The position numbers were made by a program, and so were the translations under genes. A DNA stretch of 42,742 nt from Ilumatobacter sp. (GTDB lineage: Bacteria; Actinomycetota; Acidimicrobiia; Acidimicrobiales; Ilumatobacteraceae): the NCBI GenBank assembly GCA_020439405.1, contig JAGQSS010000003.1:12623-55364 (forward strand). The letters run 5' to 3'. The notes beneath the pieces were generated by a model. That model was not told the DNA's origin. It worked only from the letters and a program-made list of their open reading frames with translations, and ran no database searches. Of the stretch, positions 1-42,742 are shown one piece after another; positions within the stretch are counted from its first letter, which is position 1; every line of letters starts with the position of its first letter.

Positions 1-236
1 CGGACTCGTCCACGGGGTCCGCGAGTTCCGGTGACCTGACCGTTGATGGTGCCCACGATCCGACGCTCGATTTCGGGTTCGTTCCCAACGTGGTTCCTCA
101 GCCGCCGACGCCGGGTGGTGAGCTGCCGCCGACTGGTGGTGACGTTGCCAACACGCTGCGCACGACTGCGCTGTTCGTCGTGCTCGGCGCGGTGCTGGTG
201 ATGTTGAGTCGTCGGCGTCGCCGTCGGGTCGCTTGA
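1..236 (+). CDS. C-terminal end of a sortase-anchored surface protein (partial)
   Basis: The reading frame is open from the left edge to TGA at 234-236. It ends in a short DPTLDFGFV segment, the usual close of an SdrD B-like (Cna-B type) repeat domain. A proline-rich linker, the sorting motif LPPTGG, a hydrophobic helix and a final run of arginines follow. This is the three-part cell-wall sorting signal, so sortase should link the protein to the cell wall. The N-terminus and ligand-binding part lie outside the window, so the partner is unknown. The next gene starts at a TTG that overlaps this stop codon. Confidence 0.75.
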   Translation, partial: DSSTGSASSGDLTVDGAHDPTLDFGFVPNVVPQPPTPGGELPPTGGDVANTLRTTALFVVLGAVLVMLSRRRRRRVA

Positions 237-988
237 TCGGGTGTGGCGATTCTCCTGCTGAGCTGAGCCGGTTCAGGACTGATGAGGTCCGGGCCGGCAC
301 GGCTCTGTGGGCGACCGTCCTCGCCGCGTTCGCCATGCTCCTACTGAGTGCGTGTGCGGCAGAGGACGCCGACGACGATGCGACCGGAGCCGGGCCGCGG
401 GCCCCAACCGCCGAAGAGGCGGAACGATTTGCAAGCACGCGGCTGAACGCCTACCAGGACAAGATCCGCCGTGTCGACGGTGCGGTCGTGACCGAGTCGG
501 GCTCGGTACAGATCAGCGGTTGGGTCGACACGGTCGGCCACCGAGGCTACGGCCTCGTGAGCGGTCCCGGTGTCAGTCCCTTCTTGGCCCTCTGGTCCCC
601 GTCAACGGTCAGTGCCCAGAGCGCTCCGGGCGTCTACGCGCCCGTTCCGATCCCGGCCGATGGTTGGGAAACAACGCAGCTCGACCCCGAATCGTCGCAG
701 CTGGCGGCGGCGCACGTCCTGCTCGTCAGCCTCGCCAATGACGTCGCGGACAACCCGGTGCTTGTTGCTCAGAGCGGCGTCAACTGGCTCCGTGAAGATG
801 CTGTCGGTCAGCTCGCCGTCGACGTGTTCACTGGACCGATTCCCACGGGGAGCACGAGCAGTAGCTACCGATACTGGATCGATCGTGAGGGCAACCTTGC
901 GCGCGTCGAGGCCAAGTTGGACGGTGTGCGCTGGAGCAGCTTCACCTTCGCGCCCGCCGACGAGTTGGACCTCGAGTGGCCGGAGTGA
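233..988 (+). CDS. putative lipoprotein, possibly LppX/LprG-like
   Basis: A 251-residue exported protein. A hydrophobic stretch near residues 25-40 ends in the lipobox LLSAC, so it should be lipidated on that cysteine and held on the outer face of the membrane. An acidic linker (AEDADDD) follows, then a beta-rich domain ending in GVRWSSFTFAPADELDLEW. This resembles the end of LppX/LprAFG lipid-carrier lipoproteins, but the match is by eye and weak. The TTG start at 233 overlaps the preceding TGA; no in-frame ATG or GTG lies before the hydrophobic stretch, so the exact start is uncertain. It could be co-expressed with the surface protein. Confidence 0.55.
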   Translation: MIGCGDSPAELSRFRTDEVRAGTALWATVLAAFAMLLLSACAAEDADDDATGAGPRAPTAEEAERFASTRLNAYQDKIRRVDGAVVTESGSVQISGWVDTVGHRGYGLVSGPGVSPFLALWSPSTVSAQSAPGVYAPVPIPADGWETTQLDPESSQLAAAHVLLVSLANDVADNPVLVAQSGVNWLREDAVGQLAVDVFTGPIPTGSTSSSYRYWIDREGNLARVEAKLDGVRWSSFTFAPADELDLEWPE

Positions 989-1115
989 AGGGTGACCGGA
1001 TGGTCCGCTGAGCACCCGTCCGTGCCCTGAGGGTGGAACGCCACGGATCGCTCTGTCATCAGCCGGGGCGAACGCGGCCAACGTGGCTCACCTTCCGTAC
1101 GGCCCCAACCGTCGG

Positions 1116-1159
1116 TTGACTCGTGAAAACTGGTCTGATACCTTCACACATATGAAGGT
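1116..1159 (+). promoter_or_regulatory. leaderless promoter and operator of the zinc-responsive arsR-CDF operon
   Basis: TTGACT (1116-1121) and TACCTT (1139-1144) are 17 bases apart, with an extended TG two bases before the -10 box. Seven bases separate the -10 box from the ATG at 1152, so transcription probably starts on the start codon. A perfect 7-base inverted repeat, ACCTTCA (1140-1146) and TGAAGGT (1153-1159), spans the -10 box and the start codon. This is the expected place and rough shape of an ArsR/SmtB operator, so binding would block both polymerase and the leaderless start. The motifs are seen; the regulation is inferred. Confidence 0.65.
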
Positions 1160-1532
1160 GTCGATGATGTCGAAGAGCGGCCGTTGTTCGGCCGATCAGC
1201 CGGGTCGGGTCGAATCGGTCGCCGACGCGCTCATCGACGTCGAGGTCGCTGCCGATCTGGCGTCGCTCTTCCGGCTGTTGGGCGACCCGACCCGGGTCCG
1301 GATCCTGTTCGCCCTCTTGGAAGCGGGCGAGTTGTGCGTGCACGACATCGCAACGGTGGTCGACACGTCCGAGACGAAGGTGTCGCAGGCGATGCGGCTG
1401 CTGCGCAATGCCGGCGTCGTTCGCAGTCGCCGTGAGGGCCGCAACATCATCTACCGACTCGACGACGCCCACGTCCGGACGCTGCTCGACATCTCACGCG
1501 AACACGTCGCTCACCTCGGGAACGAGGGCTGA
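1152..1532 (+). CDS. ArsR/SmtB-family zinc-sensing repressor
   Basis: A 126-residue winged-helix repressor. The DNA-binding core runs from LGDPTRVRILFALL through the recognition helix (SETKVSQAMRLLR) to the beta-hairpin wing REGRNIIYRL. The C-terminal helix carries Asp-x-His-x10-His-x2-His (DAH ... EHVAH), which matches the alpha5 zinc site of SmtB/CzrA-type sensors. ELCVHD sits where other ArsR proteins carry ELCVCD. An upstream in-frame GTG at 1083 would add 23 residues, but the promoter makes ATG 1152 the likely start. The stop overlaps the next start as TGATG, so sensor and exporter are translationally coupled. Zinc (or Co/Ni/Cd) should release it from its operator. Confidence 0.88.
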   Translation: MKVSMMSKSGRCSADQPGRVESVADALIDVEVAADLASLFRLLGDPTRVRILFALLEAGELCVHDIATVVDTSETKVSQAMRLLRNAGVVRSRREGRNIIYRLDDAHVRTLLDISREHVAHLGNEG

Positions 1533-2458
1533 TGGGCCACGACCACGATCACGGTGCCGGGCTCGCGCGGGCGGGGGAGCGTCACAAGGGGCGGCTCGTC
1601 GCCGCCTTCGTGTTGATCGGCGGCTTCTTCGTCGTCGAGGCCGTCGCCGGCATCTGGACGAACTCGCTCGCCCTCCTGTCCGATGCCGCCCACATGCTGA
1701 CGGATGTGATCGGCATCGGCATGGCGTTGGCAGCGATCCAGCTGGCCTCGCGATTCGAGCGTCGGCGCGACGAGGCGCGGTCGAGGCACACGTTCGGGTT
1801 GTACCGGCTCGAGATCCTGGCGGCCTTCGTCAACGCCCTGTTGTTGTTCGGCGTCGCCCTGTGGGTCCTGATCGAGGCGGCACGTCGACTGACCGACGGT
1901 CCCGAGGTGCTGGGCGCCCCCATGCTCGTCGTCGCCATCCTGGGGCTGCTCGCCAACATCGTCGCCTTCCTCCTGCTGCGAGCGGGCTCGAAGGAATCGC
2001 TCAATGTCGAAGGCGCCTACCTCGAGGTGCTCGCCGACACGGTCGGATCGGTCGGCGTGATCGTCGCCGCCGTCCTGCTCCAACTGTTCGGATGGGCTTG
2101 GGTCGACCCGGTCATCGGTGCCGCGATCGGCCTCTGGATCCTGCCGCGCACCTGGCATCTCGGCCGGCGAGCCGTGCGCATCCTGCTCCAGGCGGCGCCT
2201 GAGGGCGTCGACATCGACGAACTCGCCGATCGACTCGCAAGCCTTGACGGCGTGGTCGACGTGCACGACCTACACGTGTGGACGCTGACCTCGGACATGG
2301 ATGCGGCGTCGGCGCACCTCATGGTCACCGACGACGCCGACACGCACGGGGTCCTCGATCAGGCCCGCCACCTCCTCGCCGACCGCTACGGCATCACCCA
2401 CGGCACCTTCCAGGTCGAACCGAGCAGCCACGTCGGCTGCGCCGACGTCACCTGGTAA
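1532..2458 (+). CDS. cation diffusion facilitator (CDF) zinc/divalent metal exporter
   Basis: A 308-residue CDF antiporter of the CzcD/ZitB type, about six membrane helices, exporting Zn2+ (or a similar ion) against protons. The N-terminus is histidine-rich (GHDHDHG). Helix 2 has the conserved SDAAHMLTD metal site (HxxxD). Helix 5 has YLEVLADTVGS, with Glu where CzcD has His, as in many actinobacterial members. A cytoplasmic metal-binding domain follows (VDVHDLHVWTLTSDMDAASAHL). It is translated by overlap with the repressor gene and under the same promoter, giving a closed sensor-exporter circuit like CzrA/CzrB. The exact metal is inferred from the sensor. Confidence 0.92.
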   Translation: MGHDHDHGAGLARAGERHKGRLVAAFVLIGGFFVVEAVAGIWTNSLALLSDAAHMLTDVIGIGMALAAIQLASRFERRRDEARSRHTFGLYRLEILAAFVNALLLFGVALWVLIEAARRLTDGPEVLGAPMLVVAILGLLANIVAFLLLRAGSKESLNVEGAYLEVLADTVGSVGVIVAAVLLQLFGWAWVDPVIGAAIGLWILPRTWHLGRRAVRILLQAAPEGVDIDELADRLASLDGVVDVHDLHVWTLTSDMDAASAHLMVTDDADTHGVLDQARHLLADRYGITHGTFQVEPSSHVGCADVTW

Positions 2459-2615
2459 CGCCGCTGCCCAGAACGGATGCCGCGACGAGATCGGCGGCGG
2501 TGTTGTGGAGATCGTCGAGGTGAGGATCGATGACGGACCGATTTGCCTGCGGCCAGGTCGGGCGGTGGCGCGGATCGAGGTCGAAGCGGGCGCCTGGTGC
2601 TGCTAGACCGTCGCG

Positions 2616-3221
2616 GTGGATATCGGCACGGCGATGGGGGCGGGGTGGTCGTCGGGTATCAGCGTGTACGGCGTTCTGGCGGTGCTCGGTCTCGCCGGTC
2701 GCCTCGACTGGGTCGACGCTCCGACCTTCGTCGAGCAGTGGTGGGTGATCGCCACGGCGGTCGTGCTGTTCGGCGTCGAGTTCGTCATCGACAAGATCGC
2801 CCTCCTCGACACGGTCTGGGACGGTGTGCACACGTTCGTCCGACCGGCGATCGGGGGTCTTCTGATGGCCACGGCGACCGACACGGCCTGGTCGACCCCC
2901 GCGCTCGCTGCGTCCGGCGTGCTCATGGCGCTGAGCAGCCACAGCGCCAAAGCGTCGACGAGGCTCGTCGTCAACTCGTCGCCCGAACCGGCGTCGAACG
3001 TCGTGGTCAGCCTGGCCGAGGACGGCCTCGCAGCAGCGGTGATGGCGATCGCAATTGCCCGCCCGGAACTCGCGGTCGCCGTCGTCGCGCTGTTGACCGC
3101 GCTGTCGCTCGCCGCTGCCTTCGTGCTGTACCGCGTGGCCCGGCGTCTCGGCCGCAACCTCCGTTCGGCGACGTCGAACCGCGCCCGCCGGAGTGGCCCG
3201 CCCGACCCGACACCGGTCTGA
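2616..3221 (+). CDS. DUF4126 family membrane protein
   Basis: A 201-residue membrane protein with several hydrophobic helices, starting at GTG. The opening GISVYGVLAVLGLAGRL, then VEFVIDKIALLDTVWD, a glycine-rich RPAIGGLLMATA and HSAKASTRLVVNSSPEPASN are characteristic of DUF4126. Family function is unknown; members occur alone in many actinobacteria and proteobacteria. The gene stands by itself, 157 bases after the exporter gene and before a convergent toxin-antitoxin pair, with a hairpin between them. Nothing links it to metal export apart from position. Confidence 0.8.
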   Translation: MDIGTAMGAGWSSGISVYGVLAVLGLAGRLDWVDAPTFVEQWWVIATAVVLFGVEFVIDKIALLDTVWDGVHTFVRPAIGGLLMATATDTAWSTPALAASGVLMALSSHSAKASTRLVVNSSPEPASNVVVSLAEDGLAAAVMAIAIARPELAVAVVALLTALSLAAAFVLYRVARRLGRNLRSATSNRARRSGPPDPTPV

Positions 3222-3285
3222 ACGTCCGGAGACGGACATGGACGGACGGTAAGCCGAGCAGCCGAGCGTCGATCTGCTCGGAGTT

Positions 3286-3326
3286 GCCGGAGCCAGAACG
3301 ACGTGTCGCGTGATTCCGGCTCCGGC
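3286..3326. terminator. probable bidirectional terminator
   Basis: GCCGGAGCC (3286-3294) and GGCTCCGGC (3318-3326) form a perfect 9-base stem around a 23-base loop. It lies between the stop codons of two convergent genes (DUF4126 at 3221 and HigA at 3338), where a two-way stop would be expected. There is no clear T run, so a factor-assisted or pause-only role is possible. Confidence 0.5.
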
Positions 3327-3337
3327 GGACACCGGAT

Positions 3338-3637
3338 CTAGGCGGTTGCGAGCGGTTCGATCTCGTCGAGCGCGCCGGCGAGCCGGTCGCGTTCGACCTC
3401 GAGTTCGTAGCGGCTCTGGAGGTTCAACCAGAACCGTTCGCTGGTGCCGAAGTACCGGGCGAGACGTAGCGCGGTGTCGGCGGTGATGCCGCGTTTGCCG
3501 TGCACGATCTCGTTGATCCGGCGCGGTGGGACACCGACCGCGACAGCAACGCGGTGTTGGGTGATGCCGAGCGGCTCGAGGTAGTCGAGCATCAGGATCT
3601 CGCCGGGGTGGATCGGCTCCATGGTGGGTGTCGTCAT
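3338..3637 (-). CDS. higA: HigA-family antitoxin (XRE helix-turn-helix)
   Basis: A 99-residue antitoxin. It opens with the diagnostic MEPIHPGEILMLDYLEPLGI, followed by a Cro/C1-type helix-turn-helix (TQHRVAVAVGVPPRRINEIV), HGKRGITADTALRLARYFGTS and FWLNLQSRYELE, all typical of the HigA/VapI addiction-module family. ATG at 3637 was chosen over a long upstream extension because it fits the family and lies 11 bases after the toxin stop. HigA binds HigB and represses the shared promoter. Toxin first, antitoxin second is the normal higBA order. Confidence 0.93.
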   Translation of the reverse strand: MTTPTMEPIHPGEILMLDYLEPLGITQHRVAVAVGVPPRRINEIVHGKRGITADTALRLARYFGTSERFWLNLQSRYELEVERDRLAGALDEIEPLATA

Positions 3638-3648
3638 GTCGTCTCCGT

Positions 3649-3930
3649 TCAGTGGTAGTCGACGATCTCGACGTCCTCGGGTCCGGCGGCCGTCCACCGG
3701 AAGCAGATGCGCCATTGATCGTTGATGCGGATGCTGTAGGTGTTGGCGCGGTCGCCCTTGAGCTTTTCGAGGCGGTTGCCGGGCGGGATGCGCAGGTCGC
3801 CGATCTGGTCGGCGGCGTCGAGGATGAGCAGCTTGCGCAGGGCGGCGCGTTGGTTTGTGGGGTCGAGGCGTTTGGATCGTTGTCGTTGCCACACCCGTTC
3901 GGTGTCCTTGTCTGAGAACGACTGCAGCAC
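3649..3930 (-). CDS. higB: HigB-family toxin (RelE superfamily mRNA interferase)
   Basis: A 93-residue ribosome-dependent RNase toxin. Features are SFSDKDTERVWQRQRSKRL, then LDAADQIGDLRIPPGNRLEKL, GDRANTYSIRINDQWRICF and the end VEIVDYH, all characteristic HigB/GraT-type segments including the C-terminal catalytic His. GTG at 3930 was chosen because it lies seven bases after a good -10 box, matching a leaderless start and the family length; an earlier ATG would place the start inside the promoter. The antitoxin gene follows after 11 bases. Confidence 0.9.
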   Translation of the reverse strand: MLQSFSDKDTERVWQRQRSKRLDPTNQRAALRKLLILDAADQIGDLRIPPGNRLEKLKGDRANTYSIRINDQWRICFRWTAAGPEDVEIVDYH

Positions 3931-3973
3931 GCGACTGATGATAACGCTTCCCGTCATTAACGACAAACGTTAT
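3928..3973 (-). promoter_or_regulatory. leaderless higBA promoter with palindromic operator
   Basis: On the minus strand TTGTCG (3961-3966) and TATCAT (3938-3943) are exactly 17 bases apart, and the HigB GTG (3930) follows the -10 box by seven bases. ATAACG (3941-3946) and CGTTAT (3968-3973) are perfect inverted arms. Inside them GTCATTAACGAC is a near palindrome. The arms overlap both promoter boxes, as expected for an operator bound by the HigA-HigB complex. The boxes and repeats are seen; the binding is inferred. Confidence 0.6.
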
Positions 3974-5583
3974 GCACGGCGCCTCCGGCTGGTGGGGAGG
4001 TCGGTCCTAGGCGACTCACGGACGCCGATGGTGACGGCGTCTACGAGTCCGCGACGATCAGTGGCCCCGGTGGCGTGGTCGAGACCATCGTCGACAAGGA
4101 CCAGGACGGCGACTGGGATGTGTGGTCGAGGGACACCGACGGTGACGGCATCGACGACGTGTTCGCGTACGACGAAGATGGTGATGGCCGCAGAGATCGC
4201 GGGGTCCGGGCGCGCGACACGGACGGTGACGGCATCGTCGACATCAGGTTCGAGGATTCAGATGGCGACGGCGCTGCCGACATCACCTCGCCGGCCGACC
4301 CGGAAGGACGTCCGGTGGCCGGGGGCACCGTCCAGTTCGATCGCGACGGTGACGGACGGTTCGAGGAACGACACGAGGACGTCGACGGTGACGGTGTTAT
4401 CGACCACGCCTACTACGACGACGATGGTGATGGCTTTCCCGAGACCACGGTGTCCGACGACGACCAGGACGGTGCCTGGGACGTCGCCTCGCGCGATCGC
4501 GATGGTGATGGCCTCGCCGACGATTGGGCGATCGACTCCGATGGCAACGGGTCCTGGGATCTCTGGGAACGTGACACGGACGGCGACGGAGGGGTCGACG
4601 TCTGGTCGTACGACCTCGATGGTGACGGTCGCCGCGACCCTGGCATCTGGGATGCGGACCTGGACGGCGACGGCGAGCCCGATGTGCGGTACGAGGACAC
4701 CGATGGCGATGGCTTCGCCGATGAGGAGACACTGCTCGACCCTCCCGGAGCGGCGTCCGACGACGAGGTACCCGAGGGACCATCGGAGGGAGGTGTCGGC
4801 GACTGGCAGGAGGTGAGCTGCGATCAGCTCGCGGAACACGCTCGCGCCTCGATCGGACCGGTCTCACTCCCGGGTCTCTCCGACGTCACTCAGGGGCCGA
4901 GTTGCCTCGCGGTGGAGCTTGCTCGATCCGGATACGGCGAGGGTGATGGCGTCTCGTTGTACGCCTCGGTCAGCTTCGATCCAGCCGCACACGCTCTGGC
5001 TGTCGAGGGTCTTCCCGACTTCGATGTCATCGACGGCTCGGTCGAAGTGGCGGGTCAGCTCGGTGTCGATCGCGAGGACACCGGTGGACCGGCCCGCGGT
5101 GTGCTGTTCGACCGACCTGATCTGCATGAGATCTACGCCAACAGGTTCAACATCGACGATGAGGCCGGGCAGATCAGCATCGGCCCGGAACCGCTTCCGT
5201 CGCTGGTCACGCTCGAGTGCGAGGCCGGAGTGCGTTTGAGGATCGGCGGTGTTCTCGTCGTCGTCCAAGCGTACGCAAGAGACTTCATGTGCACGGACTA
5301 CGGGGCGACCCTCCTCCCGCACGAAGGCGTCGATCTGGCCTGGAGCGAGCAGACCGCCGGCGAGTGGGACACCCACGACTACCGGCTGAACGGACCGCAT
5401 TCGGGGACCATCTGCCCGCCTGAGGTGCTCGCGCGTCAGGTGGTGACGTCGCAGGCCGCCTTCGAGGCCGATTTCGAGGCAGCGGTGTCCCTGATCGACC
5501 AGATCGTCGATCGGATCGCCATGCCGGCCTGGGTGTTCGACGAAGACGCTTTCGAGGCCCGTGTCTCGGCGGACAGCGGATGA
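3961..5583 (+). pseudogene. DxDGDG (EF-hand-like) repeat protein lacking its 5' end
   Basis: The frame is open from 3961, with the first repeat (DADGDGVYES) encoded at 4021; the first usable start is GTG 4075, inside the repeat array. From 4021 to about 4730 there are about 14 repeats of xDxDGDGxxDxxx, the calcium-binding loop of thrombospondin type 3 and dockerin-like proteins. An acidic linker and a roughly 270-residue C-terminal domain follow. That domain has several cysteines (VSCDQL, SCLAV, LECEAG, MCTDYG, TICPPE) and I do not recognise it. Such proteins are normally exported, but no signal peptide is encoded. The 5' end is replaced by the higBA promoter, so this is probably a truncated remnant; a non-standard start cannot be excluded. 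Confidence 0.55.
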
Positions 5584-6213
5584 AACGTCGCCCATATGAG
5601 CCCGAATCTGTGCGCCCACGCAGCTGCGCACCTCCGTCGAGAGCGGGATCAACACCCGTCCCACCGAAGTGACCGCGCGGTCCGAGCGGTCCTGACCGGG
5701 CTACAGCCAGGGTCGGCCAGAGCCTGCGAACTTTCTGAGCGCAGGCACGTCGTTGCGGCTCAGCGTCGGCGACACGGTTGTGGGGTCGAAGTACCTCAGC
5801 CAGACAGGCTGAGAACACGGACCGGCGAAGATCCGGCAGAATGCGGGCCCTGAGCAGGTTCGTCGCCCTCCGGGACGTCGCCTGGGCCGTGCCTCAACGG
5901 GCGAGGCACGATGGCCTCTGATGAGGGCCCGCTCGAAGGCGTCAGCTCATCTACCAAGGGTTTTTCGAGCGGATGAGGGGAATCGAACCCCCGTATTCAG
6001 CTTGGGAAACGGAAGTACCTCGACGGCCCGATAGGGCTGTGACCTGGGGATACGTGCGTTGAGCTGGTGATTCGCGCCGTCGGCGCACTGCTGACGGTAG
6101 CCGGTGCTGACCGCTGTCGACCGCTGCGTGAGGCATGGCTGAGGCACGAGACCCTGAAGAGGCAGTCGTTCAGGGTGAGTGGTCCGCGGCCGAACTCGTT
6201 GATGCTCGCCGAC
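5584..6213. other. gene-poor region holding the first tRNA-derived attachment site
   Basis: No credible gene is seen. 5584-5887 shows no recognisable protein or RNA. From 5888 to 6148 the sequence is a partial tRNA-Gly 3' half with flanking repeats (described separately). The region separates the calcium-repeat remnant from the acyl-CoA ligase, whose stop is at 6214. Short reading frames across the tRNA fragment are by-products of tRNA sequence. Confidence 0.6.
5888..6148 (-). repeat. attachment-like site R1: partial tRNA-Gly 3' half with arm repeats
   Basis: The core at 5967-6008 matches the 3' half of the tRNA-Gly at 34483-34553 (T-arm, acceptor 3' strand, up to the anticodon loop) in 38 of 42 bases; the 5' half is missing. 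On the left CGTGCCTC (5888-5895) and GAGGCACG (5903-5910) form an inverted pair. On the right GTGAGGCAT (6128-6136) and CTGAGGCACG (6139-6148) form a direct pair starting 120 bases after the core. About 140 bases right of the core are clearly similar to the same part of R2. This is the layout of a tyrosine-integrase att site. Confidence 0.65.
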
Positions 6214-7746
6214 CTATGCGTTGTGATCCAACTGCTCGCGGAGCTCGCGCTTGAGCACTTTGCCGTAGTTGTTGGTTGGCAGGCTCTCGACGAAGCGGTA
6301 CTCCTTCGGTCGCTTGTAGCGGGCGATGCGTTCGAGGCAAAGCTGGTCGAGCTGGTCGATCGTGGGAGGACGCTCGGCGTCGATGGCGACGACGAACGCG
6401 ACCACGGCTTCGCCCCACTCCGGGTCGGACCGACCGACGACCGACACGGCGGCCACGTCGTCGTGTCGGAGCAGTGCCTCCTCGACCTCGCGCGGGTAGA
6501 TGTTCATCCCGCCGCTGATGATCAGGTCCTTCGACCGATCCCGGAGGGTCAGGAAGCCGTCGGCGTCGAAGCTGCCGACGTCGCCGGTGTGGAGCCAGCC
6601 GTCGCGAATCGCGTCCGACGTCGCGTCCGGTTGCTCCCAGTAGCCCGACATCACGACGTCGCCGCGCACCACGATCTCACCGGTCTCACCCGTCGGCAGC
6701 GCAACACCGTTCTCGTCGACCACCCGGACCTCGACGTCGGTGCGCACGGCTCCGACGCTCTGCATCCGTTCGGCCCAGCGAGGATGGTCGCGGTCTGCGT
6801 GGTCGGCCTTCGACAAGGCCGTGATCGTCATCGGCGTCTCACCCTGCCCGTAGATCTGTGCGAGGCGAGGCCCGAACACCTCGAGCGCTCCTGTGAGATC
6901 GGCGAGGTACATCGGCGCGCCGCCGTAGACGATCGTCTTCAACCCGGACAGGTCGGCGTCGAGGATCGCCGGGTCCGACGCGAGTCGCTTCACCATCGTC
7001 GGGGCGGCGAAGAACGACACGCCCGACCGCCGCCGGAGCACGTCGGCGATCTCGGTGCCGTCCACACCTCCGGACGGCGGGATGACGCTGACCGCGCCCC
7101 GCGCCACGTGGGGGAGCGCGTAGAGGCCGGCGCCGTGCGAGATCGGCGCGGCGAGCAGCACGGCGTCGTCGGCGGTGATCGAGTCGATGTCGGCGAAGTA
7201 GCTGAGCGACATCACCAGCAGATTGCGGTGCGTGAGCGTGGCACCCTTCGGTCGGCCGGTCGTGCCGCTCGTGAAGAACAGCCACGCCGCGTCCGCCGGC
7301 CGCCGGTCGGTGATCGCGATGCCTGACGCACCTGCCAGTTCGGCCCAGCGCCGGCCCGTCGCGACGATGCAGGTGCCGAGCGTGTCGATGTCGTCGGCCA
7401 GCGTGTCGAGGTCGTGGTGGTCCTCGTCGACCACGACGGCACTCGCGGCGCTCTGCTCGAGGACGTAGGCGACCTCGTCGCGATGCAATCGCGCGTTGAT
7501 CGGCACCGCGACCAGGCCGGCGTGCCAGATCGCGAACAGCGCTTCGAGGTACTCCGGCCGGTTGCGCATCACGATCGCGACGCGGTCGCCCGGCTGGAGT
7601 CCGAGCCGATGGCGGAGTCCGCCGGCCAGACCGGCCACTCGGGTCGCCACGGTGGCCCAGTCGGCGTGGACCTCGTGGCCGACGGCGATCGCCGGCCGCC
7701 CCGGCCAGCGCTGTGCATTCCGCTCGACCCACACGGCGAGGTTCAT
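6214..7746 (-). CDS. AMP-dependent acyl-CoA synthetase (ligase)
   Basis: A 510-residue member of the ANL superfamily that would activate a carboxylic acid to its CoA thioester through an acyl-AMP. The phosphate-binding loop FFTSGTTGRPKGA is at residues 157-169. YGQGETP is the adenine/A5 motif, GWLHTGD holds the ribose-binding Asp, and GKVLKRELRE near the C-terminus holds the catalytic Lys. Length and motifs are complete. It is the last gene of a minus-strand operon, 15 bases after the PPOX gene and downstream of an LLM oxidoreductase. The substrate (fatty or aromatic acid) is not readable. Confidence 0.9.
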   Translation of the reverse strand: MNLAVWVERNAQRWPGRPAIAVGHEVHADWATVATRVAGLAGGLRHRLGLQPGDRVAIVMRNRPEYLEALFAIWHAGLVAVPINARLHRDEVAYVLEQSAASAVVVDEDHHDLDTLADDIDTLGTCIVATGRRWAELAGASGIAITDRRPADAAWLFFTSGTTGRPKGATLTHRNLLVMSLSYFADIDSITADDAVLLAAPISHGAGLYALPHVARGAVSVIPPSGGVDGTEIADVLRRRSGVSFFAAPTMVKRLASDPAILDADLSGLKTIVYGGAPMYLADLTGALEVFGPRLAQIYGQGETPMTITALSKADHADRDHPRWAERMQSVGAVRTDVEVRVVDENGVALPTGETGEIVVRGDVVMSGYWEQPDATSDAIRDGWLHTGDVGSFDADGFLTLRDRSKDLIISGGMNIYPREVEEALLRHDDVAAVSVVGRSDPEWGEAVVAFVVAIDAERPPTIDQLDQLCLERIARYKRPKEYRFVESLPTNNYGKVLKRELREQLDHNA

Positions 7747-7761
7747 CTCAGGTCTCCAATC

Positions 7762-8196
7762 TCATGCGTCCGACGGATCGCTCGCGGCCCAGCCGGTGAT
7801 GGCGACGATCTCGAACACGTGCACCGTCGCGAACGGCTGGTCCCGGTATTGCACGAACAGCTCGGCCAATCGGTCCGCGAGCGCGTCGGTCGTGTCGTGT
7901 GGGCCGTGACCGAGCCAGCGGAGCCGGGCGCGTACCCACCACAGCTTCGACCAGTCGTCGCGATCCCATCGTTCGATCGCCAGCGTCGCTCGTGGGTCGT
8001 GTTCGAGGTTGCGCTCGCGCTGCAGCCGGGTCGACGACTTGGGCTTCACGAGGTCGACCGGCGACCCCACGTGGTTGCCGACGACGGCGTACACGGTCGG
8101 GCCGACGTCGATGCCGAGTTCCGGATGCTGGGTCGCCATGAACCCGTGGCTGTGGCCGCGGAGCCACTCGTTCGCGAGATCCTTCGACAGCTGCAT
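7762..8196 (-). CDS. PPOX-class F420-dependent oxidoreductase (TIGR03668/Rv0121-like)
   Basis: A 144-residue split-barrel protein of the pyridoxamine-5'-phosphate oxidase-like fold. It shows an early substrate-site strand (TVYAVVG), the basic DLVKPKSSTRLQRERNLEHDPRA cofactor-binding region, and the signature DRDDWSKLWWVRARLR seen in the Rv0121-type F420 family. It probably binds F420 and reduces an unsaturated or quinone-like substrate. It lies between an LLM oxidoreductase (28 bases upstream) and an acyl-CoA ligase (15 bases downstream), so the three probably form one operon. The family assignment is by motif and needs a profile search to confirm. Confidence 0.75.
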   Translation of the reverse strand: MQLSKDLANEWLRGHSHGFMATQHPELGIDVGPTVYAVVGNHVGSPVDLVKPKSSTRLQRERNLEHDPRATLAIERWDRDDWSKLWWVRARLRWLGHGPHDTTDALADRLAELFVQYRDQPFATVHVFEIVAITGWAASDPSDA

Positions 8197-8224
8197 CGGC
8201 CCGACCGTACGCGCCGTACGCGGC

Positions 8225-9223
8225 TCAGGCGGCGTTGACCGCCGGCAGGATCTCGTCGTTCAAAACCCGCAGATCCTCGAGCGTCTTCGACGTCGGCACG
8301 TCGGCGAACGGCGGCCAGATCAACGGCATGGTCATCCCGGCCTCCTTCAGCTCGATCAAATTGCTCGTGATCTGCTCCTGGGTGCCGCTCAGCAGGTTGG
8401 TGAGCTTCCCGTTGCGGGTCTGGTCGGTCGGCTCGTCGGTGATCACGAACCAGCACATGCTCGACACCTCGAGCTCGTCGACCGACTTGGCGCCGAGAGC
8501 ATCGAGCTCCTCGCCGATCGCCTCCAGCCACACTCGCAGCTCCTCGGGCGTGTCCTGGATGCCGATCCAGCCGGACAGATCGTACTTGGCGACCTTCTTT
8601 GCGGAGATCTTCGGGTTGACGAGGCCGCTCATGAAGATCGGCGGGTGCGGCTTCTGCACGGGCTCCCAGCCGAAGCCGCTCGGCGCGAAGTCGGCGAACT
8701 CGCCGTGGTACTCGAAGGTCTCGTTGGTCCAGATCCCCTGGCAGATTTCGATCGTCTCACGCACGTGAGCATGACGACGAGGGAAGATGTCGGTGGCGCT
8801 CGCAGCGTCGAACTCCTCGGGCATCCAGCCGGCACCGACGCCGACGTTCAGGCGGCCACCCGAGAGGTGATCGATCGTGGCGCACTCGGCCGCGAACACG
8901 CCGGGCGAGCGGTATGGGGTGTCGGTGATGCTCATGCCGATGCGGCACTTCTCGGTCTTGGCGGCAAGCCACGGGATGAGCGGCCAGCCCTGGAACCACT
9001 TCCCGTTCGACGAGACCGGCATCTGGAGTGGGAACTGGTCCATCATGCCGAACGGGTACTTCATCTCGCCCCGGTCGGATGCCTCGGGCACGATGATCCG
9101 GTCGAGTGTCCAGATCGAGTCGAACTCGAGCTCCTCGGCGAGCGCCGTGAGATCCTCGAGCTCCTTGATCGTGACGTGGTCGCGGAAGTTGGGCAGGTAG
9201 AGCGCGAGCTTCATGTCGGCCAT
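8225..9223 (-). CDS. LLM-class (luciferase-like) F420-dependent oxidoreductase
   Basis: A 332-residue TIM-barrel flavin/F420 enzyme. LALYLPNFRDHVTIKELEDL opens the fold, SIWTLDRIIVP follows, and HLSGGRLNVGVGAGWMPEEF is the family hallmark, then PRRHAHVRETIEICQGIW and KPHPPIFMSG. ATG 9223 was preferred because GAGGGGAC lies upstream at ribosome-binding distance and upstream in-frame codons look non-coding. It is first in the operon with a PPOX protein and an acyl-CoA ligase. It differs from the two LLM proteins of the catabolic cluster. Whether it uses F420 or FMN cannot be told by eye. Confidence 0.88.
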   Translation of the reverse strand: MADMKLALYLPNFRDHVTIKELEDLTALAEELEFDSIWTLDRIIVPEASDRGEMKYPFGMMDQFPLQMPVSSNGKWFQGWPLIPWLAAKTEKCRIGMSITDTPYRSPGVFAAECATIDHLSGGRLNVGVGAGWMPEEFDAASATDIFPRRHAHVRETIEICQGIWTNETFEYHGEFADFAPSGFGWEPVQKPHPPIFMSGLVNPKISAKKVAKYDLSGWIGIQDTPEELRVWLEAIGEELDALGAKSVDELEVSSMCWFVITDEPTDQTRNGKLTNLLSGTQEQITSNLIELKEAGMTMPLIWPPFADVPTSKTLEDLRVLNDEILPAVNAA

Positions 9224-9407
9224 GAGTGATGTCCCCTCGTTCGAGTCGTTCGGGGCCCCCATGACCCGTGAACATGTGCGCACCCGTGGGTCCGCATGGC
9301 CGACCGTACGAAACGCAGCTGGCCGCTCGAACAACGCCATCTCAACAGTTGGTCAACGAGGCGGGCCGACTCCGATCCCGTTCCTGTCGAGCGGATACCG
9401 TCTGGTC

Positions 9408-10139
9408 GTGGGGATCAGTCGACACGACGTCGGCCGACGGGTGCTCGTCGTCGACGACGACGAGGGTGTGCGCACAGGTGTGACCTGGGCGCTCGAGGCC
9501 GACGGCTTCGACGTCGAAGCCGTCGAGAACGGTGTGCACGCACTCGAGCGGATCGAGTCGTCACCTCCCGCGCTCGTGGTGCTCGACCTGTCCCTTCCCG
9601 GCGTCGGCGGGCTCGACATCCTGCGTCGCGTTCGCGAGCGGGAGGAACGGGAGCGGAGCTTCCGGCTGCCGATCATCGTGCTGTCAGGACGCGACGGCGA
9701 AGCCGACCGAATCGTCGGCCTCGACCTCGGCGCCGACGACTATCTGGTCAAGCCGTTCTCGCCGGGCGAGCTCGCCGCCCGTGCCCGCTCGGTGCTCCGA
9801 CGGTGCGGCGACTACGGGGGCGGACGGAACGATCGGTTCGTGCCGGTCGGCACGGGCGTCGAGGTCGACGTGGTGTCGCGCGACGTCTGGCTCGACGGCG
9901 AACCGGTCGATCTGGCGGCCAAGGAGTTCGAGCTGCTCGCCTACTTCGTCGAGCATCCGCGCCGCGCGTGCACTCGTGACGAGCTGCTGGCGGCGGTGTG
10001 GTCGAGCAGCGAGGGATGGCAGACGCCGGCGACGGTGACCGAGCACGTGTACCGCCTCCGCCAGAAGTTGGAGGACGACCCAGGTCGACCGAAGCTGCTC
10101 ACGACCGTGCGCGCGGTGGGGTATCGATGGGAGGGGTGA
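9408..10139 (+). CDS. OmpR/PhoB-family response regulator
   Basis: A 243-residue two-component regulator. The receiver domain begins RRVLVVDDDEGVR (acidic pocket), with the phosphoacceptor Asp in VVLDLSLPGVGG, then the switch region VLSGRD and the conserved Lys in DYLVKPFSPGEL. The C-terminal winged helix (AKEFELLAYFVEHP, then TVTEHVYRLRQKLEDDP and VRAVGYRWEG) binds DNA. GTG 9408 was chosen because it sits just before the receiver domain; the longer frame would overlap the divergent LLM gene. The last 13 bases overlap the kinase gene. Confidence 0.9.
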   Translation: MGISRHDVGRRVLVVDDDEGVRTGVTWALEADGFDVEAVENGVHALERIESSPPALVVLDLSLPGVGGLDILRRVREREERERSFRLPIIVLSGRDGEADRIVGLDLGADDYLVKPFSPGELAARARSVLRRCGDYGGGRNDRFVPVGTGVEVDVVSRDVWLDGEPVDLAAKEFELLAYFVEHPRRACTRDELLAAVWSSSEGWQTPATVTEHVYRLRQKLEDDPGRPKLLTTVRAVGYRWEG

Positions 10140-11431
10140 CGACGCTCTCGGGCGACGAGGTGACGGCGGTGCTCGATCGACAGACATCGGTGATGGAGCA
10201 GCTCGCGGCCGGCGACCGGCTCTCCGACGTCCTCGAGGGGATCGTCGTGGCACTCGAGGAGCTCATCCCCGGCAGTCGCTGCTCGGTGTTGCTGCTCGAC
10301 GAGGCCGGCGTGCTGCGCCATGGCGCGGCGCCGACGCTCCCGGCCGGGTACTCGTCAGCGATCGACGGGCTCGAACCGGGCCCGCTCGCCGGCTCGTGCG
10401 GCACGGCCGTGTACCAGGGGGAGCAGGTCGTCGTCACCGATGTGCTGTCAGATCCTCGGTGGGCGTCGTTCCGTGACCTCGCCGTCGAACACGACATCGG
10501 AGCCTGTTGGTCGAGCCCGATCCGCTCCGAGTCCGCAATCGTCGGGACGTTCGCGGTCTACGACCGTCGCCCCCACGAACCCGACACACGGGAGCGCGAG
10601 CTCGTCCGCCGCTTCACGCACCTCGCCTCGATCGCGGTCGCCCACGACGGTGCCGCGAGAGAGCGCGAAGCGCGCCACATCGCCGAGCTCGCACGACAGA
10701 CGGCCGAGCGGGCGAACCACGCGAAGTCGCAGTTCGTCACCGCCCTCAGTCACGAGCTGCGAACCCCGCTGCAGTCGATCACCGGGTTCACGGAGAGCCT
10801 GAGAACGCTCGACCTGTCGCCCCATCGCCGCCGCCAGGCGCTCGACGGCATCTCGAACGCGTCGGCGCACATCCTCTCGATCGTCGACGACGTGCTCGAT
10901 CTCGCGAGGGTCGAGGCCGGTGCGATGCCGATCGTGCTCGAGCCGGTCGACGCGGCAGCGGTCGCCCTCGCGACCGTGGCGCTGACCCAACCGCTCGCTG
11001 AGGCGCGCAACGTGGGCGTCGAGTGCGTTGGTCAAGCGGCCGAAGTCGTCGCGGATCGCCGCCGGCTGCAGCAAGTCCTGCTGAATCTCGTCTCGAACGC
11101 GCTCCGCTTCTCCAGCCCGGACACGATGGTCACGATGCGCACCGAGGCGGACTCCGATCGTCGACCCGGCGCGGCGAGCATCCACGTGATCGATCAGGGG
11201 CCGGGCATCCCGGAGGAGCTCATCGACCGACTGTTCGTGCCGTTCGATCGTCTCGGGGCCGATGCCGGTCGCGAGGGCGGCGCCGGTCTCGGGCTCGTCC
11301 TGGCCAGACGGCTGACGGAGGCGATGGGCGGGACGCTGGACCTCGACAGCACCGTCGGCGTCGGTACCCATGCCACGATCACGCTGCAACAGCCCTCGAC
11401 CGAGTCGCCGGCGGCGTGCCGCAGCAGATGA
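10127..11431 (+). CDS. GAF-domain sensor histidine kinase
   Basis: A 434-residue kinase with no membrane helices, hence a cytoplasmic sensor. The GAF domain covers roughly residues 20-175 (ELIPGSRCSVLLLDEAGVLR, GSCGTAVYQGEQVVVTD, CWSSPI). The H box ALSHELRTPLQS holds the phosphorylated His. The ATPase domain has the N box NLVSNALRFS, G1 DQGPGIPEE and G2 GGAGLGLVLARRL. ATG 10127 overlaps the regulator gene by 13 bases, so the pair is co-translated. Its signal is unknown, perhaps a small molecule or redox state sensed by the GAF domain. Confidence 0.92.
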   Translation: MGGVTTLSGDEVTAVLDRQTSVMEQLAAGDRLSDVLEGIVVALEELIPGSRCSVLLLDEAGVLRHGAAPTLPAGYSSAIDGLEPGPLAGSCGTAVYQGEQVVVTDVLSDPRWASFRDLAVEHDIGACWSSPIRSESAIVGTFAVYDRRPHEPDTRERELVRRFTHLASIAVAHDGAAREREARHIAELARQTAERANHAKSQFVTALSHELRTPLQSITGFTESLRTLDLSPHRRRQALDGISNASAHILSIVDDVLDLARVEAGAMPIVLEPVDAAAVALATVALTQPLAEARNVGVECVGQAAEVVADRRRLQQVLLNLVSNALRFSSPDTMVTMRTEADSDRRPGAASIHVIDQGPGIPEELIDRLFVPFDRLGADAGREGGAGLGLVLARRLTEAMGGTLDLDSTVGVGTHATITLQQPSTESPAACRSR

Positions 11432-11589
11432 GGGACGCACGCCCCCTCGAGGGCATCCGAGATTCGTGCGAACCCGTTCTGTGACGGGACCGGCTGAAGA
11501 GCCCTCCAGACTCCGCGGTTGCTGAGACGCCACCGCGGCTCGGACCGTCGTCAGATGACGCCGAGCGTCGCGGGGAGCGACGGCGACGT

Positions 11590-11962
11590 CAGGAACATCA
11601 GACTGCACAGCGGATGTTCGTCTACCGCACTTGCCCTGGTCAGCGACAGTCTCGAATCGTGTCGGGGCCAGCGTCGTGCCTCATACGTGCCTCAGCCGTG
11701 AGGCACGAAGCTGAGTCGGGCGCACTCAGGTCGCGGGTGTCGCATGCTCCTGCATGTGCTCTGAGCAGGACGTTCGCGTGGAGCGGATGAGGAGAATCGA
11801 ACTCCCGTCATCAGCTTGGGAAACGGAAGTTCCTCGACGGGTTGGCAGCGCTGTGACCTGGGGAAACGTGCGATGAGCTGGTGACTGACGCTGTGGGCGC
11901 AGTGCTGACGCTACCCGGTGCTGACCCCTGTTGATCTCTGCGTGAGGCACGGCTGAGGCACG
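11590..11962 (-). repeat. attachment-like site R2: tRNA-Gly 3' half with both repeat arms
   Basis: The core at 11773-11822 is identical over 50 bases to 34474-34523, which covers the 3' half of the intact tRNA-Gly and its downstream flank. Left arm repeats are CGTGCCTCA (11675-11683), CGTGCCTCA (11686-11694) and GTGAGGCACG (11698-11707). Right ones are CGTGAGGCACG (11941-11951) and CTGAGGCACG (11953-11962). The left arm matches R3 in spacing and also shares GAACATC/GATGTTC (11593-11599, 11613-11619). The right arm matches R1, again 120 bases from the core. R2 thus has the arm-core-arm form of an attP or of a junction between tandem islands. Confidence 0.75.
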
Positions 11963-12222
11963 GCCGCCGCCAGCGCGAGATGAGCAGATCGCGCACACTT
12001 GACGGATCTGCTCGGCCAGAACATCGTGTAGTCGGTGGGACTATCGAGCCCGTCGTGCGGGCCGTAGTGCGGAGCGGCCCGACGGCTGGACACCGGAATA
12101 CGGAGCTCGCGTTCTGGGCGGATGCCTCGGGGCGACGGACGATCGCAACGCCGTTTCAGAGTGGGCTTGAGCGTCGTCGGCGTGTGGAGATGTCACCCCC
12201 GGCCGCGGTGTGCCGGTTCACT

Positions 12223-12471
12223 CTTCGCGGTTGGCGAGATCACCATCGAGTCGACACCGTTCAACTGGCGTTGCCGGTTCTTCACTGTTGCGGGCTCGAG
12301 CATGCTGTTGCGATCGCGGCGCACGTCGATGTCGACCGAGCCAACTTCGGTGATCACCAACTTGGAACGTGTGCCGTCGCGGCAGTTCCCGCAGTTGCAG
12401 CGTGCCGAGCCGTGGTTCGTGTCGCCGACATGCTCATCCATCTCGACCTCTAGGCCGGTCTCGAGGATCTG
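12223..12471 (-). pseudogene. remnant of an IS256/mutator-type transposase
   Basis: The minus strand encodes about 83 residues that follow the N-terminal part of IS256-family transposases: LETGLEVEMDEHVG (family form LEAEMDEHLGY), then NCRDGTRSKLVITEVGSVDI (family form NSRNGxxxKTVxTExGPVxI), DVRRDRNSMLEP, KNRQRQLNGVDSMVISPTAK. Similarity stops abruptly after TAK, where GLTTGEI would be expected, and a stop codon follows. The DDE catalytic domain is absent, so this is a dead fragment. It lies next to R2 at the island edge. Confidence 0.75.
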
Positions 12472-12716
12472 CATTGTTGAGACCAACCAGGAGTCCGCCC
12501 GAGCCGACCGACCCCTTCCACGCGTGCTCGAGTGTCGAGCGCCTCGGCGGCCGATTACTGCGGCCCGACCCTTAATGATGTAGCACCTGGGTCGGCAACT
12601 GACTTCAAACAACTGGCGCTTCCCCGTTGTGACCTTGCACCCCTCGCCAATCTGTGACTTTCACCTTCAATTGGGTCTGTACTCGAACTTGGCGCCCGGG
12701 GCAGACTTGAGACCTC

Positions 12717-13718
12717 ATGACGGGCCGTCCTCCGAAGTTCAGCGTGCGCCTCTCGAGTGGGGTGCGACCAGAAGCCTTTCGGGACGCTGCGATGGCGGCG
12801 GAGGAGGCCGGATTCGATCAGATCTGGACCGGCAACGACCAGTTCAAGCGGTCCGGTATCGTCCCCGTCGCTCTGGCATTGGACGCCACGTCCCGGATTC
12901 GGGTCGGCTCGAGTGTGCTCAACACGGTCACGCTGCATCCGATCGAGATCGCGTCGTTGGTCGCCAATCTGCAGGATCTCTCGGGCGGTCGGTACCTCCT
13001 CGGGCTCGGTGCGGGGTCCGAGGTGTACCTGCGATGGATCGATGCCGATCTTGCCTCGCCCGTCGAGCGGACCCGACGAGGTCTCCGCATCGTCCGCGCT
13101 CTGCTCGAAGGTCGGAAGGTGAACGAACTCCCCGGAGAGGAGCGCTGGAGCGACAACGCGCGGTTGATCGGCCCTCCGGTCGCGTCGACACCGATCTATG
13201 TCGGCGCCATGGGTCCGCGGATGCTCGCGATGGCGGGACGCGAGGCCGATGGTGTGCTCGCACTCTGTCTGCCTCCGTCGCACGTCGCCTGGGTGCGAGA
13301 TCAGGTCGGCTCCGGTGCGGCCGAAGACAGCGACTTCGATCTCGCGTGCTGCGTGTGGGTCTCGATCGACGAGGATGCGCATGCTGCACGAGAGCGGCTT
13401 CGGCCGAAGATCGCGGCCGCCGGGGGCCACCTGTCGAGCGACGCCTTGCTGCGTGCCGGCATCGACCCGGAACGGTGCGCGCACGTCCAATCGATGTGGG
13501 ACGCCGGCAACGAAGCCGAGGCACTCGCATCCGTCGATGAGTCGATGATGCAGCTGGGTATCGCCGGGGACACCGATCTGGTGATCGAGCAGTGCAGCCG
13601 GCTACTCGGCATCGGCGTCCGCCATTTGTCGTTCGGGCAACCGCTCGGCGAGTCGCCCATCGAGGCGGTCCAACTGTTGGGTTCGCGGGTGCTGCCCGCA
13701 TTAAGAGAGAGGTTCTGA
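12717..13718 (+). CDS. LLM-class flavin/F420-dependent oxidoreductase (paralogue 1)
   Basis: A 333-residue luciferase-like TIM-barrel enzyme. AEEAGFDQIWTGND, LHPIEIASLVANLQDLSGG, YLLGLGAGSEVYL, PIYVGAMGPRMLAMAGREAD and LSFGQPLG mark the fold and active-site region. It could be an F420H2-dependent reductase (methylene-H4MPT reductase-like) or an FMNH2 monooxygenase; the motifs do not decide. It opens the catabolic cluster, four bases before the acyl-CoA-dehydrogenase-like monooxygenase. Its paralogue at 21282 shares many of the same segments. No flavin reductase gene is nearby. Confidence 0.85.
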   Translation: MTGRPPKFSVRLSSGVRPEAFRDAAMAAEEAGFDQIWTGNDQFKRSGIVPVALALDATSRIRVGSSVLNTVTLHPIEIASLVANLQDLSGGRYLLGLGAGSEVYLRWIDADLASPVERTRRGLRIVRALLEGRKVNELPGEERWSDNARLIGPPVASTPIYVGAMGPRMLAMAGREADGVLALCLPPSHVAWVRDQVGSGAAEDSDFDLACCVWVSIDEDAHAARERLRPKIAAAGGHLSSDALLRAGIDPERCAHVQSMWDAGNEAEALASVDESMMQLGIAGDTDLVIEQCSRLLGIGVRHLSFGQPLGESPIEAVQLLGSRVLPALRERF

Positions 13719-13721
13719 GAC

Positions 13722-14918
13722 ATGACCACCACCGAGCGCATCAGCTCGACGACGTGGCCCACGGATCTGCGCGAGCCGACCACGTCGGAGGCGATCCTGC
13801 ACAACGTCCGATCGATCCTGCCGGTCGTGACGACCGAGGCAGCTCCGTCGAACGAGCAGGGGTACATGACTTCGGCCATGACCGAGGCCTGCCGAGCGGC
13901 GGGGATCTTCCGTGTCGGCTTCTCGCGCGAGCGAGGCGGGCCCGAGATGTCGATCTCGGATCAGACCCGGATGGTCGAGATGGTCGCGACCGTTGACGCG
14001 TCGATCGCGTGGAACGTCACCGTGTTGGCCGCCACCGGATTCTATGCGGGACGCCTGTCCGACGGCGCATTCGCCGAGCTGTACCCGGACCTCGACCGGG
14101 CCACGTGTGGGTCGTTCCACCCCAAGGGTGTCGCACGTCAGGTGGAGGGCGGATACCGGGTGAGTGGCAACTGGAACTTCGGCAGCGGGATTCGGTCGTC
14201 CGACCGCATCGTCGCCGGTGCCGAGGTGGTCGACGAAGTGGGCGAGCCCGTGTTGAAGGACGACGGCTCGCAACTGACCCTCGGTGTCTGGCTCCCCACT
14301 GATGATGTACGTCTACGCGACGACTGGCACACGATCGGTCTCCGCGGCTCGGGAAGTCAGGGGTACGCCGTCGACGATGTGTTCGTGCCGGCCGATCACA
14401 GCTTCGACCGCTTCTTCGCCGGCAACGCGACTGCGCCGCCCCTGTCGAAGCACCCCGACCTGCCCTTCTACAGCATGGGCGGTATCTCACTGGGTATCGC
14501 CCGCCACGCGATCGACATCGTGTCGACGGAACTCGCGAAACGTTCGGGTGCGCGCGCACCGGGCGAGCGCAGCTTGGCGCTCCTCGGTGAGGCGGACTCT
14601 TGCCTACGAGCGATGAGGGCGACGATCTACGCGGGCCTGTCACAACTCGACGAGGAGACGTTCACCCCGGGCGCGGTGCCGTCGACCCGCGCGCTCGCGC
14701 GTGGCGACGCTCCGTTCGCCGCCGAACTCGCGCGGCGCGTGCTCGACATCTGCGTCGATCTGTACGGCTCCAAGACGATCTACGAGGTGAATCCGCTCGA
14801 GCAGCTGATCCGAGATCTGGTCGGGCTCAGCGTCCACTTGTCGACTTCTCGTGCGATGTGGTCGCGGGTCGGCCAAGTCGTGCTGGACGAGTACGCGCGA
14901 GACGGGGAGGGGTCATGA
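13722..14918 (+). CDS. acyl-CoA dehydrogenase-like (group D) flavin monooxygenase, paralogue 1
   Basis: A 398-residue protein of the acyl-CoA dehydrogenase fold, of the kind used by two-component monooxygenases (HsaA, DszC and IacA types), which take FMNH2 or FADH2 from a partner reductase. Visible segments are IFRVGFSRERGGPEMSI, ATVDASIAWN, GFYAGRLSDGAFAELYP, CGSFHPKGVA, GGYRVSGNWNFGSGIRSSD and LRGSGSQGYAVDDVFVPADH. The usual catalytic Glu of true dehydrogenases is not apparent. The stop overlaps the next start as ATGA. It probably hydroxylates an aromatic or heteroaromatic ring. Confidence 0.82.
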   Translation: MTTTERISSTTWPTDLREPTTSEAILHNVRSILPVVTTEAAPSNEQGYMTSAMTEACRAAGIFRVGFSRERGGPEMSISDQTRMVEMVATVDASIAWNVTVLAATGFYAGRLSDGAFAELYPDLDRATCGSFHPKGVARQVEGGYRVSGNWNFGSGIRSSDRIVAGAEVVDEVGEPVLKDDGSQLTLGVWLPTDDVRLRDDWHTIGLRGSGSQGYAVDDVFVPADHSFDRFFAGNATAPPLSKHPDLPFYSMGGISLGIARHAIDIVSTELAKRSGARAPGERSLALLGEADSCLRAMRATIYAGLSQLDEETFTPGAVPSTRALARGDAPFAAELARRVLDICVDLYGSKTIYEVNPLEQLIRDLVGLSVHLSTSRAMWSRVGQVVLDEYARDGEGS

Positions 14919-16168
14919 GCCTCACCGACGATCCTGAGTCGTCCTCGACGACCGAGGCGCGGGTCGCGGCGGTCATGGCCCGGCGTCGCCGAGGAGACGA
15001 CGCGCGGCGGGCGTCCGGTCGTGCCGACTGGTCGTCCTGGCCGGAGTACGAGGCAGCCGACAAGGGCCTGCGCGACTACTGGTATCCGGTCGAGTGGTCG
15101 TCCGAGGTCGGCCGGCACCCGGTCGGCGTGCGCGTGTGCGGCGAAGACCTCGTCCTGCAACGCGACGAGCAGGGAACCGTGTACGCGTTGCACGACCGTT
15201 GTCCTCACCGCGGTGTCCCGCTGTCACTCGGCAAGGAGGAGTTCCCGGGAACGGTGACGTGTCCATACCACGCGTGGACGTTCGATCTCGCGAGCGGTGA
15301 ACTCGTCGCAGTGATCACCGACGGTCCGGATTCGCCGATGTGTGGGAAGGCAAACGTCACGACGTACCCGACCGCGGAAGCGGTCGGCTTGGTGTGGGTC
15401 TTCGTCGGCGACCGCGAACCGCACCCGCTCTCGGATCAACTCCCCGAGGAGCTCGTCGACCCGCCCGCCTACGCCGTCGGTGGCCGGATCCAGGATCGTT
15501 CTGGTGACTGGCGCCTGTACGCGGAGAATGGTTTCGACGAGGGCCACGCCAAGTACCTGCACCGCACCAGCTACTGGCGGATCTTCAAGACGATGCCGAC
15601 GTGGAACAAGGTCCACATCGAGCGGCACGGGCGCTGGATCTACCGGATCGAGGACGAGCGGCACTGGGAGGCCGACTTCCCGGGTCTCGGGCGCTGGTCG
15701 AACGACCGATGGTGGAAGATCAAGCCGAAGCAACAGCAGGGCAAGATGTTGGGGAACACGGGAGGCTCCAAGAAGAACGACTCCTACATCGCCGGTCAGG
15801 GACTTCCCGGATTCGCGTCCCTGTCACTGCCGGGTGTGCTCCGCATCGCTTATCCACAGTTCATCCACTACGAGTTCTACGTGCCGATTGAGTCCGGCCG
15901 CACGAAGTACGTCGGTGTGATGGTCCAGTTCAAGACCGGATTCCAGCGGGCCGCCTTCTTCCTCAAGTACCTCGGCGGTATCCGGTGGCTGTTCCACGGC
16001 AACTTCTCCAGCCAGGACCACTGGATGGTCGAACACACCGACGCGCCGCCTGAACGGTTGTATCGCCCCGACATCTCGCTGATCGAGTGGCGTCGCCTCG
16101 TCGAAGAGGGCAACCCGTTCGACCCCGCAAGCGCCGACCACGCCGAGTCGACGGAGGATGGTCGCTGA
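14915..16168 (+). CDS. Rieske non-heme iron oxygenase, alpha subunit
   Basis: A 417-residue ring-hydroxylating oxygenase. The Rieske [2Fe-2S] ligands are Cys96/His98 (CPHRGV) and Cys116/His119 (CPYHAW). The catalytic domain has ENGFDEGHAKYLHR, giving the bridging Asp208 and iron ligands His211 and His216. The length and the single-subunit look fit the alpha-only phenoxybenzoate/KshA-type oxygenases. No ferredoxin, reductase or beta-subunit gene lies in the window, so electrons must come from elsewhere. ATGA overlap upstream and TGATG overlap downstream place it inside the operon. It would mono- or dihydroxylate the ring before cleavage. Confidence 0.93.
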   Translation: MSLTDDPESSSTTEARVAAVMARRRRGDDARRASGRADWSSWPEYEAADKGLRDYWYPVEWSSEVGRHPVGVRVCGEDLVLQRDEQGTVYALHDRCPHRGVPLSLGKEEFPGTVTCPYHAWTFDLASGELVAVITDGPDSPMCGKANVTTYPTAEAVGLVWVFVGDREPHPLSDQLPEELVDPPAYAVGGRIQDRSGDWRLYAENGFDEGHAKYLHRTSYWRIFKTMPTWNKVHIERHGRWIYRIEDERHWEADFPGLGRWSNDRWWKIKPKQQQGKMLGNTGGSKKNDSYIAGQGLPGFASLSLPGVLRIAYPQFIHYEFYVPIESGRTKYVGVMVQFKTGFQRAAFFLKYLGGIRWLFHGNFSSQDHWMVEHTDAPPERLYRPDISLIEWRRLVEEGNPFDPASADHAESTEDGR

Positions 16169-17052
16169 TGCCGGTCGAGATCAGTCCGGAACCTCAGGGC
16201 CGCATCGTCGATGCCGGCGGGCTCGGCTATCACGTGATTGAGATGGGCTCTGGCCCGCCAACGTTCTTCTTGCACGGCGGCGGACCCGGCTGCACCGCGT
16301 GGACGGACTTCGGCCCGGTCGCACCGCTGTTCGCCGCCAACCGCACCTGCTACCTCGTCGATCTCTTGCAGTACGGCAAGTCCGAGAAGTGCACGATCAG
16401 TGGCCCGATGTGGGATTTTCACGCTCGTACCGTGTGCGATCTGATGGACGCGCTCGGCGTGGACCGGGCCGACTTCGTCTGCAACTCCTGGGGAGGCACG
16501 ATCGCCCTCGCCCTGGCCGCGAACTTCCCGGAGCGGACTCGCAGCCTCGTCGTGACGGGTTCGATGCCGGTGTTCCACGGCCCGCTTGCTCCCCTGCCCG
16601 AAGGCGGGCGGCGTGGTCGCAAGGCGCGCGACGCCTACTTCGGCGGTGACGGTCCGTCCTGGGAGAAGATGCGTCAACTAATGGCCGACCTCGAGTGGTA
16701 CGACCCGAGCGAGATCCCAGACGCGACGGTCACGATGCGCTTCGAGCAGTCGGTGGACGTCGACGAGATGGAGCTCGCCGCCCGCTCCGACAGTCCGCGC
16801 GGCGATTGGCAGGACCTCAGCGACGCGCTCGGCCGCATTCGGTGCCCGGTGCTCTTCGCGTGGGGGATGTACGACGACTTCCTGACGCCCGACTACCCGT
16901 TGATGCTTGCCCGGATGGTCGAGCACGGACAGCTGTACGTCATGGACAAGGCGTCTCACCACCTGCAGGAGGAGCGCCCACAGCACTACTACTCGGTCGT
17001 GTCGGGCTTCCTCGACCAGACCGACCGATTCGCACCGGAGGACCATCGCTGA
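16168..17052 (+). CDS. alpha/beta hydrolase, meta-cleavage-product (C-C bond) hydrolase type
   Basis: A 294-residue alpha/beta hydrolase resembling BphD/MhpC. FLHGGGPGCTAW is the oxyanion region with the triple Gly of this subgroup. The nucleophile elbow CNSWGG holds Ser107, with Cys in place of the first Gly. WGMYDDF holds the acid residue and KASHHLQEE the catalytic His. In a meta pathway it would split the ring-opened dienoate into 2-hydroxypenta-2,4-dienoate and an acid. ATG 16168 overlaps the Rieske stop. Three hydrolases of this fold occur in the cluster, so which one acts on the meta product is uncertain. Confidence 0.85.
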   Translation: MPVEISPEPQGRIVDAGGLGYHVIEMGSGPPTFFLHGGGPGCTAWTDFGPVAPLFAANRTCYLVDLLQYGKSEKCTISGPMWDFHARTVCDLMDALGVDRADFVCNSWGGTIALALAANFPERTRSLVVTGSMPVFHGPLAPLPEGGRRGRKARDAYFGGDGPSWEKMRQLMADLEWYDPSEIPDATVTMRFEQSVDVDEMELAARSDSPRGDWQDLSDALGRIRCPVLFAWGMYDDFLTPDYPLMLARMVEHGQLYVMDKASHHLQEERPQHYYSVVSGFLDQTDRFAPEDHR

Positions 17053-17180
17053 TGCGCCGTTTCGCCACCACTTCGACCCTGTTCGCCGTCGTGCTCGCCG
17101 GTGCCGTGCTCTTTCGTTCGCAGTTGGTCCGCCTGCTCACGCGCACGACGGGCACGTGGATCGGCGCGCCGCGTGGCTGA
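17052..17180 (+). CDS. small single-span membrane protein (42 aa), unrecognised
   Basis: A 42-residue frame starts at ATG 17052, overlapping the hydrolase stop (TGATG), and ends inside the start of the next gene (GTG 17173, 8-base overlap). It has a basic start (MRRF), one hydrophobic helix (LFAVVLAGAVLF) and a basic tail (RSQLVRLLTR). The tight overlaps at both ends fit this operon's gene-to-gene style and argue for real translation. I recognise no family. It may be a membrane anchor, a small regulator or a chance frame. Confidence 0.4.
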   Translation: MRRFATTSTLFAVVLAGAVLFRSQLVRLLTRTTGTWIGAPRG

Positions 17181-18483
17181 TCCCGAGGCGATCGTCGCCG
17201 CTGCCGAGGCGGCCGTCGACCGTGACCGTCTCGTCGAGCTGTGCGCGGCGATGGTCGACATCGCCTCACCGACGGGGAACGAGGGTCCGCTCGCTCGCCT
17301 TCTCGCCTCCGAGATGACCGCGTCGGGGCTCGACGGCAGGACCCAGGACCTGACCAAGGGTTCATGGCTGGGAGGCGACATGGCCAACGCCTACGGGCGG
17401 TGGCGTGGTGACGCGTCCGACCGGTCACTGATGCTGTACGCGCCGCTCGACACGGTGACGACGGGCGACCCGGCGGAGGACCTCCCATGGGCAGGACCCA
17501 ACATGCGCGCCGACATGACCCCGGCGGCCGAGACGCGCGACGGGCTGGTGATCGGGCTCGGTGCGCAGAATCCGAAGGGCCATGGTGCATGCGTGTTGGT
17601 CGCCGGTGAGGCGCTCGCGGCAGTCGAGGCACCGCTAGGCGGCGACCTCCTGTTCGGGTTCGGCGCCGGCGGTATGCCCACGAACCGGCGGCGACCGGGC
17701 CTGCATCCTGGCCACGGGGTCGGTTGCGCAGCGCTCGTCGACCTCGTGCAGCCGGACGAAGCGGTCATCGCTAAGACCGGGTGGGCAATCTCGTGGGAGG
17801 AGGTCGGCCTGATGTGGTTCACCGTGGAGGTCGAGGGCGCGCACACGTACGTCGGGAGTCGGCACCTGTTGCCGTATCGGAACGCGATCGCGGATGCCTC
17901 CCACATCGTGAGTGGTCTCGAGCGTTGGTTCCCTACCTGGGCGGAGTCGCACCGCGACGGACTCGTCGCGCCCCAGGGCGTCGTCGCATCGATCGAAGCG
18001 GGGTGGGAGCGGATGGCGGCCTTCACCCCGGCCGTGTGCCGCTTCAGCGTCGATCTCCGCATCAGTCCGCGTACCACTCCGGACGAGGCTGCCCGTGCCT
18101 TCATCTCCGAAGTCGAGCGTCTCGCACGGGAGATCGGGGCGGAGGCGACGTGTTCGGTCGACGTGACGATCCCAGGGACGACGACCTCGCCCTCGTCACC
18201 GATCATCACGTCGGCGATTCGATGCTGGGAAGACCTCGAGGGTCGGGCACATCAGCCGATCGCCGGGTTGTCCGGAGCCACGGACGCGAACATCCTGCGC
18301 TCGCACGGCGTGCCGACCGCTCGAGTCGGTTTGCCGAAGGTGAGTTCCGATCGCCTCGAGGCCGACTTCCAGCTCGGCATGAACGCGGTCGACGTCGATG
18401 ACATGGAGCGCCTCACCAAGTTGTTGATCCGGATTGCCGTCGATCGTCTCGGTGTGGGCGACGGAAGCGGAGTTCGGGCATGA
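17173..18483 (+). CDS. M20-family peptidase/amidohydrolase homologue with missing metal ligands
   Basis: A 436-residue protein with the M20 layout: N-terminal catalytic half, dimerisation insert (WFTVEVEGAHTYVG ... VCRFSVDLRISP) and a C-terminal return (GLSGATDANILRSHGVPTARVG). Zinc ligands look lost: the HxD motif reads PLDTV (residues 91-95), the bridging Asp motif reads GAQNPKGHG (Asn133), and the Glu-Glu pair is replaced by FGAGGMP near 163-169. It may use a different metal set, act non-catalytically, or hydrolyse an amide or lactone another way. GTG 17173 was chosen for the operon overlap; the stop overlaps the next gene as ATGA. Confidence 0.75.
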   Translation: MADPEAIVAAAEAAVDRDRLVELCAAMVDIASPTGNEGPLARLLASEMTASGLDGRTQDLTKGSWLGGDMANAYGRWRGDASDRSLMLYAPLDTVTTGDPAEDLPWAGPNMRADMTPAAETRDGLVIGLGAQNPKGHGACVLVAGEALAAVEAPLGGDLLFGFGAGGMPTNRRRPGLHPGHGVGCAALVDLVQPDEAVIAKTGWAISWEEVGLMWFTVEVEGAHTYVGSRHLLPYRNAIADASHIVSGLERWFPTWAESHRDGLVAPQGVVASIEAGWERMAAFTPAVCRFSVDLRISPRTTPDEAARAFISEVERLAREIGAEATCSVDVTIPGTTTSPSSPIITSAIRCWEDLEGRAHQPIAGLSGATDANILRSHGVPTARVGLPKVSSDRLEADFQLGMNAVDVDDMERLTKLLIRIAVDRLGVGDGSGVRA

Positions 18484-19469
18484 GCTCGATCGTGATCGGC
18501 GCGGCGGCGTCGCACACGACCTTGATGAACACGAAGTGGGACGAGGTCGACCACCTCAGGCGTGCCCACCGGTACCGCGACGCGCTCGCGGTCGCCCGCG
18601 AGCGGATCTCGGCGGCCCATCCCGACCTAGTGGTCATCGTCGGCTCGAACCACTTCCGAGGGTTCTGGCTCGATCTCATGCCCGCCTTCACGATCGGGGT
18701 CGATCGAGTCGTCGCTGCCGGCGAACACGGAACGCCGTCCGGTCCACAGCGGACGGATCCATCGGCCGCACTCGCGCTGTGCCAGAGCTTGCTCGACCGT
18801 GACATCGACGTTGCGTTCTCGACCGACCTGCAGGTCGATCACGGGGTCTCCCATGCGATCCAGTACCTCGTCCCCGAGGGACTTCCCGTGGTTCCGCTGA
18901 TCGTCAACGTCTTCGGGCCGCCGCTGCCGAGCCTGACGCGTTGTCTCGCCGTCGGCGAGGCGCTCCGTCGCGCGGCGGCCGGCCTCGCCGGCGGCCGACG
19001 GGTCGCGGTCATCGGAACCGGTGGGCTGTCCCACGCCGTGCCGTTTCCCGACTGGCGCGATCCCGTCGGTGACGACGAGGAATTCCTGGCGCGTAGCTTC
19101 CGCGAAGGTCGCGGCCGTTGGGAGGAGTTCGAGTCGCGTCGTCGCCCAATCGTCACGGGCGCCACCCCGCGACTGAACGAGGACTTCGACCGTGAGGTAC
19201 TCGACCTGCTCGCTCGTGGCCGACTGTCTGTGCTCGCCGAGAGCTACACGACCGAGTCGCTCGTCGCGAGCGCCGGAAACGGTGCCAACGAGGTCCGCGC
19301 CTGGATGCTGACGGCCGCCGCCCTCGGCCATTGCCCGGGTGAGGCGCTCGCGTACTCGCCGATGCCCGAGTGGCTCACGGGCATGGCCGTCGCCGTGATC
19401 GAGCCCGACGTCGGCGCCGCCGCGTCGTCACCCCACCCGCCCCATCCCACCCAGGAGGAATCCATATGA
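18480..19469 (+). CDS. class III extradiol ring-cleavage dioxygenase (LigB/MhpB type)
   Basis: A 329-residue Fe(II) dioxygenase that opens a catechol-like ring next to its hydroxyl groups. GAAASHTTLM gives an iron-ligand His near residue 12 and VGSNHFRGFW another. QVDHGVSHAIQYL and GTGGLSHAVPFPDW hold the two His that correspond to the catalytic acid/base pair of LigB/MhpB. It overlaps the M20-like gene before it and the hydrolase after it (both ATGA), so it is central to the operon. With the downstream hydratase, aldolase and dehydrogenase it defines a meta-cleavage pathway. The substrate is not known. Confidence 0.9.
   Translation: MSSIVIGAAASHTTLMNTKWDEVDHLRRAHRYRDALAVARERISAAHPDLVVIVGSNHFRGFWLDLMPAFTIGVDRVVAAGEHGTPSGPQRTDPSAALALCQSLLDRDIDVAFSTDLQVDHGVSHAIQYLVPEGLPVVPLIVNVFGPPLPSLTRCLAVGEALRRAAAGLAGGRRVAVIGTGGLSHAVPFPDWRDPVGDDEEFLARSFREGRGRWEEFESRRRPIVTGATPRLNEDFDREVLDLLARGRLSVLAESYTTESLVASAGNGANEVRAWMLTAAALGHCPGEALAYSPMPEWLTGMAVAVIEPDVGAAASSPHPPHPTQEESI
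19453..19458 (+). promoter_or_regulatory. perfect AGGAGG ribosome binding site
   Basis: AGGAGG lies seven bases before ATG 19466, inside the 3' end of the dioxygenase gene. It is the strongest ribosome binding site I see in the cluster and fixes the start of the following hydrolase. It suggests that this hydrolase is translated more strongly than neighbours that rely on stop-start coupling alone. Confidence 0.75.
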
Positions 19470-20326
19470 GCATCTGGACCGATCTCACTGGCCTGTCGTT
19501 TTCCGTCGACTTCGTCGACGCCGGCGGCGTGCCGACGCGTGCACTGACGGCCGGACCTCTCGACGGTCCGCCGGTCGTCTTCCTGCATGGCACGAGCGGA
19601 CATCTCGAAGCGTTCAGCCGAAACATCGGCCCGCACGTCGCGGCCGGGTTTCGCTGTCATGCCATCGACATGCTCGGCCACGGATACACCGGCAAGCCCG
19701 ACTACCAGTACGAGATCCCGCGATACGTCGAGCATCTTGTCGCGTATCTGGACGCACAGGGCATCGGTGCCGCCCATCTCGTCGGGGAGTCACTCGGCGG
19801 CTGGGTCGCCGGTTGGCTGGCGAGTGAACAACCCGACCGTGTCGCCAGCCTGCAGCTGGTGGCGGCAGGTGGGACCAAGGCGAATCCCGAAGTGATGAAC
19901 CGCATCAAGACGTCGACCACGAAGGCGGTGACGGAGGACGACATCGATCTGACGCGGCAGCGCCTGCACCTGCTGATGTACGATGGCGAGAAGGACGTCA
20001 GTGAGGAACTCGTCGAGATCCGGCACGCGATCTATCACCATCCGGACTTCGTCTCGAACCTGCACAACCTGCTCTGCCTCCAGGAAATGGAGATTCGCCA
20101 ACGCAACCTGATGCGGCCGGAACGCCTCGCGGCGATCGACGTGCCGACCATGATCGTGTGGGGCAACGAGAATCCGTTCGGCGAGGTGCCCGAGGCCACC
20201 GCGATGCACGAGACGATCGAGGGCTCCCGTCTCGAACTTGTCGGCAAGTGCGGCCACTGGCCGCAGCACGAACAAGCGGATTGGTTCAACCCGGTCAGCA
20301 TCGGGTTCATCGAGGCGAACCTGTGA
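19466..20326 (+). CDS. alpha/beta hydrolase, probable meta-cleavage-product hydrolase
   Basis: A 286-residue hydrolase. VVFLHGTSGHLEAF is the oxyanion region, LVGESLGGWVAGWLA the nucleophile elbow (Ser), and GKCGHWPQHEQ holds the catalytic His. The acid position in VWGNENPF reads Asn where Asp is usual, though a neighbouring Glu could serve. The early DAGGVPTRAL and late GHWPQHEQADWFN are typical of C-C hydrolases. It directly follows the ring-cleaving dioxygenase by ATGA overlap, which makes it the best candidate for hydrolysing the ring-opened product. Confidence 0.85.
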   Translation: MSIWTDLTGLSFSVDFVDAGGVPTRALTAGPLDGPPVVFLHGTSGHLEAFSRNIGPHVAAGFRCHAIDMLGHGYTGKPDYQYEIPRYVEHLVAYLDAQGIGAAHLVGESLGGWVAGWLASEQPDRVASLQLVAAGGTKANPEVMNRIKTSTTKAVTEDDIDLTRQRLHLLMYDGEKDVSEELVEIRHAIYHHPDFVSNLHNLLCLQEMEIRQRNLMRPERLAAIDVPTMIVWGNENPFGEVPEATAMHETIEGSRLELVGKCGHWPQHEQADWFNPVSIGFIEANL

Positions 20327-21114
20327 CTGACGGGCGTCCCCGACGCTCGTACGTCGACGCACCGCACGGCCAGATCCACGTTGCCGAGGCGGGTTCGGGG
20401 ACGCCACTGATCCTGATCCATCAGACACCTCGATCGTCCGACGAGTTCCGCGAGGTCATGGGCCTGTTGTCGTCGCAGGTCCGCACCGTCGCATTCGACC
20501 TGCCGGGAATGGGCGCGTCGGACCCATTGCCGGCACCACCGTCGATCGAGGAGTATGCGGCGGCGGCCCTGCACGTGGCCGACGCGCTCGGTCTCGACAG
20601 TTTCCATATCTGTGGGCATCACACGGGTGGCGTCGTCGCGGTCGAGGTGGCGGCGCACGCCCCTGATCGAGTTCGATCGATCGCGTTGTCGTCGACGCCG
20701 TGGATCGACGGCTCGGCCCGTCGGGCGCGTGCGTCGGCCCCGCCCCCGGTCGACGTCGCGACGCATCGTCCGGATGGTGGGCACCTCATTGATCTGTGGA
20801 ACCAGCGTCGGCCCTACTACCCGATGGGACACGAACTCCTCGACCGGTATCTCGCCGACGCGTTGCGAGCGTCCAGCACGGAAGAGGGACATCGCGCGGT
20901 CGGCCGCTATGCGATGGACGAGCGTTGCCGCTCGGTTCGCTGCCCGGTTCTCGTGATCGAACATGCCGGCGACCCGTTCGCAAGCAAGCACACCGATGCT
21001 CTCGTCGCCGGATTCCGGCCCGTATCGGTCGTTCTCGTGGAGGACGGTCGGATCCCGCTCGAGCACGGTGCCGTCGCGGTCGCCCGAGCACTCGCCGACT
21101 TTGTCGGTCGTTGA
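20323..21114 (+). CDS. alpha/beta-fold hydrolase-like protein with His at the nucleophile position
   Basis: A 263-residue alpha/beta-fold protein. LILIHQTPRSSDEF replaces the usual HGxPG oxyanion region. The elbow reads CGHHTGGVVAVEVA: in G-x-Nu-x-G, position 100 is His rather than Ser, Asp or Cys. EHAGDPFAS lies at the acid position and EDGRIPLEHG at the His position. GHHTG elbows occur in a subset of actinobacterial and proteobacterial homologues of unclear reaction. It may do cofactor-free chemistry or decarboxylation rather than ester hydrolysis. It starts at GTG overlapping the previous stop (GTGA). Confidence 0.75.
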   Translation: MTDGRPRRSYVDAPHGQIHVAEAGSGTPLILIHQTPRSSDEFREVMGLLSSQVRTVAFDLPGMGASDPLPAPPSIEEYAAAALHVADALGLDSFHICGHHTGGVVAVEVAAHAPDRVRSIALSSTPWIDGSARRARASAPPPVDVATHRPDGGHLIDLWNQRRPYYPMGHELLDRYLADALRASSTEEGHRAVGRYAMDERCRSVRCPVLVIEHAGDPFASKHTDALVAGFRPVSVVLVEDGRIPLEHGAVAVARALADFVGR

Positions 21115-21281
21115 GAAACCCGCGTCAACAAGTCGACTTTGTTTCCATAGCGTTGCGAGCCGGTTTGTCGCCCGAGTTCAACGGGGCGCACCCCCATCCG
21201 ACCTTTGATTCGTAGTTCACCGGTACGTCACTCCTTCGTTTCCCTCTGTACCGACTTGCAGGCCTCCGCGACAATCTGCCC

Positions 21282-22289
21282 ATGCGTTTCAGCGTTCGAG
21301 CCGGAATGGGAGGGGGGCCTCGGGCGGCGGCAGCTCGAGCCGTCGCCGCGGAAGAGGCGGGATTCGATCAGATCTGGACCGGGAACGACTTTCTCGGTCG
21401 ATCGGGGTTGATCAGTCTCGCGGCGGCCTCGCTGGCGACCTCCCGAATCGAACTCGGTGTCGGCGTCGTCGACCCGATCACGCTGCACCCGGGTCAGATC
21501 GCGTCGATCGCGACCGAACTTCAGGAGCTCTCCGAGGGTCGGTTCCTGCTCGGAATCGGCGCAGGCTCGGACGTGTTCTTCGGACGTGCAGGGCTCACAC
21601 CTCCCTCGCCGGTGACGCGGACCCGGGAGGCGGTCGCCGCGATCAAAGTGTTGCTGCGGGGTGAGTCGCCCGCGGACGAACCGCTCGCGGCAGACGGTTG
21701 GGCGCCCGGAGCGGTACTCGAGCACGTCGCCACCGTCCCGCCGCCCGTGTACGTCGGCGCGATGGGTCCCAAGATGCTGGCACTCGCTGGGCGGCTCGCC
21801 GATGGTGCGCTCCCGCTCTGCCTGCCTCCGTCCCGGTTCGCCCGCGCTCGTTCGTTGATCCAGGGCGGAGCAGCGGCGCACGATCGGGTGCTCGACGATT
21901 TCGACCTCGTTGCGTGCATCTGGTGTTCGATCGATGACGACGCTGACCGCGCACGGCTCCATCTCGCTCGACACATCGCGCAATACAGCGGTTCGCTCTC
22001 GCCCGACGCGCTCGCCGAGGAAGACCTCGATCCCGACGAGTTCCAGATGGTGCAGCGCGTCGTCCTCGACGAGGGTCTCGACGCCGGCGCCAGGGCGGTC
22101 ACGCCGAGCATGCTGACCCTCGGCGTCGCCGGCGGGCCTGACGATGTCCTCGAACAGATCGCCACGCTGGCCGAACAAGGTGTCGAGCACCTCTCGTTCG
22201 GTCCGCCGATGGGGCCCGATCTGGGCGACGCCCTCCACGTTCTCGGCACCAAGGTCTTTCCCGAGGCGCGACGGATGCTCGACTCCTGA
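21282..22289 (+). CDS. LLM-class flavin/F420-dependent oxidoreductase (paralogue 2)
   Basis: A 335-residue luciferase-like enzyme, clearly paralogous to the gene at 12717: both have AEEAGFDQIWTGND, an LHP..IAS stretch, a GAGS segment, YVGAMGPKMLALAGRLADG, CLPPS and a LSFG..P ending. It starts a new block after a 167-base gap, the largest within the operon. GACAAT (21270-21275) six bases before ATG could be a -10 box for a leaderless start, but no good -35 box is present. Like paralogue 1 it could reduce or oxygenate a ring intermediate; the cofactor is undecided. Confidence 0.85.
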   Translation: MRFSVRAGMGGGPRAAAARAVAAEEAGFDQIWTGNDFLGRSGLISLAAASLATSRIELGVGVVDPITLHPGQIASIATELQELSEGRFLLGIGAGSDVFFGRAGLTPPSPVTRTREAVAAIKVLLRGESPADEPLAADGWAPGAVLEHVATVPPPVYVGAMGPKMLALAGRLADGALPLCLPPSRFARARSLIQGGAAAHDRVLDDFDLVACIWCSIDDDADRARLHLARHIAQYSGSLSPDALAEEDLDPDEFQMVQRVVLDEGLDAGARAVTPSMLTLGVAGGPDDVLEQIATLAEQGVEHLSFGPPMGPDLGDALHVLGTKVFPEARRMLDS

Positions 22290-22332
22290 CCAGCCGGTCT
22301 CCCCGAACCCCTACCCAACAGAAAGGTACGAC

Positions 22333-22719
22333 GTGATCAATCCGGAAATCCTCGACGATGATCTCGAGGTCGAACTGCACGATGTATTCCACGTGATGCA
22401 GGTGACGCGGGATACCCCGCTCGCTTCCGAGGTCGCCGCCGACCTCGTTGACGTGATGCCAGGTCAGGAGTCGTCGATGCACCGCCACAACCTGGCCGAG
22501 ACGGTGCTCTACTTCCTCGACGGTGCCGGCGAGGTCCTGCTCGGGGCCGACTACGAAGCGGTCGCCGTGAAGGCCGGCGATCGGCTCCGCATCGGCAAGG
22601 GCGTGTTCCACGCCGTACGCACCGGAGCCTCGACACTACGCTTCTTATCGGTGCAGGCGCCCCCCATCCTCGACGTGGAGGCCGGCACCCGCGACCTGGA
22701 GCCGATCGAAGCGTCGTGA
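22333..22719 (+). CDS. cupin-domain protein
   Basis: A 128-residue single-domain cupin. The first motif is MHRHNLAETVLYFLDGAGEVLLG (two His and Glu as likely metal ligands), and the second is VKAGDRLRIGKGVFHAVR with the final His. Such proteins act as small metal-dependent isomerases, dioxygenases or binding proteins. GTG 22333 was chosen because AGAAAGG lies seven bases upstream; the longer frame runs back into the LLM gene. Its end overlaps the next gene by GTGA. Here it may act on a ring-opened or oxidised intermediate, which is inference from context. Confidence 0.82.
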   Translation: MINPEILDDDLEVELHDVFHVMQVTRDTPLASEVAADLVDVMPGQESSMHRHNLAETVLYFLDGAGEVLLGADYEAVAVKAGDRLRIGKGVFHAVRTGASTLRFLSVQAPPILDVEAGTRDLEPIEAS

Positions 22720-23069
22720 CCACGCCGACCGACGACCGACGCGACTGGGTGGCGACGCTCATCCAGGAGGCGACCGACGGAGGACACCGCCTCGGCGTCA
22801 TCGTCGAGCGCGGTGACGTCGTGGCGGTCGATCGAGGCATCGAGCTCTTGTCGGCGGCGGGCTTGCCTCCGAGCCGTCGACTCGCCCGACTCGGGCCGCG
22901 GTACGGCGAGAGCACCATCCGTCCCGACGACCTCGTCGACTTCGGGTCGCGGTACGGTCACGAGTACGTCGTCGCCATCCTGAGATTCGACACCATCCCG
23001 ATGGCGGACGAACGTGCGCTCATCGAATCGACCCTGCTCGGCGAAGGATGCGACGTGGTCTGGCAGTGA
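22716..23069 (+). CDS. 117-aa protein of unknown family
   Basis: I do not recognise this gene. It is 117 residues, soluble, with mixed alpha/beta-like sequence: WVATLIQEATDGGHRLGVI, then VDRGIELLSAAGLPPSRRLA, SRYGHEYVVAILRFDTI and ESTLLGEGCDVVW. No metal or nucleotide motif is plain. It starts at GTG overlapping the cupin stop (GTGA), so it is probably co-translated with the cupin, and it precedes the importer genes. It may be an accessory subunit or binding protein of the cluster. Confidence 0.6.
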   Translation: MTTPTDDRRDWVATLIQEATDGGHRLGVIVERGDVVAVDRGIELLSAAGLPPSRRLARLGPRYGESTIRPDDLVDFGSRYGHEYVVAILRFDTIPMADERALIESTLLGEGCDVVWQ

Positions 23070-23186
23070 CGCCGACCGAGCCCATCGTCGACCCCACGGG
23101 CGGCCTCGATCATCGAGTCGTCACCCGGCTCGTTCCACCCTGATACCCAACCAATCCCGACCCACCAGACAGCAGAAGGAACCACC

Positions 23187-24221
23187 ATGAGAAAGCCCAC
23201 CTTTGCCACGACCCGCGGTCTTTCGGCGACCATGGTCGCCGTCGCGCTCCTCGTCAGTGCATGCGGCGATGACGACGACTCGAACGACGCCGGGGACGAG
23301 ACCACCGAACCCGCCGACGATGCCGGGAGCGACGAGACCACCGCGCCGGACGAGACGGAGGACACCGCGGCCGACGACGCGACCGAGGACACCGCGGCCG
23401 ACGACGCGACCGGCGACGCCCTGCTGCCGGACCACGACTCGCTCAGCTTCGGTGCGCTGTGGGAGACCCCGCCCATCATCGGCGTCGACACGGAGGACAC
23501 GACGGTACCGGTCGGGGCCGCGCCCGATCTGGCGGCGGCGCTCGCTCCGATTCTCGGGGTCGAGGTGGAGTGGCAGAACATGCAGTGGCCCGCTCAGCTG
23601 CCGGGTGTGCAGTCGGGCGTCGTCGACGCCCTGTTCGGCCAGGTGTCCGTGACCGAGGAGCGCGAGCTGAGCATCGTCGACCTGATCCCGTTCACCAAGA
23701 CGACGTTCTCGTTGCTGCTTCCCGAAGGGAACCCGGACGAGGTCACCCAGCTCGCCGACGCGTGCGGTCTGACCATCGGCGTCCCGGTCGGGTCGGTGCA
23801 GACCGAGTTGGTCGAGCGGATCAGCGCGGAGTCGTGCGAGCCGAATGGTGAGGACGCGATCGAACCGGCCGAGTACCAAGGTGCGACCGCGGCGATCAGT
23901 GCGATCCAGGCCGGAACGATCGACGGCTGGCTGGACGGCACGACCAGCATCAACGAGGCAGCCGCCTCGGGTGTTGCCGCGTTCGCGACTGCTGAGCTCC
24001 CGGATTCGGAGTGGCCGCCGCAGTACACCGGGATCGCGGTCGGCAAGGACCAGCCAGAGGTGTCGCTCGCCCTGGTCGAAGGGCTCCAGATCCTCATCGA
24101 GGACGGTTCCTACGGTGAGATCATGGAGGCCTGGGGCATGGAGGCCGCGGCCGTCACCGCCGACGAGGTCGTGATCAACCCGATCACCGGAACGCCGGCC
24201 GGCGAAGTCGCCGCCGAGTGA
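23187..24221 (+). CDS. ABC importer substrate-binding lipoprotein (polar amino acid type, SBP family 3)
   Basis: A 344-residue lipoprotein. The signal ends in the lipobox LLVSACG, followed by a long acidic Asp/Thr linker (about residues 28-75, with a 27-base tandem duplication). The binding domain then follows with the family-3 pattern: APDLAAALAPILGVEVEWQN, MQWPAQLPGVQSGVVDALFG, VSVTEERELSIVDLIPFTKT, CGLTIGVPVGS and AGTIDGWLDGT. This family binds polar amino acids, opines and related amines. AGAAGGAA sits before ATG 23187. It is first in the SBP-permease-ATPase order and should deliver the pathway's substrate. Confidence 0.88.
   Translation: MRKPTFATTRGLSATMVAVALLVSACGDDDDSNDAGDETTEPADDAGSDETTAPDETEDTAADDATEDTAADDATGDALLPDHDSLSFGALWETPPIIGVDTEDTTVPVGAAPDLAAALAPILGVEVEWQNMQWPAQLPGVQSGVVDALFGQVSVTEERELSIVDLIPFTKTTFSLLLPEGNPDEVTQLADACGLTIGVPVGSVQTELVERISAESCEPNGEDAIEPAEYQGATAAISAIQAGTIDGWLDGTTSINEAAASGVAAFATAELPDSEWPPQYTGIAVGKDQPEVSLALVEGLQILIEDGSYGEIMEAWGMEAAAVTADEVVINPITGTPAGEVAAE
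23358..23411 (+). repeat. 27-base perfect tandem duplication in the lipoprotein linker
   Basis: Two identical 27-base units (23358-23384 and 23385-23411) each encode EDTAADDAT. They lengthen the acidic linker between the lipid anchor and the binding domain. The perfect identity suggests a recent slippage event. The frame is kept, so only tether length changes. Confidence 0.85.
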
Positions 24222-24295
24222 CCGACCTGGGGGTGGCCGCCGAGACCGTCGGCGGCCACCACCGGATCATGTCCCAACGAGCGAGGAGAACCCAG

Positions 24296-25153
24296 ATGTC
24301 CATCACCGCCAAGATCCGAGCGAACCAGCCGCCCGCTCGCGCCGACGTCGTGCCGCTTCGACATTGGGGTCGTGGTGTCTTCGCCGTCGTCGTCGCGATC
24401 ACCGTCGTGGTCATCGTCAACAGTCTCGCGACCAACCCGAACATCGAGTGGTCGATCGTCGGCGATTACCTGTTCGACCACAACATCCTGCGCGGCCTCC
24501 GCAAGACGCTGGAGATGACCGTGCTCGGAACGATCTTCGCCACCGCCCTGGCGGTCGTGATCGCGGTCATGCGACTCTCGCCCAGCAAGATCATCTCCGG
24601 AACGGCGGCCGCGTACGCATTCTTCTTCCGTGGTATCCCGCTGATCGTGCTGCTCATCCTGATCGGCAACCTCGGACTCTTCTTCAAGAACTTCACCGTC
24701 GCGATCCCCTTTACCGACATCACGTTCTGGTCACGCCCGGTCCGTGACGTCATGACCCCGTTCCGGGCCTCGGTTCTCGGCCTGTCCCTCGCCGGCTCGG
24801 GCTACATGTCGGAGATCGTGCGAGGTGGACTCCTCGCCGTCGGCCGTGGACAGCACGAGGCGGCAAAGGCGATCGGACTCACGTCCGGTAGGACGCTTCG
24901 GTACATCGTGCTCCCCCAAGCCCTCCGGGTCATCGTCCCGCCTCTCGGCAACGAGCTCATCGCGATGCTGAAGGCATCGGCGATCGTGTCGGTCATCGCG
25001 GGTGGCGACCTCTTGACCGTTGCGCTCGGCATCTCCGGTCGGAACTTCCGAACGATCGAGATGCTCATCGTCGCGACGATCTGGTACCTCCTGGTCATCG
25101 TCGTGTTGTCGATCGGCCAGTACTTCGTGGAACGAAAGGTTGCGGAGCGATGA
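24296..25153 (+). CDS. ABC importer permease (polar amino acid type)
   Basis: A 285-residue inner-membrane permease of the HisM/GltK family. A signal-like helix ([19 protein letters not shown]) comes first, then [33 protein letters not shown], and the coupling EAA loop [32 protein letters not shown], which contacts the ATPase. ATG 24296 was chosen because GAGGAGA lies about eight bases upstream; an earlier GTG at 24218 overlaps the SBP stop but has no such site. It overlaps the ATPase gene by ATGA. Confidence 0.9.
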
Positions 25154-26010
25154 CCGAGGACGCGATGACAAAGGAACCCATGACGGACGACGCGATGACG
25201 GACCCATCGACAGCAGATCCGTCGACAACGGACTCGGCCGCGACCCCGATGGTGACCCTCAGGGGTGTCTGCAAGCACTTCGGGCATCACCAGGTCCTGT
25301 ACGACGTGGATCTCACCGTCCCGCGGGGCGAGACGTTGTGCATCATCGGCCCGTCGGGTTCCGGCAAGAGCACGATGTTGCGGTGCATCAACCACCTCGA
25401 AGACATCTCTGCCGGACAGGTGTGCGTCGACGGCAATCTGATCGGGTATCGGCTCCGTTCCGACGGCCGTCTCCACGAACTCCATCACCGCCGCGCCGCC
25501 GAGCAGCGCCTCGGCATCGGCATGGTGTTCCAGCACTTCAACCTGTTCCCGCACATGACCGCGCTCGAGAACGTAACGCTCGGCCCGATCAAGGCCAAGG
25601 GCGTCGCGAAGTCGGAGATCGAACCGTACGCCCGCCAACTCCTCGAGCGGGTCGGTCTGGGCGACAAGGTGACGGCCTACCCATCCCAGCTGTCCGGCGG
25701 CCAGCAGCAGCGAGTTGCGATCGCACGAGCGATGGCGATGCGTCCGCCACTGATCCTGTTCGACGAGCCGACGAGCGCGCTCGACCCCGAACTCGTCGGC
25801 GAGGTCCTCGACGTGATGAAGGATCTGGCCCGCACCGGTGGCATCACGCTCATCGTCGTGACCCACGAGATGGGATTCGCGCGGGAGGTCGCCGATCGTG
25901 TGATCTTCATGGATGCCGGCCGCATCGTCGAGGAAGGGACGCCGGCCGAGGTGCTCGGCGACCCGCAGCACGCTCGCACTCGGAGCTTCCTGTCGGCGGT
26001 GCTGCACTGA
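25150..26010 (+). CDS. ABC importer ATPase (polar amino acid type)
   Basis: A 286-residue ATPase with complete motifs: Walker [11 protein letters not shown] loop [18 protein letters not shown], signature [16 protein letters not shown], Walker [14 protein letters not shown] and the switch His in VVTHEMGFA. The [12 protein letters not shown] stretch is characteristic of GlnQ/HisP-type ATPases. The first 30 residues are a six-fold five-residue repeat ([30 protein letters not shown]), unusual for the family; four in-frame ATGs lie there, so the start could be later. ATGA overlap with the permease supports 25150. Confidence 0.92.
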
Positions 26011-26756
26011 TGTCCGATCGCATCGCCTTCGTCGCCGGCGCCAGCGGCAGCCTCGGCCCGACCTTGTGCCGATCGTTGGCCGCGGAGGGATTCTCGGTCG
26101 TCGCGCACGCGCACTCGAATGGTGGCGCCGTCGACGGGATCGTCGACAGCCTCGACGGTGATCATCTCGCCGTCGTCGGAGAACTTGCGTCCGACGACGG
26201 GCCGTCGGAGCCTGTGTCCAGAGCGATCGAACGGTTCGGCCGTGTCGACGTACTCGTCAACGCCGCACACCCGCCGTGGCGGTCGGCGGCACAGGTCGCC
26301 GACCTGTCGCTCGGCGATCTGAGTGATCAGCTCACCGGCGTCGTCACGCACGCCGCCGTGTGCCGTGATGTGCTTCCCTCGATGCGTTCAAGTGGTGGCG
26401 GACGGATCGTCTTCGTGGCGGGCGCACTGATGCGGCGCCCGGCAGCCGGCTTCTCCGCGTACGGCGCCGCCAAGGCGGCCGCAGCGACGCTCACGCGATA
26501 CATCGCGCTGGAGGAGGGCCGGTACGGCATCACGGCGAACATCGTCGCGCCGGGTCGGATCGTCGACCCGAACGAACCCGAGGACATCCCCCCCGACAAG
26601 CAACAACTCGCCGAGGAACTCCGGCGACGCCTCGCCCTCGGTGCCTTCCCGTCGCCCGACGACGTAGCCAACACGATCGTCTCCCTCGTTCGGCACGAGG
26701 GGCGAGCCCTGACGGGGCAGACGGTCTGGGTCACCGGTGGTGAACCGATCGAGTGA
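26010..26756 (+). CDS. short-chain dehydrogenase/reductase-like protein
   Basis: A 248-residue Rossmann-fold SDR. AGASGSLG is the nucleotide-binding glycine motif, VLVNAAHPPW corresponds to the NNAG strand, YGAAKAA holds Tyr and Lys of the active site, and IVAPGRIVDPNEP follows. The catalytic Ser, expected 13 residues before the Tyr, appears to be Gly (VAGALMRRPAAGFSAY), so it may be a weak or altered reductase. It overlaps the ATPase stop (TGATG). A role oxidising or reducing a pathway alcohol or ketone is plausible from context. Confidence 0.85.
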   Translation: MSDRIAFVAGASGSLGPTLCRSLAAEGFSVVAHAHSNGGAVDGIVDSLDGDHLAVVGELASDDGPSEPVSRAIERFGRVDVLVNAAHPPWRSAAQVADLSLGDLSDQLTGVVTHAAVCRDVLPSMRSSGGGRIVFVAGALMRRPAAGFSAYGAAKAAAATLTRYIALEEGRYGITANIVAPGRIVDPNEPEDIPPDKQQLAEELRRRLALGAFPSPDDVANTIVSLVRHEGRALTGQTVWVTGGEPIE

Positions 26757-26796
26757 ACGATTCCCGAACCCCGAGCCGACGCCACAGGAGCACATT

Positions 26797-28056
26797 ATGA
26801 GCCCAGCAGACACCACGACCGACGACGCGACCTTCGACAGGGTCGAGTTGAAGGAACCGACGAGCGCCGATGCGGTGATCTACAACACGCGCGCGCTGGC
26901 CGGACTGATCGCGGAGGAAGCCGACGCGATCGAAGAGGTCGCGAAACTGACCGACCGGGCGGCGCTCGCCATGCGGCGGGCCGGTGTGTTCGAGATGGGC
27001 TTCCCGGCCTCCCGTGGTGGACTCGAGATGACGCTCGAACAGCAAGTCCAGGTCGTCGCCGAGATCGCAGCGGTCGATGCGTCCGCGGGATGGAACGTCG
27101 GCGTCCTCAACGCGGGCGGCTTTTACGCCGGCCGGCTGTCGGAGCAGACCTTCGCCGAGCTCTACCCGACCACCGACCGTCCGACGAGTGGTTCCTTCCA
27201 TCCTCGTGGCCGAGCGGTCCAGACCGATGGCGGCTATCTCGTCTCCGGGCACTGGGACTGGGGCAGCGGCAGCTACACCGCCGATCACGTGGTGGGGGGC
27301 TGCCTCGTGTTCGACGCGGACGGCGCCGAGGTCATCGGGAGCAACGGTCAGCAGATGCTGATCGGCGCGTGGCTTCCGCCGGAGGCCATCGAACCGCTGG
27401 ACAACTGGCAAACGCTCGGCGTGTGCGGCTCGGGGAGTACCTCGTACCGGATCACGGAGCCGGCGTTCGTCCCCGTCGAGCACACGTTCGATCGCGAGGC
27501 GCCGTTCGATCCGGACGCCGATCCGCTCAACAAGACGGTCACGGCGTGTCACTACGCGTTGAGTGGTGTCGTGCTCGGGATCGCTCGCCACGCGGTCAAT
27601 CTCGCCGGGGAGGCGGTCCGTGTCAAAGGGAGCGCTCGCGGGCCCGACAGCGCGACGCTCCAGATGCTCGGCCAGGCGATCGGCGAGGTCGACTTCGCCT
27701 ACTCCGGTGTGCGCGAGATCGCGCGGATGAGCGACGAGATCCTATTCACCGACGGTGCCGTGATGACACCGTGGCAGCAGGCTCGCATGACAGCGGCGAA
27801 CGCGACCGCAGCCAATGCGCTCCGTCGAGTGCTTCCGGTGTGCACCGAACTGGCCGGTTCGCGCCACATCATGGACGATCATCCGATGCAGCGGGTGCTG
27901 CGCGACGGCAACTCGGCGCTGGCCCACGCCGGAGCGAAGCAAATGTTGTTCGCCTTCCACGCGCAAGCGCTGGTCGACGACTCGACGACCGGATTCACGA
28001 TCGGGGATGATCCCGTCGACGCCGGCTTCCGGTCGATGCGCCGGTGGAGCGTCTGA
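26797..28056 (+). CDS. acyl-CoA dehydrogenase-like (group D) flavin monooxygenase, paralogue 2
   Basis: A 419-residue paralogue of the gene at 13722, sharing GFYAGRLSEQTFAELYP, GSFHPRGRA, GGYLVSGHWDWGSGS, CGSGSTSYRI and GIARHA. Both belong with two-component monooxygenases rather than true acyl-CoA dehydrogenases. CAGGAG six bases before ATG 26797 fixes the start. It lies between the SDR gene and two small TIGR04076 genes and overlaps the first of these by TGATG. It may oxidise a later or different intermediate from paralogue 1. No flavin reductase is present in the window. Confidence 0.82.
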   Translation: MSPADTTTDDATFDRVELKEPTSADAVIYNTRALAGLIAEEADAIEEVAKLTDRAALAMRRAGVFEMGFPASRGGLEMTLEQQVQVVAEIAAVDASAGWNVGVLNAGGFYAGRLSEQTFAELYPTTDRPTSGSFHPRGRAVQTDGGYLVSGHWDWGSGSYTADHVVGGCLVFDADGAEVIGSNGQQMLIGAWLPPEAIEPLDNWQTLGVCGSGSTSYRITEPAFVPVEHTFDREAPFDPDADPLNKTVTACHYALSGVVLGIARHAVNLAGEAVRVKGSARGPDSATLQMLGQAIGEVDFAYSGVREIARMSDEILFTDGAVMTPWQQARMTAANATAANALRRVLPVCTELAGSRHIMDDHPMQRVLRDGNSALAHAGAKQMLFAFHAQALVDDSTTGFTIGDDPVDAGFRSMRRWSV

Positions 28057-28358
28057 TGGCTGAGCCCGTCGAGTCGGCGGTTCAGCCGGGTGCGCGGCGC
28101 CTGCGAGTCGTCGTGGAGCGTGCCGATGCGCCGACGTGTTCGATCAGCATCGGCGATTGGTTCGAGATCGACGGCAGTCGTCTCCGCACTCCGAACGGCC
28201 CGTTCTGTCCGTACGCCATCGCCGCGGTCATTCCGGTGCTCCCGCTTCGACAGGGTGATCTGCCGGCCGACGACTGGCTCGTCCGCAAGCCGTACATCTG
28301 CTGCCCCGATGCTCGCGAGAACGTCGTGATGCGGATCGTGGGAGAGGACCGACAGTGA
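28056..28358 (+). CDS. TIGR04076 family protein, copy 1
   Basis: A 100-residue protein with the family pattern: RLRVVVERADAPTCSISIGD, FEIDGSRLRTPNGPFCPYAI, PVLPLRQGDLP and CCPDARENVVMRI. Conserved cysteines (CPYA and CCPD) suggest metal or cofactor binding, but family function is unknown. ATG 28056 overlaps the monooxygenase stop, and the end overlaps copy 2 (GTGA). Side-by-side copies suggest a heteromer serving the neighbouring monooxygenase. Confidence 0.78.
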   Translation: MAEPVESAVQPGARRLRVVVERADAPTCSISIGDWFEIDGSRLRTPNGPFCPYAIAAVIPVLPLRQGDLPADDWLVRKPYICCPDARENVVMRIVGEDRQ

Positions 28359-28648
28359 GCGGGTCGGTGATTCGCTGCACGGTGGAGTCGATGAACTACT
28401 CGGCGTGCGGGCTCGAGGTCGGTGACTCGTTCGAGATCGACGAGGATGGCCTCGTCGTGCGAGCCCCCGAAGGGTTCTGCTACTTCGCGATCGCGTCGGT
28501 GCTTCCGCTCGTCAGCGGACGGATCGGCGGTGGCGGCGATGCGTGGCTCGATCAGCGTCCCCTGGTCGCCTGTCCCGACCCTCCGGAGGCGCTCCACATG
28601 AGGCTGGAACGCGTCGAACGCCCGGCGAACGCCAATCCCCACGAGTGA
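28355..28648 (+). CDS. TIGR04076 family protein, copy 2
   Basis: A 97-residue paralogue of copy 1: VIRCTVESMNYSACGLEVGD, FEIDEDGLVVRAPEGFCYFA, ASVLPLVSGRIGGG and ACPDPPEALHMRLERV. CPYA is changed to CYFA and CCPD to ACPD, so each copy keeps a different subset of the cysteines. It starts at GTG overlapping copy 1 and ends eight bases before the convergent Lrp gene, closing the plus-strand run that began at 12717. Confidence 0.75.
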   Translation: MSGSVIRCTVESMNYSACGLEVGDSFEIDEDGLVVRAPEGFCYFAIASVLPLVSGRIGGGGDAWLDQRPLVACPDPPEALHMRLERVERPANANPHE

Positions 28649-28656
28649 CCGGGTCG

Positions 28657-29115
28657 TCAGGTGGCGTCGTCGTACCGCTCGACCGGCTTCCAGAGCAGCG
28701 GGCTGGACAGAACCATCGAACTCGACGGTCGACCGAACTCGGCGAGGGCGTCGATGACCCGCTCGAAATGTTCGATCGATCGCGCTCTCAACCGGAGGAT
28801 CGAGCACGTGTCGCCCGTGACCCGGTTGATCGACATGATCTCGGGCCACTCGGGGACGGCGGGGTCGCGAAGGACGCACCTCGGACCGTGGCAGGACATG
28901 CGGACGATCCCGTGCACGGTCCAGCCGAGCGCGGTGGCGTCGACGACCGCCCGGTATCCGACGACGATACCGGCGTCCTCGAGTCGCCGGACCCGGTCGG
29001 CGACGGCGGGAGGCGAGAGGTGGACGCGTCGTCCGAGCTCGCTGTACGAGAGTCGTGCGTCCTCCTGGAGTGCCGTGAGGATCGCCCAGTTCGTGCCGTC
29101 CATGTCGACTTCCAT
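28657..29115 (-). CDS. Lrp/AsnC-family transcriptional regulator
   Basis: A 152-residue regulator. The N-terminal winged helix reads DGTNWAILTALQEDARLSYSEL, then GRRVHLSPPAVADRVRRLEDAGIV. The C-terminal RAM domain (TVHGIVRMS, INRVTGDTCSILRLRARSIEHFERVIDAL) normally binds an amino acid and forms octamers. It is divergent from the ABM gene at 29293 and convergent with the preceding block, so it probably controls the second block and possibly the whole cluster. ATG 29115 follows AAGGGG; ATG 29103 is an alternative. An amino-acid-like effector fits the importer type and the aminotransferase. Confidence 0.9.
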   Translation of the reverse strand: MEVDMDGTNWAILTALQEDARLSYSELGRRVHLSPPAVADRVRRLEDAGIVVGYRAVVDATALGWTVHGIVRMSCHGPRCVLRDPAVPEWPEIMSINRVTGDTCSILRLRARSIEHFERVIDALAEFGRPSSSMVLSSPLLWKPVERYDDAT

Positions 29116-29199
29116 CTCGATCGGCCCCTTTCAAATCGATCGTTCGCGAGGCTCAGTTGCCGCTGATGCCGCGTTGCAGACGCTACATCACATTCACTT

Positions 29200-29249
29200 C
29201 CAATGCATATTGGCCGAAGGGTCGACAGAGATAAAGGTACGAAAGTACC
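29200..29249. promoter_or_regulatory. two palindromes in the Lrp/ABM divergent promoter region
   Basis: Between the divergent genes are CCAATGCATATTGG (29200-29213; arms CCAAT and ATTGG) and GGTACGAAAGTACC (29236-29249; arms GGTAC and GTACC). They are 22 bases apart, the local sequence is AT-richer than average, and both precede the ABM start at 29293. Lrp-type regulators often bind several spaced sites in such a region. The palindromes are seen; which regulator uses them is inferred. Confidence 0.45.
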
Positions 29250-29292
29250 GTCCACGGTGGGCCCTCGCGGTCCCTGACGAGAGGAGCCGAGC

Positions 29293-29586
29293 ATGATCAT
29301 CATCCACGGGTGGGCCGACATCGAGCCCGCACAGCGTGACCGGGTCGCGGAAGCGGCCGTGGCCCTCGAGGCCAAGTCGCTGACCGAGCCGGGCAACATC
29401 CACTACGGCTTGGCCTGGAGCGTCGAACGTCCGAATCGCCTCTGCCTCATCGAGGTCTGGACCGACGCCGCCGCGCATCGGACGCATAGCGAGGAGCCCA
29501 ACGTTCGCGCGTTCAGCCAACTTGCGTCCGAGTCTTGTGTCGAACCTCCGACGTTCCACCGGTACGAGGGCCAGCCCGACTCATGA
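29293..29586 (+). CDS. antibiotic biosynthesis monooxygenase (ABM)-domain protein
   Basis: A 97-residue ferredoxin-like ABM-domain protein. Family features are MIIIHGWADIEPAQRDRVAE at the start, EPGNIHYGLAWSVERPNRLC, LIEVWTDAAAHRTHSEEPNV and the closing PPTFHRYEG. ABM proteins are small dimers that oxidise quinol-type compounds without cofactor or bind unstable intermediates. It is the first gene of the second plus-strand block and overlaps the aminotransferase gene by ATGA. Here it might oxidise a hydroquinone-like intermediate, which is inference. Confidence 0.8.
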   Translation: MIIIHGWADIEPAQRDRVAEAAVALEAKSLTEPGNIHYGLAWSVERPNRLCLIEVWTDAAAHRTHSEEPNVRAFSQLASESCVEPPTFHRYEGQPDS

Positions 29587-30656
29587 GCACGACCCAGCGG
29601 GTCGACCCGGTCGCGGCGCTGGCGCGCGTTCGCGGGTACGTGGCGGGCCGGACCGCGACCGGTGGGCAGACGGCGATCAAGTTGTCGTCGAACGAGCTGG
29701 CGTTCGGGCCGTTGCCGTCCGTCGAGCGAGCGCTCACTGCCGCGATCGGTGACGTCAACCGGTATCCCCTGCCGCGCGCCGAGGATCTCCAGGCGAGCCT
29801 CGCCGCCGTGCTCGACGTCGCTGTCGACGAGGTGGCCGTCGGAGCAGGATCATCTGGCCTCTTGTGGCAGCTGATCGCGGCGTTCGTCGAACCCGGGGAC
29901 CGGATCGTCCTCCACACGCCGAACTTCGAGGCCTACCCGATCGCGGCGGGGCTCGCGAGCGCGCCAACGATCGACGTGCCGCTCGTCGACTGCACGAGCG
30001 ACGTCGACCGATTGATCGACGCCGTCGACGATCACACGAAGCTCGTGGTCCTCACGAATCCGCACAACCCGACCGGCACCGCGGTCGGGGCTCGCGAGAT
30101 CGGACACCTGGTCGACGCGGTCGCCGACCGAGCGTTGGTACTGCTCGACGAGGCGTACATCGAGTTCGCCGGCGGTCCGGGCGCGGACCACTGGTGGCGC
30201 CGGCACCCCAACGTCGTCGTGCTGCGGACCTTCTCGAAGGCGTACGGTCTCGCCGCCTTGCGCGTGGGGTACGCACTCGCCGATCCTGCCGTCGTGTCTG
30301 CTCTCGGCCTAACCGCGCCCCCGTTCACCGTCAGCCGGCTTGCCAGCGCTGCCGCCGAAGCGTCGCTCGCGGCATCAGCGGAACTCGCTGAGCGTGTCGA
30401 GTCCGTCTGCTCGGAACGCGACCGTGTGACCAACCGGCTGCGAGCGCTCGGCGTGGGTGTTCCCGAGAGTGCCGCCAACTTCGTGTTCCTCCCGGCCGCC
30501 GACATTCCCGACACCTTCGTCGATGATCTCGAGCGGGCCGGTGTTCTCGTCCGCCCGATCGGCTCACTCGGCGTGCGAGTCACCGTCGGCACCGTTCCGG
30601 AGAACGACCGGTTCCTCCAGGAATGCGCGACGATCTTGGGTGACGGCGCACGATGA
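29583..30656 (+). CDS. HisC-like PLP aminotransferase (histidinol-phosphate/aromatic type)
   Basis: A 357-residue fold-type I aminotransferase. IKLSSNELAFGPLPSVERAL and NRYPLPRAEDLQASLA are typical HisC starts. NPHNPTGT, LLDEAYIEF, then FSKAYGLAALRVGY (with the PLP Lys in FSK) and GVRVTVGTVPENDRFL complete the core. Actinobacterial relatives include phenylalanine and aromatic aminotransferases as well as HisC. Its place between ABM and the meta-pathway hydratase, away from any histidine genes, points to transamination of a pathway amino acid or its aromatic keto acid. It is ATGA-coupled on both sides. Confidence 0.88.
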   Translation: MSTTQRVDPVAALARVRGYVAGRTATGGQTAIKLSSNELAFGPLPSVERALTAAIGDVNRYPLPRAEDLQASLAAVLDVAVDEVAVGAGSSGLLWQLIAAFVEPGDRIVLHTPNFEAYPIAAGLASAPTIDVPLVDCTSDVDRLIDAVDDHTKLVVLTNPHNPTGTAVGAREIGHLVDAVADRALVLLDEAYIEFAGGPGADHWWRRHPNVVVLRTFSKAYGLAALRVGYALADPAVVSALGLTAPPFTVSRLASAAAEASLAASAELAERVESVCSERDRVTNRLRALGVGVPESAANFVFLPAADIPDTFVDDLERAGVLVRPIGSLGVRVTVGTVPENDRFLQECATILGDGAR

Positions 30657-31468
30657 GCGTGGTGCCGACCTCGTCGATCGAGCGGGCGGCCGCACGCCTG
30701 CTCCACGCTGCCCGAACACGCACGCCCTGCACACCGGTTCGTGATCTGATCGGGTCGACGAATCTCCGCGCCGCCTACGCGGTACAAGCTCGGCTGACCG
30801 AGGAACGGCTTGCCTCCGGCAGCACGGCGGTTGGACGCAAAATCGGCCTCACGTCACCCGCCGTACAGGAGCAGCTCGGCGTGTCGCAACCGGATCTCGG
30901 CGTCTTGTTCGACGACATGATGATTGTCGACGGGACGACGGTCGACGCAAGAACCTTTCTGCAACCTCGCGTCGAGGCCGAGATCGCCTTCGTGCTCGGT
31001 GACGACCTCGTAAGCGGTCCGCTCGATCGATCCCAGATCCGCGGAGCGCTCGATCACGCGGTCGCCGCCATCGAGATCTGCGACAGTCGCGTCGCAGCGT
31101 GGGACATCACGTTCGGCGACACGGTCGCGGACAACGCCTCTGCCGGAGCGTTCGTATTGGGCGTTGCCCCCCGCTCACTCGCCGACTTCGACCCGGTCGC
31201 GGCGACGATGTCGATGACCATCGACGGCGCCGAAGCGTCCACCGGAAGCGGAGCAGCGTGCCTCGGGGATCCACTCGAAGCGGTCGCATGGCTCGCGCGC
31301 AACTCGCGCGAGCTCGGGGAGCCTCTCCGAGCCGGCGAGATCGTGCTCTCGGGTGCCCTCGGCCCGATGAGGCCGGTCGCAGCCGGCGCCCACGTCACGG
31401 CAGACATCACGGGGCTCGGAACCGTCTCCGTGCGATTCGGTACGACGAAGGAAGGAGACGGCTCGTGA
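30653..31468 (+). CDS. mhpD: 2-hydroxypenta-2,4-dienoate hydratase (2-keto-4-pentenoate hydratase)
   Basis: A 271-residue hydratase/decarboxylase-family enzyme (MhpD/BphH/XylJ type). It adds water to 2-hydroxypenta-2,4-dienoate to give 4-hydroxy-2-oxovalerate. [36 protein letters not shown], the metal-site region [13 protein letters not shown], then [23 protein letters not shown] and [12 protein letters not shown] are characteristic. The order hydratase, dehydrogenase, aldolase in the next genes is the classic lower meta pathway. ATGA overlap precedes it and GTGA follows. Confidence 0.92.
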
Positions 31469-32430
31469 GCGAACGCACGAAAGTGGCGATCATCGGGTCC
31501 GGCAACATCGGGACCGATCTGATGATCAAGGTGATGCGCACTTCCCGTCACCTCGAGATGGGGGCGATGGTCGGTATCGATCCGGCATCCGACGGACTCG
31601 CGCGAGCGAGTCGGATGGGCGTCGCAACGACGTCCGACGGGATCGACGGACTGCTGTCGCTCGACGTCTTCGACGACATCGCACTGGTCTTCGATGCCAC
31701 GTCCGCCGGGGCCCACGAAGTCAACGCCGCGAAGCTCGAGCCATTCGGCAAGCGTCTCATCGACCTCACGCCGGCGGCACTCGGACCGTACGTCGTTCCG
31801 GTCGTCAACCTGGCCGACCATCTCGATGCGCCCAACCTCAACATGGTGACCTGCGGTGGGCAGGCAACGATCCCGATCGTCGCCGCGATCAACACGGTCG
31901 CACCGGTCGCCTACGCCGAGATCGTCGCTTCGATCGCGTCCCGGTCGGCCGGTCCGGGCACCCGCGCCAACATCGACGAGTTCACCGAGACGACCGCCCG
32001 CGCCATCGTGGAAGTCGGCGGCGCCGGCCGCGGCAAGGCGATCATCGTCCTCAACCCGGCCGAGCCACCACTCATCATGCGCGACACCGTGCTGTGCCTG
32101 ATCCGCGCCGCCGACGGCGACGTCGCCGGTCCGATTCGCGATGCGGTCGACCGGATGGTCGCCGACGTCGCCGAGTACGTGCCCGGCTACCGGCTCAAGC
32201 AGCAGGTGCAGATCGCCGAGATCCCGTCCGATCAGCCGATCGAGACCCTGCTCCCGGCCGGATCGAGCCGACCAACGCATCAGGTGTCAGTGTTCGTCGA
32301 GGTCGAGGGAGCAGCCCACTACCTGCCTGCCTATGCAGGGAACCTCGACATCATGACGTCGGCCGCGTTACGGGTCGCCGAGGAGATCGCAGAGCGAGAG
32401 CTCAGCCGAGTGGGAGAGCTCTCGTCATGA
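31465..32430 (+). CDS. mhpF: acetaldehyde dehydrogenase, acylating
   Basis: A 321-residue enzyme that oxidises acetaldehyde to acetyl-CoA with NAD+ and Co[18 protein letters not shown] is the NAD-binding motif; [17 protein letters not shown] holds the catalytic Cys; [16 protein letters not shown] and [13 protein letters not shown] are family segments. It works as a complex with the aldolase encoded next, which channels acetaldehyde to it. GTG 31465 overlaps the hydratase stop, with GAAGGAG eight bases upstream. The order matches bphHJI, mhpDFE and hsaEGF operons. Confidence 0.95.
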
Positions 32431-33449
32431 CGGAGTTGTTCATTCAGGACGTCACCTTGCGCGACGGAATGCACGCCATTCGTCACCGCCTCGATCCGGC
32501 CGACGTCCGACGCATCGTCCTCGCGCTCGATGCCGCCGGAGTCGACGCGATCGAGGTCGCCCACGGCGACGGGCTGGCGGGAGGATCGCTCACGTACGGT
32601 CCGGGTTCCCACACCGACTGGCAGTGGATCGAGGCCGCAGCCGAGGTGATCGAGCACGCCCGGCTGACGACGCTCCTGTTGCCGGGCGTCGGCACGATCG
32701 ACAGCCTGCGACGCGCCTACGACCTCGGGGTCCGGTCGGTACGGGTCGCCACCCACTGCACCGAAGCCGACGTCTCGGCACAGCACATCGCCTCCGCTCG
32801 AGAAATGGAGATGGACGTCGCCGGGTTCCTGATGCTCTCGCACATGGCGCCGGCCGAGGAGCTGGCGCGACAAGCCGCGCTCATGGAGTCGTATGGAGCC
32901 CACTGCGTCTACGTGACCGACTCCGGTGGCCGGCTGACGATGGCCGATGTCGCCGACCGGGTGCGCCGCTATCGGGATGTGCTCGACGCCGACACCGAGA
33001 TCGGCATCCACGCGCACGAGAACCTATCGCTGTCGGTCGCCAACTCAGTGGTCGCGGTCGAGCACGGTGTGACGCGCGTCGACGCATCACTCGCCGGCCA
33101 GGGCGCCGGCGCGGGCAACTGCCCGATCGAGGCGTTCGTCGCCGTCGCCGATCTCTACGGTTGGAAGCATCGATGCGACCTGTTCGCACTCCAAGACGCC
33201 GCCGACGATCTGGTACGCCCCCTTCAGGATCGGCCGGTACGCGTCGACCGCGAGACGCTCACACTCGGCTATGCGGGTGTGTACTCGAGCTTCCTCCGGC
33301 ACGCCGAGGCCGCTGCCGACCGCTACAGCGTGGACGTGCGTCAGATCCTGATGGAGTGCGGCCGACGCAGTCTCGTCGGCGGCCAAGAAGACATGATCGT
33401 CGACATCGCGCTGGACCTTGCCGAGGTGACGCCTGGGCGCGACCGGTGA
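32427..33449 (+). CDS. mhpE: 4-hydroxy-2-oxovalerate aldolase
   Basis: A 340-residue class II pyruvate aldolase (DmpG/BphI type) splitting 4-hydroxy-2-oxovalerate into pyruvate and acetaldehyde. [15 protein letters not shown] carries the catalytic Arg-Asp of the HMGL-like barrel, [16 protein letters not shown] the metal-binding His-x-His, and the C-terminal communication domain ([20 protein letters not shown]) contacts the dehydrogenase. It ends the pathway in central metabolites. ATG 32427 overlaps the dehydrogenase stop. A hairpin follows the stop codon. Confidence 0.95.
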
Positions 33450-33453
33450 GACA

Positions 33454-33483
33454 GCCACGGCGCGTGCACGCGGCGCCCGTGGC
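33454..33483 (+). terminator. probable terminator after the lower meta-pathway genes
   Basis: GCCACGG (33454-33460) and CCGTGGC (33477-33483) form a stem whose loop itself contains the palindrome CGCGTGCACGCG. It starts five bases after the aldolase stop. There is no T run, so it would be a GC-rich pause or factor-assisted stop. Confidence 0.5.
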
Positions 33484-33501
33484 TCGGCATGGTCATGCCG
33501 A
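33484..33501. promoter_or_regulatory. perfect 8+8 palindrome before the broken GntR gene
   Basis: TCGGCATG (33484-33491) and CATGCCGA (33494-33501) are perfect inverted arms around two bases. It lies 22 bases before the GntR-type reading frame and right after the hairpin. Its size and symmetry suit a dimeric GntR repressor's own operator, but it might also be part of a second stem of the terminator. Confidence 0.35.
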
Positions 33502-33522
33502 TCGTTCGGAGCGGGAACCTGC

Positions 33523-33952
33523 TTGGGGTCCGTGCAGCGTGATGCGCGTAAACACCTGGACAGCCGCTCTGTCGTCGACCGGCTGCGCGCCGACGTCCTC
33601 GTCGGCCGACTGACACCCGGTGAGCGACTCCTCGAGACCGGGCTGGCCGAGGAATATGGCTGCAGTCATGCGTCCATGCGCGCGGCCATCCTGCAGCTCG
33701 CGAGCGAGGGGATCGTCGAACGCGAGGCGAACCGGGGCGCCTCATCGACAACCTCCGCAACCGCTCGGCGCATCATCGGACCGTCTCGCGCTGATGGCCG
33801 GTAGGCCGTCCCAGTCGCTCGCCGAGCATGAGGCGATCGTCGATGCCGTGGTCGGTGGACGGCCCGACGACGCCCGCGATGCGATGCACCGCCACCTCAT
33901 GTCCGTGATTGACGCGCTCCGGCACTGGGAAGAGCTGCGAGCGCTCGGCTGA
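33523..33952 (+). pseudogene. broken GntR/FadR-family regulator
   Basis: The N-terminal winged helix is intact: DRLRADVLVGRLTPGERLLE, GLAEEYGCSHASMRAAILQL, ASEGIVEREANRGA. The rest of the effector-binding FCD domain is then missing apart from its last helices, which appear in other frames: LIDNLRNRSAHHRTVS (one frame) and GRPSQSLAEHEAIVDAVVGG, RPDDARDAMHRHLMSVIDAL (another). The family length is about 220 residues, so roughly 100 were lost, with two frame changes. It cannot respond to a ligand. It was probably the local regulator of the meta-pathway block. Confidence 0.75.
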
Positions 33953-34482
33953 CGTACGGCGCCGTCGGGTAGAGGGCGTGTGGAAGCGATGCAACCCCGC
34001 CGTTCCCCACCGCACGACGCCGTCCCGGAGCGCCAGACGGTTGTCTCGAGGTTGGCACTGCAACGCCGAGATCGAACGCCGCCTCCTCCGTCGCCACGCG
34101 ATGTCGATCCGGCCGCGCCGGGTGTCGAGGCGCGCGCTCACTCGGGATCACCCGCAGCTAGTTTGCCCAGCGCCTCGAATGCGGGGTACCCGGCGACGAT
34201 GGCCGAGTCCAGCGACGTCGCGGTGCAGGAACGAGGTCACCGCACTCGTGCTGTAGCGGTTGAGGACCTGTGCGGGGAGTGAGCCAGCTGCGGAACATCA
34301 GCCTGTGGGGCGGATGTTCAGCGACCGCATTTCCCCTGGTCAACGACCGTCTCGCAGCGCCAAGAACGGAGCGTTGTGCCTCACACGCGCCTCACTGCTG
34401 AGGCACGAACCTGAGTGGGCCGCACTCAATTCGATGCCGTCTCACGGCCCGGTGTGCGCTTTGACCAGGGGTTTCGCGTGGA
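33953..34482. other. gene-poor island end
   Basis: About 530 bases without an intact gene. 34138-34228 on the minus strand reads as a short, protein-like C-terminal fragment (SLDSAIVAGYPAFEALGKLA ... then a stop) preceded by stops; it may be a relic, family unknown. From 34290 the sequence is the left arm of attachment site R3. Nothing else is recognised. Confidence 0.5.
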
Positions 34483-34523
34483 GCGGATGAGGAGAATCGA
34501 ACTCCCGTCATCAGCTTGGGAAG
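34290..34523 (-). repeat. attachment-like site R3 overlapping the intact tRNA-Gly
   Basis: Left arm repeats TGTGCCTCA (34375-34383), CGCGCCTCA (34386-34394) and CTGAGGCACG (34398-34407) have the same spacing as the R2 left arm. The paired GAACATC/GATGTTC (34293-34299, 34313-34319) also lies 82 bases before the first repeat, as in R2. The core, 34474-34523, is identical to R2 over 50 bases and runs into the tRNA anticodon loop. To the right is the tRNA 5' half and no arm, as expected for the element/host junction that keeps the whole tRNA. Confidence 0.72.
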
Positions 34524-34553
34524 CTGAGGTTCTACCATTGAACTACATCCGCA
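34483..34553 (-). tRNA. tRNA-Gly (anticodon CCC)
   Basis: On the minus strand the sequence folds into a 71-base cloverleaf. The acceptor stem is GCGGATG with CATCCGC; the D arm is GTTC/GAAC. The anticodon stem is TCAGC/GCTGA around the loop TTCCCAA, giving anticodon CCC. The T arm is GGGAG TTCGATT CTCCT. CCA is not encoded. The tRNA 3' end faces the putative islands on the left. Confidence 0.93.
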
Positions 34554-34607
34554 GGCCCCGGTATCCCGGGGGAGTGGCCAGGATAGCGGTCACCCCGGCG
34601 GGTCGCC

Positions 34608-35666
34608 TCACCGGATCGCGAAGCCGTCGAGCGGGTCGAGGAGCTGCCAGTTCGTGAGCTTCAACGCGACACGGTCGCTGGCCTCGACGCCGCTCCCACG
34701 GACGACGATGCGGTGGCCGCCGACCTCGACCGTGGCGTTCGTCGTGCCCGCCCAGGGTGTGGCTCGTTCGACGGTTCCCTCGACGTCGCCGTGTGCGACC
34801 ACCGACCACCACTCGGGTCGGGTCAGCAGCAGCAGTCGGCGACCGGCGTGACGTCGGACCACCGGCGCCCACGCCCGGACGCGGTAGGCCGGGTGCACGA
34901 TCCAGGCGCCGTGTCCGTCCGCCTCGACCGTGACCCGCTCGACGGTTGCGTCGCCCGTGAGGTGCGCAGCCGTCGCCGTGGCCGGGTGGTCGACGACGTC
35001 GTCGACCTTGCCGGCCTGCGCGACCCGTCCTCCCTCCAACACGACGACGCGATCGGCCAGGTCGCGGACGTCGGCCGGGTTGTTCGTCGACACGAACGCG
35101 GTGACGCCGAACTCACGTTGGAGATGCCGGATCTCACGCCGCAGCAACGCCGCCCGTTCGCCCTCGATGGCGGCGAACGGCTCGTCCAGGAGGAGCACAT
35201 CCGGGAGATGCACGAGCGCTCTGGCGACCTGCACCATCTGCGCCTCGCCGACCGACAGCTGGCCGACCTCGCGGCGGAGCAGGTGATCGATGTGCAGCAC
35301 CCGCGCGCCGGCCCCGACGCGATCGGTGATCCGGTCGGCGGTCTCGCGCCGTACCTCCAGCGGCATCGCGATGTTGCGGGCCACGTTTCTCGTCGTGAGC
35401 AACGCCGGTTCGGGGAACGTCAGCGAGGTGTTGCGCTCGCGCGGCCCGGCGGTGGTCACGTCGACACCGTCGAACACGATCGAACCGTCCGTCACCCGGT
35501 CGAGACCGGCGATTGCCCGGAGCAGGCTCGACTTGCCCGACCCGGACGGCCCCACCACGACGGTCGACGTGCCGGCGGGTGCATCGATCGAGACGTCGGC
35601 CAGCGCCCGCGTGGTGCCGCGGTCGACCGTCACGTGCTCGAGGGACACCTGCGCCACGTCGCACAT
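34608..35666 (-). CDS. MalK/UgpC-like ABC ATPase with atypical Q and H loops
   Basis: A 352-residue ATPase with a C-terminal OB-like regulatory domain (AWAPVVRRHAGRRLLLLTRP ... VGGHRIVVRGSG). Walker [10 protein letters not shown], signature LSVGEAQMVQVARAL and Walker B LLLDEPFAAIEG are present. The Q-loop Gln position reads TFPEPALL (Pro) and the switch His position reads STNNPAD (Asn), so hydrolysis may be impaired. No permease or binding protein is adjacent. ATG 35666 was chosen because the domain starts there; the longer frame overlaps the divergent YihY gene. Confidence 0.8.
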   Translation of the reverse strand: MCDVAQVSLEHVTVDRGTTRALADVSIDAPAGTSTVVVGPSGSGKSSLLRAIAGLDRVTDGSIVFDGVDVTTAGPRERNTSLTFPEPALLTTRNVARNIAMPLEVRRETADRITDRVGAGARVLHIDHLLRREVGQLSVGEAQMVQVARALVHLPDVLLLDEPFAAIEGERAALLRREIRHLQREFGVTAFVSTNNPADVRDLADRVVVLEGGRVAQAGKVDDVVDHPATATAAHLTGDATVERVTVEADGHGAWIVHPAYRVRAWAPVVRRHAGRRLLLLTRPEWWSVVAHGDVEGTVERATPWAGTTNATVEVGGHRIVVRGSGVEASDRVALKLTNWQLLDPLDGFAIR

Positions 35667-35733
35667 GATGCCGTATCGGCGGCGACCGTCCGGCTCGCGG
35701 TTCGGTGAGAACCCGATCGGGTACGAACGACTC

Positions 35734-36801
35734 GTGTCGTTTCTCCGCTCCCACGTCGATGACCAGACCGAGCACCCCGACGACGATCTGCCGTCCCGTG
35801 TCGACGTCGTCGACGTGACGGCGTCGATCGTCCCCGGCGACGTCGACGAGGTTCGCGGCGTCGAGCACGGCCGCGAAGCGACGAGCCCGCTGTCGGTGCC
35901 GGCACGCGGCTGGCGCGACATCGCGCTACGCGTCAAGGACGAGTGGGGCGACGATCACGTCGGGATGGCGGCCGCCGCCGTCGCGTTCTACTCGTTCCTC
36001 GCCCTCATCCCGGCGCTCGCGGCACTGGTCTCGATCCTCGGCCTGATCGCGCGGGGCGACGACCCCACCGAGGTCGTCGAGGACCTGTTCGGCGCACTCC
36101 CGTCGGAGGCACAGTCATTGCTGTCCGATCAGCTGGCGGCGATCAGCGAGTCGTCGTCGAGTTCACTGTCGTTCGGTCTCGTACTCGGCATCGTCCTGTC
36201 GATCTGGTCCGCGTCGGGCGCGATCGGCCAACTGGTGAACACGATCAACATCGCCTACGACGAAGAAGAGACGCGCAGCTGGTTCCGGCGCAAGGGAGCG
36301 TCGCTCGTGCTCACCTTCGGCGCCATCGCCTACGTCGCGTTCGCGATCTTCATGGTCGTCGCACTCCCGAAGATCATCGACGCCTCGGCGCTCGGCGTCG
36401 GCACCCGCCGACTCCTCAGCATCCTGATCTGGCCGGGCCTCGCCCTCAGCTTCATGGTCGCGCTGGCGTTCCTGTACCGGATCGGTCCCGACCGCAGCGC
36501 CGCACGGTGGCGGTGGGTGTCGGTCGGCTCGGTGTTCGCCGTGGTCGCCTGGGTCGCCGTCACGCTCGGCTTCCAGTTCTACGTCAACCGCTTCGGCTCC
36601 TACAACGAGACCTACGGCTCGTTGGCCGGTGTCGTCGTCGCGCTGCTCTGGCTGTGGCTGACCGCGGTCATCGTGCTGCTCGGCGCCGAGATCAACGCCG
36701 AGACCGAGCACCAGACGTCGGTCGACACCACGGTGGGCGGCGATCAACCGATGGGTCGGCGCGGCGCCGTGAAGGCCGACACCCTTGGCGAGCTGAGGTA
36801 G
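35734..36801 (+). CDS. YihY/virulence factor BrkB family membrane protein
   Basis: A 355-residue membrane protein. After an acidic, soluble N-terminal stretch (about 75 residues) comes DDHVGMAAAAVAFYSFLALI, the family hallmark, then about six helices: LGIVLSIWSASGAIGQLVNT with INIAYDEEETRSWF, LVLTFGAIAYVAFAIFMVVA, SILIWPGLALSFMVALAFLY, and YGSLAGVVVALLWLWLTAVI with VLLGAEINAE. Some members were called ribonuclease BN in error; true function is unclear. GTG 35734 is preferred over longer frames that run into the divergent ATPase gene. Confidence 0.9.
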   Translation: MSFLRSHVDDQTEHPDDDLPSRVDVVDVTASIVPGDVDEVRGVEHGREATSPLSVPARGWRDIALRVKDEWGDDHVGMAAAAVAFYSFLALIPALAALVSILGLIARGDDPTEVVEDLFGALPSEAQSLLSDQLAAISESSSSSLSFGLVLGIVLSIWSASGAIGQLVNTINIAYDEEETRSWFRRKGASLVLTFGAIAYVAFAIFMVVALPKIIDASALGVGTRRLLSILIWPGLALSFMVALAFLYRIGPDRSAARWRWVSVGSVFAVVAWVAVTLGFQFYVNRFGSYNETYGSLAGVVVALLWLWLTAVIVLLGAEINAETEHQTSVDTTVGGDQPMGRRGAVKADTLGELR

Positions 36802-36817
36802 AGCGAAGTGCCTGCGC

Positions 36818-37978
36818 TCACTCGGCGCCTACCGAGGCAAGGAACGCAACTCGCGAGCGCAAGCGATCGACCCACGGCTCGGCGATGCCATGGTGCGTGC
36901 ACCGATCGACGATGGCAGTGAGCTCGTTCAGCTGGATCTGATTTCTCGTGACGAGGGTGTCGATCATCGAGTCGTCGAACGCCTCGTCGAAGCACGCCGG
37001 GTCGTTCACACCCACCGCTCTGAAGTTGAGTCGGGTCCGCACGCACTTCTCACAGCGCCCGCAGTTCCGGCCCGCGTCGGTGCCTTCCCAGCACACCTTG
37101 GCGACTGCTGTCGCAATGTCGTGACGAGCGATTCGCTCGACCTTGTCGGTGCGGCCGTACGCAGCGCCGTCGTGCACGATCGACATGAGGCCGCCACTGA
37201 GCAGGTGGTCGGTCATCGGTGTCGACCCCCACGGGAACACGTGCTTCGTGACCGGCTCGCCGCTGCCGATGAGGCCGAACCCGAACTCGTCCGAGAAAAG
37301 GTGCAGCACCGACGCGAGATAGGCGCCGAATGCGTGCTCCCAATGCAGGAGTTCGTTCCCGTCGACACGACGTCGGACGTCGGTTCGCACCAGGTGCCTG
37401 CGCACGCCGACCGAGTCGAGAAACGGATCGGTCCGCTCCACCAGTTCGTCGAACGATCGTTGATCGTGCGATCCGATGTCGAAGCCGTGGGCGATCACGA
37501 CGTCGGTCACGTCGAAGCGGCCGGGGAGGTCGGAGGCGGGTCCGTGCCGGAGCGCGGTGAAGAGGCTGTCGACGCCGCCGGAGAACGCAGCGATCGAACG
37601 ACCGGGCCTACCGTTTCGTTGGGCGATGTCGAGGCACTCGGCGTCGGAGATCGTCCGTTCGGGTTCGATCTCGAACCGTCGGAACCGGTCGGGGATCCAA
37701 GCATTCCACGTCTCCGTGAGGAGCGACGCGTTCCGGATCGCCGCTGCCGTGACCGGTCCCTCGACCACGAGACGATCGGCATGTTCGGCGGCGTAGAGGA
37801 GGAAGCCCAGCACGAAGCCGTCGAGAACGGCGGGTTCGGCTCTGGCCTCGTCGATGTGCACGTACTCGAACGTGACGTTGCCGACCGGTCCTCCCGCGAG
37901 GCCGACCACGTACGCGGTCCCGAAACGAGTGGTCTGGTGCGCGATGCTCAGGGTGACGGTTCGCACAGGGACGACCAT
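36818..37978 (-). CDS. PP-loop ATPase-like protein (QueC/asparagine-synthase-like fold)
   Basis: A 386-residue protein. SIAAFSGGVDSLFTALRHG is a PP-loop (SGGxDS) that would bind ATP and adenylate a substrate. NCGRCEKCVRTRLNF near the C-terminus is a zinc-type Cys cluster resembling that of QueC. FGFGLIGSGEPVTKHVFPWG lies between them. The product is not known; relatives sit in surface-polysaccharide loci. It is divergent from a pyruvyl transferase gene 56 bases away, which suggests a shared pathway. ATG 37978 was chosen; an in-frame GTG at 37966 is possible. Confidence 0.72.
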   Translation of the reverse strand: MVVPVRTVTLSIAHQTTRFGTAYVVGLAGGPVGNVTFEYVHIDEARAEPAVLDGFVLGFLLYAAEHADRLVVEGPVTAAAIRNASLLTETWNAWIPDRFRRFEIEPERTISDAECLDIAQRNGRPGRSIAAFSGGVDSLFTALRHGPASDLPGRFDVTDVVIAHGFDIGSHDQRSFDELVERTDPFLDSVGVRRHLVRTDVRRRVDGNELLHWEHAFGAYLASVLHLFSDEFGFGLIGSGEPVTKHVFPWGSTPMTDHLLSGGLMSIVHDGAAYGRTDKVERIARHDIATAVAKVCWEGTDAGRNCGRCEKCVRTRLNFRAVGVNDPACFDEAFDDSMIDTLVTRNQIQLNELTAIVDRCTHHGIAEPWVDRLRSRVAFLASVGAE

Positions 37979-38034
37979 AACCGTGACGGCCCAGGCGACT
38001 GTCGCCGTGATGGCGGGGGAGGAAAGAGGCTTCG

Positions 38035-38976
38035 GTGACCACGCCAAGACGAGTGCACGCGTTCAGGGAGTCGGCCGTCGCTGCGGCCGGGGCCGCCCGG
38101 CGCTCCATGATCCTGCGCCGGATTCGGCACGGGATGCACGTCTGGTTGCGGGGACTCCACGGTGAAACGGTTTGCCTTTATCCCAACCCGGGCAATGCCG
38201 GAGATGCGCTCATTCTCGTCGGAACGATCGAAGCGTTGGCCCGGGCCGGAGTGGCGTGGGACCTCGTGCGTCCTGGCGACGACGTCGCCGGGCGCACGCT
38301 GCTGTTGGGCGGTGGTGGCAACCTCGTACCGCCATACGGCGAGATGGCGTCGGCGCTCCGAACGTTCGTCGACACCGACCCGGCTCGCATTGTCGTGCTG
38401 CCCCACGGGATTCGCGACCATCATGATGAAATGGCGTTGCTGCGGAGCGGCGACACCGTCTTCTGTCGCGACCGCGTCGCCTTCGAACACGTCCGCCGGC
38501 ACACCGACGCGTCGGTCCGCCTCGAGCACGACATGGCGTTCCACCTCGACGCCGAGATGCTCCTCGACCGAGGAGGACGCGACCCCGATGCGGTTGCGTT
38601 CCTCGAGGAGCGACTCGCCGAACACGGCTGGAGCCTGGGCCGACTCCGTGACCGACCCGTGGTCCGCTTCAACCGGATCGATGTCGAGCGTCGATCCGAC
38701 AGTTCGGAGACCGATATCGACCTGTCGTTCCACCTGATCCACACCGACGTCGACAGCATCTCGTGGGTCGACGCATGGGCATTGCTGCGGTGCATCGAAT
38801 CGGCTCGAACCATTGCGACCGACCGGCTCCATGTCGCCCTCGGCGCAGCGCTCCTCGGGGTGCCGGTGCAGCTGTCGTCGAACTCGTACGACAAGAACCT
38901 GGCCGTCTTCGAGACCAGCTTGTCGCGATTCCCGAACGTCGACTTCGTCGGCGATCAGCCGTCGGTCGACCAGTAG
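38035..38976 (+). CDS. polysaccharide pyruvyl transferase family protein
   Basis: A 313-residue enzyme of the CsaB/WcaK-like fold, which adds ketal-linked pyruvate to sugars of surface polymers. LYPNPGNAGDALILVGTIEA is the N-terminal signature, RTLLLGGGGNLVPPYGEM the second motif, and ATDRLHVALGAALLGVPVQL, with the conserved Arg-His pair, the C-terminal one. It starts at GTG after GAGGAAAGAGG. Its last 22 bases overlap the convergent trmO gene. With the divergent PP-loop protein it may decorate a cell-wall polymer. Confidence 0.85.
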   Translation: MTTPRRVHAFRESAVAAAGAARRSMILRRIRHGMHVWLRGLHGETVCLYPNPGNAGDALILVGTIEALARAGVAWDLVRPGDDVAGRTLLLGGGGNLVPPYGEMASALRTFVDTDPARIVVLPHGIRDHHDEMALLRSGDTVFCRDRVAFEHVRRHTDASVRLEHDMAFHLDAEMLLDRGGRDPDAVAFLEERLAEHGWSLGRLRDRPVVRFNRIDVERRSDSSETDIDLSFHLIHTDVDSISWVDAWALLRCIESARTIATDRLHVALGAALLGVPVQLSSNSYDKNLAVFETSLSRFPNVDFVGDQPSVDQ

Positions 38977-39425
38977 CCGCGCATCAGGTCGCTCGACCAC
39001 GCCGGCTGGCGCAGCTCGCCACGCGGGAGGAACTCGGCCATCACCGGCTTCACGTCGAGGACCGGCGTGCCGTCGATCGCGTCGAGGCCCTGCACCCGGA
39101 TCGTCCGACCGTCGACCGACAGCAGCCGACACACCGTCACCCCCAACCGGTTCGGGCGCTTGCTCGCCCGCTGGGCGAAGATGCCGACCTTCGGCCAGTC
39201 GGGGTTGTTGCGCGGGTGGCGCGCATCGGTCGTCACCTGGTCGTCGCTGACGCCGTGGAACCGGAACACGACCTCGACGTGGGAGAAGTCGTCGAGCCCG
39301 GCCGTCGCCTCCGGCGGGAAGCGCTGGTCGATCTCGATCGTCGACACGTCGGTGTCCCAGTCGTCGTCGCGACGAGCGTCGCGATGGCCGCGCACCACAC
39401 CGATCGGCTCGATCCCGGTCTCCAT
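38955..39425 (-). CDS. trmO: TrmO/TsaA-family tRNA t6A methyltransferase
   Basis: A 156-residue beta-barrel protein of the TsaA/YaeB family, which methylates the N6-threonylcarbamoyl-adenosine at tRNA position 37 with S-adenosylmethionine. TGIEPIGVVRG, LDDFSHVEVVFRFHG, RHPRNNPDWPKVGIFAQRAS, KRPNRLGVTVCRLL and LDAIDGTPVLDVKPVM are the conserved blocks. ATG 39425 overlaps the stop of the PaiB-like gene (TGATG). The final bases overlap the pyruvyl transferase gene on the other strand. Confidence 0.92.
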   Translation of the reverse strand: METGIEPIGVVRGHRDARRDDDWDTDVSTIEIDQRFPPEATAGLDDFSHVEVVFRFHGVSDDQVTTDARHPRNNPDWPKVGIFAQRASKRPNRLGVTVCRLLSVDGRTIRVQGLDAIDGTPVLDVKPVMAEFLPRGELRQPAWSSDLMRGYWSTDG

Positions 39426-40045
39426 CAGTCGTCCACTCCCGGCGCCATCGCGATGGCGACCGCTCGTGCCCGATCGTCACGAGTCGTGAGGCCCTCGCAG
39501 ACGCTCGCCTGATCGGTCTCGCCGCGGTTCTGGCTGAGCTTGCGCTTCGCCTCGACCCGCTCGACCAGCAACTCGACGCCGACGATGCCGCGCTGCATCT
39601 TCGCGATGAACTCCTCGGGTGCGTCGGTGACCGCCCACGGGGCGGGCATCGCGGACTCGTTGGCGTCGGTCAGATCGTTGATCTGGCGGTACACCCAGTC
39701 CGGGTCGTCGTGGGCGATGAGGCGACCGTGTAGGTGGACGACCTCGTAGTTCCAGGTCGGCACGACCTCACCGTGCTCGGCCTTGCCCGGGTACCAGCTC
39801 GGTGAGACGTAGGCGTCGGTGACCGGCACGATCAACAGCGCCGCGCACGGCGCCGCCCGCCATGCGGTGTTCGGGCGGGCGAGGTGGGCCCGGACCGTCG
39901 TCAGCCCGTCGTCGGCGACGAACGGCATCGGCGTCGACACGAACCCGCCGTCGTCGGCGACCACCAGGTGGCCGTACCCGGCGCGCCGGACGAGATCGAC
40001 GACGACGTCGGATCGCTCTTCGCGGAAGGCCGGGGGCTGGTACAT
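39425..40045 (-). CDS. FMN-binding negative transcriptional regulator (PaiB-like)
   Basis: A 206-residue split-barrel protein of the PaiB family. MYQPPAFREERSDVVVDLVR is the family start; then GHLVVADDGGFVSTPMPFVA, AHLARPNTAWRA, SPSWYPGKAEHGEVVPTWNY and the C-terminal MQRGIVGVELLVERVEAKRK with LSQNRGETD. ATG 40045 was chosen over an upstream ATG (40069) because it matches the family start. PaiB proteins are called regulators from Bacillus, yet may be flavin-binding enzymes. Co-translated with trmO. Confidence 0.9.
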   Translation of the reverse strand: MYQPPAFREERSDVVVDLVRRAGYGHLVVADDGGFVSTPMPFVADDGLTTVRAHLARPNTAWRAAPCAALLIVPVTDAYVSPSWYPGKAEHGEVVPTWNYEVVHLHGRLIAHDDPDWVYRQINDLTDANESAMPAPWAVTDAPEEFIAKMQRGIVGVELLVERVEAKRKLSQNRGETDQASVCEGLTTRDDRARAVAIAMAPGVDD

Positions 40046-40100
40046 CCCGCCGACGGTAGCCGTGTGCACCGTCGGTGGGCGTCCGGGTTCGGGGTGCGGC

Positions 40101-41417
40101 TCAGGTACCGCGCTTGCGGCTCAACGCGTCGACGCTGGAGGCGAGCAGCAGGGCGAGTCCGGCACACATGAACTTGATGCCGGAGCTGCCGAAGTCGACC
40201 TCGCCGAAACCGGGGATGTCCTGTTTGCCGACGAGCGTCAACCCGTTCGGGATCAGCGCCAGTACGAACCCACCGAGGACGGCGTTCAGCATGCGTCCCT
40301 GCCCACCGAACAGCGATGTGCCGCCGATGACGGCGGCACCGACCGCGAGGAGCAGGGTGTCGTTGGCGCCCGTGTTCGGGTCGACCGAGTTGACGCGCGA
40401 TGCGAGGAACATGCCGCCGATGCCGGCGATCAGGCCGGTGGCGGTGAACGCCGACAGCCGGATGCGTGTGACGCTGATGCCCGCCCGTCGCGCCGCCTCG
40501 GCGTTGCCGCCGACCGCGTACAGGTGCCGCCCGTAGCGGGTGCGGGTGAGGATGAACGTGAGGACGAGCAACAGGATCAGGACGAGCGGCACGACATACG
40601 GCATGCCCTCGATCGCTGCCGGTGCGTTCGGGAACGCCCGGTTCTGGTTGAGGATGTACGTCACGACCGCGGCGCCGACGGCGGCGAGTACCCACTTGAT
40701 CGCGACGAGCGAGACCGGGATCGCGCCGTGCGACGTCCGCTGCTTGCGGAACAGCGAGAAGCCGTAGAGGGCCAGCGCCGCGAGCGTGAAGATCCACGAC
40801 ACCGCCGGGCTCATCGAACCGCCGACCATGTCCTTGATGATCTGGTTGTCGATGCGAACGCTGCCGCCCTGACGCACCAGCTGCAGCAGGATGCCCTGGA
40901 ACAGCAGGAAGTTCGCCAGCGTCACGACGAACGACGGGATCCCGACCTTGGCCACCATGAAGCCGGTGAACGAGCCGAGGATGGCGGCGACCGCCATCGA
41001 GGCGATCAGCGCAGGTATGAGTGACCACTCCTCGAGCCGGGTCGCGAGGACGGCGGCCGACACGCCGGCGGTGAAGCCGGCGGCGAGATCGATCTCGCCG
41101 AGCAGCAGCACGAACGTGACCGCCATCGCGATGACGATCACGGCCGACGACTGCTCGAGGAAGTTCGCGAAGTTGATCTTCGACAGGAAGCTGTCGGGGC
41201 TCACGGCGCCGAACACCGTGACCAGCACGATGATGGCGAGGATGGCAGGGAGCGACCCGAGCTGACCGCCCTTCAGGCGGGCGATCGAGTCGTTGACGGC
41301 GCCCTTGAGATCGCGGGGAGCGGTGTCGAGCGCGAAATCGCTCGCCGCCTGGGTGGCGATGGGGGAGTCGGCGGCGGCGCTGCTGCCGTCGGCGTCGGGA
41401 GCGGTGATGTCGCTCAT
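40101..41417 (-). CDS. sugar ABC importer permease (RbsC/XylH type)
   Basis: A 438-residue BPD_transp_2-family permease with about ten to twelve helices. Conserved segments are FANFLEQSSAVIVIAMAVTF, LLGEIDLAAGFTAGVSAAVL, GIPSFVVTLANFLLFQGILL, TRYGRHLYAVGGNAEAARRA, and GISVTRIRLSAFTATGLIAG with NDTLLLAVGAAVIGGTSLFG. Length and an extended mid-region fit the XylH subgroup (longer than RbsC). The start overlaps the ATPase stop (TGATG). Together with the ATPase and binding protein it forms a pentose/hexose-type importer; the sugar is not known. Confidence 0.92.
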   Translation of the reverse strand: MSDITAPDADGSSAAADSPIATQAASDFALDTAPRDLKGAVNDSIARLKGGQLGSLPAILAIIVLVTVFGAVSPDSFLSKINFANFLEQSSAVIVIAMAVTFVLLLGEIDLAAGFTAGVSAAVLATRLEEWSLIPALIASMAVAAILGSFTGFMVAKVGIPSFVVTLANFLLFQGILLQLVRQGGSVRIDNQIIKDMVGGSMSPAVSWIFTLAALALYGFSLFRKQRTSHGAIPVSLVAIKWVLAAVGAAVVTYILNQNRAFPNAPAAIEGMPYVVPLVLILLLVLTFILTRTRYGRHLYAVGGNAEAARRAGISVTRIRLSAFTATGLIAGIGGMFLASRVNSVDPNTGANDTLLLAVGAAVIGGTSLFGGQGRMLNAVLGGFVLALIPNGLTLVGKQDIPGFGEVDFGSSGIKFMCAGLALLLASSVDALSRKRGT

Positions 41418-42193
41418 CAGATCGTCGCCTCCTCGAGCAGGCCGACGTCGCCGGACCGGCCGGATGTGATCAGTTCGACAAGGAACTCACGGGTCGTCGT
41501 CCCGTCGACCTCGACGTCGGCGACGACCCGGCCGAGATACATGCAGGCGACGCGGTCGGACACCTCGAGGACCTCGTTCATGTTGTGCGAGATGATGACG
41601 ACACCGAGTCCTTGCTCGGCGAGTCGGCGTACGAGATCGAGCACCTGTCGGGTCTGTGCCACGCCGAGCGCGGCGGTCGGCTCGTCGAGCAGGACCACCT
41701 TCGAGTTCCAGAGCACTGCCTTGGCGATCGCCACCGTCTGGCGTTGGCCACCGGACAGCGACGACACGAGCTGGCGGACGCTCTTGACGGTGCGCACGCT
41801 CAGACCGGCGAGGGTGTCGCGGGCCGCTTGTTCCATCGAGTGTTCGTCGAGCAGCCCCCTCGAGAGACGCTCGCGGCCGAGGAACATGTTCTGCACGATG
41901 TCGAGGTTCTCGCACAGGGCGAGATCCTGGTACACGACCTCGATGCCGAGGTCGGCGGCGTCGCGTGGCCCGTCGATCTCGACGTCGGCACCGTCGAACC
42001 GGAACCGGCCGGTGTCGGTGCCGTAGATGCCGGTGATGCACTTCACCAGCGTCGACTTGCCGGCACCGTTGTCGCCGATGAGGGCGGTGACGGTGCCCGG
42101 GTACACGGTGAAATCGACGTCGTGCAGGACGTGTACCGGTCCGAACGACTTGTTGACGCCCCTCACTTCGAGGAGCGGCGTGTCAGCACTCAT
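41417..42193 (-). CDS. sugar ABC importer ATPase
   Basis: A 258-residue single-domain ATPase (half the size of RbsA/XylG, as in FrcA-like importers). Walker A GDNGAGKST, Q loop EVVYQDLALCENLDIVQNMF, signature LSGGQRQTVAIAKAVL, Walker B VVLLDEPTAALG and switch His IISHNMNEVLEVSDRV are complete. ATG 42193 follows a GGGGGA stretch; the longer frame is not coding-like. It lies 167 bases after the binding-protein gene, with a strong hairpin between. Confidence 0.92.
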   Translation of the reverse strand: MSADTPLLEVRGVNKSFGPVHVLHDVDFTVYPGTVTALIGDNGAGKSTLVKCITGIYGTDTGRFRFDGADVEIDGPRDAADLGIEVVYQDLALCENLDIVQNMFLGRERLSRGLLDEHSMEQAARDTLAGLSVRTVKSVRQLVSSLSGGQRQTVAIAKAVLWNSKVVLLDEPTAALGVAQTRQVLDLVRRLAEQGLGVVIISHNMNEVLEVSDRVACMYLGRVVADVEVDGTTTREFLVELITSGRSGDVGLLEEATI

Positions 42194-42305
42194 GGGTGCG
42201 GGTCCCCCTTGGTTGGTCGGGTCGGCGAACACCCCCGGCACGTCCCCGACCCACGAGCGTACCGAGCGGACGAAACCGGACGATGGAAGGTGCCGGACAC
42301 ACGGC

Positions 42306-42336
42306 GGGGTGGCCGCCTCGACGAGACGGCCACCCC
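42306..42336 (-). promoter_or_regulatory. strong intercistronic hairpin between binding protein and ATPase genes
   Basis: GGGGTGGCCG (42306-42315) and CGGCCACCCC (42327-42336) form a perfect 10-base GC-rich stem with an 11-base loop, 24 bases after the binding-protein stop. Such hairpins shield upstream mRNA from 3' decay or partly end transcription, so that the binding protein is made in excess over the membrane parts. A full terminator is less likely because there is no U run. Confidence 0.6.
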
Positions 42337-42360
42337 GGGTGTCACGGCACGGGTCGGCGC

Positions 42361-42742
42361 CTAGATGCCTGCTGCTTCGCAGGCGTCTTCGATGCCGTCG
42401 CACACATCGTCACGGCTGACGAAGCCGTCGTCGATGGGGACGTTGATGTTCTCGAGGAAGATGCCGGTGACTTCGCCTTGGACGAACGGGATCTCGCCGT
42501 TCTCGTTGTCGATGGTGGCGTCGGTGTCGGGTGCTTCACCGTTGAGGAGCGCGACCGCGGCGGCGACCGCGGCTTCGGCCTCGACGACGACCGGCTTGTA
42601 GACGGTCATGCACTGGGTGCCCTGCAGGATGGCGCGGAGCCCGTCGACGGTGGCGTCCTGACCGGTGGTCGGCAGGGTGAGGCCGTTGTCGGCGAGGACC
42701 GCCTGCGCGGCGAGGGACAGACCGTCGTTGGCGACGAGGACA
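42361..42742 (-). CDS. sugar ABC importer substrate-binding protein, C-terminal part (partial)
   Basis: The minus strand frame is open from the right edge to TAG at 42361. It encodes ANDGLSLAAQAVLADNGLTL, TGQDATVDGLRAILQGTQCM and TVYKPVVVEAEAAVAAAVAL, the C-terminal lobe and hinge of XylF/RbsB-type periplasmic-binding proteins, ending DDVCDGIEDACEAAG. The signal peptide lies outside the window. The two Cys at the end may form a disulfide. It is first in the importer operon. Confidence 0.88.
   Translation of the reverse strand, partial: VLVANDGLSLAAQAVLADNGLTLPTTGQDATVDGLRAILQGTQCMTVYKPVVVEAEAAVAAAVALLNGEAPDTDATIDNENGEIPFVQGEVTGIFLENINVPIDDGFVSRDDVCDGIEDACEAAGI

Follow-up and report, generated by a model that had tools for sequence, protein, structure and literature searches.

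Predicted integrase docking sites at the ends of stacked, integrase-less islands behind a tRNA-Gly gene

Lambda-type tyrosine integrases use arm-type as well as core-type sites. Islands that lack an integrase but have kept their att sites are called cis-mobilizable elements (CIMEs), with ICESt1-related tandem accretion described in Streptococcus (PMC5704250). Tandem islands at ssrA of Dehalococcoides comprise 16 with an integration module and 15 without one (PMC3146451), and in CALIN arrays, which hold no integrase, the cargo is moved by a helper recombinase (PMC11389934).

The window analyzed here, a stretch of 42,742 nucleotides from an Ilumatobacter sp. contig, contains nested insertions on the 3' side of a tRNA-Gly(CCC) gene, namely the elements E2 and E1 and a remnant, E0. 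These are CIME-like tandem islands and so of a known kind; less usual are a shared integrase-free end and arm sites whose letters follow the integrase tree. As in CIMEs, we saw no integration or transfer genes in E1 and E2, and these stand in tandem at one site with both attL and attR kept (E0 lacks a distal core). Unlike in CIMEs, the integrase-free ends are common to unrelated cargo and to several species, and we infer mobilization here. The Dehalococcoides islands likewise stand in tandem, carry catabolic or adaptive genes and have repeats of an RNA gene's 3' end at their boundaries, and about half of them lack a recombinase, but they use a serine recombinase and a tmRNA target, whereas the arms here are of the tyrosine-integrase type and the target is a tRNA-Gly anticodon loop in actinobacteria. 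Putative arms flank the core in unequal numbers left and right, as in lambda, here with the motif GTGCC-NN in 3 + 2 sites. Among arrays that depend on a helper, CALINs, which also lack an integrase, come closest in function, but their helper is known whereas ours is predicted, and the attachment sites here are of the tRNA type, ~375 bp long, in elements of up to 23 kb. A true CALIN or integron array appears unlikely, as no attC-type sites were encountered in the ends, which consist of the tRNA core and arms, and Rfam finds only the tRNA. In window coordinates, the features are:

34479..34552, minus strand: intact tRNA-Gly(CCC), the integration target (ARAGORN, Rfam, alignment)
34292..34481, plus strand: E2 left end (attL side), with inverted pair and three arms
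34376-34383 (minus), 34387-34394 (minus, TGAGGCGC) and 34399-34406 (plus): E2 left arm sites
34481..34522, plus strand: R3 core, tRNA 3' part to the anticodon loop (TCAGC-TTGGGAA)
11781..34480: element E2, 22.7 kb
11821..11962, plus strand: E2 right end at R2, with arms at 11943-11950 (plus) and 11954-11961 (plus)
11781..11822, plus strand: R2 core, displaced tRNA-Gly 3' part
11592..11781, plus strand: E1 left end at R2, with inverted pair and three arms
11676-11683 (minus), 11687-11694 (minus) and 11699-11706 (plus): E1 left arm sites
5967..11780: element E1, 5.8 kb
6007..6148, plus strand: E1 right end at R1, with arms at 6129-6136 (TGAGGCAT) and 6140-6147
5967..6008, plus strand: R1 core, older displaced tRNA-Gly 3' part
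5889..5909: second-type left arm of E0, GTGCCTCA-N5-CGAGGCAC
3224..5966: distal remnant E0
3224..34478: whole island, missing at the orthologous site of genome G102

R1 and R2 are copies of the tRNA-Gly 3' half that stop at the anticodon loop (TCAGC-TTGGGAA), where a common sequence starting ACGGAAG replaces the tRNA 5' half; by alignment, the 3' half of the intact tRNA-Gly(CCC), from the anticodon loop onward, was contributed by E2. In the complete genome of the relative G102, the counterparts of window positions 2473-3223 and 34481-36795 are separated by 76 bp, so the 31-kb island is absent there. The 3'-side insertion, the distal repeat of the tRNA end and the restored tRNA are those of a tRNA-targeted island. 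A tRNA-like core was sought at the distal end of E0 and not found, and ends resembling its second-type left arm also occur in G106 and G108. Outside the island, G102 and G103 lack ~2.2 kb of the window (36801-38960, with PS_pyruv_trans and DUF6395-like genes) in their syntenic stretches.

A preliminary description of this DNA had placed three sites at offsets 0, 11 and 23 in the left arms at R2 and R3, and this holds for both: at R2 they are GTGCCTCA at 11676, GTGCCTCA at 11687 and TGAGGCAC at 11699, and at R3 they begin at 34376, 34387 (TGAGGCGC, one mismatch) and 34399. The inverted GAACATC/GATGTTC pair does sit identically at R2 (11593-11599/11613-11619) and R3 (34293-34299/34313-34319), beginning 83 bp, not 82 bp, 5' of the first left arm. 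Similarly, the right-arm pairs at R1 (TGAGGCAT, one mismatch, at 6129 and a site at 6140) and R2 (11943 and 11954) both have an 11 bp step and lie at the same distance beyond the shared core end, 121 bp rather than the 120 bp first given. The claim that both orientations occur on each side of a core applies to the left arms; the right-arm sites both point the same way. The inverted pair (11592-11620 and 34292-34320) forms a hairpin fold whose pairing is intact in two of four related left ends, with changes to GATCGTC in G103 and GAACCTC in G106.

Exact TGAGGCAC words number 9 in the window versus 1.4 expected under a first-order Markov model, and all nine are located at R1-R3. When up to one mismatch was allowed there was no enrichment in the window (46 versus 37 ± 7), so the signal resides in position and spacing. 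With up to one mismatch, matches to the 11-bp pair in the 4.4-Mb assembly are limited to the four expected places, and the three-site pattern with at most three mismatches is present at 3 places among 221 family genomes, each with a tRNA-Gly core; the reversed pattern gave 0 matches in these genomes. Left arm sites are 91% identical versus 70% for the remainder of the left end, a value equaled by 1 of 161 slid placements, while conservation of the right arms does not exceed that of the remaining right end (28 of 125 placements equally high). Four three-site matches in unrelated genome contigs, apart from that in G103, were chance-like and had no tRNA or core in the stretches read. Left- and right-arm scans of viral contigs found nothing, and among the matches listed from phage and plasmid collections only the tRNA-like core was covered.

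The cargo of E2 is devoted to aromatic catabolism, with F420/LLM oxidoreductases, an HsaA-like monooxygenase, a Rieske oxygenase and a LigB dioxygenase, together with hydrolases, an ABC transporter, DmpF (acetaldehyde dehydrogenase) and a DmpG-like aldolase. E1 carries an AMP-ligase, a PPOX-class F420 protein, an LLM oxidoreductase, a response regulator and a histidine kinase, and E0 a HigBA-type toxin-antitoxin pair (3330-3984) and a 502-aa ORF. No match to the integrase family was found in E1, E2 or E0 or elsewhere on the contig of the window, so that none of the three has the integrase of its own that is usual for autonomous tRNA-targeted islands; the ORFs of E1 and E2 mostly fall into other families, and a few small ones were unassigned. 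Contigs C364, G103:C18, G106:C105 and G107:C342 and the stretch G108:3528012-3551129 were devoid of matches in scans with one Pfam family, which highly diverged recombinases could escape. A search for integrase remnants gave none at E below 0.02 in the integrase-less elements examined, and as a positive control it recovered a deleted integrase pseudogene of G102. A Mutator-type transposase fragment lies just within the right end of E2 (12193-12612).

We found that profiles of both ends match G103, G106 and G107 and, more weakly, G108. Identity among ends drops from ~0.8 to ~0.4 just inside the left inverted pair and just beyond the last right arm, and this sharp drop at both edges delimits a conserved unit of ~190 bp, the core and 142 bp. 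The 190-bp integrase-free left end is common to R2, R3, G103 and partly G106, with unrelated cargo beyond it: in G103 the element between such ends is 1.3 kb long and holds a HigBA-type toxin-antitoxin pair, and in G106 two elements in series carry P-type ATPase/CopCD and Rieske/ZnuA genes. Arrays of elements with integrase-free ends are present in G000, G103, G106 and G108. The HigBA pair of E0 is 91% identical over 655 bp to that of the 1.3-kb G103 element, with no boundary arm here. At one place in G106 (L079 11745-11854 and 11628-11754) a left and a right end are fused, the core and third arm having been deleted; elsewhere in this genome a contig end at tRNA-Gly (L239) matches a junction within the C105 array (L079 3999-4090), with 99% identity along 92 bp.

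Relatives that do carry an integrase have a similar arrangement of repeats. At tRNA-Gly(TCC), G102 has a related 6.2-kb element flanked on both sides by arms of AGGCACG form, and the integrase gene adjoining its left arm has suffered an internal deletion. Intact integrase-bearing relatives occur in G108 (two), G106 and G114, then more across the family and class. A tyrosine integrase gene adjoins the tRNA-Gly 3' end at 15 loci in the class, and paired arms lie in between, two direct repeats, 10-11 bp apart, of GTGCCTA or GTGCCAC (in a few loci GTGCCAG or ATGCCTA), followed by inverted copies in 2 of the 15 and by a third direct copy in others. A further locus shows this arrangement at a tRNA-Ala. 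The repeats of integrase-bearing relatives fall in a GTGCC-NN class with 10-12 bp steps and lie between the tRNA-Gly and the integrase start codon, which in most of these loci is within ~20-50 bp of the arms. Their letters track the integrase tree (2 changes versus a shuffled mean of 7.6). In G108, the tRNA orthologous to that of the window is occupied by a 75-kb element whose two ends carry identical TTCTAGGCACGTTGTAGGCACG arms, with an integrase beside attL; a scan of ten of its large ORFs gave no conjugation gene. Repeats on both sides of the core, as in lambda-type systems, are thus present in this element, and at the 15 loci they were seen at the left ends. The 75-kb element adjoins a stretch of 23 kb that has no integrase and whose right end resembles the TGAGGCAC type, and this arrangement, seen in G108 only, suggests the adjacency of CIMEs to autonomous elements.

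Among 397 genomes of the order, GTGCCTCA-N3-GTGCCTCA was confined to two places in this window and two in G633, and both G633 pairs adjoin integrase genes. The first is 44 bp upstream of an intact integrase frame with lysine at the position of the second catalytic Arg (HDLKH), and the second follows the end of a different integrase gene by ~250 bp. These integrases branch deeply in the tree and are only remotely related to the tRNA-Gly group (the first shares ~33% identity with it), and no tRNA was found in either stretch. The two loci (L228 4528-4634 and L229) share a 107-bp segment, 86% identical, beside the GTGCCTCA pairs. No helper integrase for the TGAGGCAC elements was found: the integrases of G000 and G103 have no TGAGGCAC pair within the stretches examined around them, and similarity to a G633 integrase returned many generic integrases, none singled out. 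As the window genome is 79% complete and in 1030 contigs, a helper could be missed or absent.

Searches of the 4.4-Mb assembly and of the 221 and 397 genomes run counter to a general intergenic repeat unlinked to tRNA cores. The expectation that the arm pattern would accompany a linked tyrosine integrase was borne out at the 15 tRNA-Gly loci with sister arms, while no such locus had GTGCCTCA arms; equally, the concern that complete elements might use other motifs was half right, in that those at tRNA-Gly have GTGCCTA and GTGCCAC, both sister motifs, as their arms. Homology now gives a name to the integrase family, which the first reading could not name, but not to the specific TGAGGCAC enzyme. 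Together, the empty G102 site, the sister arms and the G633 pairs make integrase arm sites, rather than random repeats, the best-supported reading of the sequence.

We therefore consider the repeats to be, very probably, integrase docking sites at the ends of stacked mobile islands. In full, our preferred reading, to which we assign a probability of about 0.83, is that a tyrosine integrase uses the TGAGGCAC sites as its arms, and that these sites are situated in the ends of integrase-less tRNA-Gly(CCC) elements that are moved by a borrowed integrase. It builds on the island structure, the empty site, the conserved ends, the missing integrase and the sister-arm relatives, and it predicts binding, excision and a helper. 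A tyrosine integrase of the broad GTGCC-arm family would bind the arms and recombine at the anticodon-loop core. As each element end consists of arms and a tRNA 3' half, insertion would restore the tRNA and displace the previous 3' half outward, and successive insertions would leave the order E2, E1, E0 from the tRNA. The excised attP would comprise the left end (190 bp, with the inverted pair and three arms), the core and the right end (142 bp, two arms), and the circular junction expected for E1 and E2 is left end-TCAGCTTGGGAA-ACGGAAG-right end. Since the cargo holds no integrase, mobilization would fall to that of another element, which may act in trans or through co-excision with a neighbor, as in CIME-like accretion.

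The main rival, independent decay, concerns this mobilization step alone, and the sites would still be arm sites under it. It holds that these are ordinary islands, now immobile, each of which lost its own integrase from beside the left arms after insertion. Such decay is exemplified by the internally deleted integrase of G102, and erosion is visible in the fused G106 ends and the missing distal core of E0, so that parts of the arrays may be fossils, and independent decay may account for these eroded copies. However, the same integrase-free 190-bp left end precedes unrelated cargo in R2, R3, G103 and partly G106, and since the integrase starts within ~20-50 bp of the arms in most loci of the relatives, a single inner sequence common to all would not be expected from separate losses. 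The common ends instead suggest that the loss preceded the spread. Given also that no integrase remnant was found in the elements, we regard independent decay as rather unlikely overall.

A special case of the borrowed-integrase reading is that these are specialized non-autonomous cargo elements with stable integrase-free ends served by one helper in trans, a CALIN or MITE analogue on tRNA sites. The arrays in four genomes and the common ends, whose cargo ranges between 1.3 kb (toxin-antitoxin, G103) and 22.7 kb, are consistent with this, but the helper was not found, the genomes are few, and co-excision with an autonomous neighbor explains the data equally, G108 holding both side by side; we consider it unlikely on present evidence. 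Its extension, in which an integrase-free cargo family with fixed ends spreads through marine actinobacteria, as we take the host lineage to be, by means of a trans-acting integrase picked by an arm code (GTGCC-TA/-AC/-TCA), and builds up stackable arrays at tRNA-Gly, is offered equally tentatively. Far less probable is that the repeats are operators or other regulatory sites that merely lie near tRNA copies. Short inverted words can bind regulators, and the GAACATC pair does fold as a hairpin, but the sites are restricted to element ends at set positions around the core, and relatives have such sites beside integrase genes.

The borrowed-integrase reading would explain how catabolic, metal-resistance and toxin-antitoxin genes gather behind one tRNA with no adjacent integrase in a little-studied marine lineage. 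Integrase-based island finders would overlook such elements, and the arm letters offer a testable rule for matching orphan elements to helper integrases. A second arm family, of GTGCAAC repeats (GTGCAACCTACGTGCAAC), lies behind tRNA-Gly cores in G103 and G105 (L024 11609 and 5039, L238 1404, and L234) and includes a 1.65-kb G105 element.

Follow-up and report, generated by a model that had tools for sequence, protein, structure and literature searches.

A histidine at the nucleophile elbow of an alpha/beta-hydrolase-fold protein encoded in a putative meta-cleavage gene cluster

The gene cluster

The window, by which is meant the whole stretch of 42,742 nucleotides analysed here, encodes an alpha/beta-hydrolase (ABH)-fold protein with His at the nucleophile elbow (ABH3-His), whose GTG start shares four bases with the TGA of the upstream gene, ABH2 (Table 1). 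The surrounding cluster is read from its annotation as a meta-cleavage pathway together with its lower part. Its Rieske protein (157.8 bits to CarAa and 121 bits to 2-oxoquinoline 8-monooxygenase among solved structures) and LigB protein (131.5 bits to the MhpB-like structure 8k04; 185.1 bits in NCBIfam, below the cut-off of 286) would be compatible with either an N-heteroaromatic or an aryl-propionate-like compound, and nothing in these matches decides between the two. No paper on quinoline/8-hydroxycoumarin clusters was found in the literature search. An earlier, sequence-only reading had placed the gene third in a row of three alpha/beta-fold genes after ring-cleavage genes. The ring-cleavage setting holds, in that the cluster is of the meta-cleavage type by annotation and recurs near relatives of the gene, but the three ABH genes do not form an unbroken row: M20 and LigB separate ABH1 from ABH2, which ABH3 follows.

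Table 1. Genes of the cluster and features of ABH3-His, in positions of the window
Feature	Positions	Strand	Remarks
LLM oxidoreductase	12717-13718		
HsaA-like flavin monooxygenase	13722-14918		
Rieske oxygenase	14915..16168	+	start approximate; closest solved structures CarAa, then 2-oxoquinoline 8-monooxygenase
ABH1, HsaD/BphD-like	16168..17052	+	elbow CNSWG
M20/ArgE-DapE-like metallohydrolase	17170..18483	+	start uncertain
LigB-family extradiol dioxygenase, MhpB-like	18480..19469	+	
ABH2, weakly HsaD/BphD-like	19466..20326	+	Ser elbow GESLG; 74-75% identical in L022, L023
ABH3-His, alpha/beta-hydrolase-fold protein, His at elbow	20323..21114	+	263 aa, GTG start
His33 codon, oxyanion-loop HQTPRS	20419..20421	+	His in 49/50 His-elbow members
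Elbow G98-H99-H100-T101-G102	20614..20628	+	by translation; His100 in 50/76 domains, Thr101 in 48/50
His100 codon, nucleophile position	20620..20622	+	by translation and AlphaFold2 model
His190 codon, lid	20890..20892	+	His or Tyr in 50/50 His-elbow members
Asp217 codon, acid after strand 7	20971..20973	+	Asp/Glu in 50/50 His-elbow members
Loop after strand 8, G242-R-I-P-L, expected triad-His site	21046..21060	+	nearest His is 248
Second LLM oxidoreductase	21282-22289		
Cupin, solute-binding protein, permease- and ATPase-like genes	after the second LLM oxidoreductase		last two by sequence reading
SDR, second flavin monooxygenase of acyl-CoA dehydrogenase fold, aminotransferase			follow the preceding row
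FAA-hydrolase-family protein	30653..31468	+	2-hydroxypentadienoate hydratase-like by setting
Acetaldehyde dehydrogenase	31099..32430	+	start uncertain
HMGL/DmpG aldolase	32094..33449	+	start uncertain

Fold and elbow of ABH3-His

Both the profile search (65.6 bits to Pfam PF00561, cut-off 25.8) and the model assign ABH3-His to the ABH fold. No more specific family claims it among the 25 NCBIfam matches shown of 27, all of which fall below their cut-offs (best 72.9 bits against 390), and the equivalog cut-offs of the meta-cleavage-product (MCP) hydrolases are not reached (HsaD 41.4 bits against 400; BphD 26.6 against 462.15). The AlphaFold2 model was computed from six input sequences, none of them another His-elbow protein, and has a mean pLDDT of 72.6. 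By ten-residue blocks, pLDDT is 85-96 for residues 11-120, 61-77 for residues 211-250, where Asp217 and the strand-8 loop lie and the model is only fair, and below 50 in the lid (residues 129-195), which is unreliable. Compared through Foldseek and VIA, the model resembles many ABH structures about equally; 1zoi is at the top (Z 27.3), and many rows tie, among them 1j1i, which is CarC, a hydrolase of the carbazole pathway (203 residues at rmsd 1.9 A; Z 25.8).

Translation of the gene gives ICGHHTGG as residues 96-103 and LIHQTPRSS as residues 31-39, so that His100 holds the Nu position of G-x-Nu-x-G. The GHHTG elbow described in the sequence-only reading is thereby confirmed, and the model, with a strand at 94-99 and a helix at 101-112, puts residue 100 at the strand-helix turn. 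The same reading had singled out HQTPRSS as the oxyanion region. The motif is indeed found at residues 33-39; its His33 is the ordinary His of the 'HG' motif, also present in 21 of 26 comparison proteins, and the oxyanion loop departs from the norm at Gln34 and the residues after it.

Distribution of His-elbow homologues

Two homologues from other genomes, 53% and 52% identical to ABH3-His, carry the same GHHTG and HQTPRS. A wider comparison covered 76 unique homologous domains, each with at least 180 aligned residues, in which column 100 holds His in 50, Ser in 23, Asp in two and Ala in one; as the set was gathered with a profile built on such proteins, its own members, these counts are not a population frequency. 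Together, the two homologues and the 50 His domains rule out chance or sequencing error as the source of His100. The elbow strings of the 50 are 18 GHHTG, 10 GVHTG, seven GFHTG, five GYHTG, four GSHTG and two GTHTG, with GQHTG, GIHTG, GHHYG and GFHSG once each, and domains with a G-x-H-T-G elbow are here named the HTG group. They come from Actinomycetota and from alphaproteobacterial plasmids, phyla other than the window's own having been sampled through plasmid records only.

Several searches trace this distribution. With ABH3-His as query, 10 of 298 genomes of the order have a match at E 1e-20, and the best match in each is a G-x-H-T-G protein. A profile built from 13 sequences (A1) matches 24 of 396 genomes of the phylum at E 1e-30, with a His elbow in seven and Ser or Asp in the rest; in another class, 12 of 394 genomes match at E 1e-38, of which 11 have a His elbow and one GRATG (G867). 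A tblastn search of plasmids with ABH3-His found five records, all GHHTG (Rhodococcus, Streptomyces, Shinella and two Novosphingobium), and five further Novosphingobium plasmid loci read GHHTG, GHHTG, GVHTG, GSHTG and GTHTG. Two scans of viral contigs with profiles A2 and A1 returned 32 and 29 pattern matches respectively, none of them a relative, and one scan of genome contigs returned three ordinary Ser-elbow ABH proteins and no His-elbow member.

Scores against profile A1 largely follow the elbow residue: His-elbow rows, the 13 building rows included, reach at least 141 bits and up to 362, except L043 at 122, the Ala-elbow row L067 scores 166, and Ser and Asp rows score at most 133. The best match of the profile in the PDB reaches 97.6 bits, against 122-362 for the His-elbow rows; the five alignments to solved structures that were inspected all have Asp or Ser at the elbow and none has His, and a PDB search with one GVHTG protein gave similar kinds of matches. 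The gene's own genome offers a background chosen independently of A1, with 31 PF00561 matches; the elbow was read in 28 (leaving out one second piece, one unreadable and one unfetched), as Ser in 19, Asp in six, Cys in two and His in one, which is ABH3-His.

Judged by these sequence comparisons, ABH3-His is not a one-off but part of a separate branch of the ABH fold in bacteria. Four plasmid records annotate its His-elbow proteins simply as 'alpha/beta hydrolase', presumably the name of many database proteins with such elbows. Proteins of the HTG group, though labelled 'hydrolase', probably do some other chemistry.

Residues kept and lost

Asp59, Ser66 and an acid at position 217 (Asp or Glu) are each present in all 50 His-elbow domains, His33 and His19 in 49 (one gap for His19) and Thr101 in 48; His19, His33 and His100 are the only near-invariant His among the tabulated positions. 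The His that a triad would usually place after strand 8 is mostly missing. Of the 50 members, 43 align in this region and seven do not; a His within 242-245 occurs in seven of the 43, against 24 of 25 comparison proteins. Widening the interval to 240-247 raises the count to 13 of 43, and to 236-254 to 22 of 43, against the same 24 of 25 in both cases. The seven with a His in the usual place, as read from the stretches, are the five GYHTG proteins and L036 and L060, two members of the gene's own 13-row subclade. ABH3-His itself reads Gly-Arg-Ile-Pro at 242-245. Its His248 lies in a column where Glu is commonest (15 of 50), His occurs in five of 50 and the two closest relatives have Ala; this residue may still have a role in ABH3-His.

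Of the three elements of a classical triad, ABH3-His thus retains the acid, Asp217, and has neither Ser, Asp or Cys at the nucleophile position nor His in the usual place. The sequence-only reading had judged a classical esterase mechanism unlikely from the elbow, and this judgement is strengthened by the missing His after strand 8 (Arg243-Ile244); both traits are shared by most of the His-elbow group.

Phylogeny of the elbow histidine

A tree was computed after masking both the elbow and the strand-8 loop, and ABH3-His still clusters on it with the rest of the His-elbow domains, as the definition of the HTG group used here requires. Three changes of the His label suffice on this tree, against a mean of 21.8 for shuffled labels, and none of 500 shuffles was as low. 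Two rows bear on the history of the residue. L067, with Ala at the elbow and the rest of the residues conserved, is nested in the His group, inside a fork with support 98/91; at least one lineage can thus dispense with the elbow His. L057, with a Ser elbow, is a long, weakly placed branch next to the His rows. Constraining L067 and the 50 His rows to a single clade raised the likelihood by 0.71 and was not rejected (p-AU 0.536); the same constraint on the 50 His rows alone gave p-AU 0.058. A single gain of the elbow His followed by one later loss would fit these results, without being proven by them.

Recurrence of the gene linkage

The gene order Rieske-ABH1-M20-LigB-ABH2-ABH3 recurs in two genomes that belong to the same taxonomic order but to other families, intact in one (L023) and with the Rieske gene matching in two pieces only in the other (L022). 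Between the window and these two loci, ABH1 and ABH2 are 74-79% identical, M20 and LigB 51-59% and ABH3 52-53%. Gene context was read at 37 other loci, 12 from the gene's subclade (13 rows, support 99/86 on the masked tree) and 25 from outside it, counting a partner as present at 45% identity or more over at least 50 residues. At least one of the five partners lies in the stretch read at seven of the 12 other subclade loci and at none of 25 loci outside the subclade; these stretches span 8.7-20 kb, so that absence from them is not proof. At an eighth locus (G729), homologues of all five partners, ABH1 at only 40%, lie about 13-19 kb from the His-elbow gene on the same contig. Partners are thus found beside the His-elbow gene or on its contig in nine of 13 subclade members, the window included, and the other four (L028, L029, L030 and L083) show none in the stretch read. 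As none of the 25 loci outside the subclade has a partner, the linkage says nothing about the wider HTG group.

Co-occurrence across genomes points the same way for the subclade. Among 394 genomes of another class, the cluster's LigB is found at E 1e-75 in four, all of which are among the five with a subclade member (Fisher p 5e-9, not corrected for kinship). Evidence from ABH2 counts partly against the linkage: a homologue occurs in five of 298 genomes of the order, with a His-elbow partner in three; in another (G098), ABH2 is cut off by the end of the contig, with M20 and LigB arranged before it as usual, and in the last (G214), the ABH2 homologue is truncated at its end and no His-elbow gene lies in the next 4 kb.

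Possible chemistry of the elbow histidine

We tentatively favour a reading in which His100 and Asp217 form a general base for non-covalent, cofactor-free chemistry on a pathway compound. Imidazole is longer than the Ser side chain, and that of His100 could extend to where the missing triad imidazole would have been; Asp217 would orient it, and His100 would then serve as general base or as base and acid in turn. The site for an oxyanion or enolate would consist of the elbow's backbone amides plus the loop with His33-Gln34. The reaction might be, for example, a tautomerisation, a C-C lyase reaction, a decarboxylation or the attack of activated water on a reactive carbonyl, and a likely substrate would be a small keto acid or enol(ate) from the meta-cleavage pathway to which the gene is linked. 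That ABH3-His might do without a cofactor and act on a ring-opened product had already been proposed, as a conjecture, in the sequence-only reading. With no Ser, Asp or Cys nucleophile, and with 36 of 43 alignable members lacking the usual-place His, little is left of the acyl-enzyme route. Since the cluster already encodes two Ser-elbow proteins resembling C-C hydrolases, a distinct activity for ABH3 is more likely than a third version of that one. Extended to the whole group, it is possible, if speculative, that the catalytic His has moved from the strand-8 loop to the elbow, so that the family would pair an elbow His with Asp/Glu and lack a classical nucleophile; the step of aromatic catabolism catalysed by the window's subclade would then be non-hydrolytic or non-covalent, despite its present label of hydrolysis.

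His100 could instead be a nucleophile in its own right, attacking a carbonyl or another electrophile and leaving an N-acyl (or N-alkyl) imidazole for water to resolve, which would make the protein a His-nucleophile hydrolase. His100 occupies the very site from which Ser, Asp or Cys attack, followed by Thr in 48 of 50 domains, with the acid kept and with hydrolase-like genes all around. Such an enzyme would want a base, for which His248 could serve in ABH3-His alone, but the 36 alignable members noted above have none in the usual place. Esterases with a His nucleophile are known as engineered enzymes. The excerpted text of a 2024 classification of ABH enzymes lists Ser, Asp and Cys elbows as well as Ser-less enzymes, and no His elbow (PMC11878206). 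We consider a His nucleophile rather unlikely.

Also unlikely is a non-catalytic or regulatory member whose pocket binds a pathway compound. Inactive ABH proteins such as DPP10 are described, both classical catalytic groups are missing here, and a relative with an Ala elbow (L067) exists; yet if function had merely been lost, one novel residue would not be preserved, and Asp59, Ser66 and Asp/Glu217 persist in all 50 His-elbow domains, while among the 13 sequences of profile A1 identity to ABH3-His falls as low as 26%.

A metal site built from His99, His100, His190 and other His would be restricted to the GHHTG subclade and appears quite improbable. Within the 19 GHH domains, position 190 is His in 15 and position 154 in 16, but the remaining 31 domains lack a His at position 99, and across all 50 position 190 is His in 19 and Tyr in 31. 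The two positions pair to some extent (neither is His in 27 domains, both are in 15, and one only in four and four), but on the tree this link comes down to three independent pairs, too few to judge. A normal Ser hydrolase whose elbow is merely displaced, the finding that the sequence-only reading had named as fatal to it, can be set aside as extremely improbable: Ser66, though invariant (50 of 50), occurs likewise in 22 of 26 comparison proteins and so belongs to the fold motif GxGxS, residues 98-102 include no Ser, and residue 100 sits at the modelled turn.

For the general-base reading, the linked operon narrows the search for the substrate of ABH3-His, and ordinary biochemistry can decide. 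If it is true, a His shifted to the elbow would be a further route to new chemistry in the ABH fold, beside swapped and lost nucleophiles.

Comparison with known alpha/beta-hydrolase-fold systems

The ABH fold ranks among the largest enzyme folds; its literature, as represented by excerpts of two overviews, builds on one acid-base-nucleophile arrangement (PMC11878206, PMC7034887), with the base on the loop after strand 8 in a survey of 40 ABH families (PMC7034887). A group with His at the elbow and, mostly, none after strand 8 would mean a different arrangement of the active site. No His-elbow ABH group was found in the titles and abstract openings searched, a body of text outside which most subscription papers lie, and neither GHHTG nor GXHTG was found in papers among the matches listed.

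The MCP hydrolases (MhpC, BphD, CarC and HsaD) and other PF00561 proteins have the fold, the strand-7 acid and the gene setting in common with ABH3-His. MCP hydrolases, however, have a Ser elbow, whereas ABH3-His has a His elbow and no His in the usual place after strand 8. ABH hydroxynitrile lyases, as described, share the fold and perform non-hydrolytic chemistry; their elbow Ser and usual His are both present. Unusual elbows within the ABH fold are also a feature of epoxide hydrolases (Asp) and dienelactone hydrolase (Cys), but these keep the triad His alongside a carboxylate or thiol nucleophile, in D-D/E-H and C-D-H triads respectively, unlike ABH3-His (PMC11878206).

The cofactor-free ABH dioxygenases HOD and AqdC have the same fold and are described as a precedent for a His-Asp general base whose nucleophile is dispensable: in HOD this pair takes a proton from the substrate and Ser is not essential, and in AqdC the nucleophile position is naturally Ala (PMC10548524). 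Their base His does not lie at the elbow (it is His251 in HOD), which holds Ser or Ala, in contrast to the elbow His of ABH3-His, and the HOD-type dyad is not present in ABH3-His, which has no His at 242-245. A further hallmark of HOD-type enzymes is the O2-dependent opening of the ring of a 3-hydroxy-4-oxoquinoline. By defining residues or cut-offs, ABH3-His therefore falls outside the triad hydrolases, the MCP hydrolases and the HOD-type dioxygenases. By analogy, it may nevertheless work like HOD, needing no nucleophile but a His-acid pair, whose His would come from a different place in the fold.

Genomic surroundings of ABH3

The meta-cleavage cluster that holds ABH3, the alpha/beta-hydrolase-fold protein with His100 at its nucleophile elbow, is adjoined by two LLM oxidoreductases and flanked by two flavin monooxygenases. 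An open frame antisense to ABH3, which was preferred by a naive gene call over the real ABH3 gene, is probably a by-product of high G+C. The first of two adjacent small frames, which was the one scanned, is without a Pfam match. In L022, a locus with matching cluster gene order from another family of the same order, the Rieske match to the protein of the window (L022:5274-5647) is limited to residues 27-98 and 353-403, with the two pieces adjoining; either part of the gene has been deleted from within or the assembly is faulty there.

Open frames and flanking genes of the window
Feature	Position	Strand	Remark
Flavin monooxygenase, acyl-CoA dehydrogenase fold, HsaA-like	13722-14918	+	Flanks cluster
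Antisense open frame	20035-21066	-	343 aa
Flavin monooxygenase, acyl-CoA dehydrogenase fold	26737-28056	+	Flanks cluster
Small open frame	28044-28358	+	Similar to the next by eye
Small open frame	28355-28648	+	Similar to the preceding by eye

Variation within the His-elbow group

Related domains with a G-x-H-T-G elbow occur in several arrangements. The group includes fused doublets, since two tandem domains, GTHTG followed by GSHTG, share a single open frame of ~555-570 aa in genomes G1007 (L077/L078) and G740 (L071/L079). Differing His-elbow genes form a divergently transcribed, back-to-back pair at all seven loci from seven genomes of family f56 (L015-L021), combining GFHTG with GVHTG or GIHTG. 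Plasmid pSA1 of Novosphingobium resinovorum (NZ_CP017076.1; L032, L134), typed as conjugative, matches a Shinella His-elbow member in four places; elbows were read at two of these, as GHHTG and GVHTG, and the GHHTG gene adjoins isochorismatase, PEP-mutase/ICL-like and SDR genes.

Nested among the His-elbow members is one from genome G867 (L067/L098) with a GRATG elbow, in which Ala takes the place of His. It retains His33, Asp59, Ser66, Tyr190 and Asp217 (ABH3 numbering), and provides a natural test of the need for the elbow His.
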